Assembly (NCBI RefSeq): GCF_001425685.1
Contig: NZ_LMCY01000062.1
Coordinates: forward strand, 35,927-99,926
DNA length: 64,000 nucleotides
DNA from: Massilia sp. Root335
GTDB taxonomy: Bacteria > Pseudomonadota > Gammaproteobacteria > Burkholderiales > Burkholderiaceae_D
Direction of reading: 5' to 3'
Below the pieces are notes generated by a model, which was not told the origin of the DNA, did no database searches, and saw nothing but the letters and a program-made list of their open reading frames with translations. The position numbers and the translations under genes were made by a program. Shown piece by piece: positions 1 to 64,000 of the stretch (positions are counted from its first letter, which is position 1; the number at the start of each line of letters is the position of its first letter).

Positions 1-202
1 CGCCCAGTTCCCCGTAGCACACATGGCGCTTGCCGTGGCTGACCGCCACCGCCTGCGGACGCCGGATCACCCATTGCTCGAACTTGTCGTGCAGGTTGCC
101 GTTCGCCGCATGGCGTCGTGCGCGCGCCAGCTCCATGAGGCGCTCGCGCTGCTGCGGGCTGAGTGCGTCGAGCGGGTTCGGGGTGCTGTTCTGTTCTTTC
201 AT
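1..202 (-). CDS. NRPS, N-terminal start of an adenylation domain (partial, runs off the left edge)
   Basis: Only the first 67 codons are inside the window. The protein starts MKEQNSTPNPLDALSPQQRE and, from about residue 39, reads like the first motif of an NRPS adenylation domain (DKFEQWVIRRPQAVAVSHG, then a TYxEL-like CYGELG). There is no condensation domain before it. The preceding gene ends in a condensation domain without an A domain, so the two proteins probably form one split module (C on one protein, A-T on the next). A good ribosome site (AAGAGGTG) lies just before the ATG and the gap to the upstream stop is about 20 bp, so this is the next gene of the same operon. The substrate cannot be read because the specificity region is outside the window. 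Confidence 0.85.
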   Translation of the reverse strand, partial: MKEQNSTPNPLDALSPQQRERLMELARARRHAANGNLHDKFEQWVIRRPQAVAVSHGKRHVCYGELG

Positions 203-222
203 CGGATTCACCTCTTGAGGGT

Positions 223-3200
223 TCAAATGTTGTCCAGTTCGTCCAGGAGGGCGAGCAGGTGTTCGTCGTCGAGATCCGCGCCGCCGTCCGCGGGGCCGGC
301 AGCCTCGTCGAGCGCGTCGTCGAGGCTGGCGACCAGGCCGTCGGCCAGGCCGGGCATGGCGGCCAGCAGGCGCACCACGTGGCGGACGATGCGTTCGCTT
401 TGGGCGGCCGAGAATTCGCCGCTCTGGTACATCAGCTTGACCGTCATGCCGTCGCCCGGCATGAACACCAGGGTCAGGCCGGTGCCGGTGCTTTCCTGGC
501 TGTGCAAGCCGGTCATGCGCAGCGTCGCCTGGGCATCGCGGATGCTGTCGACCGGATAGTTTTCGTACACGAGCGTGGTGTTGAACAGCTCGGCGCGCGT
601 GCCGAAGGGCGACTGCGCCAGGATGTCGGGCAGCTGCAGGAACCCATGGTTCTGCCACTCGAGCTGCTGGTGGTGGGCGTCGCGCAGCCATTGGCGCAGC
701 GGCTGGCCGGCGTCGACCTCCAGCGTGACGGGCAAGGTATTGATGAACGGTCCGACGGTGGCGTCGGCCCCGGCCAGCTGGGCCGGGCGGCCCGAGTTGA
801 CGGAACCGAAGCACACGCGTCCCAGCCCCGTGTACGTGTGCAGCACGTAGGCCCAGGCGCATTGCACCAGACTGTAGGGCGTCACCCCGACGGTGCGGGC
901 CAGCGCCTCGAGCCGCGCCGTTTGATCGGCCTCGAGCTTGAGCTGGACCTGGGCCGGCTGCGAGGACGGGGCATGGCGCACGTCGGGCGCGATGATGCAG
1001 GGGGCTTCCTGCGGCGCCAGGCGGGCGCGCCAGTACGCCTTGGCGCCGGCCTCGTCCTGCTTGCCGAGCCATTGCACGTAATTCTTGAACGTCCGCGCCG
1101 CGGGTTCGCCGCGCAGCTCGCCGCCCGCGTAGCTGTCCAGCAAGGAGCGGAATACCAGCGGCACGCTCCAGCCGTCGATGATGGCGTGGTGGGTCGTCCA
1201 CAGCACCCGGTGGCAGCCCGGCGTGAGGCGCCACACGGCGACCCGGCTCAGGGGCGCCTGCGCCATGTCGAAGCCGCGCCCGCGGTCGGCCCCGGTGAAC
1301 TGTGCGATGACGGCTTCCTGCTCGGTCGGCGGCAGCGCCGCCAGGTCTTCGTAGAAGAACGGCAGCGTCACGCTCTCCGGCGCCATCTGCAGCTGGGCGA
1401 TGCCGCCCTGGCGCGGCACGACGAAGGCGGTGCGGAACACGTCGTGCCGGTGCGGCAGGGTTTCCCATGCATGCTGCAGGCGCGGAAGATCGAGTTCGCC
1501 TTCGATGTCGAAGATGAGCTGGTTGACGAAGGCCGCGTTGTGCCCGGCGCTGTCGCGCATCGAGCGGAACAGCATGCCCTGCTGCGATCCGGTGGCCGGA
1601 TACGCGTCGCGCATGGCCGGCCACCGCAACTGCCATTGATCGAGCTCGGCCTGGTCGGTCGCCAGCGGCGCGACGTCGCTCGGGGTCAGCCCGGTGAGCG
1701 GCCGTTCCTGCCAGCAGCCGACCAGTTCGGCGAGGGCGCGCTCGAAGGCGCCGGCCAGCGCGGCGATGCGGGCGCCATCCACGTGGCGCCGGTTGTACTT
1801 GATGGAAAAGCGCAGCCGCCCGCCGGAGACCAAACCGTCGAAGGCCAGCGGCGCGGCGCGGCGGCGGCGCGGCGAGACGTTGTCGCCCGACGCTTCCGGC
1901 GCCGGCGCGAACAGGGCGCCGGCGCCGACCACCTGGTCGAACTGGCCGAGATAGTTGAACATCACCGCGCCGGCGCGGAACGCGCTGTCGTCGAGCCCGG
2001 TCGCGGGCCGGGCCAGGTGCTTGAGCGCACCGAAGTGTTCGCCCTTGGCCGGCACCCGGCGCAGCACCTCCTTGGTGTCGCGCAGCAGCGCGGCCGGGTC
2101 GCCCTCGACGCCGCCGAACAGGACCGGGTACATGGCCGTGAACCACCCGACGGTGTCGCCGATGTCGAGCACGTCGCCGAGCGCGGCGCGCCCGTGGCCC
2201 TCCATCAGCACGGCCAGCGGCGCCTGGCCGCGCCAGTCGTCGAAGGCCAGGCGCAGCGCGGCCAGCAACACCTCGTCCACGTTCATGCGGTAAGCCCGTC
2301 CGCAGCCGGCCAGCAGCTGCTCGGTCAGCGCCTGCGGCAGCACCACGGTGGTCGAGCCTTCGTCGGCCACGAGGTCGTCCTCGTCCGGGCCGCGGTCCGG
2401 GGCCGCCGGGGCGGCCGCCAGCACCGCCTGCCAGTACGGCAGCTCGGCCAGCATGGCCGGCGTGCCGGCCAGGTCGCGCAACGCGTCGACGGCGCGCTGG
2501 AAGGTGGCGGGCCGGGCCGGCAGCGTGACCGGCTGGCCGGCCGCGGCCTGGCGGTAGCCCGTTTCCACGTCCTGCAACAAGGCGCGCCATGAGACGCCGT
2601 CGACCACGAGGTGATGGGCCACGATCAGGAGGCGCGCGCCGCCGTCGGGCAGCGCGAAGTGCGCGAACTTCAGCAACGGGCCTTCCAGCGACAGCGAACG
2701 CTGGACGCGGTTCGCCTCGCGCAGGAAGGCGTCGGCCGGCGCGGGGTCGGCGGCGTCGATGACGACCCGGCACACGCCGGCGGCCGGCGCCACGTCCGCC
2801 GGCGCGCGGTAGTGCGCGCTCCAGCCGTCGCCGTCGCGCACGAAGCACAGGCGCAGCGCGTCGTGGCGCGCGTGCAGCGCGGCCAGTACCGGTTCGATCA
2901 GCGCGGGATCGAATCCGGGGCCGACGTCGAGCAGTACCGACTGGTTGAAGTGATGCGGGTCCGGGCTGCCGTCGGCGAGCAGTTCGCGCTGCATCGGATG
3001 CAGCAGTTGCGCGCCATGCGCCGGGCGGGCATCCGCTTCCGGGTGCTCGACGACTTCCATCAGGCGCGCCATCGCCTCGACGGTCGGTTCGGCATAGAAA
3101 TCCTTGACCGAGAACTTCAGCCCTTCGCGGCCCAGGTGGGCGCTGAGCTTGAGCAGCAGGATCGAATCGGCGCCGAGCGAAAAGAAATCCTGGTCGATCG

Positions 3201-6200
3201 ACGGCGGGGCAATCTGGAGCACCGTGCACCAGGCGTCGAGGACCCGCTGCTCCATCGCGTTGCCCGGCAACTTGCGCGGCGCCGCGTGGCCGGCCGCTGC
3301 CTGCGCCAGCGCCGCCAGGTCGGGACGGCCGTCCGGCAGGCGCGGGATCTGCGCCAGCGCCAGCACGGCGTGCGGCGGCACGGCCGCGGGGAGCACGTCC
3401 GCGAGGAACCGGCGCGCCGCATCCGCATCGGGCGCCGCCGCGCCGGGCACCGGGACGGCATAGGCGACGAGGCGCTGGTCGACGATCCGTACCACCGCTT
3501 CCGCAATGGCCGGATGCTGCGCCAGCGCGGCCTCGATCGGCGCCAGCGCGATCGGGTAGCCGTGCAGCAGGGCGAGGTCGTCGAGCGCGCCGAGCATCTC
3601 GAGCCGGCCGTCCGCGCGCCAGCGCGCGCACTGGCCCGTGCCCGCCGTGCGCCCATCGGGCCCGCTCACATGCAGTTCGCCGTGCACGCCGATCGGCGCC
3701 GGCATGCCGGCCCGGTCGAGCACCTGGCGCCCGGCGCCATCCGCGTCCTGCCACCGGTCGAGCAGGACGCGCTCCGCGCCGGCGACGATGTCGAAGCCGA
3801 GCACGGGACGGTCGGCGCCGTCCGGCAGGGCGGCCAGCAGCGCTTCCAGCTGGTCGGCCATGCGTTCGATGGTCGCCGGCTCGAACAGGTCGGTGTCGTA
3901 GTACCAGTTGGCGAACAGGCCGTCGGGCGATTCGGCCATGATCAGGGTCAGGTCGACCTTGGCGGCGACGGTTTCCTCGACGCGTTCGAGTTCGAGTCCG
4001 TCGATCGACAGCGTGCCGCGCTCGTAGTTCTGCAGCGCGAACAGGACCTGGAACAACGGCGCATGGCTGCGCGAGCGCGCCGGCGCCAGCTCCTCGACCA
4101 GCATCTCGAACGGCACGTGCTGGTGTTCGAACGCGGACAAGGCCATCCGGCGCGTCTGGTCCAGCAGCTGGGCAAAGCTCGGATTGGCCGACAGGTCGGT
4201 GCGCAGCAGCAGGGTGTTGACGAAGAAGCCGATCAGCGGTTCGAGCGGCTTGTGCATGCGTCCCGCGATCGGCGTGCCCATCACGATATCGTCGCTGTTG
4301 CCCAGGCGTCCCAGCAGCAGCGCGAACGCGGCCTGCAAGGTCATGAACAGCGTGGCGCGGTGCGCCTGGCTGAAGGCCTGCAGGCGCGCCAGCAGTTGCG
4401 GCGCCAGGGTGCGCTTGAGCAGCGCGCCGGCATGCCTGGACACGGCCGCGCGCGGCTTGTCGAGCGGCAGGCTGTGGACCGCCGGGATGCCGGCCAGGCG
4501 CGCGCGCCAGAAGTCGAGCTCCTGCTCGAGCAGCGGCCCGACCAGCCAGTTGCGTTGCCACGCGGCGAAGTCGGCGTACTGCAGCGACAGGGGCGCGAGC
4601 GCCGGCTCGGTGCCGGATGCCAGCGCGCGATAGAGTTCGGCGAACTCCTTGACCAGGATGACTTCGGACCAGCCGTCCGAGACGATATGGTGGGCGTTGA
4701 ACAGCAACAGGTGCTGGCGCTCGGCGAGACGGACCAGCGTCACGCGCAGCGGCAGTTCGGCCGTCAGGTCGAACGCGCGCCGGGCGTCGGCGTCCACCAG
4801 CGCGCGCTGGCGTCCGGCGCGCTCGCCGGCCGGCAGCGCCGCCAGGTCGAGGCGGGCGATCGGGACCGGCTGAGGCGGACGGATGACCTGCAGGGCTTCG
4901 CCGTCGGTTTCGCAGAACACGGTGCGCAGCGACTCGTGGCGCGCCACCAGGCGGTCGAGCGCGCCCTGCAGGGCGTCGAGGTTCAGCGCGCCGTTGAGGA
5001 TGAAGGGCGCCGGCATGTTGTACTGGGCGCTGCCGCCGCCGAGGCGGTCGATCATCCACAGCCGGCGCTGCTGGAACGACATCGGGATCGGCGCGCCGCG
5101 GTCGGCCGCCACCAGCGCCGGATAGCGCGCGCTGCCCGTGTCGGCCTGTTCGACCAGGCGCGCCAGCGCGGCGACGGTGGGGTCTTCGAACAGTGCGTGC
5201 ATCGCGATGTCGGCGCCGAACGCCTCGCGCACGTCGGCCAGCACGCGGGTGGCCAGCAGCGAATGCCCGCCCAGGTCGAAGAAATTGTCGTCCGCGCCGA
5301 TGCGATCGAGCTTGAAAATGGCGCACCACAGCGCGGCGAGACGTTGCTCGGTGTCGCCGCGGGGCGCCACGAACGGCGTGGACAGGTCGGGGCGGGGATG
5401 GCAGATCGTGCGCGGCGCCGGAGCAGGTACATCGTGCGCCGCGGCCGGCGCCTGCCGCGTGCCGGCGACCTGGTCGTACACGGTGGGTGCGAAGGCATAG
5501 GTCGGCAGCGCGATGAACGGGCCCTCGATGTCGGCCGACACGGCGTCCCAGCGCAGGCTGGCGCCGTCGGCGTACAGGTGGCCGAGCGCGCGCAGCAGGA
5601 AGGCGTCGTCGGCGTCGTCCTGGCGCGGGTGGCGCACGGCCTGCAGGCACAGGTGGCTGTCGTCGCAATCCTCGTGACTGCGCACGAACGTGGCGAGCGC
5701 GTTGCCCGGACCGATTTCGACGAAGGTGTGCGGGCCTTGCCGCTGCAGGGCGCCGATGGCGTCGGCGAAGCGTACCGCGCCGCGCAGGTGGCGGCACCAG
5801 TAGGCCGGATCGAGCGCGTCGGCTTCGGTGACGGGCGCGCCGGACAGGTTCGACATGAAGGGGCGCCGCGGCGCCCGGCGCGGCGTGGCGTCGACCGCGG
5901 CGCGGAACTCGGCCAGGACCCCGTCCATCATGCGCGAGTGATAGGCATGCGACGTCTTCAGGCGGGTGCAGGCGACGCCGTCGGCCGCCAGGCGGGCCTC
6001 GAGCGCGGCGATGGCCGGCAGCGGTCCGCTGACCACCGTCAGGGCCGAACTGTTGACGGCCGCCAGGTCGAGGCTGTCGCCGAGCCAGGCGCCGATGGCC
6101 GATTCCGGCAGCCGCACGCTGAGCATCGCGCCCGGCTCGGCGCCCGCCATCAGGCGCCCGCGCCGGCACACCAGCGCGAGGGCGTCGGGCAGCGTGAACA

Positions 6201-8097
6201 CGTCCGCCAGGCAGGCCGCGACGAACTCGCCCAGGCTGTGCCCGATCATCATCGCCGGTTCCACGCCCCAGCCCATGAGGGTGCGGGCCAGCGCGTATTC
6301 GACGATGAACAGCAGGGGCTGCGCCAGCGCGGTATCGGCGGCTTCGGCATGCCGGTCGCCGGCCGGATCGGCCAGCAGCAGGTCGCGCACGCGGGCGGAC
6401 AGGGCCGGCTCGAGCAGCGCCAGGCAGGCGTCCACGTGCGCGCGGTACTGCGGCTCGCGCGCATACAGCTGGCGCGTCATGCCCGGGTATTGCGCACCCT
6501 GGCCGCTGAACATGAAGACGACGGGGCGCTGCCGCGGCGCCGGCGCGGCGGCGCCGTTCGCGACGTCGTCGAGCTGCGCCAGCAATTGTTCGCGCGTGGC
6601 GGCCACCAGCGGCCGGCGCACGGCGAAGTGGCGGCGCGCCTGCTGCAGCGTGCGCGCCACCGCGTCGAGCGACGGCGCCCCGGCGCCGAGCGCGCGGCGC
6701 AGCTTCGCGGCGTAGCGGCGCAACGCCTGCGGGTCGCGTGCGGACAGCGGCACCAGGCGATGGCGGCCGGCGTCGGCCGAGGCCGCGCGCCGCTCCACGT
6801 ATTGTTCGACGATGGCGTGGGCGTTGGTGCCGCCCACGCCGAAGGCGCTCACGCCGGCACGCAGCGGGCGCGCGGGTTGCTCGAGCGGGGTGAGCGCAGT
6901 GTTGACGGCGAAGCCGCCGCGTTCGAATGCGATCAGCGGATTCGGCCGCGCGTAGTGCAGGGACGGCGGCAGCACCCCGTGGCGGACCGCCAGCACGGCC
7001 TTGATGAAGCCCATGATCCCGGCGGCGGCGTCGAGGTGGCCGATATTCGACTTGACCGAGCCGATCAGGCATGGCGCCGCGCCGTCGCGCGCGCCGTAGG
7101 CCTGGCCCAGCGCCTCGACTTCGATCGGGTCGCCGATGCGCGTCGCGGTGCCGTGGCATTCGACGAAATCGATGTCGCCGGACGCGACTTGCGCCAGGTC
7201 CAGCGCGCTGCGGATGACCCGGCTCTGGCCCGCCACCGACGGCGCGGTGTAGCCGACCTTGTCGTTGCCGTCGTTGTTGATGGCCGACGCCTTGAGCACC
7301 GCGTGGATCGGATTGCCGTCGGCGATCGCATCGTCCAGGCGCTTGAGCGCCACGATGCCCACGCCCTGGCCCGGCACGGTGCCGTTGGCCTGCGCGTCGA
7401 ACGCGCGGCAGTGGCCGTCCGGCGACTGGATCATGCCTTCGTGGTAGGCATAGCCCTTGACCACGGGCGACACGCACACGCCGCCGGCCAGCGCCACGTC
7501 GCAGTCGCCGCTGAGCAGTCCCTGGGCCGCCATGTGCAGCGCGACCAGCGACGTCGAGCAGGTGCTGTCGATGCCGATCGCCGGCCCCTTGAGGTTCAGC
7601 CGATACGACACGCGGGTGGGAAAGAACTCGCGCTGGTACAGCATCTTGAGGTCGTAGATCTCGCCGATCTTGTCGCCCACGTGCTGCGCCACCGCGCGCA
7701 GCCAGTTCATGTTCTGGCTCGAGCCGGCATACAGGCCGATGGCGCCGGCGGCCAGTTGCGGGTCGCAGCCGCCCGCCTCGAGCGCCTCCCAGCAGCACTC
7801 GTGCAGCAGGCGCAGCTGCGGGTCCATGAATTCGGCTTCGCGCGCCTTGTAGTCGAAGAAGTCGGCGTCGAACCCAAACCGTTCGTCGAGGCAGCCGGCG
7901 GCCTTGACGTAGGCCGGGTTGGCGATATCGGCCTCCGGCACGCCGTACTCGCGCAGGGTGTCGTCGTCGAAGAACCGGATCAGTTCCTCGCCGCGGCACA
8001 GGTGGCCGAAGAATTCCTCGGTGTCGGCCGCGCGCGGCAGCCGGAGCGCCATGCCGACCACGGCGATTTCGAGTCCGGTCGTATGGGTCTGTTTCAT
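223..8097 (-). CDS. Hybrid PKS-NRPS: KS-AT-T-C-(A remnant)-T-E-C
   Basis: 2624 residues. Domains in order: ketosynthase (about 10-430, active Cys in DSTCSTSL near 180, then ECHGTAT and SNIGHLDAAAG); acyltransferase (about 520-840, GHSLGE near 620, SHAYHS fits malonyl-CoA); carrier domain (LGGHSL near 944); condensation domain (HHIVSDGWS near 1137); an adenylation remnant (about 1436-1600); carrier domain with LGADSI near 1645; epimerization domain (HHLVVDG near 1829, then EGHGR and GWFTAMYPV); final condensation domain (HHAIIDGWS near 2306). There is no ketoreductase, so the ketide unit should stay a beta-ketone. The A remnant keeps only a degenerate C-terminal lobe; all motifs that bind ATP and the amino acid are gone, and the invariant lysine region reads LPDGRPDLAAL. 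The unit loaded on the second carrier must come from elsewhere, although the E domain implies a D-residue. The start overlaps the upstream stop by 4 bp (ATGA). Confidence 0.95.
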   Translation of the reverse strand: MKQTHTTGLEIAVVGMALRLPRAADTEEFFGHLCRGEELIRFFDDDTLREYGVPEADIANPAYVKAAGCLDERFGFDADFFDYKAREAEFMDPQLRLLHECCWEALEAGGCDPQLAAGAIGLYAGSSQNMNWLRAVAQHVGDKIGEIYDLKMLYQREFFPTRVSYRLNLKGPAIGIDSTCSTSLVALHMAAQGLLSGDCDVALAGGVCVSPVVKGYAYHEGMIQSPDGHCRAFDAQANGTVPGQGVGIVALKRLDDAIADGNPIHAVLKASAINNDGNDKVGYTAPSVAGQSRVIRSALDLAQVASGDIDFVECHGTATRIGDPIEVEALGQAYGARDGAAPCLIGSVKSNIGHLDAAAGIMGFIKAVLAVRHGVLPPSLHYARPNPLIAFERGGFAVNTALTPLEQPARPLRAGVSAFGVGGTNAHAIVEQYVERRAASADAGRHRLVPLSARDPQALRRYAAKLRRALGAGAPSLDAVARTLQQARRHFAVRRPLVAATREQLLAQLDDVANGAAAPAPRQRPVVFMFSGQGAQYPGMTRQLYAREPQYRAHVDACLALLEPALSARVRDLLLADPAGDRHAEAADTALAQPLLFIVEYALARTLMGWGVEPAMMIGHSLGEFVAACLADVFTLPDALALVCRRGRLMAGAEPGAMLSVRLPESAIGAWLGDSLDLAAVNSSALTVVSGPLPAIAALEARLAADGVACTRLKTSHAYHSRMMDGVLAEFRAAVDATPRRAPRRPFMSNLSGAPVTEADALDPAYWCRHLRGAVRFADAIGALQRQGPHTFVEIGPGNALATFVRSHEDCDDSHLCLQAVRHPRQDDADDAFLLRALGHLYADGASLRWDAVSADIEGPFIALPTYAFAPTVYDQVAGTRQAPAAAHDVPAPAPRTICHPRPDLSTPFVAPRGDTEQRLAALWCAIFKLDRIGADDNFFDLGGHSLLATRVLADVREAFGADIAMHALFEDPTVAALARLVEQADTGSARYPALVAADRGAPIPMSFQQRRLWMIDRLGGGSAQYNMPAPFILNGALNLDALQGALDRLVARHESLRTVFCETDGEALQVIRPPQPVPIARLDLAALPAGERAGRQRALVDADARRAFDLTAELPLRVTLVRLAERQHLLLFNAHHIVSDGWSEVILVKEFAELYRALASGTEPALAPLSLQYADFAAWQRNWLVGPLLEQELDFWRARLAGIPAVHSLPLDKPRAAVSRHAGALLKRTLAPQLLARLQAFSQAHRATLFMTLQAAFALLLGRLGNSDDIVMGTPIAGRMHKPLEPLIGFFVNTLLLRTDLSANPSFAQLLDQTRRMALSAFEHQHVPFEMLVEELAPARSRSHAPLFQVLFALQNYERGTLSIDGLELERVEETVAAKVDLTLIMAESPDGLFANWYYDTDLFEPATIERMADQLEALLAALPDGADRPVLGFDIVAGAERVLLDRWQDADGAGRQVLDRAGMPAPIGVHGELHVSGPDGRTAGTGQCARWRADGRLEMLGALDDLALLHGYPIALAPIEAALAQHPAIAEAVVRIVDQRLVAYAVPVPGAAAPDADAARRFLADVLPAAVPPHAVLALAQIPRLPDGRPDLAALAQAAAGHAAPRKLPGNAMEQRVLDAWCTVLQIAPPSIDQDFFSLGADSILLLKLSAHLGREGLKFSVKDFYAEPTVEAMARLMEVVEHPEADARPAHGAQLLHPMQRELLADGSPDPHHFNQSVLLDVGPGFDPALIEPVLAALHARHDALRLCFVRDGDGWSAHYRAPADVAPAAGVCRVVIDAADPAPADAFLREANRVQRSLSLEGPLLKFAHFALPDGGARLLIVAHHLVVDGVSWRALLQDVETGYRQAAAGQPVTLPARPATFQRAVDALRDLAGTPAMLAELPYWQAVLAAAPAAPDRGPDEDDLVADEGSTTVVLPQALTEQLLAGCGRAYRMNVDEVLLAALRLAFDDWRGQAPLAVLMEGHGRAALGDVLDIGDTVGWFTAMYPVLFGGVEGDPAALLRDTKEVLRRVPAKGEHFGALKHLARPATGLDDSAFRAGAVMFNYLGQFDQVVGAGALFAPAPEASGDNVSPRRRRAAPLAFDGLVSGGRLRFSIKYNRRHVDGARIAALAGAFERALAELVGCWQERPLTGLTPSDVAPLATDQAELDQWQLRWPAMRDAYPATGSQQGMLFRSMRDSAGHNAAFVNQLIFDIEGELDLPRLQHAWETLPHRHDVFRTAFVVPRQGGIAQLQMAPESVTLPFFYEDLAALPPTEQEAVIAQFTGADRGRGFDMAQAPLSRVAVWRLTPGCHRVLWTTHHAIIDGWSVPLVFRSLLDSYAGGELRGEPAARTFKNYVQWLGKQDEAGAKAYWRARLAPQEAPCIIAPDVRHAPSSQPAQVQLKLEADQTARLEALARTVGVTPYSLVQCAWAYVLHTYTGLGRVCFGSVNSGRPAQLAGADATVGPFINTLPVTLEVDAGQPLRQWLRDAHHQQLEWQNHGFLQLPDILAQSPFGTRAELFNTTLVYENYPVDSIRDAQATLRMTGLHSQESTGTGLTLVFMPGDGMTVKLMYQSGEFSAAQSERIVRHVVRLLAAMPGLADGLVASLDDALDEAAGPADGGADLDDEHLLALLDELDNI

Positions 8098-11000
8098 CGT
8101 GCACCTCGTTGTGCCAAGCGCGCCGCCAGGCGGCTCTTGCTGCGTTTCGGAAGATCGGTCTCGGCCGCCGCGTGGCGGCTGCGTTCGTTGATGTGGGCCG
8201 CCATGGCGCGCACGGTCGGATGCTCGAAATAGCTCACCACGCTCAGGTCCTGCTCGAGCACCAGGTTGGCCTTGCTGGCGATTTCGATCAGGTGCACCGA
8301 ACTGCCGCCCAGGTCGAAGAAATTGCGCTCGACGCTGATCCGGTCGCGCCCCAGCACTTGCCGCCAGATGTCGGCCAGCGCCGTTTCGACGGGGCCCTCG
8401 GGCGCGATGACGATGTCGTCGTCGCGGTTCCAGACGGGCGGCGGCAACTGCTTGCGGTCGACCTTGTTGTTGGGCGACAGCGGGAACGCATCGAGCACCA
8501 CGTAATAGGCGGGCACCATGTAGTTGGGCAGCAGCGACGCGAGGTGCAGGCGCAGGCGCGCGCCGAGCGCGGCGGCGTCTTCCTGCCCGTCGGCATCGAG
8601 TTGGACGTACGCCACCAGCTGTTGTATGCCGGTCGCGTCCTTCAGCACCATCACCACTGCGTCGGCCACTCCGGCGGCACGGGTGAGTGCCGCCTCGATG
8701 TCGCCCAGCTCGATCCGGAAGCCGCGCAGCTTGACTTGCAAGTCCTTGCGGCCGATAAATTCAATATTCCCGTCGGGGAGGTAGCGCCCGAGGTCGCCCG
8801 TCTTGTAGACGCGGTCGTGCAGCGCGTCGTGCACGACGAAGCTGGCGGCGGTACGCTCGGCGTCGCCGTAATAGCAGCGCGCCACGCCGATGCCGCCGAT
8901 GTGCAGTTCGCCCACCACGCCCACCGGACAGGGCACGAGGTCGTCGGTGAGCACATAGAACGCCTGGTTCGCGAGCGGCTTGCCGTAAGGGACGCTCTTG
9001 CGTTCGCCCATGTCCGACACGATCGGATAGCTGATCGACCACACCGAGCCTTCGGTCGCGCCGCCCAGGCTGTGCATGGCCACGCCCGGGAAGACGGCGG
9101 CGATGCGGGCCGGCAGGGTCGGCGCGATCCAGTCCCCGCTCATCATCAGCACCCGCAATGCGCCGCCGCCGCGGCGCGCGCGCCATTCGTACTGGGCGGT
9201 CAGCAGCTCGGCCGAGGCCGGCACGGAGTCCCACAGGCTGATGCGCTCGCGCTCGACCAGCCCGGCCCAGTGCGCCGGGTCCTTCTGGCGCGCTTCGTCC
9301 GGGAACACCACGCGTCCGCCGGCCGCGAGCAGGCCGAACATGTCGTAGACCGACAGGTCGAACGACAGCGCCGACACGGCCAGCACGGCGTCGTCCGGTC
9401 CCACGCGGTAGCGCTGGTTGATGTCGAGGCAGGTATTCACCGCCGACCGGTGCTCGATCGCCACGCCCTTGGGCTTGCCCGTGGAGCCGGACGTGAAGAT
9501 CACGTAGGCCAGGCTGGACGGTGCCTGCACGCTGGCGAAGCCCGCGAGCGCGGCCGCCGCGGCGTCCGGCGCCAGCGGCGCCTGCGCCGCCGGGTCGATC
9601 CGGACGGCGCCGTGCGTGATGCCTTCGGCCAGCGCCGCGCCGGCCAGCAGCACGCGTGCGTTGCCATGTTCCAGCACCTGGTCGATGCGCGCCGCCGGCC
9701 AGCCCGTGTCGAGCGGCAGGTAGGCGGCGCCCGCCATCATGATGGCCAGGGCGGCCGCCAGCTGCAGGCGGCCCTTGGGCAGCAGGATCGCCATCAGCGT
9801 TTCCGGTTCGGCCGCGTGCGGACGCAGGCGCGCCGCCAGCGCCGCGGCATGCGCGAACAGCTCGCCGTACGTCTGGCTGCCATGCTCGTCGACGACCGCG
9901 ATCGCGTCCGGCGTGGCCCGCGCCTGCGCCACGAACAGGTCGTGCAGACACTGTTCGTACGGCAGCGCCATGGCGGTGTCGTTCCACTGGCGCAGCATCT
10001 TGTCGGCCTCGGCCGGCGGCAGCAGGTTCAGCGCCTGCAGGCGGGTCGCGCCGGACGCGACGACCGTGTGCAGGATCTGTTCGTAGGCGTCCGCCATGCG
10101 CGCGATCGTCGCCGCGTCGAACAGGTCGGTGTTGTAGGTCCAGGTCAGCTCCAGGCCGCCGGCGCGTTCGTTCGCATTGAGCAGCAGGTCGAACTTGGCC
10201 ATCACCACGTTGCGCTCGACCGGGCGCATCGCCAGCGACGGCAGCGCGAACGCCGTCTGTTCCTGGCTCTGCAGCACGAACATGATCTGGAACAGCGCCG
10301 GATGGCTCAGGCTGCGTTCGGGCTTGAGCGCGTCGACGAGCATCTCGAACGGCACGGCCTGGTGCTCGAAAGCCTCCAGCACGGTGCCGCGGGTGCGGGC
10401 CAGCATGTCGTCGAAGCTCGGGTTGCCCGCCAGGTCGCTGCGCAGCACCAGGGTGTTGAGGAAGCAGCCGATCAGTCCTTCCAGGCTTTGTTGCGAGCGC
10501 CCGGCCGCCGGGGTGCCGATCACGATGTCGTGCTCGTTGCTCCAGCGCGCCAGCAGGGCCGCCAGCACCGTCTGCAGGGTCATGAACAGCGTCGCGTCGC
10601 GCTTGCGGGAATACTCCTTGAGCGAGGCGAGCAGGCCGGACGGCACCTGGCGGGTGAGCAGCGCGCCGTTGTAGGTCTGGCGGACCGGGCGGGGCTTGTC
10701 GAGCGGCAGGCTGTGCACCTGGGGCACGCCTTGCAGCCGGCGCTGCCAGTACGCGGTGTCCGCCGCCAGCACGTCGTCGGCGAGGGTATGGCGTTGCCAG
10801 TGCGCGAAATCGGCGTACTGGATGGGCAAGGGTGCGAACGCCGGCGTGCCGCCCTCGGCGAAGGCGCGGTACGCCTGGACGAATTCGGTCGTCAGCAGGT
10901 TGATCGACCAGCCGTCGGAAGCAATGTGGTGCATGTTGAACATCAGCACGTGGCGCTCGGGCGCCAGGCGCAGCACCTGCGCGCGCAGCATCAGGTCGGC

Positions 11001-14000
11001 GCCGAGGTCGAACGGCGCGGTGGCGTCGGCGCGCAGCAGGCGCTCGACTTCGGCGGCGCGGGCGGGCGGCGCCAGGTGCGACAGGTCGGTCAGCCCGACC
11101 GCCACGTCGGCGGCGGGCTGCACGCACTGGACCGCATGGCCGTCGCGTTCGGCGTACGTGGTGCGCAGCACCGCATGCCGCGCGACGATCGCCGTCAGGC
11201 TGCGGCGGCAGGCGTCGAGGTCGAAGCGGCCGGCCAGCTCGAAAGCGGCCGGCATGTTGTACTGGACGCTGGCGCCTTCGAGACGGTCGATCAGCCACAG
11301 GCGATGCTGCGCGAACGACAACGGCAGGTCGGCGCCGGCGGCCAGCGGCACGATCGGCGGCAGCGCGCGCCCGCGCGGCATGGCGTCGAGGACCTGGGCG
11401 AGCTGGGCGATGGTCGGGCCGGCGAAGAAGGTGGCCAGCGCCAGTTCGGCCCCGAGCCGTTCGCGGATCGCGCTGATGACGCGGATCGCCAGCAGCGAAT
11501 GGCCGCCCAGCGCGAAGAAGTTGGCGTGGACCGACAGGCCGCTCTTGCCGAGGATCGTGCTCCAGATGGCCTCGAGCGCATGTTCCGTGGCCGTTTGCGC
11601 GCCCCGGCTGCGTTCTTCCTGCCCATCCTGTGGCGGCGCCGGCAGGGCGCGGACGTCGAGCTTGCCGCTGGCCGTCAGCGGCAGCGCCGGCATCTCGACG
11701 AACGCCGCGGGCAGCATGTATTCCGGCAGGCTGATGCGGCAGTGCGCCGCCAGCTCGTCCGCGCCCACCGCCGCGCCATGGGCGACGACGTAGGCCAGCA
11801 GCGACTCGCCGTCCGGCGCCGGCACGACGGCCGCCTCGGCGACGCCCGGGTGCGCGGCGAGCACTTCTTCGATTTCGCCGGGCTCGATGCGGTAGCCGCG
11901 CAGCTTGACCTGGGCATCGCTCCGGTACAGGTAGGCCAGGGTGCCGTCGGGACGCCAGCGCACCATGTCGCCGGAGCGGTAGAAGCGTTCGCTCCCGTCC
12001 GCACCCGGCAGGGCGATGAATTTGTCGGCGTCGAGTTCCGGCCGGTTCAGGTAGCCGCGCGCCACGCCGGGACCGCCGATGCAGCATTCGCCGATGGCGC
12101 CGGGCGGCACTTCCTGCAGGCGGGCGTCGAGGACCCTGACCTTCACGCCCGCCAGCGGCCGGCCGATATGCGGCACCGTGCCGGCCTCGATGCGCGCCCA
12201 GGTGGCGTCGACCGTCGTTTCGGTGGGGCCGTAGACGTTGATGGCGACCCGGCCGGCGCGCGCCATCGCGGCGGCGATGCCGTCCCACAGCGCGCCGTTG
12301 ATCGGTTCGCCGCCGACGAGCAGGTGCGGCAGGGCGCGCGGACGGCGCGCGTCTTCCTGCAGCACGAGTTCGAGCAGGCTCGGGGTGCCGTCGAGCATGT
12401 CGATGCCGTGCAGCCGCATGTAGTCGAGCAGCAGCGCCGGCGACGTGCGCAGGTGTTCGGACAGGATGTGCAGTTCGCCGCCCGCGCCCAGCTGGGCCAC
12501 CGCCTGCAGGGAGGCATCGAACACGAGCGGCGCGTTCCAGGCCCAGCGCAGCGCTTCCGGCACGCCGTTTGCGCGCAGCATCAGCGCCAGTGCCTGGCCC
12601 AGGTGGCTCAGGCTGTCGTGCTGCACCATGACGCCTTTCGGGCGTCCGCTGCTGCCCGACGTGTACAGCACATAGGCCAGCGCGGCGGGCTGCGCCAGGT
12701 CGGGCGCATCGCCGTAGCCGGCCAGCCAGTCGTCGTCGGCGGCGGCGCCGTCGAGGAACATCAGGTCGATGGCCGGCAGGTCGAAGCGTTCGAGCGTCTG
12801 GCGGGTGCCGAGCACCATGGTGGCGCCGGTGTCGGCCACGATGAAGGACTGGCGCGCCGCCGGGGCCTGCGGGTCGATCGGCACATAGGCCGCGCCGGCC
12901 TGCCAGATGCCGAGCACGGCGATGAGTTGCTCGGCCGAGCGCGGGCAGCAGATGCCGACCCGGTCGCCCGGCGCGATCCCTTGCTCGGCCAGGCAGCTCG
13001 CCAGGCGCCCGGCACGGGCGGCCAGTTGGCCGTAGCTGAGCACGGCGTCGCCGCTGCGCACCGCCACGCGTTCGGGGTGGCGCAGCGCGGCGTCGCGGAA
13101 CTGGCGCAGCATGGTGTCGCGCGGCGCCGGCAGCGTGACCGGGCAGGCGTAGCCGGCCAGGCGCGCGCGCTGTTGTTCTCCGACCAGGTTCAGCGCGCCG
13201 ACGGCAGCGCCGGCACCGCCGGCCAGCGCATCGAGCAGCACCCCGAAGCTGTCGGACCAGGCACCGATGGTGGCGTCGTCGAACAGGTCGCGGTTGTAGA
13301 CCCAGTTGAAGTCGATCGCGCCGTCGCGCTCGGTCGCGCTGAGCATCAGGTCGAACTTGGCCGCGACCTCGTCGCGCGCGACTTCGGTGATGGCCAGGCC
13401 CGGCAGGTCGAGCTTGCCCACTTCCATGTTCTGCAGCACGAACCAGAGCTGGAACAGCGGCAGATGGCTGGCGCTGCGCGGCGGATTCAATTCCTCGACC
13501 AGCAGGTCGAACGGCAGCGCCTGGTGTTCGAACGCGTCGAGCACCATGGCGCGGCTGGCGCCGAGATACTGCTCGACCGTGGCGTCGGGCTCGATGCGGT
13601 TCCTCAGCACGACCGTGTTGACGAAGCAGCCGACGAGGGCGTCGAGTTCCGGCCGGTCGCGCCCGGCGACCGGCGTGCCGACGACGACCTCGGCTTCGCC
13701 GCTCACGCGCGCCAGCAGCAGCGCGTAGCAGGCCTGCAGCAGCATGAACAGCGACATCTCGTGGCGCCGCGCCAGCGCGTTCAGCGTGCGCGTCAGCGCG
13801 GGTTCCGCGCGGGTGCGGATGACGGCGCCGCGGGTGGTGATGCGCGCCGGGCGCGGGCGGTCGAGCGGGAGCCCATGCAGCTGCGGCAGCTGGTCCAGCT
13901 GGCCGCGCCAGTAGCCGGCCAGCGCGGCGTAGCGATCGGGCGCCAGTTGCGCGCGCTGCCATTGCGCGTAGTCGGCATACTGGACCGGCAGCGGCGCCAG

Positions 14001-17000
14001 CGCCGCGGCGCCGCTGCCGCAGGCCGCGCGGTAGAGCGCACCCAGGTCGCGGATCAGGACCCCGACGGACCAGCCGTCGGAGGCGATGTGGTGCATGTTG
14101 AACAGCATCCGGTAGGCGCACGCGTCCATGCGCACCAGCGTGATCCGGAATACCGGGCCCGCGGCCAGGTCGAAATCGGCGTGGGCCTGCGCCAGCAGGC
14201 GTTCGGCGGCGGTGACGGCTCGTTGCGTGGCCGGCAGCGCGCGCAGGTCGTGGTAATCGATGGTGCTGTCGACGACGGGCGCGATGACCTGGACGGCGGC
14301 GCCGTCGACTTCGCGATACGTGGTGCGCAGCACTTCATGGCGCTGCACCAGCGCGTCGACGGCCGACTGCAGGGCCGGCACGTCGAGTTCGCCGTCGAGG
14401 TCGAAGCAGGCCGGCATGTTGTACTGGTTGCTGCGGCCCTCGACGCGGTCGATGAACCACAGCCGCTGCTGGGCGTACGAGGCGGCGAGGACGCCGTTGC
14501 GGTCGGCGCGCGCCAGCGGGGCCGGGCCGCCGCCGGCCTGCTGCGTCGCCAGCCATTGCGCCAGTGCGCGCACGGTCCCGAGCTGGAACAACTGGCGGAT
14601 CGGCAGCGCGTGGCCGGTGGCCGCCTGCAGCGCGCTCGCCATCCGGATCGCCAGCAGCGAATTGCCGCCCAGGTCGAAGAAATTGTCTTCGGCGCCGATC
14701 TGCTCGCGCTGCAGGATCTTGCACCAGACCGCGGCCAGGGTTTGTTCCAGCGCGCCTTCGGGCGCCACGTAGGCCTGGGCGATATAGTCGGATGCGGCCG
14801 GCGCCGGCAGGGCGCGCTTGTCGACCTTGCCGTTGGCCGTCACGGGCATCGCGTCCAGCGCGACGAAGGCCGCCGGCACCATGAAGCGCGGCAGTTGCTC
14901 CTGCGCGTGGGTGCGCAAGGCGGCGCCCAGTTGCGCGCCGCCGCCGCCGGGGCTGAAGTAGGCGACGAGCTGGTGCGCGTCGCGGATCACGACGCACGCT
15001 TCGCGGACGCCCTCGAACGCCAGCAGGCAGCGTTCGATTTCGCCGAGCTCGATCCGGTAGCCGCGGATCTTGACCTGCTGGTCGGCACGGCCCAGGAATT
15101 GCAGGACGCCGTCGCGCTGCCAGCGCACCAGGTCGCCGGTGTGATAGAGCAGGCGGCCGCTGCCGGCGTCGCGGACGAATTTTTCCGCCGTCAGCGCGGG
15201 GTCGTTCCAGTAGCCCAGTGCCACGCCCGCGCCGGCCGCGCACAGTTCGCCGATGGCGCCGACCGGCAAGGCCTGGCCGCGCGCGTCGAGCACGAGCACG
15301 TCGGTGCCGGCCACCGGGCGGCCGATCGGGACCGGGCGCCCGGCCGGCCAGTCGCGGCCGATCGGATGGCACGCCGTGAACGTGGTGTTTTCGGTCGGGC
15401 CGTAGCCGTTGACGATGGCGACCTGGTCCAGCTTCTCGTACAGGCGGCGCACGATCGCCGGCGACACGACCTCGCCGCCGGTGAGCACGTGGCGCAACCT
15501 CGGCAGCGGACGGTCGAGCTGCTCGACCCATTGCTCGAACAGGGCGGTCGTCAGCCACATGGCATTGACCCGTTCGCGTTCGATGAAGGCGGTCAGCTCC
15601 GCCAGGTCGAGCACGCCGTCGGGATAGATCGCCAGCGTGCCGCCGTTCAGCAGCGGGCCCCAGATTTCCAGCGTCGACGCATCGAAGCCGACGGTGGCCA
15701 GCTGCAGCATGACGGTGCCCGCGTCGAGCGGCATGAAGTTGGCATTGCGCACCAGGCGCAGGATCGCGCGCGTCGGGATCGCCACGCCCTTGGGCGCGCC
15801 GGTGGAGCCGGACGTGTACATCAGGTAGGCCAGCCGTTCGGCATCGGCGGGCGGCGGCGCGAACGCGGCCGGCGCACCCGCGCGCAGGGCGTCGAGCGTG
15901 ATGGCGGCGCTCGGGCTGCCGTCCAGGCGCTCCAGCAGCTTGCCGTCCGCCACCAGCAGGCGCGCGCCGCTGGCGCCGAGAATCTGGACGATGCGCTGCA
16001 CGGGATAGTTGGCGTCGAGCGGCACATAGGCGGCGCCCAGGCGCACGATGCCCAGCAGGCAGGCGATCAGGTCGGTGCCGCGCGGCAGGTACAGCGCGAC
16101 CCGGTCCGCCGCCGTCACCCCCTGGCCCGCGAGGCGCGCCGCGATCGCGCCCGCATCCCGGTCGAGCTCGGCATAGGTGACGCGCCGCTTGCCCGCGGCG
16201 AGGGCGATGCCGTCCGGGTTGCGCGCCGCTTCGCGCGCGAAGCACGCATACAGCGATTCGTCGCAGGCGCCCGCATCCGGGCCGTGCGCGTAGGCCGCGA
16301 AGAAGGCGTGGTCGGCGCCGGTCAGCAGGTTCAGCTCGCCGATCGGCCGGGTGGGCTCGGCCAGCAGGGCGTCGAGCATGGCGGTGAACTGGTCGGCCAT
16401 CGCCGCGATGGTGGCCTCTTCGAACAGCGCGCTGGCGTATTGCCACTCGAGGCGGATGCCTGCGTCCGACTCGACCGCCGACAGCATCAGGTCGAACTTG
16501 GCATCGACATGGTCGCGTTCGACGCGCGTGACCTCGACGTCGGCCAGCTCCATGCGCTTCGATTCGGCTTCCTTGAGACTGAACACGATCTGGAACAACG
16601 GATGGTGCGCCAGGCTGCGTTCCGGGTTGAGCATGTCGACCAGCAGCTCGAACGGATAATGCTGCTGGCCGAACGCGCGGCTCACCAGCGCATGCGACTG
16701 CGCCAGGTAGCCTGGTGCCGGTTGCGAGAAATCGATGGTGTGGCGCAGCGCGATCAGGTTGGCGAACAGCCCGACGACGGGTTCGGTGTCGCCGTGGATG
16801 CGCCCGGACACCGGCGTGCCGATCACGACGTCGGCGCTGGCCGACAGGCGCGCGATGAACGACGCGAACAGGCTTTCCAGCGCGATGAACAGCGTGGTGC
16901 CGGCTTCGCGCGCCAGGCGCCGCAGGCCGTCGCGCTGGCCGGCATCCAGGTGGGCGACGATCTCGGCGCCGGCGTGGTCGGCGATGGCCGGGCGCGTCTT

Positions 17001-20000
17001 GTCGGTCATCAGCCCGTGCACCGGCGGCGCGTCGCGCAGCTGGTCGCGCCAGAACGCGGCGGCGTGCGCCATCTGGCCGTTGTCGACGAGGGCGCGCTGC
17101 CATTCGGCGTAGTCGCTGTAGGCGATCGCCAGCGGCGGGAGGGCGGCGGCGGCGCCGGCCTTGCGGGCGGCGTACAGCTGGCGCAGTTCGCGCATCAGGA
17201 CGCCGATCGACCAGCCGTCACAGGCGATATGGTGGATATTCAGCACCAGCAGCGCCTCGTCCTCGTCCAGCAGGAGCAGGGTGGCGCGCAGCAGGCGGCC
17301 GGCGGCCAGGTCGAAGCGGTGGACGGCTTCGTCGCGCATGTGTTGCCGGACCCGGGCCGCGCGCGCCGCGCCGTCCAGCGCGCACAGGTCGTCGACCCGG
17401 GCGTCGAGCGTCCAGGCCGGGTCGGCGTGCTGGCGCACGTCGCCGCCGGCGTCGGTGAAGCGCGTGCGCAGCGCCGCATGGCGGTGGCCGAGCTGCTCCA
17501 GGCAACCGAGCAGTGCATCCTGGTCGAGACTGCCGCGCAGGCGGTAGGTGGCCACCATGTTGTAGTGGGCGCTGCCCTGCTCGATGCGGTCGATCAGCCA
17601 CATCTGCTGCTGGCCGCACGACAGGCGCGCGCCCGCGGCGTCCGTGCGCGCTTCGATCGCGGGCAGCGTGGCGGCGGCATCGGCGCGCGCCTCGTCGATG
17701 CAGCGCGCCAGGTCGGCCAGCACCGGGTGCGCGAAGATGGTGTCGAGCGCGAGCCCGGACCACACGCGGCTGCGCACGCGGTTGAGCATGCGGGTGGCGA
17801 GCAGCGAGTGCCCGCCGATGTCGAAGAAATTGTCGGTGCGCGCGACGTGCGGACGCGCCAGCAGTTCGGACCAGATCGCCTGCAGCGCCGCTTCCGAAGC
17901 GCTGGGCGCCGGCGCGGCGTCGTCCTGGCCGGTCGCCGGCGCCGGCAGCGCGGCCGCGTCGGGCGTGCCGTCGGCCAGCAGCGGCAGCGCGGCGACATTG
18001 ACCACCGTCCTGGGCAGCAGGAAGTGCGGCAGGCGCAGGCGCAGTTGCCGCATCAGCGCGTCGGACGCCGCGCCGGACACCACGTACGCGACGAGGGCGC
18101 CGTCGGCGCCGGCGGCCGGGTCGAACACGACCGCCGCGGCCGCGACGTCCGGCAGCGCGCGCAACGCGCTTTCGGTCCGGCGCGGATCGACTTCGAAGCC
18201 GCGCCACATGAGGCGCTGGTCGGTGCGGCCGCCGAAGAGCAGGGCGCCGTGATGGTCGATCCGCACGCGCAGGCCGGTGCGCACCGCACGCGCCGCCGCG
18301 GCGGACCCGTCCAGCGCGACGAACCGGCCGTGCGCCGGCGGCATGCCGGCGTAGCCGTCGGCGATGCCGGGGCCGGCAACGACCAGCTCGCCCCACGCGC
18401 CGGCGGGTGCCGGCGCGTCGCCTTGCAGGACCAGCAGGCGCGCGCCGCCGATGGCATGGCCGAGGCCTGGTGCGGGACCGTCGTGCGCCAGGCACGCAAT
18501 GCCGCTCTCGAGCGGGCCGTGGAGGGCGACGACGCGGCAGGCGCCGACGACCGGCAACGGGGCGGCCGGATCGTGGCCGGCCAGGAACAGGACGGCGCGC
18601 GGCGCGGCTGCGAGTCCGGCGCGCAAGGCGTCGCACTGGGCCGGCGTGGCTTGCATGACGTCGACCGCGCCGTGCGGCAGCGGTTGCAGCGTGCCCGCGC
18701 CCGCGAGGGCGAGCAGCAGCATGGTGTTGAAGAAGCCGAGGCCGGCCACCGGCGCATAGCCGTACACGAGGCCGGGCGCCAGCGCGCAGCGTTGTCCAAG
18801 GGCGTCCGCGTAATGGGCCAGCTGGCCGTGCGTGAACGTCACGGGCAGGCCGTCGGCGCCGGGGAGCAGGGCCGCGGGGGCGTCCGGCGTCGGCGGCGCG
18901 TCCGTGGCGATGCCGGCGTAGTCGTCCAGCCAGTCGTCGTCCTCGATGCCTTGCAACAGCACCAGTTCCAGGTCGTGCAGTTCGAGCCCGTCGGCGCAGC
19001 CGGCGCTGGCCAGCAGCAGGTGCAGGCCGGCCTGCTGTCCGGGAGCCGCACCGGCGGCGACCGGCACGCATACGGCGGCGAGCTTCCACGTCGCCAGCGT
19101 GGCGACGAGCGCTTCGGCGCCGCAGCCGGCGCAGATGCCGACGCGGCTGCCCGGCAGTACGCCCAGTTCGCCCAGCAGCGCGGCGAGGCGGTCGGCGCGC
19201 TCGTCGGCGCCGGCACAGGTCATGGCGCCGATGGCCGCGGCGTCCGGACGGCGCGCGACCGACTGGCGCCAGGCGACGGGCAGCAGGGTGGCCGCGCGGG
19301 CCTCGGCGGCCAGGACCGGCGCCGCATCGAACGCGACGTGCGACAGCGGCAGGTCCGGCGCGCCGCATGCCGTGTGCAGCAGCCGGTCGAAATGCCCGGC
19401 GAAGCGCGCGATGGTGGCCGCCTCGAACAGGCCGCGGTCATATTCCCAGGTCAGGCGCAGCTGCCCGTTCTGGTGCTCCACCTCGAGCTTCAGGTCGTAG
19501 CGGCCCTGCGTGCGTTCGATGGCGCGCACGTCGGCCGCGAGGTCGTGCAGCGCGAGCGTGTCGGCGCGGCCTTCGTGCATCGAGAACCACAGCTGGTACA
19601 GCGGCGAGAACGCGAGGTTGCGCTCGACCTTGAGCTCGTCGACCAGCATGTCGAACGGCACGTCCTGGTGGGTCAGCACGAAGCCCAGGCTGGTCCTGGT
19701 GGCGGCGATCGCCTCGCGCAGGGTGTAATCCTGCGGCAGGCGGTTGCGCAGCACGACGGTATTCGAAAAATAGCCCGTCACCGCCTCGAATTCGCTGCGT
19801 TGGCGGTTGGCGGCCGGCATGCCGAACACCACGTCGGGCTCGTTGCCCAGCTTGTGCAGCAGGATCGAATAGAACGCCGCCATCACGCCGAACAGCGTGG
19901 TGTGCTCGGCCTTCGCCAGCGCCGCCAGCGCGGCGGCCAGCGTGCCGTCGAGCGCGTAGTCGAGGCGTTCGACGCCGGCGCGCGGCGCGGCCAGGCGGTC

Positions 20001-20852
20001 GCCGTCGCAGGGCAGCGCGTGCAGGCGCGGCGCGCCTTGCAGGAACTCGCGCCACTGCGCCAGCTTGGTGGCGAGGAACGGGCCCTGCATGCGCGTACGC
20101 TCCCAGCTGGCGTAGTCGAGGTACTGGTAGGGTGGCGCGTCCAGGGTCGGCGTGCGGCCGGTGGCGCACGCGTCGTAGATGCGGCAGAAGTCGGCGAACA
20201 GGATTTCCTGCGATCGGGCGTCGGAGGTGATGTGATGGGTCACCAGCAGCAGCACGTGGTGCGCGGGCGCGACGGCATACAGCGTGGCGCGGATCAGCGT
20301 GTCGTGCGCCAGGTCGAACGGGACGGCCACCGCCGCGCGCATCAGCGCCTCGACGTCGGCGCCCGCGCCGCAATCGACGTCGGCGCATTCCAGGCGCACG
20401 CCGCTGCGCACTTGCTGCCAGGGCTGGCCGTCGACGTCGACGAAGGCGGTGCGCAGGCTTTCGTGACGCTGCACCAGCGCGTCGAGTGCGCTGCCGAGTG
20501 CGGCGCGGTCGAGGCGGCCGCGCAGGACCAGCGCGATGCCGCCGTTGTAGGCGCCGTCGTTGCCGCCTTCGCGGGCGGCCAGTTGCTGCATGAACCACAG
20601 GCGCTGCTGGTTGAAGGAAGGAAGGTGCAATTGTTCGCGCTGGCCTGCCGCGACCGCGTGTACCTGCGCGCCCGCGCCGTCGTCGCGGCTCGCCCGGAGC
20701 AGCTCGATCAGCCCGGCCTTGTGCTCCTTGACGAGCGCCAGCAACTTGTCGTCGATGGCGGCCTTGTCGCCGACCAGCTTCAAGCGGTCGCCGTCGAGCT
20801 TGAGTTCGACCGACCTGGCGCGGCAATATGACAGCGCTTCAAGAATGTGCAT
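8094..20852 (-). CDS. Four-module NRPS with N-terminal docking domain; first A domain degenerate
   Basis: 4252 residues. Residues 1-55 resemble the TubC N-terminal docking domain. Module 1: C (HHITSDARS, an HHxxxDA variant, near 200), a degenerate A domain (about 517-967) and an intact carrier (IGGHSL near 1010). Module 2: C (HHIACDGWS), A with YTSGSTG near 1680 and pocket residues read as D-A-L-W-L-G-G-T-F (valine-like by resemblance), carrier LGGNSL. Module 3: C, A with pocket D-A-Q-D-L-G-V-V-D, identical to the published glutamine code, carrier LGGHSL. Module 4: C, A with pocket D-L-Y-D-M-S-L-V-W, close to the cysteine/glycine subfamily but with Asp where cysteine domains have Asn, carrier LGGSSV near 4182. 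There is no E or TE domain, and the C domains are not of the heterocyclization type. Pocket residues were aligned to GrsA by eye. An AGGAAG ribosome site precedes the ATG. Confidence 0.96.
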   Translation of the reverse strand: MHILEALSYCRARSVELKLDGDRLKLVGDKAAIDDKLLALVKEHKAGLIELLRASRDDGAGAQVHAVAAGQREQLHLPSFNQQRLWFMQQLAAREGGNDGAYNGGIALVLRGRLDRAALGSALDALVQRHESLRTAFVDVDGQPWQQVRSGVRLECADVDCGAGADVEALMRAAVAVPFDLAHDTLIRATLYAVAPAHHVLLLVTHHITSDARSQEILFADFCRIYDACATGRTPTLDAPPYQYLDYASWERTRMQGPFLATKLAQWREFLQGAPRLHALPCDGDRLAAPRAGVERLDYALDGTLAAALAALAKAEHTTLFGVMAAFYSILLHKLGNEPDVVFGMPAANRQRSEFEAVTGYFSNTVVLRNRLPQDYTLREAIAATRTSLGFVLTHQDVPFDMLVDELKVERNLAFSPLYQLWFSMHEGRADTLALHDLAADVRAIERTQGRYDLKLEVEHQNGQLRLTWEYDRGLFEAATIARFAGHFDRLLHTACGAPDLPLSHVAFDAAPVLAAEARAATLLPVAWRQSVARRPDAAAIGAMTCAGADERADRLAALLGELGVLPGSRVGICAGCGAEALVATLATWKLAAVCVPVAAGAAPGQQAGLHLLLASAGCADGLELHDLELVLLQGIEDDDWLDDYAGIATDAPPTPDAPAALLPGADGLPVTFTHGQLAHYADALGQRCALAPGLVYGYAPVAGLGFFNTMLLLALAGAGTLQPLPHGAVDVMQATPAQCDALRAGLAAAPRAVLFLAGHDPAAPLPVVGACRVVALHGPLESGIACLAHDGPAPGLGHAIGGARLLVLQGDAPAPAGAWGELVVAGPGIADGYAGMPPAHGRFVALDGSAAAARAVRTGLRVRIDHHGALLFGGRTDQRLMWRGFEVDPRRTESALRALPDVAAAAVVFDPAAGADGALVAYVVSGAASDALMRQLRLRLPHFLLPRTVVNVAALPLLADGTPDAAALPAPATGQDDAAPAPSASEAALQAIWSELLARPHVARTDNFFDIGGHSLLATRMLNRVRSRVWSGLALDTIFAHPVLADLARCIDEARADAAATLPAIEARTDAAGARLSCGQQQMWLIDRIEQGSAHYNMVATYRLRGSLDQDALLGCLEQLGHRHAALRTRFTDAGGDVRQHADPAWTLDARVDDLCALDGAARAARVRQHMRDEAVHRFDLAAGRLLRATLLLLDEDEALLVLNIHHIACDGWSIGVLMRELRQLYAARKAGAAAALPPLAIAYSDYAEWQRALVDNGQMAHAAAFWRDQLRDAPPVHGLMTDKTRPAIADHAGAEIVAHLDAGQRDGLRRLAREAGTTLFIALESLFASFIARLSASADVVIGTPVSGRIHGDTEPVVGLFANLIALRHTIDFSQPAPGYLAQSHALVSRAFGQQHYPFELLVDMLNPERSLAHHPLFQIVFSLKEAESKRMELADVEVTRVERDHVDAKFDLMLSAVESDAGIRLEWQYASALFEEATIAAMADQFTAMLDALLAEPTRPIGELNLLTGADHAFFAAYAHGPDAGACDESLYACFAREAARNPDGIALAAGKRRVTYAELDRDAGAIAARLAGQGVTAADRVALYLPRGTDLIACLLGIVRLGAAYVPLDANYPVQRIVQILGASGARLLVADGKLLERLDGSPSAAITLDALRAGAPAAFAPPPADAERLAYLMYTSGSTGAPKGVAIPTRAILRLVRNANFMPLDAGTVMLQLATVGFDASTLEIWGPLLNGGTLAIYPDGVLDLAELTAFIERERVNAMWLTTALFEQWVEQLDRPLPRLRHVLTGGEVVSPAIVRRLYEKLDQVAIVNGYGPTENTTFTACHPIGRDWPAGRPVPIGRPVAGTDVLVLDARGQALPVGAIGELCAAGAGVALGYWNDPALTAEKFVRDAGSGRLLYHTGDLVRWQRDGVLQFLGRADQQVKIRGYRIELGEIERCLLAFEGVREACVVIRDAHQLVAYFSPGGGGAQLGAALRTHAQEQLPRFMVPAAFVALDAMPVTANGKVDKRALPAPAASDYIAQAYVAPEGALEQTLAAVWCKILQREQIGAEDNFFDLGGNSLLAIRMASALQAATGHALPIRQLFQLGTVRALAQWLATQQAGGGPAPLARADRNGVLAASYAQQRLWFIDRVEGRSNQYNMPACFDLDGELDVPALQSAVDALVQRHEVLRTTYREVDGAAVQVIAPVVDSTIDYHDLRALPATQRAVTAAERLLAQAHADFDLAAGPVFRITLVRMDACAYRMLFNMHHIASDGWSVGVLIRDLGALYRAACGSGAAALAPLPVQYADYAQWQRAQLAPDRYAALAGYWRGQLDQLPQLHGLPLDRPRPARITTRGAVIRTRAEPALTRTLNALARRHEMSLFMLLQACYALLLARVSGEAEVVVGTPVAGRDRPELDALVGCFVNTVVLRNRIEPDATVEQYLGASRAMVLDAFEHQALPFDLLVEELNPPRSASHLPLFQLWFVLQNMEVGKLDLPGLAITEVARDEVAAKFDLMLSATERDGAIDFNWVYNRDLFDDATIGAWSDSFGVLLDALAGGAGAAVGALNLVGEQQRARLAGYACPVTLPAPRDTMLRQFRDAALRHPERVAVRSGDAVLSYGQLAARAGRLASCLAEQGIAPGDRVGICCPRSAEQLIAVLGIWQAGAAYVPIDPQAPAARQSFIVADTGATMVLGTRQTLERFDLPAIDLMFLDGAAADDDWLAGYGDAPDLAQPAALAYVLYTSGSSGRPKGVMVQHDSLSHLGQALALMLRANGVPEALRWAWNAPLVFDASLQAVAQLGAGGELHILSEHLRTSPALLLDYMRLHGIDMLDGTPSLLELVLQEDARRPRALPHLLVGGEPINGALWDGIAAAMARAGRVAINVYGPTETTVDATWARIEAGTVPHIGRPLAGVKVRVLDARLQEVPPGAIGECCIGGPGVARGYLNRPELDADKFIALPGADGSERFYRSGDMVRWRPDGTLAYLYRSDAQVKLRGYRIEPGEIEEVLAAHPGVAEAAVVPAPDGESLLAYVVAHGAAVGADELAAHCRISLPEYMLPAAFVEMPALPLTASGKLDVRALPAPPQDGQEERSRGAQTATEHALEAIWSTILGKSGLSVHANFFALGGHSLLAIRVISAIRERLGAELALATFFAGPTIAQLAQVLDAMPRGRALPPIVPLAAGADLPLSFAQHRLWLIDRLEGASVQYNMPAAFELAGRFDLDACRRSLTAIVARHAVLRTTYAERDGHAVQCVQPAADVAVGLTDLSHLAPPARAAEVERLLRADATAPFDLGADLMLRAQVLRLAPERHVLMFNMHHIASDGWSINLLTTEFVQAYRAFAEGGTPAFAPLPIQYADFAHWQRHTLADDVLAADTAYWQRRLQGVPQVHSLPLDKPRPVRQTYNGALLTRQVPSGLLASLKEYSRKRDATLFMTLQTVLAALLARWSNEHDIVIGTPAAGRSQQSLEGLIGCFLNTLVLRSDLAGNPSFDDMLARTRGTVLEAFEHQAVPFEMLVDALKPERSLSHPALFQIMFVLQSQEQTAFALPSLAMRPVERNVVMAKFDLLLNANERAGGLELTWTYNTDLFDAATIARMADAYEQILHTVVASGATRLQALNLLPPAEADKMLRQWNDTAMALPYEQCLHDLFVAQARATPDAIAVVDEHGSQTYGELFAHAAALAARLRPHAAEPETLMAILLPKGRLQLAAALAIMMAGAAYLPLDTGWPAARIDQVLEHGNARVLLAGAALAEGITHGAVRIDPAAQAPLAPDAAAAALAGFASVQAPSSLAYVIFTSGSTGKPKGVAIEHRSAVNTCLDINQRYRVGPDDAVLAVSALSFDLSVYDMFGLLAAGGRVVFPDEARQKDPAHWAGLVERERISLWDSVPASAELLTAQYEWRARRGGGALRVLMMSGDWIAPTLPARIAAVFPGVAMHSLGGATEGSVWSISYPIVSDMGERKSVPYGKPLANQAFYVLTDDLVPCPVGVVGELHIGGIGVARCYYGDAERTAASFVVHDALHDRVYKTGDLGRYLPDGNIEFIGRKDLQVKLRGFRIELGDIEAALTRAAGVADAVVMVLKDATGIQQLVAYVQLDADGQEDAAALGARLRLHLASLLPNYMVPAYYVVLDAFPLSPNNKVDRKQLPPPVWNRDDDIVIAPEGPVETALADIWRQVLGRDRISVERNFFDLGGSSVHLIEIASKANLVLEQDLSVVSYFEHPTVRAMAAHINERSRHAAAETDLPKRSKSRLAARLAQRGAR

Positions 20853-20889
20853 TTGGTTTTCTTCCTATCGATTGCGGGCGTATCGGATG

Positions 20890-21852
20890 TCAGGCGGACC
20901 AGGTGCGGGCTTCGGCCATCGCAACGAGCACTTTGCGCGCACCGTCGTACGGGTCGCGTCCATGGGAATACAGCATGTTGTCCAGTAACATCAGGTCGCC
21001 GTTACCCCATGCGAAGGCGATCTTTTCTTCTTCGTAGACGGCCCGGATGGCATCGAGCGCTTCTTCCTCGATGGCTTCGCCGTCGCCGTAGTAGGCATGG
21101 CGCGGCAGGCGGTCTTCGCCGAAGGTCTGCAGCAGGGCCTGGCGGTTCTCGGCGGTATGGCTCGACACGTGGAACAGATGGGCCTGGTTAAACCAGACGG
21201 TCGCGCCGGTGTGCGGATGCACGGCGGTGGCCGGGCAGTCCTGCTGCGTGCGCAGCAAGTCGTCGCCGATCCATTCGCAGGCGATGCCGTGCCGTTCGCA
21301 ATACGCGTTGACTTCCTCGCGCGACTCGGTCTGGAACGTTTCCTGCCATGGCAAGCCGACGCTGCTGTAATGGCGCACGTAACGCACGCCCTTGCGCTCG
21401 AACTTGGCGCGGATCGGCGCGGGGATGCGCTCGTACACGCGGCGGCTGTCGGCCACCGGCGTCGCGCCGCCCTGTTCGGCCGCCACCAGGCACATGAACG
21501 CCACCTTCATCGGCCATTCATGCGAATAGGCGTTCTCGTTGTGCAGGGGGATGCTTTCTTCCTTCGGGTACTCGGTCGAGGTATAGACGTTGCCCTTCAG
21601 TTCAGTGCGCGGCGTGGAGCGGTTGGTATAGGACAGCAGGCCGTCGCTGAACAGCGTGGCGGCGATGGTGGCGAACTGGCCGCTGCTGATGATGTTCAGT
21701 CCGCGCAGCAGGACGACGCCGTCGGCTTCGATCCGGGCCATCAGCCGCGTGCGGTGCTCGGCCATCCAGGCGCCCAGCTTCATGCCGTCCAGCGTCATCG
21801 GATAGCTGATGGCTGCCAGTTGTTCGGGGGAAGCGTACTTGCTCAGTTTCAT
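20890..21852 (-). CDS. SyrP/TauD-like Fe(II)/2-oxoglutarate hydroxylase, probable aspartate beta-hydroxylase
   Basis: 320 residues of the TauD/TfdA-like non-heme iron dioxygenase fold. The region after residue 75 (SYTNRSTPRTELKGNVYTST, then LHNENAYS) is typical of SyrP-type enzymes, with an HxE metal pair in LHNENAYS and a distal His in YSHGRDPYDG followed by the Arg of ARKVLVAM that would hold 2-oxoglutarate. Known SyrP-type enzymes hydroxylate aspartate while it is bound to an NRPS carrier domain. The upstream gene ends with an aspartate-coding module, only 9 bp away, so the likely substrate is Asp bound to that carrier, giving beta-hydroxyaspartate, a ligand in several siderophores and a residue in some lipopeptide antibiotics. 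Stereochemistry cannot be read from the sequence. Shares the operon with the NRPS genes. Confidence 0.88.
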   Translation of the reverse strand: MKLSKYASPEQLAAISYPMTLDGMKLGAWMAEHRTRLMARIEADGVVLLRGLNIISSGQFATIAATLFSDGLLSYTNRSTPRTELKGNVYTSTEYPKEESIPLHNENAYSHEWPMKVAFMCLVAAEQGGATPVADSRRVYERIPAPIRAKFERKGVRYVRHYSSVGLPWQETFQTESREEVNAYCERHGIACEWIGDDLLRTQQDCPATAVHPHTGATVWFNQAHLFHVSSHTAENRQALLQTFGEDRLPRHAYYGDGEAIEEEALDAIRAVYEEEKIAFAWGNGDLMLLDNMLYSHGRDPYDGARKVLVAMAEARTWSA

Positions 21853-21861
21853 GTGCGATCC

Positions 21862-24800
21862 TTAGATTTCGATTTCGATAGCGTCTTCACCGGCCTGCTG
21901 GGAACTCGTGGCCATGGCCAGCGCGTCGATCAGGTCGGCAAGCGTGCGCGGAGAGTGGTTTTCCATCAAAAAGTGCACCGGGATGCGTCGCTGCAGTTGC
22001 TGGTCCAGTTCGTTGGCCAGGCGGGTCACCAGCAGGGAGTTGCCGCCGGCGTCGAAGAAGCGCTGGTCGACCGACAACTGTTCGGTCTTGAGCAGCGCGC
22101 ACATGATGCGGTGCACGACGATCTCGGTCGGCGTGGCCGGCGGCACGCAGGGCGACGCCTGCTGGCCGGCCAGTTGCGCGAGCAGCGCGCGCCGATCCGG
22201 CTTGCCGTTGCCCAGCAGCGGCATCGAGGCCAGCACGACGATCGCCTTGGGCAGCATGTAATCCGGCAGCGCGCCGCGCAGCGCCGCCATCGCGTCGGCC
22301 GGCGCGAGGCCGCGCGCGACCACGAAGCTCGCGAGGCAGTCCTGGCCGGCGTCGTCGCGATGGACCAGCGTGATGGCGTGGCTCACGCCGGACAGGCGCA
22401 GCAGGCTGCTGTCGATTTCGGCGAGTTCGATCCGGAAGCCGCGGATCTTGACCTGGTCGTCGAAGCGGCCGCCGAACTCGAACAGGCCGCGCGCATTCAG
22501 GCGCACCCGGTCCCCCGTGCGGTAATGCCGGACCGGCGCGCCGGCGGCGCCGGGCGCGCGGAAGAACGCCGCGCTGTTGAGGTCCTCGCGGTTCTGGTAG
22601 CCGAGGCTGACCGTCGGGCCGCCGATCACCAGCTCGCCCCACGCGCCGCGCGGCACGGCCAGGCCGTCCTTCAGCACCTGGGCCGAGACGCCCGGCAGCG
22701 GCAGCCCCAGGGGCGCGGCATGGTCGATCGCGTGCAGGTCGATGGCATGGGTCAGGCAGCCGATCGTCGTTTCCGTCGGACCGTAATGGTTGATCACGGC
22801 ACAGCCGCGCCGCAGGCACGCCGCCTTGATGGCGTCGAGCGTCTCGCGGCGCAGGACTTCGCCGCCGAACACGAGGAAGCGGGACGGCACCGGCGCCGCG
22901 TATTCGCCTTCGTCGCACAGTGCCGTGAAGTGGCCTGGCGTGATCTTCATGACCTCGATCGCGTGCTCGTGCACATAGCGGCTGACGGCGGCGCCGTCGA
23001 GCATGGTCGCGTTGTCCATCAGGTACAGGCACGCGCCGTGCCACAGGCCGAGGTAGAGCGTCGTGTTGCCCAGGTCGGTGTGGAAGGCCGAACTGACGGC
23101 GTAGCGGCGGCAGTCGCCGAACCCGTGGCGCTCCGTCATGGCGGTCACGTAGTGCGCCAGGTTGGCATGCGTGACGCGCACGCCTTTCGGATAGCCGCTC
23201 GAGCCGGACGTATAGATCAGGTAAGCGACGTGGTCGCCGGCCGGCGCCGCGGGCGGCGCGGCATCGGCGTAGTCGGCCAGCCAGTCGTCGTCGGTGACGC
23301 CGTCGAGCAGGACGATGTCGGTGCCGGCGCCCGCGAACCGGGAAGACACCTGCGCATGGCAGACCAGGACGCGCGCGCCGGCGTCGTCGAGGACGAACTC
23401 GAGGCGGGCGGCCGGCAGCTTCGGATCGATCGGCACGTAGGCGGCGCCGAGCGCCTGGATCGCCAGCATCGCGACGACGCCGCCGATGGTGCGGTCGGCG
23501 CACAGGGCCACGCACTGGCCGGCTTCGACGCCGGACTCGCCCAGGACGGCCGCCAGGCGCCGCACCTTGCCGGCAAGCTGGTGGTAGTCGAGCGTCGTGC
23601 GGCCGTCGCTGACGGCGGGCGCGCTTGGATGGACGGCTGCGTGGGCAAGTACGCGGTGCGCGACCGATGCGCCCGATGCGACGGGCGTGCGCAGCGCGGC
23701 GGCCGGCACCGTGCCCGCGAGCGCCAGCCGGCCGGCCAGTTCGCGCACCGGCACGTGCAGCAGGTCGGGCAGGCCGCGCAGCAGGTCCACGTAGGCGGCC
23801 AGCATGCGCTCCATCGACGCGGCCTCGAACAGGTCGTCGGCATACTGCCACTCGAGCAGCATGCCCTGCGCGCCGGGCATGGCCGCGAGCATCAGGTCGA
23901 ACTTGGTGTTCGCTTCGCCGCCGTGCTGCAGTTCCAGCACGGCGTCGTCCAGGTGCAGTTCGCCCGGTTCCGCGCCGTGCAGCACGAACCACAGCTGGAA
24001 CAGGGGATTGACGCTGCGCGACTGGACCGGGGCCAGCGCGCCGAGCACCTGCGCGAACGGCACCTGATGGTGGGCGAGGTGGTCCTGCCACTGGCCCGCA
24101 TTGCGCGCCAGGATGGCATGCAGCGTTTCCGGCGGCGCGTACGCGGTGCGCGTGACGACCGTGTTGATGAAGCAGCCGATGTGCGGATACAGGCGCTTGT
24201 GCGGCCTGCCGCTGACCGGCGTGCCGACGAGGACGTCGCGGCACTGGCTGTACTCGCCGACGAGGACGGCGAACGCGGTCTGCATCACGGTGAACAGCGA
24301 CACGCGTTCCCGGGCCGCCAGTTGCGCCAGGCGCGCGCTGGCGGCGGGGTCGAGGCGGCCGCGCGCGACGCGGCCGCGGAAACTCATTTTTTCCGGCCGC
24401 GGCTTGTCGAGCGGGAGTTCGTGCACCGCGGGCGCGCCGTGCAGGTGCGCCTGCCAGTGCGAGACCGCGGCCGCGACGGCGCCGGCGCCGGCGTGGTCGC
24501 ACTGGTCGAGCGCGAAATCCTCGTAGCTCACGGCCAGTTCCGGCAGGTCGGCCCGCGCGCCGCCGCGCACTTCGCGGTACAGCGCCGCCAGCTCGGCCTG
24601 GAAGTTCGCCAGCGACAGGCCATCGACGGCGATGTGGTGGAACGTGACGAGCAACAGGTCCGGCTGGCCGTCGCACGTGAACAGGCTGGCGCGGAGCGGC
24701 AAGTCGCGTTCGAGGTCGAAGGAGCGCAGGCGCTCGTCGCGCGCGAGGGCCGTGCGCGCGGCGTCGTCGAGTGCCGGCACCGCGCGCACGGCGAGCACGA

Positions 24801-27800
24801 AGGCGGTCGGGGAGACGGGGCGCAGCACGGCGCGCTCGCCCTGGTCGACCACGACGCAGGCCAGCGGCAGGTGACGCCCGACGATGCGGCGCAGCGCTTC
24901 CTGCAGCGCCGCGCAATCGAGCGCGCCCCGCACCAGGTAGGCGCCCGGCACATTGTATTCGTGGCTGCCGCCGTTCAGCTTGTGGCTCAGCCACATCTGC
25001 TGCTGGACGAACGACATCGCCACCTCGGCGCCGGTGCCGCGCGCCGCGCCGGCGCGGCGCGGTGCCGGCGTCTCTGTCTGCGCCAGGCAGCGGTCGACCA
25101 GGTCGGCCTGCTGGCGGATGGTCGGCAGGCGCAGGATGTCCGCCAGGGCGACGTCGGTGCCGAAATGGTCGTTCAGCTCGGCCTGCAGCTGCATGGCCGC
25201 GAGCGAATGGCCGCCAAGCGCATAGAAATCGGCATCGACCGAGGCGACCGGCACCTGCAGCGCCGCCTGCCACAGCGTCCACACGGCGCGCTCGGTCGCG
25301 CTGGCGTCCGCCTGCACGGGTGCGGCCGGCGCGGGCGGCGGAGGCAGGGCGCGCAGCCGTGCGCGGTCGATCTTGCCGTTGGCATTGATCGGAATCTGGT
25401 CGAGCACGGTGATGTGCGCCGGCACCATGTAGTCCGGCAGGACGCAGCGCAGGTGGGCGGCCAGCCGCGCCGGCAGCGTGTCGGCGGCGGCGCCATGGCA
25501 GCGCACGAAGGCGCGCAGGTATTTGTCGGCGGCGCCGTCGCCGGCCGCCACCACCGCCGCCTGGGCGACCTCCGGATGGCTGCACAGGCAGCTCTCGATG
25601 TCCCCGGGTTCGACACGGAAGCCGCGGATCTTGACCTGCTGGTCGATGCGTCCGAGGTATTCCAGCTGGCCGTCCGGGCGCCAGCGCACGCGGTCGCCGG
25701 TCTTGTAGACGCGCTCGCCGATGTCGGGGCCGGGGACGTCGGCGAACTTCTCGGCCGTCAGCGCCGGCTGGTTCAGGTAGCCGATGGCGAGGCCGTCGCC
25801 GCCGGTCCACAACTCGCCCGCTTCGCCGATGGGCAGCAGGCGGCCGTGGGCGTCGACGACGTGGACGGTGGTGCCGTTGACCGGCCGGCCGATCGGCAGC
25901 GCGCGCACCGGGTCGCCCGGGCCGGTCAATGCCGCGCAGGCGGTGAACACGCCGTTCTCCGTGGGGCCGTAACCGTTGATGAAGACGACGTCGGGCGCGA
26001 GTTGCCGCATCTTGAAGTGCGCCGCCGGCGGCACCACGTCGCCGCCCGACAGCAGATACTTCAGGCTCGAAGGCACGTGCGTCAGGCGCGCCACCCATTT
26101 GTGCGCCAGGCCGGCGGTGAGCCAGAGGTGCGTCACGCCATGCGCGTCGATGAGGCGCGTGAGCGTGTCCAGGTCGAGCGGGCGCTGGCCGTGCAGGACC
26201 AGCGTGCCGCCGTTGAGCAATGCGCCCCAGATTTCCAGCGTGGCGGCGTCGAACGCCAGGTTGGCCGCCTGCAGCATGACCGTGGCGGCGTCGAGCACCA
26301 TGAAATTCGGCTCGAGCACCAGGCGCAGGATGGCGGCCTGCGGCAAGACCACGCCCTTCGGCGTCCCGGTCGAACCGGACGTGTAGATGATCCACGCCGG
26401 CATCGTATTGAGGGCCGCGGGCGGCACCGGCGGCGCCGGACGGAACGACGCGCCGTCGGCCTGCGCGACGGCCGCGCGCGTGCGCGGGTCGTCGAGATCG
26501 ATCAGCGCGCACTGCAGCGATGCCAGCGCGGCGCTGCCGTCGGCGTCGGCCAGGATCGCCGCCGGATCGGCGTCGGCGACGATGGCGGCCAGGCGTTCCG
26601 GCGGACAGGCGAGATCGAGCGGCACATACGGCCGGCGCAGCATCACGGCGGCGAGCATGGCCACGATGGCGTCGGCCGAGGCGCGCATGGCGATGGCCAG
26701 CGGCGCGCCGGCGTCGCCGCTGGCGCCGGCGTCGTGCTGCAGCCAGGCCGCCAGCTGGCGCGCGCGGTCCCGCAACTGGCCATAGCTGAGCGTCGCGTCG
26801 GGGCCGCGCAGCGCGATCGCGTCGGGCGCGGCGGCGCACATGGCGTCGAAGCGGCGCGCGATGTCCTCGCGCTGCCGGCCGGGCGTTGCCGTGCCCAGTT
26901 CGGCGAGCAGGACGCGCTTTTCGTCGGCCGGCACGAGCGCCGCGGCGGCCAGCGTGAGCTCGGGCGACGCCATGAATTGGCGCGCGAGATCGTCGAGGCG
27001 GTCGAGGATGCGGGCCGCATCGGTGGCGTCGTGGAACGCCTCGTTGACGTCGAGCTGGAGCTGGGTCGGCTGGTGTGCGCCGAAATCGCACACGTTGAGG
27101 GACACCGGCGTCTGGGTCCAGCAGTTGGTCAGGTATCGGGTGACCGTCTGCAGGTGCGGGCTGTCGGTTTCATAATCGAGCCGCATGTAATTGAAATGGA
27201 TGTCGAACATCCGCCCGGCGCGCTGGCCGCCCGCGCCGGTGCCGGGCGCCACCTGGGCGCCCGCGGCCTGCCTGCTGCTGCGCAGCATGGCCTGCCTGGC
27301 CATGCCCATGAGGTCGACGATGGTGCTGTCGGCGGGCGCCGACAGCAGGCAGGGAATCACGCGCACGTAGCTGCCGACGATGTCTTTTTCGGCGCGGCGG
27401 CGGTTGTGCGAGGGCAGGCCCACCACCAGGCTGGTACGCAGCTTGAGGGAGGAAACATAGGCAAACAGCAGCGCGAGCAGCAGGTGGTGGAATTCGAAGC
27501 CGTGCGCGCACGCGAAGCCGGTCAGCGCGTCCAGGCGCGCCGGGGCAATGTCGCGCACCACGCGCACGCTGCGCTGCGTCCCGGTGTCGGCGGTGCGCGC
27601 CTCGAACAGCGGTTCGAACACCGCGTCGGGCAAGGCATCGAGCGCCTGTTCGCGCCGCTGCGGCGCGGCGCCGTCCTTGGCAAGGCGTTCGGCAACGCTG
27701 TGCATGAACGTCATGGCCGGGGGCGGGGTCGCGTTGCCGCGCCGCGTCCCGGCCAGGTAGCTTGCCATCAGCCGCTTGACCCACAGGCCGAAGCCCCAGC

Positions 27801-28227
27801 CGTCGATGACGAGATGGTGGGCCACCGAGCAATACCAGGACTCGCGCGGGCCCACCTTGATCAGCGCGGACACCTGCAGCGCTTCCCGGTCCAGCCGGAA
27901 CACGTGCTGGAACGTGCGATCCAGCCAGGCCAGCGCCGCGTCGGCGGGAGCCGTCTCGGCGCTGACATCGAGCAGTTGCAGGACCGGCTTACCCGGCTCC
28001 ACCCACTGGCGCAGCTGCCCGTCGATCTGTCCGAAGCGCAGCTGCAGCGCGTCGTGCAGGGCGCTCTCGCGTTCGAACGCCGCGGTGAATGCCTCGATAT
28101 CGACGTCTTCGGTCAGTTGAACATAGCCGCCGATGTTGTACAGCGGGACGGTCTTGTGGATGGCCTGGTCGAGAAAGATCGCCGTTTGCGACGCCGACAA
28201 GGGAAAGCCAGTGTGTTGTGCGGTCAT
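21862..28227 (-). CDS. Two-module NRPS, C-A-T-C-A(Asp)-T, likely start of the assembly line
   Basis: 2121 residues. An N-terminal condensation domain (HHLVIDGWG at 137-145) has no module before it on this protein, which is the usual layout of an acyl-initiating starter module. Then A1 (YTSGSTG near 611; pocket D-A-L-W-L-G-G-V-F by eye, closest to valine codes), carrier LGGHSL near 1002, C2 (HHIAVDG near 1199), A2 (YTSGSSG near 1674; pocket D-L-T-K-V-G-H-I-G, identical to the published aspartate code) and carrier AGGNSL near 2062. There is no E or TE domain. It is first among the NRPS genes in transcription order and follows the acylase gene by about 105 bp. The ribosome site is weak. The aspartate call is firm for a sequence reading; the first residue is uncertain. 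Confidence 0.95.
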   Translation of the reverse strand: MTAQHTGFPLSASQTAIFLDQAIHKTVPLYNIGGYVQLTEDVDIEAFTAAFERESALHDALQLRFGQIDGQLRQWVEPGKPVLQLLDVSAETAPADAALAWLDRTFQHVFRLDREALQVSALIKVGPRESWYCSVAHHLVIDGWGFGLWVKRLMASYLAGTRRGNATPPPAMTFMHSVAERLAKDGAAPQRREQALDALPDAVFEPLFEARTADTGTQRSVRVVRDIAPARLDALTGFACAHGFEFHHLLLALLFAYVSSLKLRTSLVVGLPSHNRRRAEKDIVGSYVRVIPCLLSAPADSTIVDLMGMARQAMLRSSRQAAGAQVAPGTGAGGQRAGRMFDIHFNYMRLDYETDSPHLQTVTRYLTNCWTQTPVSLNVCDFGAHQPTQLQLDVNEAFHDATDAARILDRLDDLARQFMASPELTLAAAALVPADEKRVLLAELGTATPGRQREDIARRFDAMCAAAPDAIALRGPDATLSYGQLRDRARQLAAWLQHDAGASGDAGAPLAIAMRASADAIVAMLAAVMLRRPYVPLDLACPPERLAAIVADADPAAILADADGSAALASLQCALIDLDDPRTRAAVAQADGASFRPAPPVPPAALNTMPAWIIYTSGSTGTPKGVVLPQAAILRLVLEPNFMVLDAATVMLQAANLAFDAATLEIWGALLNGGTLVLHGQRPLDLDTLTRLIDAHGVTHLWLTAGLAHKWVARLTHVPSSLKYLLSGGDVVPPAAHFKMRQLAPDVVFINGYGPTENGVFTACAALTGPGDPVRALPIGRPVNGTTVHVVDAHGRLLPIGEAGELWTGGDGLAIGYLNQPALTAEKFADVPGPDIGERVYKTGDRVRWRPDGQLEYLGRIDQQVKIRGFRVEPGDIESCLCSHPEVAQAAVVAAGDGAADKYLRAFVRCHGAAADTLPARLAAHLRCVLPDYMVPAHITVLDQIPINANGKIDRARLRALPPPPAPAAPVQADASATERAVWTLWQAALQVPVASVDADFYALGGHSLAAMQLQAELNDHFGTDVALADILRLPTIRQQADLVDRCLAQTETPAPRRAGAARGTGAEVAMSFVQQQMWLSHKLNGGSHEYNVPGAYLVRGALDCAALQEALRRIVGRHLPLACVVVDQGERAVLRPVSPTAFVLAVRAVPALDDAARTALARDERLRSFDLERDLPLRASLFTCDGQPDLLLVTFHHIAVDGLSLANFQAELAALYREVRGGARADLPELAVSYEDFALDQCDHAGAGAVAAAVSHWQAHLHGAPAVHELPLDKPRPEKMSFRGRVARGRLDPAASARLAQLAARERVSLFTVMQTAFAVLVGEYSQCRDVLVGTPVSGRPHKRLYPHIGCFINTVVTRTAYAPPETLHAILARNAGQWQDHLAHHQVPFAQVLGALAPVQSRSVNPLFQLWFVLHGAEPGELHLDDAVLELQHGGEANTKFDLMLAAMPGAQGMLLEWQYADDLFEAASMERMLAAYVDLLRGLPDLLHVPVRELAGRLALAGTVPAAALRTPVASGASVAHRVLAHAAVHPSAPAVSDGRTTLDYHQLAGKVRRLAAVLGESGVEAGQCVALCADRTIGGVVAMLAIQALGAAYVPIDPKLPAARLEFVLDDAGARVLVCHAQVSSRFAGAGTDIVLLDGVTDDDWLADYADAAPPAAPAGDHVAYLIYTSGSSGYPKGVRVTHANLAHYVTAMTERHGFGDCRRYAVSSAFHTDLGNTTLYLGLWHGACLYLMDNATMLDGAAVSRYVHEHAIEVMKITPGHFTALCDEGEYAAPVPSRFLVFGGEVLRRETLDAIKAACLRRGCAVINHYGPTETTIGCLTHAIDLHAIDHAAPLGLPLPGVSAQVLKDGLAVPRGAWGELVIGGPTVSLGYQNREDLNSAAFFRAPGAAGAPVRHYRTGDRVRLNARGLFEFGGRFDDQVKIRGFRIELAEIDSSLLRLSGVSHAITLVHRDDAGQDCLASFVVARGLAPADAMAALRGALPDYMLPKAIVVLASMPLLGNGKPDRRALLAQLAGQQASPCVPPATPTEIVVHRIMCALLKTEQLSVDQRFFDAGGNSLLVTRLANELDQQLQRRIPVHFLMENHSPRTLADLIDALAMATSSQQAGEDAIEIEI

Positions 28228-28332
28228 GGAATCGACTTTTCGGACTGGTTATGGACGCGACAGGACGTGACGGGCCACGCGCCTGCCCGTGGGCAGGACG
28301 CTGGCGTCCGTCAGGCAAGGACTCTCGGGGCG

Positions 28333-30708
28333 TTAGTTCAGGGGCGTCAGGCGCAGGACGTAACGCGGCGTGCCGGCGAGCAGGGGCAGGGGTTTGCCCG
28401 TCCGCCATTCCTCGTGGCCCTTGCGGAAATACGGCGTCAGCGGATTGCCTGCCTCGCCCGCCGGCATCGTCAGGATGGCGTCCTGTTCGTGACCGGGGGA
28501 TACGACGAGGCGCATGGCCGGGCCGAAGGACATGAACTGGGCCAGCACCACGTTGCTGTCGCCATTCATCGGGCTGCTGGGCATGTCGAGTATCGAGCCG
28601 AGCAGGGGAATGCCCTTGCTCAGCGGATGGCGGATATCGGACATGTTCGCTTCGCCCCATACCGCTTTCGACAGCGCACCGTTGAAGCGCTTCTTGTACG
28701 GGCCATAGACGCGGCGCACCAGGGCATCCTGGAAGTACGCATCCCATGACGCGAATCCGGCGGGCAGCATGTTGGCCGGACGCCTGGACACGATTTGCCA
28801 CAGCGGCAGTTCCCAGTTGTGCGCAAACATGTCCCAACGCAGCTTGGGATCGCTCTTGAGGACTTTGGAGAGAGCCTCGGTCATCAGGTCGCCGGCGACT
28901 TCATCGCGGAAGCGGCGAATGACGCGGTAGGCCGCCGAATCGGCCGCGGCGCGGCCATCCCACTGCGCAAACGTGTCCTTGAGTACTTTCTTGTCCTCGG
29001 ACTCGGGCATGCCGGCGATGACCTGGGTGATCAGGCCATCCCAGCGCTTCATGAGCAGGGACACGTCGTCGAGCTGCATGGCGAGCATGTCGGCTTCGTT
29101 CATCGTCTTGCTCGCCGCCAGGACCTGCTGAATGCGCATCGCGCGCACGCCCAGGGCGAAGGAGGATCCCGCGCCGATTTTTTTCAGGGCGTCGCCGTCG
29201 AGGACGCGATTGTTCGCCGTCCACAGGTAATCGTGGTCCGCGGTCGTGAGCAGCGGGTAGTCCGGCGTGTCGAGCCAGCCCGACCAGCCGACGCCATTGC
29301 CCCATTCGACCGGTTCGGTCCCGTCGAAACCGGTGCGCTGCGGAATCCTTCCGGCGATGGTCCAGGCCGCGTTGCCATGGGCGTCGGCGATCAGCATGTT
29401 CATCTGCGCCATGCCAGCGTGGGAGGCGATCTTGAGCGCGCCGTCGATGGACGGTTCGGTCATCATGCCGTACAGCTTCAGGTTGTTGCCCTCGACATGA
29501 TGAGCCACCCAATTCATCGCGTAGGCGGCCTGGGCGTCGCTCGCGACCACCGGTCCCCACTGGGTTTCCTGCACGTCGAGCGGGATGGCGCTGCCGCCCT
29601 TGACGGCGATCATCTCGCGTACCGTCCTGCTCTCGGCCGCCAGGTGTTCCTTGGGAATGCGGACCAGGTCGCTCCAGTCTCCGTTGCTGTTGGTCAGGCC
29701 CCAGGCGATATTGCCGTTGCTGCCGGCGACCAGGAGCGGCAAGCCCGGGATGCTGACGCCCGCGACGATCCGGGACGACCCCTTGGTCTTGAAGCTGACC
29801 CGGTAGAACGTATTCGGCTGTTGCAGGGGCAGGTGCATGTCGTTCGCCAGGATGGCGTGACCGTCGATGCCTTTGCGCCCCGATACGGCCCAGCTGTTGC
29901 TGCCGATGATCGACTCCTTCGGCTGGCTCATGCCGAACCCCGCGTCGGCGACCAGGTCGTCGACGTGCGGGGCGCTGGCGATGGCAAGCTGCTTGCCCAG
30001 CAGTGCGGGCAAGGCGGCGGTGGCCGGCGCGCCGGCGTGCCCGGCCATCGGCGCATCCCATTCCGATTCGGACGGCTGCATGAAGTCGGCGAACTCCCGG
30101 TCGTACTGGGTGATCAGTTTTTGGCGAATCAGTTCCGGATGAGGCTCGTTGCGAACCTGCAGCATGAGGTACATGGCCATGTTCACCAGCAGGACGTCCT
30201 CTTCCTTCCAGGGCGCCGGCGCCGTGAGCAGCAGCGAGTATTCGAACGGCCGGGCATGCAGCTGGCGCAGGCCGGCGTTCACGCCGGCGACATAGTGGCG
30301 CAGCACCGTGCGCTGGTCCGCCGGCAACTGTTCGACGAATTCACGTGCGCGTGCGCGGAAGCGGTGCACCCGCGCCAGCTTGTCCGCTTCGACCGCACGG
30401 GCGCCGAACAGTTCGGCCAGTTCGCCGGCCGCCTTCCGCCTCAAGAGGTCCATCTGGAAGTAACGCTCCTGCGCATGCAGGAAACCCATCGAGAATACCG
30501 CGTCGTTCAGGTCGGCCGCTTCGATCAACGGCGTCCCGTTTTCGTCGCGCTTGATCAGCGCGCTCTGGTGCAGACCTGCGAGTGCAATATCGCCGTCGAG
30601 TTGCGGACGGCTGGCATACATATTCAGATAAAACGCGCCGGCAGCCAATGCCGTTATGCCCAGCACACCACTTGCCCCAATCAACGCGTATTTTGAAACC
30701 CGGCGCAT
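28333..30708 (-). CDS. Penicillin acylase family (PvdQ-like) N-terminal-nucleophile amidohydrolase
   Basis: 791 residues. One hydrophobic segment (about 8-28) acts as a signal or membrane anchor, so the enzyme works in the periplasm. The body matches the penicillin/acyl-homoserine-lactone acylase family: an alpha-chain region containing AGELAELFGARAVEADKL, then the cleavage site and nucleophile in IIGSNSWAVSG, where the serine after the glycine becomes the first residue of the beta chain. Family members are made as a precursor, cut into two chains and remove acyl groups from amines. First gene of the NRPS operon, with a clear GGAGAAG ribosome site. By analogy with PvdQ in pyoverdine synthesis, it probably removes the starter acyl chain from the secreted peptide. 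Quorum-signal degradation is an alternative that the context makes less likely. Confidence 0.93.
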   Translation of the reverse strand: MRRVSKYALIGASGVLGITALAAGAFYLNMYASRPQLDGDIALAGLHQSALIKRDENGTPLIEAADLNDAVFSMGFLHAQERYFQMDLLRRKAAGELAELFGARAVEADKLARVHRFRARAREFVEQLPADQRTVLRHYVAGVNAGLRQLHARPFEYSLLLTAPAPWKEEDVLLVNMAMYLMLQVRNEPHPELIRQKLITQYDREFADFMQPSESEWDAPMAGHAGAPATAALPALLGKQLAIASAPHVDDLVADAGFGMSQPKESIIGSNSWAVSGRKGIDGHAILANDMHLPLQQPNTFYRVSFKTKGSSRIVAGVSIPGLPLLVAGSNGNIAWGLTNSNGDWSDLVRIPKEHLAAESRTVREMIAVKGGSAIPLDVQETQWGPVVASDAQAAYAMNWVAHHVEGNNLKLYGMMTEPSIDGALKIASHAGMAQMNMLIADAHGNAAWTIAGRIPQRTGFDGTEPVEWGNGVGWSGWLDTPDYPLLTTADHDYLWTANNRVLDGDALKKIGAGSSFALGVRAMRIQQVLAASKTMNEADMLAMQLDDVSLLMKRWDGLITQVIAGMPESEDKKVLKDTFAQWDGRAAADSAAYRVIRRFRDEVAGDLMTEALSKVLKSDPKLRWDMFAHNWELPLWQIVSRRPANMLPAGFASWDAYFQDALVRRVYGPYKKRFNGALSKAVWGEANMSDIRHPLSKGIPLLGSILDMPSSPMNGDSNVVLAQFMSFGPAMRLVVSPGHEQDAILTMPAGEAGNPLTPYFRKGHEEWRTGKPLPLLAGTPRYVLRLTPLN

Positions 30709-31766
30709 ATCTTCTCCACTCGTTTCGCTACCAGATAACTCGCCTCAGTGCTTTCTTGTGAGGGAATGTAATGGTTGTTAAAAATTTATTCTCGCATAAA
30801 GATTGTGAGCGTGGAAGAAAAAAATTTCAATATTATCGAGATTATTCACGGCGCATGAACCCGGTCCGGCGTTTCGATTTGCGAATGCCGGGCCGGTTAT
30901 ATATGGGAAGGGATCGCATGGTCCGCGAAATTGGATCGGCGACAGGGGAATGAGATTGACCCGGCGCTGCCGTGGCGCGCTTTAGGCTGTCGCGAAGGTC
31001 GGATTCCGCTGACGCTTACTGTGATGTCCGATAAGGCCGCTATATAGATTAGTCGTGCGGCAGTTTTGACACGCAAATGTCATATTCGCCCGCCTCGCGC
31101 CGAATGGCGGCGGGCGGGTTCCCCACGTTTTATCACGGGCTGGCGTTGCGCCGCGGCGCCCGCAGGCCGTCGCTCTCATAGGGAAACGGTGCCGAACGGC
31201 AGCCGGGCGTTGCGCCGGCGCCGGCGAGGCCGCACCCGGCGCCAAATCGTGATAATTCACGTATATCTTTTACTCGGATTATTCCTAATTGTATGAATGA
31301 GAATACTCTTAAACTTTCTCGTGGGTATATTCTTAATGTCGGGGTAGGACTATTCTTAATCACATGGCGGGAATATTCTTAATTGTTGAATGGGAATATC
31401 GTTGGTTGGCTTTGTATAAAAAAGACATGCTAGAGTGCATATGTCGCCGCGATGTGCGCAGGGATCATGATCCGATGACGGTTTGGTGGTGCGGATATGA
31501 GGCCTGGAGTTTCTGGTGTAATCACGCGCATTTGCATACGACTGCCGATTGCCTGCGTCCCGGTTTTGTCAATGGCGCGGATAATCCGGTATTGCGGCAT
31601 TTTCGGTATGCCTTGGTCGGGAAGTGGCGTTGATTGGTGAGCCGGACAAATATGGCGGGCAGGGGAGTGGTGCAGGGTTCGGTTCGAACGAGTCGGCGGG
31701 TCCAGGGTGGTTCTATTGAATTTTTGCCGGAATTTTGCCGTTGGTCGCAACATTATAAGAATATTT
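30709..31766. other. Large divergent intergenic region between the acylase and TonB receptor genes
   Basis: About 1.06 kb with no gene I can support. Several short open frames exist (for example 30982-31260 minus and 31364-31633 plus), but they lack convincing ribosome sites or family features. The first 150 bp next to the acylase are AT-rich and must hold its promoter. The stretch 30960-31250 is GC-rich; GGTCGGATTCCGCTGACGC near 31000 looks like a fragment of a dispersed repeat found in many proteobacteria. The part from 31250 to 31440 is AT-rich and holds the 23-24 bp repeat array. I saw no clean Fur box. Confidence 0.6.
31273..31408 (+). repeat. Tandem array of five to six 23-24 bp repeats, core TATTCTTAAT
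   Basis: The core ATTC(T/C)TAAT or a close variant begins at 31281, 31305, 31329, 31352 and 31375, with spacings of 24, 24, 23 and 23 bp. A weaker sixth copy (GGGAATATCGTTGG) continues the phase at 31398. The fifth copy reads GGGAATATTCTTAATT; others keep a purine-rich GG(G/A) lead and the TTAA tail. Copy 2 reads ACTCTTAAA. Regular spacing of just over two helical turns is what repeated operator sites on one DNA face show. It lies about 360-490 bp before the TonB receptor start and about 570-700 bp before the divergent acylase start. The protein that binds it is unknown. Confidence 0.7.
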
Positions 31767-33905
31767 ATGGAACGTCTATATAAGGCAGTATTCTGCCTTC
31801 CTGTAGTCGCAATACACTGCTCCGTTCATGCCCAGCAAGGCGATCGCCCGGTCGAGATCCAGCGCGTTGAAATCAAGGGGCCCGGTGCCGTCGAGCAGCG
31901 CCGCAACGATGCGGTCGGCCGCATCGTCGTCGGGCGCGACGACCTGGACCGCTTCGGCGACACGACGCTCTCCGGCGTGCTCAAACGCCAGCCGGGGCTG
32001 AGCGTGAGCGGCAACGAGGTCCGCATGCGGGGACTCGGCGCCGGCTACACGCAAATCCTGATCAACGGCCAGCCTGCGCCCGGCAATTTTTCGATCGACA
32101 GCATTCCGCCCGACCTGATCGAACGGATCGAGATCTTGCGCAGCGCCGCGGCCGACACCATGTCGCAATCGATCGCGGGCTCCGTCAACATCGTCCTGCG
32201 TAAAAAGGTCTCCGGTCCGCCACGGCGTACCGCCAAGGTCAGCGTCGAGCACCTGCAGGAACGCAGCAACCCGGCCGGCACGGTGCAATGGTCGGGGCGG
32301 CGCGACAAGACCTCGTATTCGGTGGTGGCCACCGTGTCGCGCTCCCAGGTGCACAACGAGCCGTATGCGGACGAGCGCTCGGTCGATGCCGACGGCCTGG
32401 CCCTGCGCCGCTTTTACCAGCCGGTCGATATCGACCAGCGGCGCGCCAGCCTGACGCCACGCGTCGATACGACGCTCGCGAACGGCGACAAGCTGTCCTG
32501 GCAAGGCATATTCAACAACACCCGCACGTACGCGGCGGGCGAGTCGCGCGAAACCACGTTCGTGGGCGACCCGACCGCCTCGCCCGAGGCGCACTGGCGC
32601 AACGTGTTCAAGGCCTGGCTGGCGAAGTCCGACCTGAGCTGGGACCACCGGTTCGCGAACGCGGGACGCCTGACCCTGACGGCCGGCGTCGACGTCAGCG
32701 ATCGGGACGGGGGCTTCCAGTATCACGGGATCGACAGCGACGGCATACCGTGGCTGGACCGGGTCGTCGTCGAGGGCTTCAGGGAGCGGCGCGCCACGAC
32801 CACCGGCAAGTATCTTGCGCCGCTGGTCGCCAACCACGATATGGCGTTCGGCTGGGATGCGGCGGTCACGCGGCGCAGCGAGTCGCGCCTGCAGCAGGAC
32901 AGCGAACCGCAGACGCCGCCGTATTACACGCTCGACCAGGGCTATACGGCGACGGTCGGGCGCCTGGCGCTGTACGCACAGGACGAATGGACGCTGGGCG
33001 AGCGGCTGCAGGCCTATCTGGGCCTGCGCTGGGAAGGGCTGAATACCCATACGACGGGAACCGAGTTCGCCGGCACGTCGACGCAATCGCGCGTGCTGAG
33101 CCCGATCGCACAGGTCGTCTGGAAACTGCCGGGGCGCGAACGCGACCAGCTGCGCGCCGCATTGTCCCGCACCTACAAGGCGCCGCAACCGATCGACCTC
33201 GTGCCGCGCCGCTATCCGACCAATAACGACAACGGTGCCACCAATCCGGACATGCAGGGCAATCCCGGCTTGCGGCCGGAACTGGCGTGGGGACTCGACG
33301 TCGCGTACGAATCCTATTTCTCCCGCGACGGCGTGGTCAGCATTTCCGGTTACGCGCGCCGTATCCACGACGTCGTGTTGCGCGAGCTGTGGGTCGAGAA
33401 CGGTAAATGGATCAGCGCCCCCATCAACGATGGGCAGGCGGAAGTGCGCGGCATCGAATTCGACGCCAGGGTGCCGGTCGCGGCGCCGCGTCCCGGATGG
33501 CCGGGCACGGACGTGCACGTCAATTTCGGCCGCAACTGGTCACGCGTCGACAATCTGCAGGGGCCGGACAACCGCCTGGCCGCACAGGCGCCGGTCACCG
33601 CCAACGTCGGCGCCGACCTGAACTTCAAGGCCGGCATCACGGCGGGCGTGAATCTGCACGTGGTCGGCGGCAATGTCGCCCGGTTGACGTCGGCATTGAC
33701 GACCCGCACCGCGATCCTGCGCGAACTCGACACGTACGTGGCATGGCCGGCCTGGGGCGGTCAATGGCGTTTTTCGGCCAGCGACCTGTTGCACCAGACC
33801 CGGCGCGACGTCCAGATCTACGACGACGGCGGGACCGTCAACGAGCGCAGGACATATATGCCGCGGCAAGCCGTCGTGCGCCTGCAGTATGAGGCGCCGT
33901 TCTGA
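31767..33905 (+). CDS. TonB-dependent outer-membrane receptor
   Basis: 712 residues from the ATG at 31767; an upstream in-frame start would only add a tail before the signal peptide. Residues 1-23 (MERLYKAVFCLPVVAIHCSV plus HAQ) form a signal peptide. A plug domain follows (LSGVLKRQPGLSV, RMRGLGAGYTQILINGQPA, IERIEILRS near 115, SIAGSVNIVLRK near 135), then a beta-barrel, ending in LQYEAPF with the terminal Phe typical of outer-membrane barrels. It imports a scarce ligand with TonB energy. It is immediately followed by the LanB gene and probably cotranscribed with it, so the ligand may be the modified peptide or a metal complex of it. The divergent NRPS operon could also supply the ligand as a ferric siderophore. 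Confidence 0.92.
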   Translation: MERLYKAVFCLPVVAIHCSVHAQQGDRPVEIQRVEIKGPGAVEQRRNDAVGRIVVGRDDLDRFGDTTLSGVLKRQPGLSVSGNEVRMRGLGAGYTQILINGQPAPGNFSIDSIPPDLIERIEILRSAAADTMSQSIAGSVNIVLRKKVSGPPRRTAKVSVEHLQERSNPAGTVQWSGRRDKTSYSVVATVSRSQVHNEPYADERSVDADGLALRRFYQPVDIDQRRASLTPRVDTTLANGDKLSWQGIFNNTRTYAAGESRETTFVGDPTASPEAHWRNVFKAWLAKSDLSWDHRFANAGRLTLTAGVDVSDRDGGFQYHGIDSDGIPWLDRVVVEGFRERRATTTGKYLAPLVANHDMAFGWDAAVTRRSESRLQQDSEPQTPPYYTLDQGYTATVGRLALYAQDEWTLGERLQAYLGLRWEGLNTHTTGTEFAGTSTQSRVLSPIAQVVWKLPGRERDQLRAALSRTYKAPQPIDLVPRRYPTNNDNGATNPDMQGNPGLRPELAWGLDVAYESYFSRDGVVSISGYARRIHDVVLRELWVENGKWISAPINDGQAEVRGIEFDARVPVAAPRPGWPGTDVHVNFGRNWSRVDNLQGPDNRLAAQAPVTANVGADLNFKAGITAGVNLHVVGGNVARLTSALTTRTAILRELDTYVAWPAWGGQWRFSASDLLHQTRRDVQIYDDGGTVNERRTYMPRQAVVRLQYEAPF

Positions 33906-33948
33906 ACGCAGCGCCGCGCCGGTGGCGACGCCGGCGCGGGCATGGAGC

Positions 33949-36900
33949 ATGATCGAGCCGTCCGATATGAACGATGTCACGCGAACCGTCACGCATCGGC
34001 CGCAGCACGTAGCACGCTACGTTCCTGCCGGTTTCTTCGTGTTGCGCACGCCGTTGCTCCCTCTCGATCTGTTCGAGCGTTGGGCGGACGACGGGACCGG
34101 CGGCGCCGCATCGCGCCGCGCCCATGAAGACCGCGTGCGCCGGCGGTTGCGCGACCATGTGAACGATGCACGCGTGCAGGAAGCGCTGTCGCTGGCGTCG
34201 CCCTCGCTGCACCAGCGCCTGCACTACTGGTTGAACGACCCGCTGAGCGCGAAAAGCCGGAAGATCGAAGCCGCACTGGTCAAGTATTTTTCGCGCATGT
34301 GCAGCCGGTCCACGCCGTTCGGACTGTTCGCCGGCATGTCGACGGGTCGCGTCGGGGCGCGCACGCAGTTGGTGTTGAACGACCCGTCCAGCTATGAAAA
34401 GCACGCACGGCTGGACAATGGCTATGTGTGCCGGCTGGCCGAGCGCCTGCTCGGGGACGACAGAATCAGGCGGCAGCTGCAATTTTTTCCCAACGATACG
34501 ATATGCGAGAGCGGAGACCGGCTCCGCTACGTCGCGTACGACGTGGGCGCCAGCGCTCGTACCTATCGGCTCGCGGGCGTCGAGAACAGCCGGGCCGTCG
34601 TCGCTGCGCTCCGGATGGCGCAGTCGGGCGCGACGCTTCGTGCACTGGCGCACCACGTCGCGCGCGGCGAAGACGTGGACGAGGACGAAGCACATGCCTT
34701 CATCGATGCCATGGTCGACTGCCGGTTCCTGGTCTCCGAACTCGAGCCGACGGTTACCGGCGATGAACCCTTGCGTTCGATGCTGGCCACCGTCGCCGCC
34801 CTGGACGACAAGACCGACGACGTCATGCGGCTGATTGCGCTCGACCGGAAGATCGGGGCCCTGAACGCCGGACGCGTCGGCGGGCCGGCGCATGGCTACG
34901 ACGGGATCGTTGCGGAACTGGATGGCCTGGATGCGCCGCGGCATGTCGCCGACGCGCTGCAGGTCGACCTGTTCAAGCCGGCGGGCGACTTGTGTCTCGA
35001 CGAAGGACTGGTGGCGGACATCGCGCAATGCGCCGGCCTGGTCTACGCGGCGACGGCATCGCAGTCGCGCGCGGTCGACGGTTTCATCCGGCGTTTCGTG
35101 GCGCGTTACGACGGCCAGCGGGTGCCTCTCGGCGACGTCCTCGACGCGGAAAAAGGCATCGGGTTCGGCGACATGGGGGCCGACGAGTCCCACTTGCTGC
35201 AGGACCTGAAGTTCGCCCAGGACGACGCTCCCGAGTCCGAGGCCGGGACGCCGTTCGGCCGGTATCTGGTGCGGAAATTCCTGGAGGCCGTCAAGAACGG
35301 CAGCGACGAGATCGCGATCACGCGCGACGACCTGGCCCGGTTCCAGCGCGACGGCCTGCCGCCGCCGCCCGCATCCATCTGCGCGAAAATCGTGCCCGTC
35401 AAACGCGATGCGGCAGGTATCGCGAAGGCGCACGTGCGTTTCCTGTCGGGTTCCGCGAGTTCCTTGTTCGGTCGGTTCTGTCATGGCGATGAAACGCTGC
35501 GGGCCCTCACGGCCGATCTGATCGCCGAGGAAGGACGGCGATGCCCTCACGCGGTCGTCGCGGAAATCGTTCACTTGCCCCAGGGGCGGATCGGGAACGT
35601 CGTCGCAAGACCCTGCTTTACCGACCATGAGATCGTCTACCTGGGGCGATCCGGCCGCCCGCTGGACAAGCAGGTCAGGCTGGACGACCTGATGTTGTCG
35701 GTCGAGGACGGCCGCCTGAGATTATGGTCGAACCGGCTGGAGCGCGAGATCGTCCCGCGCCTGTCGTCGGCACATCACTTCCTCGGGAAAGGAAATCTCG
35801 GGGTTTATCGGTTTCTGGCGAGTCTCCAGTTTGCCGGCGCGGGGCGCTTCGGACCGGTGTGGCCGGCCTGGTTGCAGGCCATGCCCTACCTGCCGCGCAT
35901 CAGCGTCGGCAGGCTGCAGCTCACCCACCGGCAGTGGAACCTGTCGGCGGCCGATATCGACAAGCTGGGCGACGCGTACGCAAGCGGCCTGCCGGGAAAA
36001 TTCGCCGAGGTGGCTGGCGAATACAAGCTCCCCCGATTCGTGTCGCTGGTCGAGCATGACAACGCGCTGGCCATCGATTTCGACAACCCCTTGTCGGCGC
36101 AGGTTTTTTTCGACATGGCCCGTGGCGCCCGGTCGCTCAGGCTGGAGGAGGCTTACGTGCCGGCGCAGGACGCGGCGGTCAGCGACGGCAAGCACAGCTA
36201 CGCGAGCGAAATATTCATTCCGCTCCTGCTGAGCAAGGACGAGGCGGGCCGTCGACAGGCGAACGGTCACGGGACGCCGCCGTCCCGCGCGGTCGGCGCC
36301 GTCATCGATGGGCACGCCGTCGCTCGGACGCTCGCGCCCGGGGGAGAGTGCCTGTACGTCAAGATCTATTGCGGCAACGCGACTGCCGACCGGCTGATCG
36401 GTGGCACATTGCACGACCTCTTGACGGGCTGGACGGCCAAAGGGCAGGTCGAGAAATGGTTCTTCATCCGGTATGCGGATCCGGAAGCCCATGTACGCCT
36501 GCGCCTGTTCGGGCCGCCGGCGGCGCTGTGGGGCGGCGTGGTCATGGACCTGAACGCGGCGTTGCGTCCGTTTCTTGCGGACCGCACGATCTGGAAAATC
36601 CAGATCGATACCTATGAACGCGAACTCGAGCGGTACGGCGGGGGCGACGGCATATTATCGTGCGAAAAGATCTTCCATGCGGACAGCGAGGCGGCTGCCC
36701 GGTTCATTCCGATCGGCCGGCAATGCGGTGCGGAGAAACACGGCGATCACGCGATATTGGGCGTGGATACGCTGTTGAAAGATTTCGATATCGATGCATC
36801 CGACAGGCTGACTTTTCTGCGTCGTCTCGCCGCCGGCTTTGGCAAGGAATTTAACATTTCAAAAGATCAGGCCATTCTCTTGGGGAAAAAGTTCAGGGGG

Positions 36901-37179
36901 ATGCGAGACAATCTCCAGGTCTTGCTGAATGGCGCGCCGGCGGGGCAATCGGAAGCCCGCGACATTTATATGGCGCGCTCGGAAATCGTCCGTGCGGAAG
37001 GACGGCACTTGCTGCAAAAACTCGGGCGCACCCGGCAGCAGCAGATTTGTGCCAGCGTGATTCACATGTCCGTCAACCGCTTTTTCAGATCGGAGCAGCG
37101 CCGGCACGAGATGGTGATATATGACCTGCTGCGCCGCCATTACGAATCGCTGGCCGGGCGCGATCGCGCGGAAAATTAA
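33949..37179 (+). CDS. lanB: Class I lanthipeptide dehydratase (LanB), full length
   Basis: 1076 residues from the ATG at 33949. LanB enzymes use glutamyl-tRNA to dehydrate Ser and Thr of a precursor peptide. The N-terminal glutamylation domain is clear: PAGFFVLRTPLLPLD near the start and RMCSRSTPFGLFAGMSTG near 115-135. The C-terminal glutamate-elimination domain (SpaB_C) is present from about 800: LYVKIYCGNATADRLI, WFFIRYADPEAHVRLRLFG and IDTYERELERYGGG. Both halves are on one protein, as in true lanthipeptide LanB and unlike the split thiopeptide enzymes. The frame is open from 33889, overlapping the receptor gene; starts at 33949 or 33967 fit the family better. The precursor peptide is encoded convergently 200 bp downstream. 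No cyclase (LanC) is nearby. Confidence 0.93.
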   Translation: MIEPSDMNDVTRTVTHRPQHVARYVPAGFFVLRTPLLPLDLFERWADDGTGGAASRRAHEDRVRRRLRDHVNDARVQEALSLASPSLHQRLHYWLNDPLSAKSRKIEAALVKYFSRMCSRSTPFGLFAGMSTGRVGARTQLVLNDPSSYEKHARLDNGYVCRLAERLLGDDRIRRQLQFFPNDTICESGDRLRYVAYDVGASARTYRLAGVENSRAVVAALRMAQSGATLRALAHHVARGEDVDEDEAHAFIDAMVDCRFLVSELEPTVTGDEPLRSMLATVAALDDKTDDVMRLIALDRKIGALNAGRVGGPAHGYDGIVAELDGLDAPRHVADALQVDLFKPAGDLCLDEGLVADIAQCAGLVYAATASQSRAVDGFIRRFVARYDGQRVPLGDVLDAEKGIGFGDMGADESHLLQDLKFAQDDAPESEAGTPFGRYLVRKFLEAVKNGSDEIAITRDDLARFQRDGLPPPPASICAKIVPVKRDAAGIAKAHVRFLSGSASSLFGRFCHGDETLRALTADLIAEEGRRCPHAVVAEIVHLPQGRIGNVVARPCFTDHEIVYLGRSGRPLDKQVRLDDLMLSVEDGRLRLWSNRLEREIVPRLSSAHHFLGKGNLGVYRFLASLQFAGAGRFGPVWPAWLQAMPYLPRISVGRLQLTHRQWNLSAADIDKLGDAYASGLPGKFAEVAGEYKLPRFVSLVEHDNALAIDFDNPLSAQVFFDMARGARSLRLEEAYVPAQDAAVSDGKHSYASEIFIPLLLSKDEAGRRQANGHGTPPSRAVGAVIDGHAVARTLAPGGECLYVKIYCGNATADRLIGGTLHDLLTGWTAKGQVEKWFFIRYADPEAHVRLRLFGPPAALWGGVVMDLNAALRPFLADRTIWKIQIDTYERELERYGGGDGILSCEKIFHADSEAAARFIPIGRQCGAEKHGDHAILGVDTLLKDFDIDASDRLTFLRRLAAGFGKEFNISKDQAILLGKKFRGMRDNLQVLLNGAPAGQSEARDIYMARSEIVRAEGRHLLQKLGRTRQQQICASVIHMSVNRFFRSEQRRHEMVIYDLLRRHYESLAGRDRAEN

Positions 37180-37315
37180 CCGCACGCGGAATTGCATGCG
37201 CCCGTCCGGTATCCCGGGTGGCTGGAGCGTCGATCCGGATATTGCGACGCGCGATTATTCGAGATATCGGCTGCGATCGGCGGACGCATTGGCCGACTGA
37301 ATGGAACATAAAAAA

Positions 37316-37337
37316 ATGGACACCGGATGGTGTCCAT
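37316..37337 (-). terminator. Rho-independent terminator of the precursor peptide gene
   Basis: ATGGACACC and GGTGTCCAT form a perfect 9-bp stem around a 4-base loop. On the minus strand the stem is followed at once by a run of six T. It sits about 45 bp past the stop codon of the 50-residue peptide, so it ends that transcript. On the plus strand there is no T-run, so it would not be a strong terminator for the LanB gene. Confidence 0.8.
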
Positions 37338-37381
37338 TGATTACGTGCGCCGGTTGACCGGTTTAATGCCGATCAGCCTGC

Positions 37382-37534
37382 TTAATCCTGCGGGAAGTTC
37401 TCGCGCGTTTCAGAACTGCATACGGCGGAGCAGTCATAAGTATTGATTACATTACTTTTCTCGGCCGTATCGCCGTTGCTCAGTTGCTTCAGTGTTTCCA
37501 GGTTCAGCGACAATTTTGGTTTTGCAACGTCCAT
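37382..37534 (-). CDS. lanA: Candidate class I lanthipeptide precursor peptide (50 aa)
   Basis: The peptide begins MDVAKPKLSLNLETLKQLS and ends in NTYDCSAVCSSETRENFPQD. Residues 7-19 match the class I lanthipeptide leader pattern (K-L-x-L-N-x-E-T-L-x-x-L). The C-terminal half holds two Cys and six Ser/Thr: Thr32-Tyr-Asp-Cys35 and Ser36-Ala-Val-Cys39 are two successive Ser/Thr-x-x-Cys units that could each close one thioether ring, followed by Ser40, Ser41 and Thr43. GGAGG stands 8 bp before the ATG and a terminator follows the stop, so the gene is a complete expression unit. It faces the LanB gene across 200 bp. I infer it is the LanB substrate. There is no double-glycine site, so the leader cleavage point is unclear. 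Product and activity are unknown. Confidence 0.85.
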   Translation of the reverse strand: MDVAKPKLSLNLETLKQLSNGDTAEKSNVINTYDCSAVCSSETRENFPQD

Positions 37535-37938
37535 CTTTAAAGCCTCCAAAAACATGAGTGTGAATAGGACTAAAACTTCGCGTATGCGGATTCATCCGAA
37601 TATCTGATGTCCGCTTGTTAATAATATCACGAGATTCCCGGAAAATATCGTGCTTCGGTGGTCGTCATATATTATTTAATGCGATCCGGAGCGGGCGTTT
37701 TCGTCGTTTGGAATGGTTCCATATCGGCATAAGCGCCGACGCGTATTCGCCGCGGGCGAATATCGATACAGGACGCGGATTCGGCGGCGCTGGCCGATGA
37801 CATGTGTTTGGGGGCTTTCGGTCTGAAACGGCCGGTGCAGGAAATCGTCGACGCCGGGTCGCCCGCGCGCCGACGGGCCCGGGCGCGCGGGCCGCCGGGC
37901 CCGCCGACGCAGGCGGCAGAGCGGGTCCGGGCGGCCGT
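37535..37938. other. Gap between the precursor peptide and oxygenase genes
   Basis: About 400 bp. The part next to the precursor start (37550-37700) is AT-rich and should contain its minus-strand promoter; I could not choose a convincing -35/-10 pair. The part next to the oxygenase stop (37830-37935) is extremely GC-rich with imperfect inverted GGGCCCG/CGGGCCC blocks and may end the oxygenase transcript, though without a T-run. I see no second precursor-like reading frame. Confidence 0.5.
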
Positions 37939-38733
37939 TCAGGTCCAGTAAACGTATTCGGAAGAGGACATTTGCGCGACAAAACAGTTGATGACCACCC
38001 TTTTGCTGCGCGTGCTGGTGACGGCATGGATATATTTGCCGTTAATGATCGCCATGTCGCTCGTTTCGACGGCAAGCTCGATATAAGTCTTATTCTCCAG
38101 CAAATCCAGCGGATAGGGATAACCATTGCCCTGCAGTTCCAGCCGGTCGCGCGTGGAGGTATCCGGAATGTAGTCGTAGATTCGCAAGCGGCCCGAGACA
38201 GCGTCCGCGCTCGCATAGAAATTAATCGCCATGACATTCTTGGCGTCGCGCACTTCCCAGCCTTCGTTGCGACTGCAGTCGATTTGCGAAAAGTCCTCGT
38301 GCGGGCGCAGCAGGAATTCGCTCGTGACCGATAAATCGGGAAGCCATTCCACCGCGCGGGCATGCAGGGCTTCCCGATCGCCGAGCCGGGAAGGGCGAAT
38401 GGAGCGCCGTGTTTTCTCGTTGATCGCCCGATGCACGAGCCTCATCGGATCGACCGTATTCTCGAAAATGCTGCTGACGGAGGCACGGGCTTCCGAGCAT
38501 TGCATGAAATATTCGGCCGGCGTCTTGCTGTAGTGGGTCGCGCCAAGTATATAACCCGGAACGTTATCGGGGCGGCGCCGGCGGTGTTCGGACCCGAAGA
38601 AGTTTTTTTGAATGGCGATACAGTCGGCAGGCGGCACGACGTTCTTGACCAATGCGACGTCCAGCTCATCGGAGCTGATCATCGATATCGCATCGCCGAT
38701 GCACTCGGCGCCTACAAATTTTCTGTATTTCAC
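37939..38733 (-). CDS. 2-oxoglutarate/Fe(II) oxygenase-like protein beside the lanthipeptide genes
   Basis: 264 residues from a GTG start at 38733, chosen because AAGGGACGAG lies just before it; the frame is open to another GTG at 38763 with no ribosome site. The pattern fits a prolyl-hydroxylase-like double-stranded beta-helix enzyme: LLRPHEDFSQ gives an HxD metal pair (His145, Asp147), MAINFYAS and GRLRIYDYIP follow as core strands, and NGKYIHAVT gives the distal His236 with Arg245 after it for the 2-oxoglutarate carboxylate. Such enzymes usually hydroxylate a carbon. It is on the same strand as the precursor peptide, 404 bp upstream of it, and I infer it modifies that peptide. It is not close to the TauD-type enzyme in the NRPS operon. 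The exact family name is not certain. Confidence 0.7.
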   Translation of the reverse strand: MKYRKFVGAECIGDAISMISSDELDVALVKNVVPPADCIAIQKNFFGSEHRRRRPDNVPGYILGATHYSKTPAEYFMQCSEARASVSSIFENTVDPMRLVHRAINEKTRRSIRPSRLGDREALHARAVEWLPDLSVTSEFLLRPHEDFSQIDCSRNEGWEVRDAKNVMAINFYASADAVSGRLRIYDYIPDTSTRDRLELQGNGYPYPLDLLENKTYIELAVETSDMAIINGKYIHAVTSTRSKRVVINCFVAQMSSSEYVYWT

Positions 38734-39300
38734 TCTCGTCCCTTTGTAAGAAATCCTGCGCACTTGCTACAAAAGCGCGAAGTAGCCGCGCCGAAACGCA
38801 GCGGCTCCGTAAGCCACCACCCGTCCGCGCTTATTGATTGATACGACAGTTCGAATTGTCCGGATTGCGCGCAAATCCAATCATGCAGGGTAATCCCCTT
38901 ACCGCGGATGCCATTCGTTCGAATATATTAAACGGCGCAATGACGTTGAGAATGATGCCACAATTTTATTCTTAAACGCAAAATATTTGTAAATGAAATA
39001 TATGCGAATTGCATATGTATTCGCGATCGGTCAATTCGGGGGTTTTTATCGCGGGAGGTCGTCCGAACGGGGGAGGCGATTGCCGGCCGCCCGTAACGGG
39101 AGCCGGCGCCGTGTTCGAAGCGCGGAGCGGTGGAGCGCAGTCGGGGAATGCGGCGACTGCGTTATTGATACGGGAGGATGGGGCTTTGCCGGCGGCCCGG
39201 CGTTAATCCGGCCGGACGTTCCAGGGCGCCGGCGGCCCCTTGATGGTTTTCCCCGCCTGGGCGGGGAGGGGCCGCGCACGCCACGGTCTGACGCGCGGCA
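38734..39300. other. Gap between the oxygenase and M23 peptidase genes
   Basis: About 570 bp without a gene I can support; the open frames here (for example 38993-39430 plus) are not convincing. Positions 38880-39030 are AT-rich and include TTATTCTTAAAC near 38966, which resembles the cores of the repeat array at 31.3 kb, and could carry the oxygenase promoter. Positions 39050-39300 are GC-rich like the chromosome. Confidence 0.5.
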
Positions 39301-40002
39301 CTACGGCTGCAGCAACGGATACGGATCCACCGGCGTTCCCTTCCACCACTGCTTCTCCGGGGTCAGTTCGAACACGGCGAAGTGCAGGTGCGGCGCGTTC
39401 GGATCGGCGTTGCCCGTCGACCCGACATAGCCGATCAGGTCGCCGCGCTTGACCTGCGCCCCTTCCTGCAAGCCGTCCGCGTAGCGGTCCAGGTGCGCAT
39501 AGTAATAGGCGTATTTTTCGGTCGGATCGAACTGGTAGATGGTCAGCCCGCCCGGTTTGCTCGTGAAGAGTTTCACGATCTTGCCGTCCGCCGCCGCCAC
39601 CACCTTCGCGCCCTTGGGCGCCATGATGTCCAGTGCTTCGTGATGGCGTTCGCTGCCGCGCGGCTGGTCGTACGTGTCGGTGAGCTTCGCGGGCGGGATG
39701 CCGTCGACCGGCACCAGCAGCTTGCCTGCCGGTGTGGCTGGCGGCGCGGCCGGCGCGGCCGCCGGGGTGTCCGTGCCTGCGGGACGCAGCGGCAGATCCA
39801 GTTCGGTCAGGTCGGGCATCACCTGCGGCGCCGGCGGCAGCTTGCCGTCGAGGGTGCCGGCGGGCGGCGGCGGCGCGGGCAGGGAACCCGTGTTCACGGC
39901 CACCGCGGGCGCCGCGTGCTCTGGCGGCATCTGGCGCAGCCAGACGAACAGGCCGCCGGCGCCCACCAGCACGCCGAGCAGGAAAGTCATCAACCATCTC
40001 AT
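39301..40002 (-). CDS. M23-family peptidoglycan endopeptidase, membrane anchored
   Basis: 233 residues; ATG at 40002 preceded by GAGGAGA. One N-terminal membrane segment (about 3-22) is followed by a long Pro/Ala-rich linker. The C-terminal LytM domain has the zinc motifs HEALD (His and Asp), YYYAHLDRY and APHLHFAVFE with HxH, so it should be an active zinc peptidase cutting peptidoglycan cross-links. Within this family such proteins either hydrolyse peptides themselves or, when the zinc ligands are missing, activate amidases; here the ligands are present. It follows the L,D-transpeptidase gene by 23 bp on the same strand, so the two cell-wall genes are probably cotranscribed. Confidence 0.88.
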   Translation of the reverse strand: MRWLMTFLLGVLVGAGGLFVWLRQMPPEHAAPAVAVNTGSLPAPPPPAGTLDGKLPPAPQVMPDLTELDLPLRPAGTDTPAAAPAAPPATPAGKLLVPVDGIPPAKLTDTYDQPRGSERHHEALDIMAPKGAKVVAAADGKIVKLFTSKPGGLTIYQFDPTEKYAYYYAHLDRYADGLQEGAQVKRGDLIGYVGSTGNADPNAPHLHFAVFELTPEKQWWKGTPVDPYPLLQP

Positions 40003-40025
40003 CGCCGTCTCCTCATTGCTTGGTT

Positions 40026-41003
40026 TTACTCTGTCAGCAGCACTTCCGTCCCCGCCTGCACGAGGCCCGCCACCTCGGATGCGCTCCAGTTCGTCAATCG
40101 GATGCAGCCGTGCGATTCGCTCTTGCCGACCGACGCCGGCACGGGCGTGCCGTGGATGCCGTAGTGCGGCTTGGACAGGTCGATCCACACCACGCCGACC
40201 GGATTGTTGGGGCCGGCAGCGACCGTCGTATTCTTGTCGCCCGGCTTGGCGTCCCAGAACAGCTTGGGGTTGTAGTGGTAGGTCGGATTGCGGTGCACGC
40301 CATCGATCTTCCAGGTGCCGATCGGCAGCGGATCGTGTTCGCTGCCGCTCGACACGGGGTATTGCGCGAGGACGGTCCCGGCCGTGTCCTGCAGCTCGAG
40401 GGTGCGGGTGTCCTTCGACACGACGACGCGCGCGGCCGGCGCCAGCGGCGGCGTGCCGACGACGTTGGGCACGAGGATCTGCTCGCCCGCGCGGCCCAGG
40501 TCCTTGCCGGGATTGAGTTTTTGCAGCAGCGCCGGGCTGGCGTGGAATTTTTCGCCCAGGCCTTCCGCCGGCGAGCTGTAGCCGAGCGTGGGCAGTTTCG
40601 CCTTTTCCATCATGTCGTCCGGCACGGCACGGAACGGACCCGCGACGTCGGCATCGAGCAGTGTGTAGGTGAGCAGCGTGGGCGTCGCGTCGGCGTCGAG
40701 GGCGTTCCATGTCGCGTCGTCGAGCTTGCCCGTGGCGTTCAGGCCGTGCGCCTTCTGGTAGCCGGCGAGGGCGTGTTGCATGTTGGAGCCGAAGGCGCCG
40801 TCGATTTCGCCGGGCGAAAAATGGGCGCGGTCGAGCAGTACCTGCGCGCGCAGCAGCTTGTCCGATTCCGGCGCGGGCGTGGCCGCCGTTGCCGTTGCCG
40901 TCGACGCGGCCGTGCCGGCGGGACCGGGTTGCGCGGCGCCCGCCGGGCTGCCGGCGAGGCTGCCCAGCATGGCGATCAGAAACGGGATGCGAAGGGTTTT
41001 CAA
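40026..41003 (-). CDS. L,D-transpeptidase (YkuD family) with peptidoglycan-binding domain
   Basis: 325 residues. A signal peptide (about 1-24, ending AGSPAGAAQ) leads to a peptidoglycan-binding region ([20 protein letters not shown], then [19 protein letters not shown]) and a short LysM-like stretch ([11 protein letters not shown] then GEQILVPNV). The C-terminal YkuD domain carries the catalytic signature [10 protein letters not shown] with Cys and the upstream GIHGTPVP. Enzymes of this type form 3-3 peptidoglycan cross-links or attach proteins to peptidoglycan in the periplasm; the ErfK/YbiS-like layout fits either. It is transcribed away from the ferredoxin gene and lies just before the M23 peptidase gene. 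Confidence 0.92.
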
Positions 41004-41123
41004 TTGATTCCTGCCTGAAGATGCGTTGGCTTCAGGTTAGTGCCGTGCCGGGCGCCGCTCTGTGCGGGAACGAACCCACCATGGTTGGGCTGCCCGATGC
41101 GTGCAGGCGGTACAATCGCCGGC

Positions 41124-41423
41124 ATGACCGCGTTGACCATCACCCTGCAGCCGTCCGGCTGGTCGTTCCCGACCGACCCGGACACGACGGTGCTGCACGC
41201 CGCCGAACGGGCCGGCATCGACCTGCCCAGTTCCTGCCGCAACGGCACCTGCCGCACGTGCATCTGCCGCCTCGCGGGCGGGACCGTACGGTATCTCGTG
41301 GAATGGCCGGGCCTGTCCTTCGACGAAAAGCGCGAGGGCTATATCCTGCCGTGCGTGGCGGTGGCGCTCGACGACCTGGTCGTCGACCAGCGGCTCGCGA
41401 AACGGATCGTGTTTCCGGACTGA
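41124..41423 (+). CDS. Plant-type [2Fe-2S] ferredoxin
   Basis: 99 residues from the ATG at 41124; an upstream in-frame start at 41040 would add a Pro/Cys-rich tail that is not typical. The cluster ligands are clear: SSCRNGTCRTCICRL gives Cys-x4-Cys-x2-Cys and the fourth Cys is in YILPCVAVALDD. It is a small soluble electron carrier. It stands alone, with no partner reductase or oxygenase adjacent. Confidence 0.9.
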   Translation: MTALTITLQPSGWSFPTDPDTTVLHAAERAGIDLPSSCRNGTCRTCICRLAGGTVRYLVEWPGLSFDEKREGYILPCVAVALDDLVVDQRLAKRIVFPD

Positions 41424-41438
41424 GCCGACCGGGCCGCG

Positions 41439-42332
41439 TCAGCGCGGGGCCGGCAGCATCGATTCGATCGCGCGCAGCACGAGCGGCCACGACGCCGACG
41501 TCGCGGCGACTTCATCGTAATGGCTGGCACCCGGCAGAATGACGACCTCGGCCGCGTCGCCGGCGGCACGGGCGCGCGCCGCGAAGTCGTGCGCCACGCG
41601 CGGCGGCGAGATGGTGTCCAGTTCCCCGGTGACGAGGATCGTCCGGCTGCCGTTCGGCATCAGGTCGCCCGCGTTCGTGTCGGCAAACACGTCCGGGCGC
41701 GCGGCGCTTGGGGTGCCGGCCAGCTCGGCGACGTCACGGTCGCAACTCGTTTTCAACAGGGCCGATTCGCGCCGCAGGTCGGCGAGGCCGCCCAGGCTGA
41801 CGACCCGGCGCACGGGCACGGCGTCGGCCCGGAACAGCGGGCTGGACGCGGGAATGCGGGGCCGCGCCGCCAGCCATTGCACGAGCTGGCCGCCGGCCGA
41901 GTGTCCGACGGCCACGAGGCGGTCGAGGTCGAGCGGATGGTCGCGTGCCGTGCGCGCCAGCAGGTCGAGGGCGGCGTTCATGTCCTGGTAGGTGCCGGGA
42001 TAGCCGCCGCCGGCTTCGTCCACGCGGCGGTATTCCACGTTCCAGACCGCGATGCCGCGTGCCGCCAGCGCCCCGGCCATATTGCGGAACTGCGTGATGC
42101 CGCCGTATTCCTTCGTCCAGCAACCGCCATGCACGAGCACGGCCACGGGAAACGGGCCCTTGCCGGGCGGGACGAACAGTTCGGCGTACTGCGACGGCGC
42201 GGCGCCGTAGCGCAGCGTGGCGTCCGGGGCGGGGCCGGACAGGGCCATGTAGTCGGTCAGCGTCATCGGGGCGGCGTGGAGGTTGGCGGACATGGCGAGG
42301 GCGAGCGCGAGGGCGGGAAGGCGGCGCGGCAT
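41439..42332 (-). CDS. Secreted alpha/beta-hydrolase (esterase/lipase-like)
   Basis: 297 residues. A signal peptide (about 1-20, MPRRLPALALALAMSANLHA) suggests export. The fold is shown by the oxyanion motif VHGGCW, the nucleophile elbow GHSAGG near 145, the acid in TGELDTISPP and the histidine in GASHYDEV, so the catalytic triad is complete. It resembles the BD-FAE/kynurenine-formamidase-like esterases, but a signal peptide argues against a kynurenine role. The substrate is unknown. It is convergent with the ferredoxin gene. Confidence 0.85.
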   Translation of the reverse strand: MPRRLPALALALAMSANLHAAPMTLTDYMALSGPAPDATLRYGAAPSQYAELFVPPGKGPFPVAVLVHGGCWTKEYGGITQFRNMAGALAARGIAVWNVEYRRVDEAGGGYPGTYQDMNAALDLLARTARDHPLDLDRLVAVGHSAGGQLVQWLAARPRIPASSPLFRADAVPVRRVVSLGGLADLRRESALLKTSCDRDVAELAGTPSAARPDVFADTNAGDLMPNGSRTILVTGELDTISPPRVAHDFAARARAAGDAAEVVILPGASHYDEVAATSASWPLVLRAIESMLPAPR

Positions 42333-42460
42333 GGTCGGCGACGGGATGTCAAAACCCGACTATACCAGCCCGCGCCGCCCGGCCGCACGATTGAAAACCC
42401 GGCCCGGTCTTCCATGCTAGGCTGCACACAACATCAACGCCTATCAATCGGAGGATCATC

Positions 42461-42640
42461 ATGAGCCAATCGAAATCCAGCGGCAGCCAGAACAAGCAGT
42501 CGGGCAACCTGTCCGAGGCGGACGTGCAGAAGCGCCAGGCCGGCGTCAAGGACAAGAGCAGCCACGACAACAAGTCGACCGTGAAGGCGGGGACGGGCAA
42601 GGGCGCGGGCGGCGGCGCGAAGCAGAAGGAAGGCCGCTGA
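42461..42640 (+). CDS. Small hydrophilic Ser/Lys/Gly-rich protein (59 aa)
   Basis: Starts MSQSKSSGSQNKQSG and ends GGAKQKEGR. A strong GGAGGATC ribosome site stands just before the ATG and codon use fits the genome, so I regard it as real. It is charged, of low complexity and likely disordered. No family is recognised. It is followed 20 bp later by another small protein, and the two may share a transcript. Confidence 0.65.
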   Translation: MSQSKSSGSQNKQSGNLSEADVQKRQAGVKDKSSHDNKSTVKAGTGKGAGGGAKQKEGR

Positions 42641-42660
42641 GCCTGCGCCGGAGAAGACCG

Positions 42661-42843
42661 ATGAGTTTGCCGGAACAGGACGAGGGCCTGCGCAAGCGCG
42701 CCCACTCGACGCCCGATCCCACGACGCCGGACCCGGAACTGCCGCCGCCGCAGCCGAGCCCCGATCCGGACGACGTGCCGGCCCCGGCGCGCGCGCCGGT
42801 GAAGGAACCCGACGCGCCGGTGGCGCCCGTCAAGGCGCAATGA
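42661..42843 (+). CDS. Small Pro/Asp-rich protein (60 aa)
   Basis: Starts MSLPEQDEGLRKRAHS and then consists mainly of Pro-Asp and Pro-Ala repeats, so it is probably disordered. GGAGA precedes the ATG at a suitable distance and the upstream small gene ends 20 bp before it. No family recognised. It could be a chance frame in GC-rich DNA, but the ribosome site and position favour a real gene. Confidence 0.5.
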   Translation: MSLPEQDEGLRKRAHSTPDPTTPDPELPPPQPSPDPDDVPAPARAPVKEPDAPVAPVKAQ

Positions 42844-42970
42844 CCGATGCCGCGCCACGGTCGCGGTGCGGGCAGGTCCGGATGCGGTGAATGAGGTGTG
42901 AACTGCGGATGGACGAAGTGCGGATGGGGTGGGCCGTCGGGTCGCCCCATCCGTTGTCACGTGGTGCGGG

Positions 42971-43177
42971 TCAGCGCTTGCCCGGCTCGCCGTCGCGCGT
43001 GGCCTGCTGGCCGGCGTCCTGCTGGTCGCCCTGCTTGTGGCCGCGCGGCGGGATTTCGCGGATCATGGCGTCCGTTTCGTGCTGGGCCGGCGAGCGTTCG
43101 CCGCTGCCGATGTCCGCTTCGTGCAGGTTGGCGGGGGCGTTGGCGCCGGGGTCCGGCTTCGGTACGTTGGTTCTCAT
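42971..43177 (-). CDS. Small hydrophilic protein (68 aa)
   Basis: Start chosen at 43177, where GGAG precedes MRTNVPKPDPGANAPANLHE; the longer frame from 43243 lacks such a site. The protein is rich in Gln, Asp, Gly and Arg with no hydrophobic segment. No function can be assigned. Its composition resembles the neighbouring small hydrophilic proteins. Confidence 0.55.
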   Translation of the reverse strand: MRTNVPKPDPGANAPANLHEADIGSGERSPAQHETDAMIREIPPRGHKQGDQQDAGQQATRDGEPGKR

Positions 43178-43374
43178 GGCGTGCTCCGTTGCGTTGTCGT
43201 GTTGGCGCGATACTAACAGTCCATGTCGGCGCCCGGCGCGCAATAGGATCGTCGCGGGACGCCTGTTTGTTGCTAAGTGGACACAAATGACGGTTGCGTA
43301 CGCTGGCGCACATATTTCGTCAGGGAATTTTTTATAATGAACCCTGTGGCCAATGACATTCGGAGGAGAGAAGT

Positions 43375-43512
43375 ATGAGCACCACCTTGTACAACAAGAT
43401 TCCGCTGGGCCGCAGCCCGTTGCTGGGCTCGCATCGGATGCACGCGGCGGTGGCGCTGGGCGTGCTGGCGGGGGCCGGCCTCGTGTGGGCCGCCGTGCGG
43501 GCCCTGCGCTGA
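43375..43512 (+). CDS. Small single-span membrane protein (45 aa)
   Basis: A very strong ribosome site (CGGAGGAGAG) lies before the ATG. The peptide reads MSTTLYNKIPLGRSPLLGSH, then a hydrophobic stretch of about 18 residues (AAVALGVLAGAGLVWAAV) and a short RALR tail. This is one predicted membrane segment with a positively charged end. Function unknown. Confidence 0.7.
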   Translation: MSTTLYNKIPLGRSPLLGSHRMHAAVALGVLAGAGLVWAAVRALR

Positions 43513-43581
43513 TCGCGGCGCGGGTTGCCGGGACGGCCCGCCGCCGTTACCATGGCGGGCTTGTTTCCTTGGAAAGTGGTA

Positions 43582-43944
43582 ATGAAGAATCTGAAACTGA
43601 CGGGCGACGAATACGACGCCCTCGAATTCATCCGGCGCGGCGCCAGGAGCGACCGCGTCAATGCCTGTGTCGGGCGCAACGCCAAGCGCCTGTCGGGCCT
43701 GAAACTGGTCCAGTATGCGAAGAGCGGCAACCTGGCGCTGACGGCGCAGGGGACCGAACTGCTGTTCCTGCGCCGCTGCGTGCAGGCCCTGCGCGCGCTC
43801 GAGGCGGACCCGGCGGCGCCTGTCGACGAGGACGTCGTGCAGTTCCTGAGCCGCAAATCGCATATCGCCGCGCGGGCGGAAGGCGGTTTCGAATTGACGG
43901 CACGGGGCCGTGAATCGTTGGCGGACATCGCCGCGCAAGAGTAA
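43582..43944 (+). CDS. Small uncharacterised protein, possibly winged-helix-like (120 aa)
   Basis: Start placed at 43582 (MKNLKLTGDEYDALEFIRRG) rather than the ORF-maximal start at 43525, because the upstream part has no family-like sequence and AAAGTGG precedes 43582. The protein holds two similar halves, each with a stretch like LSGLKLVQY..GNLALTAQG and IAARAEGGFELTARG, a pattern seen in winged-helix proteins (a helix followed by the LTxxG wing). I suggest a small DNA-binding or structural role, with low confidence. The stop codon touches a palindromic repeat block. Confidence 0.6.
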   Translation: MKNLKLTGDEYDALEFIRRGARSDRVNACVGRNAKRLSGLKLVQYAKSGNLALTAQGTELLFLRRCVQALRALEADPAAPVDEDVVQFLSRKSHIAARAEGGFELTARGRESLADIAAQE

Positions 43945-44080
43945 TGAAAGCCGAAGGGTGGGCACTCCGTGCCCACCGAATGCGCGCATCACGGTAACGC
44001 ATGAAAGCCGTAGGGTGGGCACCCCGTGCCCACCGAATGCGCGCATCAAGGTAACGCATGGTGGGCAAGGGTTGTCCACC
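43944..44080. repeat. Two 57-bp direct repeats plus a third hairpin, GGTGGGCAC palindromes
   Basis: Two near-identical 57-bp units (43944-44000 and 44001-44057) each contain the perfect stem GGTGGGCAC/GTGCCCACC with loops TCC and CCC. A third hairpin at 44060-44080 (GGTGGGCAA, loop GGG, TTGTCCACC) keeps its stem through one G-T wobble pair. The same palindrome recurs at 62709. This looks like a small dispersed repeat family that may also slow or end transcription from the gene before it. Confidence 0.75.
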
Positions 44081-44108
44081 CCGCACCCATCATTCGGGCG
44101 TTCCGCGT

Positions 44109-44330
44109 TCAGTTCGTCCGGCGTCGGTTCGGATACACCAGGGCGCGCACGGCGATCTCGGCCGGCACGCCCATGGCCGCCAGGAATTCGGCGGCCCGCT
44201 GCAGGCCCAGCGTGGGGACCGATGCCACGGCCTGGTTGACGAGGTCGCGCGTGCGCATGTCGGTGCGCGGCCTGCGTTCCGCCAGCGTTGCGGCGGCGGA
44301 GTCGATATTCATTTCAGTCATCATCGTCAT
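44109..44330 (-). CDS. Small uncharacterised protein (73 aa)
   Basis: Begins MTMMTEMNIDSAAATLAERR, contains a mostly helical middle part (LVNQAVASVPTLGLQRAAEF) and ends in YPNRRRTN. The ribosome site is poor, but the composition is protein-like and three clustered ATG codons are near the start. No family recognised. Confidence 0.5.
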   Translation of the reverse strand: MTMMTEMNIDSAAATLAERRPRTDMRTRDLVNQAVASVPTLGLQRAAEFLAAMGVPAEIAVRALVYPNRRRTN

Positions 44331-44444
44331 ACTCGGTAAGTAGTATTGCTAAAGAGTCACCGGGTATTGTAGAAGAACGATGTACGTTAGGCTATAAGTA
44401 ATTGCACCAATTATTGCAGTTGGGGCAAATAGTTAAAGCAGATT

Positions 44445-47330
44445 CTAGATTCCGCATGCGGCGGCCGTCTGCGGCTCGTCTTCCGGGGCCGCCAGGCCGC
44501 GCCGCTGGCGCAGCAATTGCTCGAATTCGTGGGCTGGCAGCGGCTTCGAGAAATAATAGCCCTGCATTTCGTCGCAGCCCTGGTGGCGCAGGTAATCGAG
44601 CTGTTCCGCCGTCTCCACGCCCTCGGCGATCACGGACAGGCGCAGGTTGTGCGCCAGCGCGATGATCGAGGCGACGATGGCCGCGTCGTTGGCGTCGTGC
44701 GTGATGTCGTTGACGAACGAGCGGTCGATCTTGAGCACGTCGATGGGGAAGCGCGACAGGTAGGAGAAGCTGGAATAGCCCGTGCCGAAGTCGTCGATCG
44801 ACAGGTTGACGCCCAGCGACTTCATGCGGTGCAACAATTCCACGGCCGGGGTGACGTCGCTCATGAACAGGCTCTCGGTCAGTTCCAGTTCCAGGCAGGA
44901 CGGCTCCAGGCCCGTGTCGTTGAGGACGGCTTCGATGCCCGGCACGAGGTCGGCGGCGCTGAACTGGCGCGCCGACAGGTTCACGGCCACGCGCAGCTTG
45001 CCGAGCCCCGCATCCTGCCAGGCCTTGTTCTGGGCGCACGCGGTGCGCATGACCCAGGCGCCGATCGGCACGATCAGGCCGGTGTCCTCGGCCACGCCGA
45101 CGAAGCGCGACGGCGGCACCATGCCCAGCTCCGGGTGCTTCCAGCGGATCAGCGCTTCCATGCCGACGATGCGGCCCGTCTGCAGGTCGACCTGCGGCTG
45201 GTAGTGCAGCACGAACTCGTTGCGTTCGAGGGCGTTGCGCAGCGCGCTTTCGATGCGCACGCGCTCCAGCGATTCCTCGTTCATGGCCGGCGTATAGAAC
45301 TGGAAATTGTTGCGGCCCAGCTTCTTGGCGCGGTACATGGCGATGTCCGCGTGCTCGATCAGGTTCTCGGCCGGCGTGCCGTCGCTCGGGAAGGCGGCCA
45401 CGCCGATGCTGCAGGTGACGAAGAATTCCTTGGGGCCCAGCATGACGGGCTGCGCCACGGAATCCATCACGCGCTGCACGATGTCGGGCGTGAGCGGCTG
45501 GTCCGAGTGCTCGGACAGGATCACGACGAATTCATCGCCGGACAGGCGCGCCACCGTGTCGGTGTCGCGCAGCGACGAGCGCAGGCGCGCCGCGACCGTC
45601 ATCAGGAGGACGTCGCCGGCCTTGTGGCCCATGCTGTCGTTGACGAACTTGAAGCGATCCAGGTCGATCAGCATCACCCACACCGGATGGCCGCTGCGGG
45701 TCGCGTAGGCGACGGCCTGGCTCAGGCGGTCCTGCAGCAGCGAACGGTTGGGCAGGCCCGTCAGCACGTCGTGCTGGGCCACGTGGTGCACGCGCTGCTC
45801 GGTGACCTTGCGCGCGGTGATGTCGCTGCCCGTGCCGCGGTAGCCGGTGAAGCCGCCCGTCTCGTCGAAGACCGGCTGGCCGTTGATGCAGAACCAGCGT
45901 TCCTCGCCGTTGTCGTCGACGACGCGGTATTCGAGGTTGCGGAACGGCTCGTGCGCTTCCAGCGTGGCGACGTGGTCGCGGCCCAGTTCCGTGTCCGCCA
46001 GCGCGGGCACGTAGTCCCAGCGCCGGCGGCCGAGCACGCGCTCGGTGCCGATGCCGGATTTTTCCGTGAAGTCGCCGGTGACGTGCGTGAAGCGGAACTG
46101 CTCGTCCTGTTCCCAGTACCAGTCGGACGACATGGCGACCAGCTGGCGGAAGCGCTGCTCGCTCTCCTGCAGGGCTTTTTCCGTGCGCTTGCGCGCGAGG
46201 ACGTCGTCGATCAGGCGCTGGTTGGTGAGCTTCAGGTCGGCCGTGCGTTCGCGCACCAGTTCCTGGACCTTGCGCGTGCGCTGGCCGGCGGCCTGCACGA
46301 AGGCGGTCAGGAGCAGCGTCGACAGCGCGCCGCCGGCCAGCAGCAGGGTCGAGCCGAGATGGTCGGCCAGCCACGCGGAGGGCGCGGCGATGGCTTCCAC
46401 CGTCCACGACTGGCCGCCGACCGTGAAGGTGTTCACGGCGCGCCCCGTGTAGCCGGCCGACAGCAGCGCGACAGGCGGCGTCGACGGCGCCGCGTCGCGG
46501 GTGGCGTAGACGAGGTGGGCCGGATCGGCGCGGCCGCCGCCGTAGAACCTGAGCTGGATGCCGTGGTCGTCCAGCAGGCCGGCCCGTGCCAGCGCGGCGT
46601 TGACGAGCGTCGGGATCGAGATCACGGCGGCCGTGTCGCCCAGCAGGCGGCCGCCCTGGGCATACACGGGCATCAGCACTTCGAAGCTGGGCGCGCCGGG
46701 CGCCTGCGCGATCTGCAGCAGGCCGGTGAGGGCGGCGCGGCCGCTCGCCTGCGCGCGCGCGAGGGTGTCCATCACTTGCCGGTTCTGGCTGACGTCGAGG
46801 CCGAGGGCCGCTTCGTTGCCCTGCATCGGTTCGAGGTAGTCGACGACGTGGTAGCGCGAACGCTCCGGCGCCCGCGTCCGCGCCGCGCCGTGCATCTCGC
46901 GCAGCACGAGGTCCGGCTGGAACTGGCGCAGGTCCGCTTCGAACGCGGCCCGCTCGCCGGCCTGCACGACGCGGTGGAAGTTGAAGGCGCGGATGTACGG
47001 GTTACGCTGGAGCAGCGGCGTCGTGAAATCGTGGAATTGCGCGCGCGTGACCGGCTGGACCGTCGTGAACAGCTGGTTGGTGACGTTCAGGACTTCGACG
47101 GCTTCGTCCATGCCCTGGCGCAGCGCGGCGACGCGCACGCCCGTGCCCTGTTCGAAAGCCAGCGCCTTGTTGTCGTATTCGAGGCGGCTGACGGCGACCG
47201 TCAGCACTGCGGTTGCGATCAGGCCGCCCCCCAGGGTGAGGCCTGCTGCGAGCGTGAGCGAAAACGGCAGTCGGCGACGCGACATCCAGTGATCCCTATG
47301 CATGTAAGATGGGTGCTTGCCTGAAGGCAT
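44445..47330 (-). CDS. Membrane c-di-GMP enzyme: CHASE-PAS-GGDEF-EAL
   Basis: 961 residues. Two membrane segments (about 24-46 and 310-335) enclose a periplasmic CHASE-type sensor (ALRQGMDEAVEVLNVTNQLF, PYIRAFNFHRVV). A cytoplasmic PAS domain (about 385-500), a GGDEF domain with RLSGDEF near 600 (Gly to Ser at the first position, a change found in some active enzymes) and an EAL domain follow. The EAL domain keeps EALIRWKHPELG, NLSARQF, ELELTESLF, IDDFGTGYSS, LKIDRSF and EGVET, so phosphodiesterase activity is likely. The start may be at a later Met (MHRDHW or MSRRRLP). The ligand is unknown. Confidence 0.93.
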   Translation of the reverse strand: MPSGKHPSYMHRDHWMSRRRLPFSLTLAAGLTLGGGLIATAVLTVAVSRLEYDNKALAFEQGTGVRVAALRQGMDEAVEVLNVTNQLFTTVQPVTRAQFHDFTTPLLQRNPYIRAFNFHRVVQAGERAAFEADLRQFQPDLVLREMHGAARTRAPERSRYHVVDYLEPMQGNEAALGLDVSQNRQVMDTLARAQASGRAALTGLLQIAQAPGAPSFEVLMPVYAQGGRLLGDTAAVISIPTLVNAALARAGLLDDHGIQLRFYGGGRADPAHLVYATRDAAPSTPPVALLSAGYTGRAVNTFTVGGQSWTVEAIAAPSAWLADHLGSTLLLAGGALSTLLLTAFVQAAGQRTRKVQELVRERTADLKLTNQRLIDDVLARKRTEKALQESEQRFRQLVAMSSDWYWEQDEQFRFTHVTGDFTEKSGIGTERVLGRRRWDYVPALADTELGRDHVATLEAHEPFRNLEYRVVDDNGEERWFCINGQPVFDETGGFTGYRGTGSDITARKVTEQRVHHVAQHDVLTGLPNRSLLQDRLSQAVAYATRSGHPVWVMLIDLDRFKFVNDSMGHKAGDVLLMTVAARLRSSLRDTDTVARLSGDEFVVILSEHSDQPLTPDIVQRVMDSVAQPVMLGPKEFFVTCSIGVAAFPSDGTPAENLIEHADIAMYRAKKLGRNNFQFYTPAMNEESLERVRIESALRNALERNEFVLHYQPQVDLQTGRIVGMEALIRWKHPELGMVPPSRFVGVAEDTGLIVPIGAWVMRTACAQNKAWQDAGLGKLRVAVNLSARQFSAADLVPGIEAVLNDTGLEPSCLELELTESLFMSDVTPAVELLHRMKSLGVNLSIDDFGTGYSSFSYLSRFPIDVLKIDRSFVNDITHDANDAAIVASIIALAHNLRLSVIAEGVETAEQLDYLRHQGCDEMQGYYFSKPLPAHEFEQLLRQRRGLAAPEDEPQTAAACGI

Positions 47331-47381
47331 GAATTGAGGGGCTAGTTTGTCACAGAAACTCTAGTTTCCGCAAACAAATTG

Positions 47382-48182
47382 TCACAGACGGATGCGTACC
47401 GGCCGAAGATGTGGCGGGGCCAAAACAGATCGCGATGCGATCCGGGCAAGGATGAATCTTATGGCTAGCCGGTTCAATAATCCGGGGCCCAGGCCGCGCC
47501 GGCGCGCATACCGGGCAACGCGCCGCGCGACCGCGGCGTCCGGGGCGTGCACGGCGTACACGATGCGGTTATTGCCCGCGACCTTGTCGAACCAGCAGGT
47601 GTGGCCGTCGAATACGGTGTCCAGCGCATCCATCACGTCGGGGTAGCGCGGGTCGTACGTGAACACATTGGCCACCAGCACGCCGCCGGGCCGCAACGCA
47701 CGCCGGCAGTCGGTGTAGAAGGGCGCGTTGGCCAGGCACGGCGGCAGTCCGCGCGCGTCGAAGCCGTCCGCGAGCAGCACGTCGGCCGTGGCGGGATGCG
47801 CGGCCAGCCAGTCGCAAGCGTCGGCGTGGACGACCGTGAAGCGGTCGCTGTCGGGCGGCACGTGGAAGGCGTCGCGCAGGGCGATCACGTCGGCGCGCAA
47901 TTCGATGACGGTGATGCGCGCGCCGGGGAAGTGGCGGTGGCAGAACTTGGCCAGCGATCCGCCGCCCAGACCGACCATCACGATATGGCGCGGCCGCGGC
48001 CGGAACAGCACGAAGCCCATCATCGCGCGCTGGTAGGCCAGCGCGAGGGCGTCGGGGCGCGCCAGCAGCATCTCGCTCTGGATGTCGCCGGGGGCGAATT
48101 CCAGCGTGCGCCGGCCGCGGCGCGTACGTACGAGCGGCGGGGCGGGCGGGAACGGATGGGACGGGTCGTCGCGGTGCGGCAT
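47382..48182 (-). CDS. Spermidine synthase-like / SAM-dependent methyltransferase-fold protein
   Basis: 266 residues from the ATG at 48182 (MPHRDDPSHPF); the frame is open further upstream without good support. The SAM-binding fold is seen in HIVMVGLGGGSLAKF, VIELRADVIALRDAF and VVHADACDWLAAHP, followed by DVLLADGFDARGLPPCLA. This pattern matches the spermidine-synthase-like family, which includes many proteins without spermidine synthase activity. The neighbours give no pathway. Oriented away from the small protein gene at 48292. Confidence 0.8.
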   Translation of the reverse strand: MPHRDDPSHPFPPAPPLVRTRRGRRTLEFAPGDIQSEMLLARPDALALAYQRAMMGFVLFRPRPRHIVMVGLGGGSLAKFCHRHFPGARITVIELRADVIALRDAFHVPPDSDRFTVVHADACDWLAAHPATADVLLADGFDARGLPPCLANAPFYTDCRRALRPGGVLVANVFTYDPRYPDVMDALDTVFDGHTCWFDKVAGNNRIVYAVHAPDAAVARRVARYARRRGLGPGLLNRLAIRFILARIASRSVLAPPHLRPVRIRL

Positions 48183-48291
48183 CGTGCCGAGTATACGTGA
48201 AATCGATATCGGCCCCGCCTCTCCACGGCGTAACTTGTTGCGTACGATGGGTTTCTGATAAGCTGGCCGTTGCAGCCCAAGCGGAGACCTC

Positions 48292-48567
48292 ATGTTCCTG
48301 GACCACCCGACCATTACCGCCACCAACAGCCAGACCGAGCCGGACCGCATCGAGCGCCTGGACCGTGTCTACGGCTACGCGATGGCGTTGGCGGACGTGG
48401 ACGGCAACCCGGCTTTCGTCGAAAAACTGACCCAGATCCACGACCACAAGGGCACCCTGATCGTGTTCTGGCACGAGCCGCCCACCGAGGCCGAACGCGA
48501 CTACTGGGCGCGCGCCTGGGCCAGCCGCGTCGGCGACGGCACGACCGCGGTCGTGCACGAATTCTGA
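48292..48567 (+). CDS. Small conserved-looking protein (91 aa), unknown function
   Basis: Starts MFLDHPTITATNSQTEPDRI with GGAG before the ATG. The soluble protein has a compact mixed alpha/beta look (DRVYGYAMALADVDGNPAFV, GTLIVFWHEPPTEAERDYW). No family recognised. It ends 8 bp before the diguanylate-cyclase-like gene, so the pair may form one transcript. Confidence 0.7.
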   Translation: MFLDHPTITATNSQTEPDRIERLDRVYGYAMALADVDGNPAFVEKLTQIHDHKGTLIVFWHEPPTEAERDYWARAWASRVGDGTTAVVHEF

Positions 48568-48574
48568 GGTGCCG

Positions 48575-49744
48575 ATGGATTCCACCACGATGGTACTGGC
48601 GCTGGCACTCGGCAATCTCACGCTGTGCGCGACCCTGTTTTTCTTCGAGCAATCCAGCCACAAGCGGCCCACGCTGCCGACCTGGGGCTGGTCGCGCCTG
48701 TACCAGGCCGGCGGCTGGCTGCTGCTGGCGATCGGCGCCACCGGCGTCATGCCGGAAGGGCTCGCGCTGCCCATCGGCTACGCGCTCGTGTTCGCCGGCG
48801 TCGCCTGGGAATCGGGCGCGGCGTGGGAGCGCGCCGGCCGGTTGCGCTGGCGCCGCGCCACCGCGCCCGTGCTGGCGCTGGCCGTCCTCGCCTTCCTGCT
48901 GTGCTGGCTGATCGACCCGATCGGCCTGCGCGCCGTGGCCGCGTCGCTGATCCTGGCGGCCGGCTACCTGTCCGTGGCCGCGGCGCTGGCGCGCGGCTGG
49001 GTGCAAGCGTCGATGCTGCAACGCTTCCTCGCGCTGGCCACAGGCCTGCTGGCCATCGTCGTCGGCGCGCGCGGCGCCCTCGTACTGCTGGCGCCGGCGG
49101 GCTGGGGCTGGATGACGAACGATATGTTGCGCCAGTTCCACTCGGGCGCGCTGTACCTGCTGGCGCTGCTGGGCGGTTTCGGCTGGCTGCTGCTGGGCCG
49201 CGAGCGCGAACAGGCCGAGCTGGCGCGGCTGGAAGTGGTCGATCCGCTCACGGACGTGCCCAACCGGCGCGGCTTCTTCCGCCTGCTGTCGCCGTGGATG
49301 GCGCTGGCGCGCCGTCCGGGCCAGCCGACGGCCCTCGTCGTGTTCGACCTCGACCAGTTCAAGCGCATCAACGACAGCTACGGCCACCCGGCCGGCGACG
49401 TCGTCCTGGCCCACCTGGCCGCGATCTGCAAGCGCCACCTGCGCGACAGCGACCAGCTGGGCCGCCTGGTGGGCGTCGAATTCGCGATCCTGCTGCCGCG
49501 CACCAGCCTCGACGACGCCACCATGGTCGCCGAGCGCATGCGCGCCGCGATCGCAGGCGAGCGCGTCAAGACCGAACGCGCGATGATTTCCCTGACGGCC
49601 AGCTTCGGCGTCACGACGATCCGCCCGGACGACAGTACCGTCACCCTGCTGGCCCGCGCCGACGAGGCGTTGCGTGTGGCCAAGAAGGCGGGGCGCGACC
49701 GGGTCGAAGTGGCGGCGTCCGCGTTGGCGCCGGTCGAGGAATGA
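48575..49744 (+). CDS. Membrane GGDEF protein with degenerate active site
   Basis: 389 residues from the ATG at 48575 with GAGG before it. The N-terminal half has about six membrane segments. The C-terminal half is a GGDEF domain (VDPLTDVPNRRGFFRL, VFDLDQFKRINDSYGH, AGDVVLAHLA), but the signature motif reads RLVGVEF: the first Gly is Val and the catalytic Asp is Val. Diguanylate cyclase activity is therefore unlikely; such proteins more often bind a nucleotide or act as regulatory partners. The rest of the domain is well kept, which argues against a dead gene. Confidence 0.88.
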   Translation: MDSTTMVLALALGNLTLCATLFFFEQSSHKRPTLPTWGWSRLYQAGGWLLLAIGATGVMPEGLALPIGYALVFAGVAWESGAAWERAGRLRWRRATAPVLALAVLAFLLCWLIDPIGLRAVAASLILAAGYLSVAAALARGWVQASMLQRFLALATGLLAIVVGARGALVLLAPAGWGWMTNDMLRQFHSGALYLLALLGGFGWLLLGREREQAELARLEVVDPLTDVPNRRGFFRLLSPWMALARRPGQPTALVVFDLDQFKRINDSYGHPAGDVVLAHLAAICKRHLRDSDQLGRLVGVEFAILLPRTSLDDATMVAERMRAAIAGERVKTERAMISLTASFGVTTIRPDDSTVTLLARADEALRVAKKAGRDRVEVAASALAPVEE

Positions 49745-49895
49745 ACACCGCCGGGCCAGTGCGCGCACACACGGACGTGTCCGCCATGGCGCCGTCGTCC
49801 CGCATGCCTTATGATGATACGATCAACGATGCTCCTGTCATCGATCCGTCATCCAGCCCCGCTATCGTGGCGCCGTTTTCGACTTCGGAGTCTGC

Positions 49896-50828
49896 ATGAG
49901 CACCACATCTCCCATCCACGCCGCACTCGTCCTTGGCTCCGACAGCTTCCGCCTGCTCGTCGGCGCCGTCGAGGACGGCACCCTGCGTCCCCTCGACAGT
50001 TTTCATGCACCGCTGCGCCTGGCCGCCGCGCTGGACGCGCAGGGCTGCCTGAGTCCCGAGGCGATGCACGCCGCGTTCGATTGCCTGCGCGCGATCCGCG
50101 CGCGGCTGAACGACCATGCGCTGGCCGCCGTGCGCGTCGTCGCCACGTCGACCCTGCGCATGGCCCGCAACAGCCACCTGTTCCTGCCGGCCGCGCAGCA
50201 ACTGCTCGGGCATCCCGTCCAGGTGCTGTCCGGCGAGGAAGAGGCGGTCCTGACCTATCTCGGCGTGGCCGACGGCGCGGCTGCCGACGGCGATGCCGCG
50301 CGCACGCTGGTGCTGGGCATCGGCGGCGGCTCGACCCAGCTGGCGCTCGGCAGCGGGCGCCGCGTGCAGAAGGTCGCGTCGCTGGGCCTGGGCACGTCGC
50401 GCCTGGCGCTGACGTTCTTCGGCGGCGGGCGCATCGACGCGGTGTCGTTCGCGGCCGCGATCGCATCCACCCGCGCCAAGCTGGGCGACGAGGCGCCCGC
50501 GTTCGGACCGGGGCGGCGCGACCGCGCGTGCGGCGCGTCCGGCACGATCCACACGCTGGCCCGGCTGCTCGTCGACAACGGACTGGCCGGCCCCATCACG
50601 CGCGGCCGGCTGGAAACGCTCGCCGCGCGCGCGCTCGACCAGGGCGGCGGCGGGGCGCCGCTGGCGGGTCTCGGCCACCTGCGCCTGCGCGACGTGACGG
50701 CGGCGCTGGCGATCCTGCTGGGCCTCATGGAAGAGCTGGAGATCGAGGAACTGGACGTGCCCAAGACGGGGCTGCGGGCCGGCGTGCTGGCCGAATTGCG
50801 CCACGGCCGCGCGGCGCTGGCGGCGTGA
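49896..50828 (+). CDS. Ppx/GppA-family phosphatase-like protein (short form)
   Basis: 310 residues. The actin-like fold of exopolyphosphatase/guanosine pentaphosphatase is shown by VLGSDSFRLLVG at the N-terminus, RVVATSTLRMARN, LSGEEEAVLTYLG and the phosphate loop VLGIGGGSTQLALG. The C-terminal HD-like extension of E. coli Ppx is missing, as in the short two-domain homologues. It would hydrolyse polyphosphate or pppGpp. The first phosphate motif has Ser-Asp-Ser-Phe where Ppx has Asp-xx-Ser-xx-Ser, so substrate choice is uncertain. Confidence 0.87.
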   Translation: MSTTSPIHAALVLGSDSFRLLVGAVEDGTLRPLDSFHAPLRLAAALDAQGCLSPEAMHAAFDCLRAIRARLNDHALAAVRVVATSTLRMARNSHLFLPAAQQLLGHPVQVLSGEEEAVLTYLGVADGAAADGDAARTLVLGIGGGSTQLALGSGRRVQKVASLGLGTSRLALTFFGGGRIDAVSFAAAIASTRAKLGDEAPAFGPGRRDRACGASGTIHTLARLLVDNGLAGPITRGRLETLAARALDQGGGGAPLAGLGHLRLRDVTAALAILLGLMEELEIEELDVPKTGLRAGVLAELRHGRAALAA

Positions 50829-50908
50829 CGGACGGCATGCCGGTGTCCGGCAAGGTCTGGCATACTGTTGTCTGTTTTTAATCATTGTTGCCGCCGCCCT
50901 TGCTTCCC

Positions 50909-51715
50909 ATGCCGCGTTTTGTTCGCTACGGATTGATCGCCTGCTGTGTCGCCGCCGGCGCGCCGTTGTTCGCGGCGGGGCCGACCGTACCGCTGTGCTT
51001 CGAACGCCAGGAGGTGCTGCCGTGGCGCACCCTGGACGGCGGCGGCCTCAACTTCGAACTGCTGGGCGAGGTGGCGCGGCGCCTCGGCATCGCGTTCGAT
51101 TACCAGAGCATGCCGTGGAAGCGCTGCCTCGCGCAGGTCAAGGCGAACCAGGTCAGCGGCGCGTTCGCCGTCAGCTTCAGCCGCGAGCGCGAGGCGCTGG
51201 GCGTGTATCCCGGCCCGCACGGGCAGGCGGGCGGCGCCGCCGGCCAGGCCGATCCGGACAAGCGCATGCACGTCGACCGCTACGTGCTCGTGCGGCGCAA
51301 GGGCGGCCGCGTCGACTGGGACGGCAGGCGCTTCGCCAACGTCGACGGCCGCATCGGATTCCAGCTCGGCTACTCCGTCGGCGACTTCCTGCGCGCCCAG
51401 AACGTGCCGGTGGACGAGGGCAGCCAGCAGGCCGACGAACTGTTGCAGAAGCTGCTCGCCGGCCGCCTCGTGGCGGCGGCCCTCGGCGGCGGCGACGCCG
51501 TGCGCCTGATGCACACGCCGTACGCGCAAGACATCGAAGTGCTGCCCGTGCCGCTGGTCGAAAAGCCGTACTACCTGATCCTGTCGCACGCGTTCGTCGC
51601 GCAGCATCCCGGCCTGGCCGCGCGCATCTGGAACACGATCGAACAGGTGCGCACGAGCCCCGCCTACCGCCGCCGCGAGCGCGAGCTGGCCGGCCAGCAG
51701 GGAGCCGCCCATTAA
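50909..51715 (+). CDS. Periplasmic substrate-binding protein (SBP family 3-like)
   Basis: 268 residues from the ATG at 50909 (MPRFVRYG). A signal peptide (about 1-22, ending AAGAPLFAAG) is followed by PLCFERQEVLPWRTLDGGGL, LLGEVARRLGIAFDYQSMPW and RCLAQVKANQVSGAFAVSFS, the usual first lobe of amino-acid-type binding proteins. There is no ABC permease or ATPase nearby. The stop lies just before the hybrid kinase gene, so it may deliver a ligand to that kinase instead of to a transporter. The ligand is unknown. Confidence 0.85.
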   Translation: MPRFVRYGLIACCVAAGAPLFAAGPTVPLCFERQEVLPWRTLDGGGLNFELLGEVARRLGIAFDYQSMPWKRCLAQVKANQVSGAFAVSFSREREALGVYPGPHGQAGGAAGQADPDKRMHVDRYVLVRRKGGRVDWDGRRFANVDGRIGFQLGYSVGDFLRAQNVPVDEGSQQADELLQKLLAGRLVAAALGGGDAVRLMHTPYAQDIEVLPVPLVEKPYYLILSHAFVAQHPGLAARIWNTIEQVRTSPAYRRRERELAGQQGAAH

Positions 51716-51755
51716 TCCCGCGCCGACCGCCGGCACCGGGCGTCCGCGCGCGCGC

Positions 51756-54700
51756 TTGCGCGACCTCGTGCGCGGCCTGGCCGACAGCTGGCGCCAGAAC
51801 ATCGTGTTCCGGCTCGGCGCCGGCATCGTGCTGGCGGTCGTGCTGTCCACCGGCGTCTATACGACCTACGTGATGCATACACTGCAGATCGAGGCCGACC
51901 AGCACCTGCACGAGCGCGTGGACCGCCAGGCATCGGTGCTGTCGCATGCGCTGGCGCGGCCGCTGTTCGACATCAACAGCGCGGCCGTGGCGTCCGTCGT
52001 CGATTCGCTGGGCGCCACGCCGGAAGTGACGATGCTGCGCGTGCTGGCGCCGAACGGCACGGTGCTGGCCGCGCTGGGCGCCGGCGACGACGAGATCGGG
52101 GCCATCCACGTCGGCCGCAAGATCGCCTACCACGACGGCAACCGCGACTACCAGGTCGGCAGCATCGAGCTGGCGTTCTCGCGGCGCCAGGTCGACGACG
52201 ACCTGCGCCAGCAGATCATGCACACGGTGATGGCCAATTTCGTGCTCACGCTGGCCATCGTCGGCTGCGTGCTGCTGATCGGGCGGCGCATGACGCAGCC
52301 GTTCGCCGACATCCAGGAAGCGCTGGAAAAGCTGGCGCGCGGCGAGACCGACATCCACCTGTCCGGCATCGGCCGGCGCGACCAGATCGGCCGCCTGTCG
52401 TCCGCCGTGCGCAGCTTCCGCGACACGTTGACCCGGCTGCGGCGCGCCGAGCAGGTGACCAATGGCCTGCTGCGCGAAAAGAGCATCATCGAGCAGCAGC
52501 TGCGCGACCTGAACGAAGACCTCGAGCAGAAGATCGCCGTGCGCACGCGCGAGCTCGTCGACTCCATGCGCGTGGCCCAGGGCAGCCAGGCCAAGCTGCA
52601 GGCCATCGTCGACACGGCGCTGGACGCCGTCGTGCGCATGGACCGCCAGGGCCGCATCGTCGGCTGGAACGCGCAGGCCGAAAAGATCTTCGGCTGGAAA
52701 GGCGAGGAAGTGCTCGGCCGCGACCTCGACGAATGCATCGTCCCCGAACGCCACCGCGCCGCCCACCGCAACGGCCTCGCGCGCTATGAACGCAGCGGCG
52801 TGGGCGGGGTGCTGGACAGCCGCATCGAGACGTATGCGCTGCGCCGCGACGGCGGCGAATTCCCGATCGAGCTGGCCATCACGCGCGTGCAGCTGGCCAC
52901 CAGCGACGACCATGAGTTCTGCTCGTTCATCCGCGACATCTCGGAGCGGCGCGAGCGCGAGCAGTCGCTCGTCGCCGCCAACGTGCGGGCGGAAGCGGCG
53001 AACGTCGCCAAGTCCGAGTTCCTGGCCAATATGAGCCACGAGATCCGCACGCCGATGAGCGCGATCATCGGCATGGCCTATCTGGCGCTGCGCACGGAAC
53101 TCTCGCCCAAGCAGCAGGATTACGTCGGCAAGATCCACCGCGCCGCGCTGTCGCTGCTGGGGATCATCAACGACATCCTCGACTTTTCCAAGATCGAGGC
53201 GGGCAAGCTGGACGTCGAGCACATCCCGTTCTGCCTGGACGACGTGCTCGCGAACGTGGCCAGCGTGACGAGCCAGAAGGCGGCCGACAAGCACCTCGAA
53301 TACCTGTTCCACGTCCCGCACGCGATCCCGCGCATGCTCGTGGGCGACCCGCTGCGCCTGGGGCAGGTCCTCATCAACCTCGTCAACAATGCCGTCAAGT
53401 TCACGCCGGCGGGCGAGCTGGAATTGTCGTGCATGCGGCTCGACGATCCGGCCGACCGGTTCCGCAGCGATTACGCGACCCTGCGCTTCGCCGTGCGCGA
53501 CACGGGCATCGGCATGAACGAGCAGCAGCAGGGCAAGCTGTTCCGCGCGTTCAGCCAGGCCAACGGCAGCACGACGCGCGAATACGGCGGCACGGGCCTG
53601 GGCCTGTCGATCTCGCAGCAGCTGGTGGGCCTGATGGGCGGTCGCATCGTCGTCGACAGCAGCCCCGGAAAAGGCTCGACGTTCCACTTCGACCTCGAGT
53701 TCCCGCTGTCCGGCGAACCGGAACGCGTGGCCGTCGCGCCGCCGGAACTGGACGGCGCGCGCCTGCTGCTCGTCGACGACAGCGAGGTCGCGCGCGAGAT
53801 CATGAGCGAAGCCCTGCAGGCGCTGCCGCTGCGCGTCGACCTGGCCGCCAGCGGCGCCGAGGCGGAAAGCGCCTTGCTCGCGGCCGACGCGGCCGGCGAC
53901 CCGTACAGCGTCGTGCTGACCGACTGGCAGATGCCGGGCATGAACGGCATCGAGCTGGCGCGCCGCATCGCCGGCAATCCGGCGCTGCGCCAGCCGCCGT
54001 CGACCGTGCTCGTGACGGCGTTCGGCCGCGAGGAAGTGCAGAAAGAGGCCGAGGCGGCGGGCATCCGCGGCTTCCTGTGCAAGCCGATCGGACAGTCGGC
54101 GCTCGTCGACACGCTCGTCGCCCTGTTCGCGCCGCCGCGCGCGCCGCATGCCCACAGCCGCAGGAGCGGCAAATTCGGCCCGCCCGCCGATCGCGCGGCG
54201 CGCGTGCTGCTCGTCGAGGACAACCAGGTCAACCAGCAGATCGCGCTCGAACTGCTGCAGGGGCAGGGCTTCGTCGTGGACGTCGCCGCCAACGGCATCG
54301 AGGCGCTCACCATGCTGCGCGAAGGTGGCCCGCAGGCCTACGACCTCGTGCTGATGGACCTGGAGATGCCGCAGCTGGACGGCCACGCGGCCACCGTCGA
54401 ACTGCGCAAGGATGCGCGCTTCGATGCGTTGCCGATCGTGGCCATGACGGCGCATGCGCTGGCCGAGATCCGCGAACGCTGCCTGCGCGAAGGGATGCAG
54501 GACTACATCACCAAGCCGGTCGAGCCGGAGAAGCTGTACGCCACCCTGGCGCGCTGGATCGGCCAGGCCGTGCCGCCGCCGCTGCCGGCCGGGGACGCCG
54601 TCGCGCCGGACGGCCCAACGCTGCCGGGGCTGTCGAACGCGTCCGGCATCGACTCCGCGTACGGCCTGCGCCACGTGGCCGGCAACGTCGCGCTGTACGT

Positions 54701-55264
54701 GCAGCTGCTGGACCGCTTCCGCGCCGCCCAGCGCGACGCCGGCGCGGAGATCCGCGCCGACTACGAGGCGGGTCGGTTGCGCCAGGCGGCCGCGCGTGCG
54801 CACCTGTTGCGCGGCGTGGCCGGCAACATCGGCGCGCGCGAGCTGCAGACGCTCGCGCAGGCGGTGGAAGAGGGCCTGGCGTTGTCGTCGCCCGACCGCG
54901 CCCGCGCGGCGTCCGGCGTGCGCGCGCTGGAAGCCGCCGTGGAAGCGACGATGGAATCGCTCGACCGCTACTTCGCCCACGCGGCCGTGCCGCCCGAGCC
55001 CGCGGCGCCTGAGGCGTCCGCGGCGGACGGCGCTGCCGGCGCCGACGCGCTCGACGCCGCCGCCCAGCTCGACCAGCTGCTGGCCGAATACTCGGGCGAC
55101 GCCATCGATTACTTCGAGACGGTGCGCGCCCTGCTCGCGGGCGTCCTCGACGGCGAGCGGATGGCACGCCTGGCGCAGCACCTGTCCCGTTACGAATTCG
55201 AAGAGGCGCGCCGGCTGCTGCCGCAGGCGGCCGCCGCAACCCGCCCCGATACCGCGGAAACCTG

Positions 55265-55265
<1 letters not shown>
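51756..55265 (+). CDS. Hybrid histidine kinase: sensor-HAMP-PAS-HisKA-HATPase-REC-REC-HPt
   Basis: 1169 residues counted from a TTG at 51756. Two membrane segments (about 17-39 and 157-180) bracket a short periplasmic sensor; HAMP (about 178-232), PAS (283-385), HisKA with SHEIRTPM near 428, HATPase (KFTPAGE, DTGIGM, YGGTGLGL), two receiver domains (LLLVDDSE near 668, LLVEDNQVNQQ near 815, DLVLMDLEMPQLDGH) and an HPt domain (RAHLLRGVAGNIGA near 1013) follow. The full phosphorelay is on one protein. The start is uncertain: reading frame and spacing also allow an ATT codon at 51711 that overlaps the upstream TAA. The HD-GYP gene overlaps its stop by one base and is the probable output. Confidence 0.94.
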
Positions 55266-56398
<1,133 letters not shown>

Positions 56399-56470
56399 TC
56401 CGGGCCGCGCCCTTCCGCGCACGGGCCGAATGATATATATTGTTTGGCTTGTTTGAGGAAGGAGGTCCCG

Positions 56471-57019
56471 ATGGCGAGGACGACGACGGCCAGGACGGCC
56501 GCGAAGACCGCGGTGAAGTCCGCCGTGAAGGCTGCAGTAAAAACCGCCGTGAAGCCGGCCGCGAAGAAGGCCGCAGTCGCGAAAACGGCCGCCGCGAAGA
56601 CGGGGCCGGCAAAGACGCCCGTGAAAACGGCCGCGGCGAAAACGAAAACGAAGGCGGCGCCGGCGAAGACGACGCGCGCGAAGGCAGCCGATCCGGCCAC
56701 GGTGGCCCGGCAGGCCGCACGCGCCATCGCCGTGCCCGCGCCCGCGAACGGCGCGCGCACGAAGCGTGCACCCGCGGCGGCAGCGGCGACGCCGGCCGCG
56801 CGCCCGCGCCTCGTGCGCGACAGCTTCACGATGCCCGAGCAGGAATACGCCGTGCTCGGCGCCGTCAAGCAGGCCTGCCTCAAGGCCGGCCTCGACGTCA
56901 AGAAGAGCGAACTGCTGCGCATCGGCGTGGCGCTGCTCGGCCGGCTCGACATGGCGGCCGTGCGCGCCGTGCTCGCCAGCCTGCCGCAGCTCAAGACCGG
57001 ACGCCCGCCGGGCGAGTGA
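56471..57019 (+). CDS. Histone H1-like Ala/Lys-rich protein with a folded C-terminus
   Basis: 182 residues from the ATG at 56471, which follows a perfect GGAGG. Residues 1-110 are made of Ala-Lys-Thr-Val repeats such as AAKTAVKSAVKAAVKTAVK, the low-complexity tail of bacterial H1-like and AlgP-like proteins. The last 70 residues (SFTMPEQEYAVLGAVKQACL, KSELLRIGVALLGRLDM) look folded. It probably binds DNA and helps organise the nucleoid. The repeats make annotation by similarity unreliable. Confidence 0.82.
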   Translation: MARTTTARTAAKTAVKSAVKAAVKTAVKPAAKKAAVAKTAAAKTGPAKTPVKTAAAKTKTKAAPAKTTRAKAADPATVARQAARAIAVPAPANGARTKRAPAAAAATPAARPRLVRDSFTMPEQEYAVLGAVKQACLKAGLDVKKSELLRIGVALLGRLDMAAVRAVLASLPQLKTGRPPGE

Positions 57020-57048
57020 CCCGCCCGTGGCGGGGCGCCGCGCGGCGC

Positions 57049-57360
57049 TCAGTGATGGGTCGGCGGCGGCGTCTCGGTGCGGGCTTCGGCCGTCAATTCC
57101 TTCAGCTCGCGGATCGGGATATTCGACTTCTCGTGCATCCGCAGCAGGATCGTCGCCCCGACGTTCAGCTTGCGGTGCCGGATCTTGCTGATGATGGGCG
57201 GCTGGACCTCCAGGACGCGGCACAGTTCCGCGTCGTTCTTCAGCTGCATTCGTTGGATCAAGGTGTCGAGTAATTTGTTCGGAACAAAACTCGACGGCTC
57301 CATGGCCCGGGCGCGATGCATCGCCTCGAGCAACTCTTGTTTTTTCTGCCGTACGCTCAT
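57049..57360 (-). CDS. Small HTH transcriptional regulator (XRE-like)
   Basis: 103 residues, start MSVRQKKQELLEAMHRARAM. A helix-turn-helix is suggested by LIQRMQLKNDAELCRVLEVQ and ISKIRHRKLNVGATILLRMH, arranged as in Cro/CI-type domains. There is no second domain, so it either dimerises alone or acts as an accessory factor. It is convergent with the histone-like gene, so it may control unlinked genes. Confidence 0.72.
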   Translation of the reverse strand: MSVRQKKQELLEAMHRARAMEPSSFVPNKLLDTLIQRMQLKNDAELCRVLEVQPPIISKIRHRKLNVGATILLRMHEKSNIPIRELKELTAEARTETPPPTHH

Positions 57361-57582
57361 GAACTCCTCCGCATGGGAAATTGTTCAAGACAGATCGACT
57401 GTTTTGGAGAGTTGCGGTTCCGCTCGGCTCTTGCCCCGTCCGAATGGAATCCAGCCCGACCGTTTCGTTTTGCTGACTTATGCCTGGTGGGTTTGTTGGA
57501 ATGCTACTACGGAGTTGACAAATCCGACGCACTGTTCATGACTAAAACGCTATAACACGCATCTTTCTTGCGGGAACTTACG

Positions 57583-58224
57583 TTATTTCAAGCCGGAACG
57601 CGTCAGAACGAAGGTGCGGTCGGCCATGGCGGCCGCCGCGTGTGAATGGGTGACCATGATCGCGCCCGCGCCGCTGGCCTTGATCTCGGCGCGCAGCAGG
57701 CGCAGGATGCCGTCGGCCGTTTCGGGGTCGAGGTTGCCGGTCGGCTCGTCCGCCAGCAGCAGTGCGGGGCGGTGCACGAGGGCGCGCGCGATGGCCACCC
57801 GCTGCAGCTCGCCGCCCGACAACTGGCGCGGGAAGTCGGCGCCGCGCCCGGCCAGGCCGACCGCGTCCAGCATCTGCATGGCGCGCGCCGGGTCCGGACT
57901 GCCGTTCAACAGCAGCGGCAGCGCGACGTTCTGTGCGAGCGTCAGGTGCGGCAGCACGTGGAAGGCCTGGAAAATGAACCCCATGCGCGTGCGCCGCAGC
58001 CGCGTGGCGGCGTCGTCGTCCAGCGCGGTCATGGGCGTGCCGTCGACGCGGACCTCGCCGCCGTCCGGCGTGTCGAGCCCGGCGATCAGGTTCAGCAGCG
58101 TGGACTTGCCCACCCCCGATTCGCCCATGATCGCGACGAACTCGCCCGGTTCGAAGCGGTGCGAGAGGGCCGCCAGCACGGTGCGGCCGCCATAGGATTT
58201 GCTGAGGTTGACGAGTTCGAGCAT
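57583..58224 (-). CDS. ABC transporter ATP-binding protein (LolD/MacB-like), orphan
   Basis: 213 residues from the ATG at 58224 (MLELVNLSKSYGG). Walker A GESGVGKSTLLNLIAGLD, signature LSGGELQRVAIARALVHRP, Walker B LLLADEPTGNLDPET and the H-loop THSH are all intact. This is the small-ATPase type that pairs with FtsX-like permeases of the LolCE or MacB type. No permease gene is adjacent in the window: the downstream neighbour is the HTH regulator and the upstream one is egtD on the other strand, so the partner must be elsewhere. Confidence 0.9.
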   Translation of the reverse strand: MLELVNLSKSYGGRTVLAALSHRFEPGEFVAIMGESGVGKSTLLNLIAGLDTPDGGEVRVDGTPMTALDDDAATRLRRTRMGFIFQAFHVLPHLTLAQNVALPLLLNGSPDPARAMQMLDAVGLAGRGADFPRQLSGGELQRVAIARALVHRPALLLADEPTGNLDPETADGILRLLRAEIKASGAGAIMVTHSHAAAAMADRTFVLTRSGLK

Positions 58225-58384
58225 GGATCGCCGTGTTGGCAAAACCGCTACTCTAGCACGCGCGGGCGGCGGCCCGTTCAGTCGTCACGCATGCGCGTGC
58301 GGAATCCCGGAATCGCGTATCATGGCCGGAACGGCAACATTCCAGCCGGCCGCGCGGTGCGGCCGCACCACCGAGGACGCCCCG

Positions 58385-59350
58385 ATGCTGAACGCCACAT
58401 CGCCCGCAGTGCCCGCAGCAAACGATGGATTGCATGTACCCGCCGAACTGGACGAGAGCTTGCGCGCCCGCCAGGCCTGGATCTCGCCCAAATTCCTGTA
58501 CGATCCGCTCGGCTCGAAACTGTTCGAGGCGATCTGCGAACTGCCCGAGTACTATCCCACGCGGACGGAAGCCGGCATCTTCGACCTGCACGGCGCCGAG
58601 ATCGCGCGCACGGTCGGCACGGGCGCCACCCTGATCGACCTCGGCGCCGGCAATTGCGCCAAGGCCGCGGGCCTGTTTCCGCTGCTGCAGCCGCGGCAGT
58701 ACGTCCCCGTCGACATCTCCGCTGAATTCCTGCACGACGCCGTGGAGCGCCTGCACCAGCGCTTCCGCCACATCGAGATGCGGCCGCTCGGCATGGATTT
58801 CTCCGCCAGCCTGGAACTGCCCGACGTCGTGCGCGAGGAACGCCGCCTGTTCTTCTATCCCGGTTCGTCGATCGGCAATTTCACGCCGGAGGAGGCCCAC
58901 GATTTCCTGCAGCGCGTGCACGCGCAGTGCGGGCGCGACGGCGGCCTGCTGATCGGCGTCGACCTCGCCAAGGACCACGCCGTGCTGGACGCCGCCTACG
59001 ACGACGCGCTGGGCGTGACGGCCGCGTTCAACCTCAACGTGCTGCGCCACGTGAACCGCCTGCTGGACGCCGACTTCGACATCCGCCAGTGGCGCCACCG
59101 CGGCTTCTACAACCCGGCCCAGGGCCGCGTCGAGATGCACCTGGAAGCGCGCAGCGCGCAGCAGGTGACGTGGCGCGGCGGCAGCCGCCGGTTCGCGGCG
59201 GGCGAGTCGATCCACACCGAGAACAGCTACAAATACCGCCAGAGCGACGCCGTCGGCATGCTCGGCCAGGCCGGCTTCGCGGCCACGCGCGTCTGGACCG
59301 ACCCGCGCCAGTGGTTCGCCGTGATCTACGCGCGCGCCCTGCCGCACTGA
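58385..59350 (+). CDS. egtD: L-histidine N-alpha-methyltransferase (ergothioneine pathway)
   Basis: 321 residues from the ATG at 58385; the longer frame lacks support. It trimethylates histidine to hercynine with SAM. Family marks are KFLYDPLGSKLFEAICELPE, YYPTRTEAGIF, TLIDLGAGNCAKA (SAM site), RRLFFYPGSSIGNF and the C-terminal RGGSRRFAAGESIHTENSYK. It is 10 bp upstream of the egtB gene on the same strand, the common two-gene ergothioneine operon. Confidence 0.93.
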   Translation: MLNATSPAVPAANDGLHVPAELDESLRARQAWISPKFLYDPLGSKLFEAICELPEYYPTRTEAGIFDLHGAEIARTVGTGATLIDLGAGNCAKAAGLFPLLQPRQYVPVDISAEFLHDAVERLHQRFRHIEMRPLGMDFSASLELPDVVREERRLFFYPGSSIGNFTPEEAHDFLQRVHAQCGRDGGLLIGVDLAKDHAVLDAAYDDALGVTAAFNLNVLRHVNRLLDADFDIRQWRHRGFYNPAQGRVEMHLEARSAQQVTWRGGSRRFAAGESIHTENSYKYRQSDAVGMLGQAGFAATRVWTDPRQWFAVIYARALPH

Positions 59351-59360
59351 AGGAGCGGAC

Positions 59361-60584
59361 ATGGGTGCCTCCGAACACGACCTGTCCACCACGTTCGCCC
59401 ATGTGCGGCAACGCTCGCTGCACCTGGCCGAACCGCTGACGCCCGAGGACTGCTGTGCGCAATCGATGCCGGACGCCAGCCCCGTCAAATGGCACCTCGC
59501 GCACACGACGTGGTTCTTCGAGACCTTCATCCTGGAGCCGCGCGAACCCGGATTCCGCGCGCACGACCCGGCCTTCCGCGTGCTGTTCAATTCGTACTAC
59601 AACGGCGTCGGCGCGAAGCACCCGCGGGCGCAGCGCGGCCTGCTGACGCGGCCGGCGCTGGCCGAGGTGCTGGCCTACCGCAGCGCCGTCGACGCGCGCA
59701 TGCAGCGCCTGCTGGCGTCCGCGCGCGGCGACGGCGCGCTCGCGGCGCTGGTGGAACTGGGCCTGCAGCACGAGCAGCAGCACCAGGAACTGATCCTCAC
59801 GGACGTCAAGCACCTGCTGTCGACGAACCCCTTGTACCCGCCCTATGTCGATTCGCCGCTGCCCGCATCCGGCCCCGTCGAGCCGCTGGCCTGGATCGAC
59901 TTCGACGGCGGCCTGGCCGAGATCGGCCACGCCGGACCGGGCTTCGCCTTCGACAACGAAAGCCCGCGCCACCGCCAGTACCTGGCGCCGTTCGCGCTGG
60001 CGTCGCGCCTCGTGACGAACGGCGAATACCTCGAATTCGTCGAGGCGGGCGGCTACCGCGATCCGTCGCTGTGGCTGTCGGACGGCTGGGACCAGGTCGC
60101 GAACGGGACGATCGCCGCGCCGCTGTACTGGTTGAACGACGACGGGCGCCCGCGCGAATTCACGCTGCACGGCCTGCAACCGCTGGACCCGGCGCGGCCC
60201 GTCACGCACGTGTCGCTGTACGAGGCCGACGCGTACGCGCGCTGGCGCGGCGCGCGCCTGCCCACCGAAGCGGAATGGGAATTCGCGGCGCGCGACGCGG
60301 CGCTGACCTGCGGCGACCTGCATCCGCGCGCGGCCGGCAGTCCGGGCCTCGCGCAGATGTTCGGCGAATGCTGGCAGTGGACGGCCAGCAGCTACGCGCC
60401 GTATCCCGGCTTCACCCCGGCCGCGGGCGCGATCGGCGAGTACAACGGCAAGTTCATGGTGAACCAGTACGTGCTGCGCGGCGCGTCGTGCGCGACGCCG
60501 CACGGCCATGCGCGCGCCAGCTACCGCAATTTCTTCCCGGCCGGCGCGCGCTGGCAGTTCAGCGGCATCAGGCTCGCGCGATGA
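59361..60584 (+). CDS. egtB: Ergothioneine synthase EgtB (hercynine oxygenase)
   Basis: 407 residues. The N-terminal DinB-like domain carries the iron-binding histidines in KWHLAHTTWFFE and QHEQQHQELILTD, and the C-terminal FGE-sulfatase domain has RLPTEAEWEFAARD, FGECWQWTASSY and FMVNQYVLRGASCATP. It adds a thiol donor to hercynine with O2 and forms the carbon-sulfur bond. A preceding GGAG supports the ATG. The stop overlaps the next gene by 4 bp (ATGA). Known EgtB enzymes use gamma-glutamylcysteine or cysteine; the choice cannot be read here. Confidence 0.93.
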   Translation: MGASEHDLSTTFAHVRQRSLHLAEPLTPEDCCAQSMPDASPVKWHLAHTTWFFETFILEPREPGFRAHDPAFRVLFNSYYNGVGAKHPRAQRGLLTRPALAEVLAYRSAVDARMQRLLASARGDGALAALVELGLQHEQQHQELILTDVKHLLSTNPLYPPYVDSPLPASGPVEPLAWIDFDGGLAEIGHAGPGFAFDNESPRHRQYLAPFALASRLVTNGEYLEFVEAGGYRDPSLWLSDGWDQVANGTIAAPLYWLNDDGRPREFTLHGLQPLDPARPVTHVSLYEADAYARWRGARLPTEAEWEFAARDAALTCGDLHPRAAGSPGLAQMFGECWQWTASSYAPYPGFTPAAGAIGEYNGKFMVNQYVLRGASCATPHGHARASYRNFFPAGARWQFSGIRLAR

Positions 60585-61510
60585 AGCCCGCGCACGGTCT
60601 GCGCCTGCGCGTGCTGAACCGGCGCGCCAATGCGTGGATCGTCGCGCATCCGCTCGATTTCGTCCTGCAGTGCATGCGCGCATTCCGCGCCAACCAGGGC
60701 CTGCTGCTGGCGGGCGCCGTCGCCTATTACGCGCTGCTGTCGATCGTGCCGTTCCTGATGCTGGTGGTCGTCGTGCTGTCGCACTTCATCGACCAGGTCG
60801 ACCTGCTGCTCACCCTGCGCCGCTACCTCGAATTGATCGTGCCCGGGCAATCCGGCCCGATGGTGGAAGAGGTCGCGCACTTCCTCGACACGCGCGACCT
60901 GATCACGTGGGTGCTCGGCTTCACGATGCTGTTCTTCAGCTCCCTCGCGTTCACCGTGCTGGAAAACGCGATGAGCGTGATCTTCGTGCACCGCGTGGCC
61001 GTGCGCCGCCGCCACTTCCTCGTGTCGGCCGTGCTCCCGTACTGCTACATCCTCGCCCTCGGCTTCGGCGTGATGATCGTGACGCTCGTCGCCGGGACCC
61101 TGCAGGTGATCGGCTCGGAGAGCGTGGAACTGTTCGGCCACACGTGGTCGCTGCACGGCGTGTCGGGCGCGCTGCTGTACCTGCTCGGGCTCGCGGGCGA
61201 GATCCTCGTGCTCACGTCGATCTACCTCGTGATGCCGGTGGGGCGGCTGTCGCTGTCGCATGCGCTGGTCGGCGGCGTGACGGCGGCGCTGCTGTGGGAA
61301 ATCGCGCGCCACGTGCTCGTGTGGTACTTCACCACGCTGTCCAAGGTGAACGTCGTGTACGGCTCGATGAGCACCGCGATCGTCGTCATGTTCAGCCTCG
61401 AGATCGCGGCCAGCCTGCTGCTGTTCGGCGCCCAGGTGATCGCCGAGTACGAGCGCGTCGGGCAGAAGGGGCAGGGCGCCGCGCCGCAGCCGTTGCGCAC
61501 GGCGCCGTAA
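60581..61510 (+). CDS. YihY/ribonuclease BN-like inner-membrane protein
   Basis: 309 residues with about six membrane segments. It has the family marks: AYYALLSIVPFLMLVVVVLS near 45, LGFTMLFFSSLAFTVLENAM, and YGSMSTAIVVMFSLEIAASL near 270. YihY proteins were once called RNase BN, but that activity belongs to another protein; they are now thought to be transport-related. The start overlaps egtB and the stop overlaps the next gene by one base, so all four genes from egtD are probably one transcript. Confidence 0.9.
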   Translation: MKPAHGLRLRVLNRRANAWIVAHPLDFVLQCMRAFRANQGLLLAGAVAYYALLSIVPFLMLVVVVLSHFIDQVDLLLTLRRYLELIVPGQSGPMVEEVAHFLDTRDLITWVLGFTMLFFSSLAFTVLENAMSVIFVHRVAVRRRHFLVSAVLPYCYILALGFGVMIVTLVAGTLQVIGSESVELFGHTWSLHGVSGALLYLLGLAGEILVLTSIYLVMPVGRLSLSHALVGGVTAALLWEIARHVLVWYFTTLSKVNVVYGSMSTAIVVMFSLEIAASLLLFGAQVIAEYERVGQKGQGAAPQPLRTAP

Positions 61511-62703
61511 TGGCCAATATCGTATTCTGCTGGGAGCTCGGCGCCGCCCTGGGCCACGCCGGCCGCCTGAAAGCCCTCGCGCAGCCGCTGCGCGCGCGCG
61601 GGCACGCGATCGCCTTCGTGCTGCGCGACCTCGTGCACACGCGCCGCCTGCTGGCCGACGTCGACGTTCCGGTCTACCAGGCGCCCCTGTGGCTGCACCG
61701 CGTGGACGGCCTGCCCCCCGGCGAGGCCAGCCTGGCCGACCTGCTGCTCGCGTGCGGCTGGCTCGATGCGGACGCGATGGCCGGCCTCGTCGACGGCTGG
61801 CGCCATCTGCTGCGCGCGCTCGGCGCCCACCTCGTCGTGGGCGACTACGCGCCGGCCGCGCTGCTGGCCGCGCGGAGCCTGGGCATCCCGTGCGCCGCCG
61901 TCGGTCCCGGTTTCCAGATTCCGCCGGCCGACCGCCCGCTGCCGCCGCTGCGCGACTGGGAAGCGGTGCCGCAGGCACGCATGGCGGCCACCGAGGCGCG
62001 CCTGCTGGCCACGGCCAACGCCGTGCTCGCGCGCCACGGCGCCGCGCCCTACGCCTGCGCGGCCGACCTGCTGCGCGGCGACCTGCCCCTGCTGTGCACG
62101 TGGCCCGAACTCGATCCGTGGGGACGCGGCGAGAGCGACGCGCGCTGGTTCGGTCCGACGATCGCCGGCCCCGGCACGCATCCGCCGGCGTGGCCGGACG
62201 GCGCGGGGCCGCGCGTGTTCGCCTACCTGCGCGGCCCGCATCCGGAACATGGCGCGATGCTGGCCGCGCTGGCGCGCGCGGGCTGCCGCACGCTGTGCTA
62301 CCTGCCCGAGGTCGCGGCCGGCGTCGCGCCGCCGTTCACGCATCCGCTCGTGGCGTGGGCCGGCACACCGGTGGCGCTGGGCGCCGCGTTGCCCGCATCC
62401 GCGTTCGCGATCTGCCACGCGGGGGAGTCGACCGTGTCGCAGGCATTGCTGGCGGGCGTGCCCGTCTTGACGCTGCCGCGGACGGCCGAAGCGTTCCTGA
62501 CGGCGCGCCGTGCACGCCAACTGGGCGTCGGCATCAACATCAACGAGATGGCGCGGCCGCTCGACTGGGACGGCATCGTGCGCCGCATGCTGGACGACGA
62601 GGATCAGCGCGTCGCGGCGCGCGCGTTCGCGCTGCGCCACGCCGGCTTTGACGCGGACCGCCAGGCGGAGGCGGTCGCCGAAGTGCTGGAAGGGCTGCTG
62701 TAA
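61510..62703 (+). CDS. GT-B glycosyltransferase-like protein (UGT/MurG-like)
   Basis: 397 residues. The start (MANIVFCWELGAALGHAGRL) has the Gly-rich loop typical of GT-B nucleotide-sugar transferases, and the C-terminal lobe has FAICHAGESTVSQALLAGVP and LTLPRTAEAFLTARR, which match the donor-binding HxG..T..E pattern of UDP-glycosyltransferases. The substrate is unknown. ATG overlaps the preceding TAA by one base, so it is translationally coupled. It may be unrelated to ergothioneine and just share the transcript. Confidence 0.82.
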   Translation: MANIVFCWELGAALGHAGRLKALAQPLRARGHAIAFVLRDLVHTRRLLADVDVPVYQAPLWLHRVDGLPPGEASLADLLLACGWLDADAMAGLVDGWRHLLRALGAHLVVGDYAPAALLAARSLGIPCAAVGPGFQIPPADRPLPPLRDWEAVPQARMAATEARLLATANAVLARHGAAPYACAADLLRGDLPLLCTWPELDPWGRGESDARWFGPTIAGPGTHPPAWPDGAGPRVFAYLRGPHPEHGAMLAALARAGCRTLCYLPEVAAGVAPPFTHPLVAWAGTPVALGAALPASAFAICHAGESTVSQALLAGVPVLTLPRTAEAFLTARRARQLGVGININEMARPLDWDGIVRRMLDDEDQRVAARAFALRHAGFDADRQAEAVAEVLEGLL

Positions 62704-62708
62704 AAACG

Positions 62709-62729
62709 GGTGGGCACGGGGTGCCCACC
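62709..62729. terminator. Bidirectional terminator-like hairpin GGTGGGCAC/GTGCCCACC
   Basis: A perfect 9-bp stem with a GGG loop lies 5 bp past the stop of the glycosyltransferase gene and 24 bp from the stop of the convergent leuA gene. It is the same palindrome as the three hairpins near 44 kb. There is no long T-run, so its function as a terminator is likely but not certain. Confidence 0.6.
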
Positions 62730-62752
62730 AAACGGCAAGAACGGCGCGGTAA

Positions 62753-64000
62753 TCAGGCCGCGCGCTGTTCGCCCTGTTCCGCGCTGAGCGCCAGCTGGCG
62801 GTTCACGGCGGACAGCACGGCCTTGAACGACGCGGTGACGATATTGCTGTCGATGGCGGCGCCGAACAGGGTCGGGCCGTTCGCGAGGCGCAGCTCGACG
62901 TAGCAGGCGGCGCGCGCGTCGGCGCCGGAGCCGATCGAGTGCTCGTGGTAGTCCATCAGGCGGATGTCCAGGCCGAGCGCGTTGACGAAGGCGTCGATCG
63001 GACCGTTGCCGCTGCCCTGGTGCGGTTCCGTCACGCGGTTGTGCTGCACGGTCGTGTCGATCTGCACGCGCTCCTCGCCCTCGCTGTTCTCGACCAGGCG
63101 GTGCGAGACGTAGCGGTAGGCGGCGTTGTCCTGGTTGAAGTACTCGCGGTCGAACAGCGCGTGGATGTCGGCGGCGGCCACTTCGCGGCCGGTGGCGTCG
63201 GCATGCTTCTGCACGACGCGCGAGAACTCGATCTGCAGGCGGCGCGGCAATTCGAGGCCGTATTCCTGTTCGAGCAGGTAGGCCATGCCGCCCTTGCCGG
63301 ACTGGCTGTTCACGCGGATCACGGCATCGTAGCTGCGGCCCAGGTCGGCCGGGTCGATCGGCAGATACGGCACTTCCCAGATGGCGTCGGCCTGCTGCTT
63401 GGCGAAGCCCTTCTTGATCGCGTCCTGGTGCGAACCGGAGAATGCGGTGAACACGAGGTCGCCGACGTACGGGTGGCGCGGGTGCACGGGGATCTGGTTG
63501 CATTCCTCGACCAGCTGGCGGACGCTGTCGATGTCCGAGAAGTCCAGGCCCGGGTGCACGCCCTGCGTGTAGAGGTTCAATGCCAGGGTGACCAGGTCGA
63601 CGTTGCCGGTGCGCTCGCCGTTGCCGAACAGGCAGCCTTCGACGCGGTCGGCGCCGGCCATCACGGCCAGTTCGGCGGCGGCGACGGCCGTGCCGCGGTC
63701 ATTGTGCGGGTGCACGCTGATCACGAGGTGCTCGCGCTGGTTCAGGTTACGGCACATCCACTCGATCTGGTCGGCGTAGACGTTCGGCGTCGCCGCTTCC
63801 ACGGTCGACGGCAGGTTGACGATCACCTTGTTGTCGGCGCTCGGCTGCCACACGTCGACGACGGCGTCGACGATGCGCTTGGAGAAATCGAGTTCCGTCG
63901 TCGAGAACGATTCCGGCGAATACTCGAGGCCCCATTTCGTGTCCGGATGCTGCGCGACCAGTTCCTTGACCAGCTTCGTGCCGTTCACGGCGATCTGCAG
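62753..64000 (-). CDS. leuA: 2-isopropylmalate synthase, C-terminal part (5' end off the window)
   Basis: At least 415 codons are visible; the gene enters from the right edge. It is the yeast/actinobacterial (LeuA type 2) form: [60 protein letters not shown] (metal-binding HxH), [20 protein letters not shown] and GHHQ-like [20 protein letters not shown]. The C-terminal regulatory domain for leucine is present ([29 protein letters not shown]). It makes 2-isopropylmalate from 2-oxoisovalerate and acetyl-CoA, the first step of leucine synthesis. It looks intact to its stop. Confidence 0.95.

Follow-up and report, generated by a model that had tools for sequence, protein, structure and literature searches.

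A hybrid PKS-NRPS module of Massilia that has lost its adenylation core, and a neighbouring free-standing adenylation gene that may load it

How can a module of a non-ribosomal assembly line contribute a residue once the domain that should activate this residue is gone? The question is raised by gene gC of Massilia sp. Root335, which lies in a window of 64,000 nucleotides (C62:35927-99926, the whole stretch of DNA that was analysed) of a 7.1-Mb draft genome, and whose second module possesses a C and a T domain without a functional A domain. An earlier note had described this module as having lost its A domain while keeping its carrier and E domain, and it is indeed a complete C domain and a complete T-E pair that flank a remnant consisting of the Asub only. 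On the minus strand, the order of genes is penicillin-amidase family gene, gA, TauD-type dioxygenase, gB, gC, gD, gE, ABC transporter and gF (Table 1); gA, gB, gC and gF, as well as gE past its N run, are open frames with codon positions of the coding type. The top solved matches of the gC E domain are PvdL, tyrocidine synthase 1, bacitracin synthase 3 and gramicidin S synthase 1, and the C domain at the end of gC is expected, judging by a motif, to belong to the D-residue-accepting class. An MbtH-like gene was matched only once in the whole genome, on contig C3, and not in the NRPS cluster.

Table 1. Features of the assembly line and of the gC module without an A core (positions are those of the window unless preceded by C62; A°, eroded A domain)
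Feature	Position	Strand	Remarks
gD, A only	C62:36128-34497	minus	first 202 bases are window 1..202; crosses a short N run
gC, hybrid PKS-NRPS, KS-AT-T-C-A°-T-E-C	223..8097	minus	2624 aa
C-terminal condensation domain of gC	388..1587	minus	HHAIIDGWS intact
Epimerization domain of gC	1708..2997	minus	carries HHLVVDG, EGHGR and FNYLGQ
Carrier (T) domain of the A-less module	3058..3267	minus	LGADS with Ser; 71% identical to ortholog
A-domain remnant	3292..3723	minus	residues 1459-1602; spans A6-A10 only, lacks catalytic residues, Asub fold predicted
Second deletion junction	3660..3661	minus	after residue 1479; 26 aa missing between A6 and A7
First deletion junction	3723..3724	minus	after residue 1458; 331 aa of ortholog (A1-A5) missing
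C domain upstream of remnant	3781..5088	minus	residues 1004-1439; HHxxxDG intact
gB, NRPS, C-A°-T-C-A-T-C-A-T-C-A-T	8094..20852	minus	4252 aa
Second dead A domain, gB first module	17913..19355 (with T 17706-19355)	minus	nearly full length
TauD-family dioxygenase of the cluster	20890..21852	minus	
gA, NRPS, C-A-T-C-A-T	21862..28227	minus	2121 aa
Penicillin-amidase family protein	28333..30708	minus	weak PvdQ match, far under that model's cut-off
gE, A-T-C-A-T	from C62:34453	minus	beyond window
gF, C-A-T-C-A-[eroded]-A-T-TE	C62:18020-27490	minus	beyond window

What exactly is left of the A domain? With Pfam models, the Condensation match of gC extends to residue 1439 and is followed, in the A region, by AMP-binding_C alone (1521-1586; 24.1 bits, slightly short of the cut-off of 24.5), the AMP-binding domain being found nowhere in the protein, and neither Pfam nor profiles built from the cluster's own domains detect an AMP-binding core or a KR in gC. 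The cluster-domain profiles place an Asub at 1481-1599 (55 bits), between the complete C and the complete T-E, and recognise only 23 positions from the very end of the core (321-343 of 349; 8.7 bits). Solved structures are likewise matched by the remnant in the C-terminal parts of their A domains (phmmer, best E 5.4e-18). As a yardstick we took the 77 columns whose conservation among 38 reference A domains is 90% or higher. The references themselves keep a median of 75 and a minimum of 69; the cluster's other A domains, with the exception of the first one in gB, keep 62-76, including gE-A1 with 66 (6 absent), whereas in the gC remnant 41 columns are absent, 14 changed and only 22 kept. Hence the degenerate C-terminal lobe that the earlier note had recognised is what remains, i.e. 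A6-A10 (residues 1459-1602) without catalytic residues: the A7 Asp is replaced by Gln, an A8 Arg by His, and the invariant A10 Lys, as the note had said, by Arg.

Despite these losses the remnant is predicted to fold. In AlphaFold models of C-A°-T and A°-T (mean pLDDT 74.4 and 76.0, respectively; below 50 for the first 35 residues of the latter, around the deletion), the remnant resembles the Asub of CytC1 in fold (3vnr; Z 14.0, 1.5 A over 95 residues), and the T domain superimposes on the TycA PCP-E (78 residues at 1.2 A, Z 14.2; 9bfg), so that the models portray a putative pseudo-Asub, with the Asub fold and without the adenylation residues. Keto-acid depsipeptide synthetases contain a split pseudo-Asub that flanks an intact A domain and a ketoreductase. 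The gC module resembles them in retaining a non-catalytic Asub-like sequence, and differs from them in having neither an A core nor a KR. An AMP-binding_C match ahead of the A core was also seen in a C-A-KR-T gene elsewhere (L048 on G258:C5, frame 10765-18999, residues 1174-1243), an arrangement that we take to be that of the split pseudo-Asub of keto-acid modules. For an A remnant reduced to its Asub, no earlier report was found in titles and abstracts on truncated, degenerate or remnant A domains, nor did the literature searched contain a description of a pseudo-Asub. According to a review (PMC8150014), it is the movement of the Asub that carries the T domain in normal modules; the kept Asub may therefore hold the T domain of gC mobile and properly spaced from the C domain.

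That an A domain once stood here is indicated by a relative from another family of the same order (genome G544), whose gC ortholog is 63% identical and carries at this very position a full A domain (71 of 77 conserved columns, complete catalytic set); a comparison with homologous clusters had been suggested in the earlier note. The gene order is the same: a 799-aa gene, C-A-T-C-A-T, a 329-aa gene, the gB ortholog (4311 aa), KS-AT-T-C-A-T-E-C and A-T-C-A-T, where location and length assign the 799-aa gene to the place of the acylase and the 329-aa gene to that of TauD; further downstream of gE the two clusters diverge. Relative to this ortholog, the roughly 350 residues reported missing in the note prove to be an accurate figure, because the loss amounts to 331 plus 26 residues, the A1-A5 motifs lying within the 331 that only the ortholog possesses. 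The loss of the A-core residues thus stands, but not as the single deletion implied by the note, for the second, smaller one lies between A6 and A7. Both are in frame, while the other gaps in the compared domains amount to 1-3 residues.

The remaining domains of gC have not diverged evenly. Identity with the ortholog is 81.5% for the KS, 67.4% for the AT, 63.9% for the first T and 70.0% for the first C domain, and then 49.7% for the remnant, 71.4% for T2, 53.5% for the E domain and 57.8% for the last C domain. T2 is accordingly the second-best conserved domain of gC, behind the KS; the T2-E span contains a single gap of one residue, and the T2 Ser and the motifs of the T, E and last C domains are present in both species. 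The remnant is looser than the corresponding parts of the gB A domains, for in the three that are intact the Asub shows 61.5, 61.6 and 73.4% identity with its counterpart. The ratio of changes at third to second codon positions is 1.66 for the E domain and 1.67 for the Asub part of the remnant. The low identity of the E domain is a point against strong constraint acting on it. As to the residue originally used, the G544 A domain has the code DSPLIAEVWK, one letter away from DSALIAEVWK, given in the available text of PMC12283262 as a His code that accepts beta-OH modification; the A domain that was lost in cis was thus probably His-selecting.

How widespread is this arrangement? Across 399 genomes of the order, the sole strong match fell in G544 (G544:C9:699929-700561, 54% identical), in the other family, and only four genomes, the source genome and G544 among them, reached E <=1e-30; within the genus of G544, the ortholog occurs in one of seven genomes, namely G544 itself. 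No ortholog was found in 195 genomes of the family (closest hit in any other genome E 2.3e-30, 38%) or in 62 of the genus (best other match E 3.4e-27, 38%), and the KS-AT stretch reached at best 49% identity elsewhere in 392 family genomes, in searches that scored the best 12, up to 39 and 2 candidates per genome, respectively, and may therefore miss orthologs. The order KS-AT-T-C-(A)-T-E-C was not seen in any of the eight candidate regions read out. A scan of genome contigs returned at least six loci, at most 39% identical among the matches listed, and a plasmid search matched 226 records, none covering more than 80% of the query. Two long matches in genome G148 proved to be ordinary full A domains.

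Where, then, could the missing activity come from? A stand-alone A gene, which the earlier note had proposed to look for, does exist: gD starts at window position 202, only 20 bp after gC, for which reason just 202 of its bases fall within the window. It ends shortly past A10 without a T domain, and gE begins 43 bp later. In G544, by contrast, gC and gE are spaced by 15 bp, leaving no room for a stand-alone A gene between them. The motifs of gD are complete wherever readable (an N run hides about a dozen residues): of the 75 conserved columns that it covers (2 of the 77 being absent), gD retains 71, and of 14 catalytic positions 13, the exception being an A8 Arg replaced by His. By sequence, gD is a lineage-specific tandem duplicate of gE-A1, with which it shares 79-80% of amino acids and 87.5% of nucleotides, the two being 66% (gD) and 70% (gE-A1) identical to the relative's A1; the best match to gD outside its own genome, among 392 genomes, is at most 56% identical. 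The N-termini of gD and gE are alike (LDALSPQQR.RL.ELAR), and could both dock on the acidic C-terminus of gC.

The region is interrupted by N runs, i.e. assembly gaps or masked letters, five of which, 2 to 42 letters long, occur up to base 99,926 of the contig. Two of them interrupt gD and gE at equivalent positions, and the window begins just after one, so that it is across N runs that we infer the joins of the gD and gE N-termini to their cores. Because there are two distinct N-termini and two distinct cores, and because the gD N-terminus is continuous with gC and the gE N-terminus with the gD stop, the tandem gD-gE is the sole linear order seen; the data would nonetheless accommodate additional identical copies.

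Has the copy kept the specificity of its parent? gE-A1 and its G544 ortholog have the common code DFWNIGMVHK, listed in the Thr/Dhb group in the available text of PMC12283262, and since they share it, the four differences in the gD code, DVWSVAMVHK, arose in gD. Eight of its ten letters agree with DFWSVGMVHK, which the same portion of PMC12283262 assigns to the Thr/Dhb group as well; DFWSVGMVHK and DFWNIGMVHK were found in print, whereas DVWSVAMVHK and seven further DVW variants were not. Between gD and gE-A1, four of nine pocket positions differ. For the domain as a whole the figure is 88 of 445, which gives p 0.081, and for the N-terminal core, a region picked afterwards, it is 29 of 256, giving p 0.011. 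Polarised by G544, 33 derived sites fall in gD and 18 in gE, with 41 unpolarised (p 0.049), and when the majority state among the 38 references is used instead, 27 departures belong to gD and 12 to gE, with 58 sites undecided; at sites more than 70% conserved in the references, there are three departures in gD vs four in gE. The dN/dS between gD and gE is 0.67, rising to 0.81 over the final quarter. The pattern would fit a copy with changed specificity and would fit relaxed constraint as well, although gD has preserved nearly all of the conserved columns that it covers (71 of 75).

Taken together, it seems fairly probable that gD loads the T domain of the second gC module in trans, that the module is still in use and that the remnant serves as a pseudo-Asub. 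The sequences show that the second module of gC has lost its adenylation core and that gD arose by tandem duplication of gE-A1, its binding pocket changing afterwards. In the proposed mechanism, gD would charge T2 in trans with a Thr-like residue, which would be epimerized by the E domain of gC and handed to the C-terminal C domain and then to gE, and the leftover piece of the A domain would persist as a folded, non-catalytic pseudo-Asub joining C to T. Trans loading is favoured because the loss is in frame relative to an ortholog with a complete A domain in a conserved gene order, and because gD is intact, adjacent to gC and absent from G544. The earlier note's view that the A domain is genuinely lost, with its amino acid supplied in trans or the unit skipped, thus gains support from both the full-A ortholog and the stand-alone gene. 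Its argument that the open frame indicates use, on the other hand, has been dropped: in this G+C-rich stretch (0.70-0.74), 133, 15 and 212 of 336 windows of 167 codons lack a stop in the three frames of the non-coding strand of gB and gC, and so an open frame is weak evidence here. Several observations speak against loading by gD, namely the dN/dS and the faster change of gD, the excess of pocket changes, which reaches p 0.011 only in the region picked afterwards, the N run within gD, the E domain, whose identity to the ortholog is little above that of the remnant, the location of the sole MbtH-like gene on another contig, and the persistence of the dead first A domain of gB with no obvious partner A in G544. 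The more far-reaching proposal of a natural cis-to-trans swap of a specificity domain between related species, in which a His-type core was excised, its pseudo-Asub kept and the same carrier taken over by a re-tuned Thr-type copy, thereby changing one residue of the product, is tentative, a possibility rather than the expected outcome.

The gB case just mentioned shows that gC is not alone. The first A domain of gB has lost its A3 loop and A10 Lys and keeps 45 of 77 conserved columns, against 43 in G544, next to an intact T domain (72.3% identical to its ortholog). As it is dead in G544 too, both families have retained a module whose A domain is dead; dead-A modules are thus tolerated, and perhaps cross-loaded, in this line, which weakens any simple one-to-one pairing. 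Such a pairing of orphan A and T domains had been considered, given, by our count, 11 amino-acid T domains vs 11 intact A domains in the line, with gD and gF-A2 as orphan A domains and gB-T1 and gC-T2 as orphan T domains; it was abandoned because the relative keeps the orphan gB-T1 without an orphan A among its mapped genes. In gF (residues 2053-2290), A2 has lost the T domain that should follow it, and the C domain after that is an eroded duplicate of the preceding one, 84% identical in nucleotides to this sister, with in-frame internal deletions of 39, 75 and 15 nt.

Could T2 be loaded in trans by some other A domain, be it gE-A1 (Thr) or gF-A2? The latter keeps 76 of 77 conserved columns, and is thus almost flawless, but no T domain follows it; cross-module loading is reported in the available text of PMC12400406 for CmnA-A1 and CmnI. 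Since the dead-A module of gB exists in both species, while in the mapped genes of the relative every A domain is followed by a T, some A domain in G544 may serve two T domains. We nevertheless consider this unlikely for T2, given that gD adjoins gC, stands alone and is present precisely in the line that lost the cis A domain, whereas gF-A2 is located three genes on (gD, gE and the ABC transporter lie between), inside a multidomain protein. Rather unlikely, too, is a module that is merely passed through, the chain moving from the PKS carrier to gE past an uncharged T2, even though the gB dead-A module shows that such modules persist, having survived in both families while the relative offers no obvious partner A, and the E domain is, the remnant aside, the least conserved domain of gC. 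Under such skipping, one would not anticipate that the T2 Ser and the motifs of the E and last C domains be present in both species, and an E domain followed by what appears, from a motif, to be a D-accepting C domain is sensible only if a residue is loaded.

Might the whole line be decaying, without any product, and gD be a mere by-product of tandem duplication? The three eroded places (A° of gB, A° of gC, and gF with its lost T and eroded C), the dN/dS of the eroded gF C domain (0.86) and the high dN/dS of gD point that way; they are opposed by the open, coding-type frames of gA, gB, gC, gF and gE (past its N run), by the deletions in gF (three) and gC (both), all of which are multiples of three, and by the well-conserved KS and T2, and we hold decay to be quite improbable. 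As for a collapse of similar A domains during assembly, which the earlier note had named as what would overturn its reading, the coincidence of N runs at the same point of the sister A domains suggests that repeats may have troubled the assembler at gD and gE. gC itself, however, contains no N; compared with the remaining contig sequence and 20 kb of C3, the junction region shares no identical stretch longer than 17 nt, vs 77 nt common to gD and gE; and the remnant is degenerate and scores highest (89.7 bits; next, 65.5) against the A domain in the corresponding position of the ortholog. A collapse is therefore very improbable and was rejected. Trans loading by gD thus emerges, with some confidence on our part, as the best-supported mechanism, ahead of loading by another A domain, skipping and decay.

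Several known systems bear similarities with this proposal. The WS9326A line, in the available text of PMC7539972, has an A-less C-PCP module and the free-standing A proteins Cal22Thr and Cal23Asn, for which knock-outs and in vitro adenylation are reported and which its authors term essential. It thus shares with the Massilia line an A-less module and downstream trans A genes, one of them Thr-selecting there; as far as that text describes, the gC module differs in retaining an Asub remnant and an E domain and in coming after a PKS module, and gD in being a recent copy of a neighbouring cis A domain, with an intact-A ortholog known. In capreomycin biosynthesis, CmnI, charged by CmnA-A1, is an A-less T domain served by the A domain of another protein, as proposed for gC, but there, according to PMC12400406, one A domain serves two T domains, unlike the dedicated extra A gene found here. 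The complementation of an inactive A domain by a separate gene, again as proposed for gC, is described for ramoplanin/enduracidin and for albicidin in a review (PMC8949500), where the partners are A-T didomains, whereas gD lacks a T domain; those of ramoplanin/enduracidin also bear a 300-residue N-terminal extension that gD does not have. Sib1 of S. pombe, too, contains a degenerate (second) A domain whose role is proposed to be taken by another; this is a fungal case in which an A domain of the same protein is reused, with no free-standing A (PMC2644324).

A-less modules with trans A domains are consequently already known, and what sets this case apart is the kept, putative pseudo-Asub together with visible before and after states. 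To our knowledge, the origin of A-less modules and of trans-acting A domains has mostly been deduced from end states. The orthologous lines offer both stages, the earlier one with an intact A domain and without a separate A gene, and the later one in which the core has been excised, the subdomain retained and a free A gene added, which makes the evolutionary route directly testable. If the proposal is true, it would represent a natural case of altering one residue of an assembly line from the outside, without rebuilding the module, and one in which collinear structure prediction fails, as the ortholog would suggest His at this position and gD a Thr-like residue.

Other genes surround the NRPS line. 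Beside it, at window positions 31707-37179, are a TonB-type receptor gene and a gene for a LanB-type lantibiotic dehydratase (1096 aa), which overlap by 17 bp if the start is taken as called by the ORF tool, and a LanC-like gene occurs on the opposite side of the line (C62:11555-12754). A small dioxygenase-like gene (window 37939-38763) has a weak match to the L-isoleucine dioxygenase HilA (84.8 bits, cut-off 500) and one, also under the cut-off, to the halogenase WelO5; its third-position G+C, 0.70, is below that of most neighbours.
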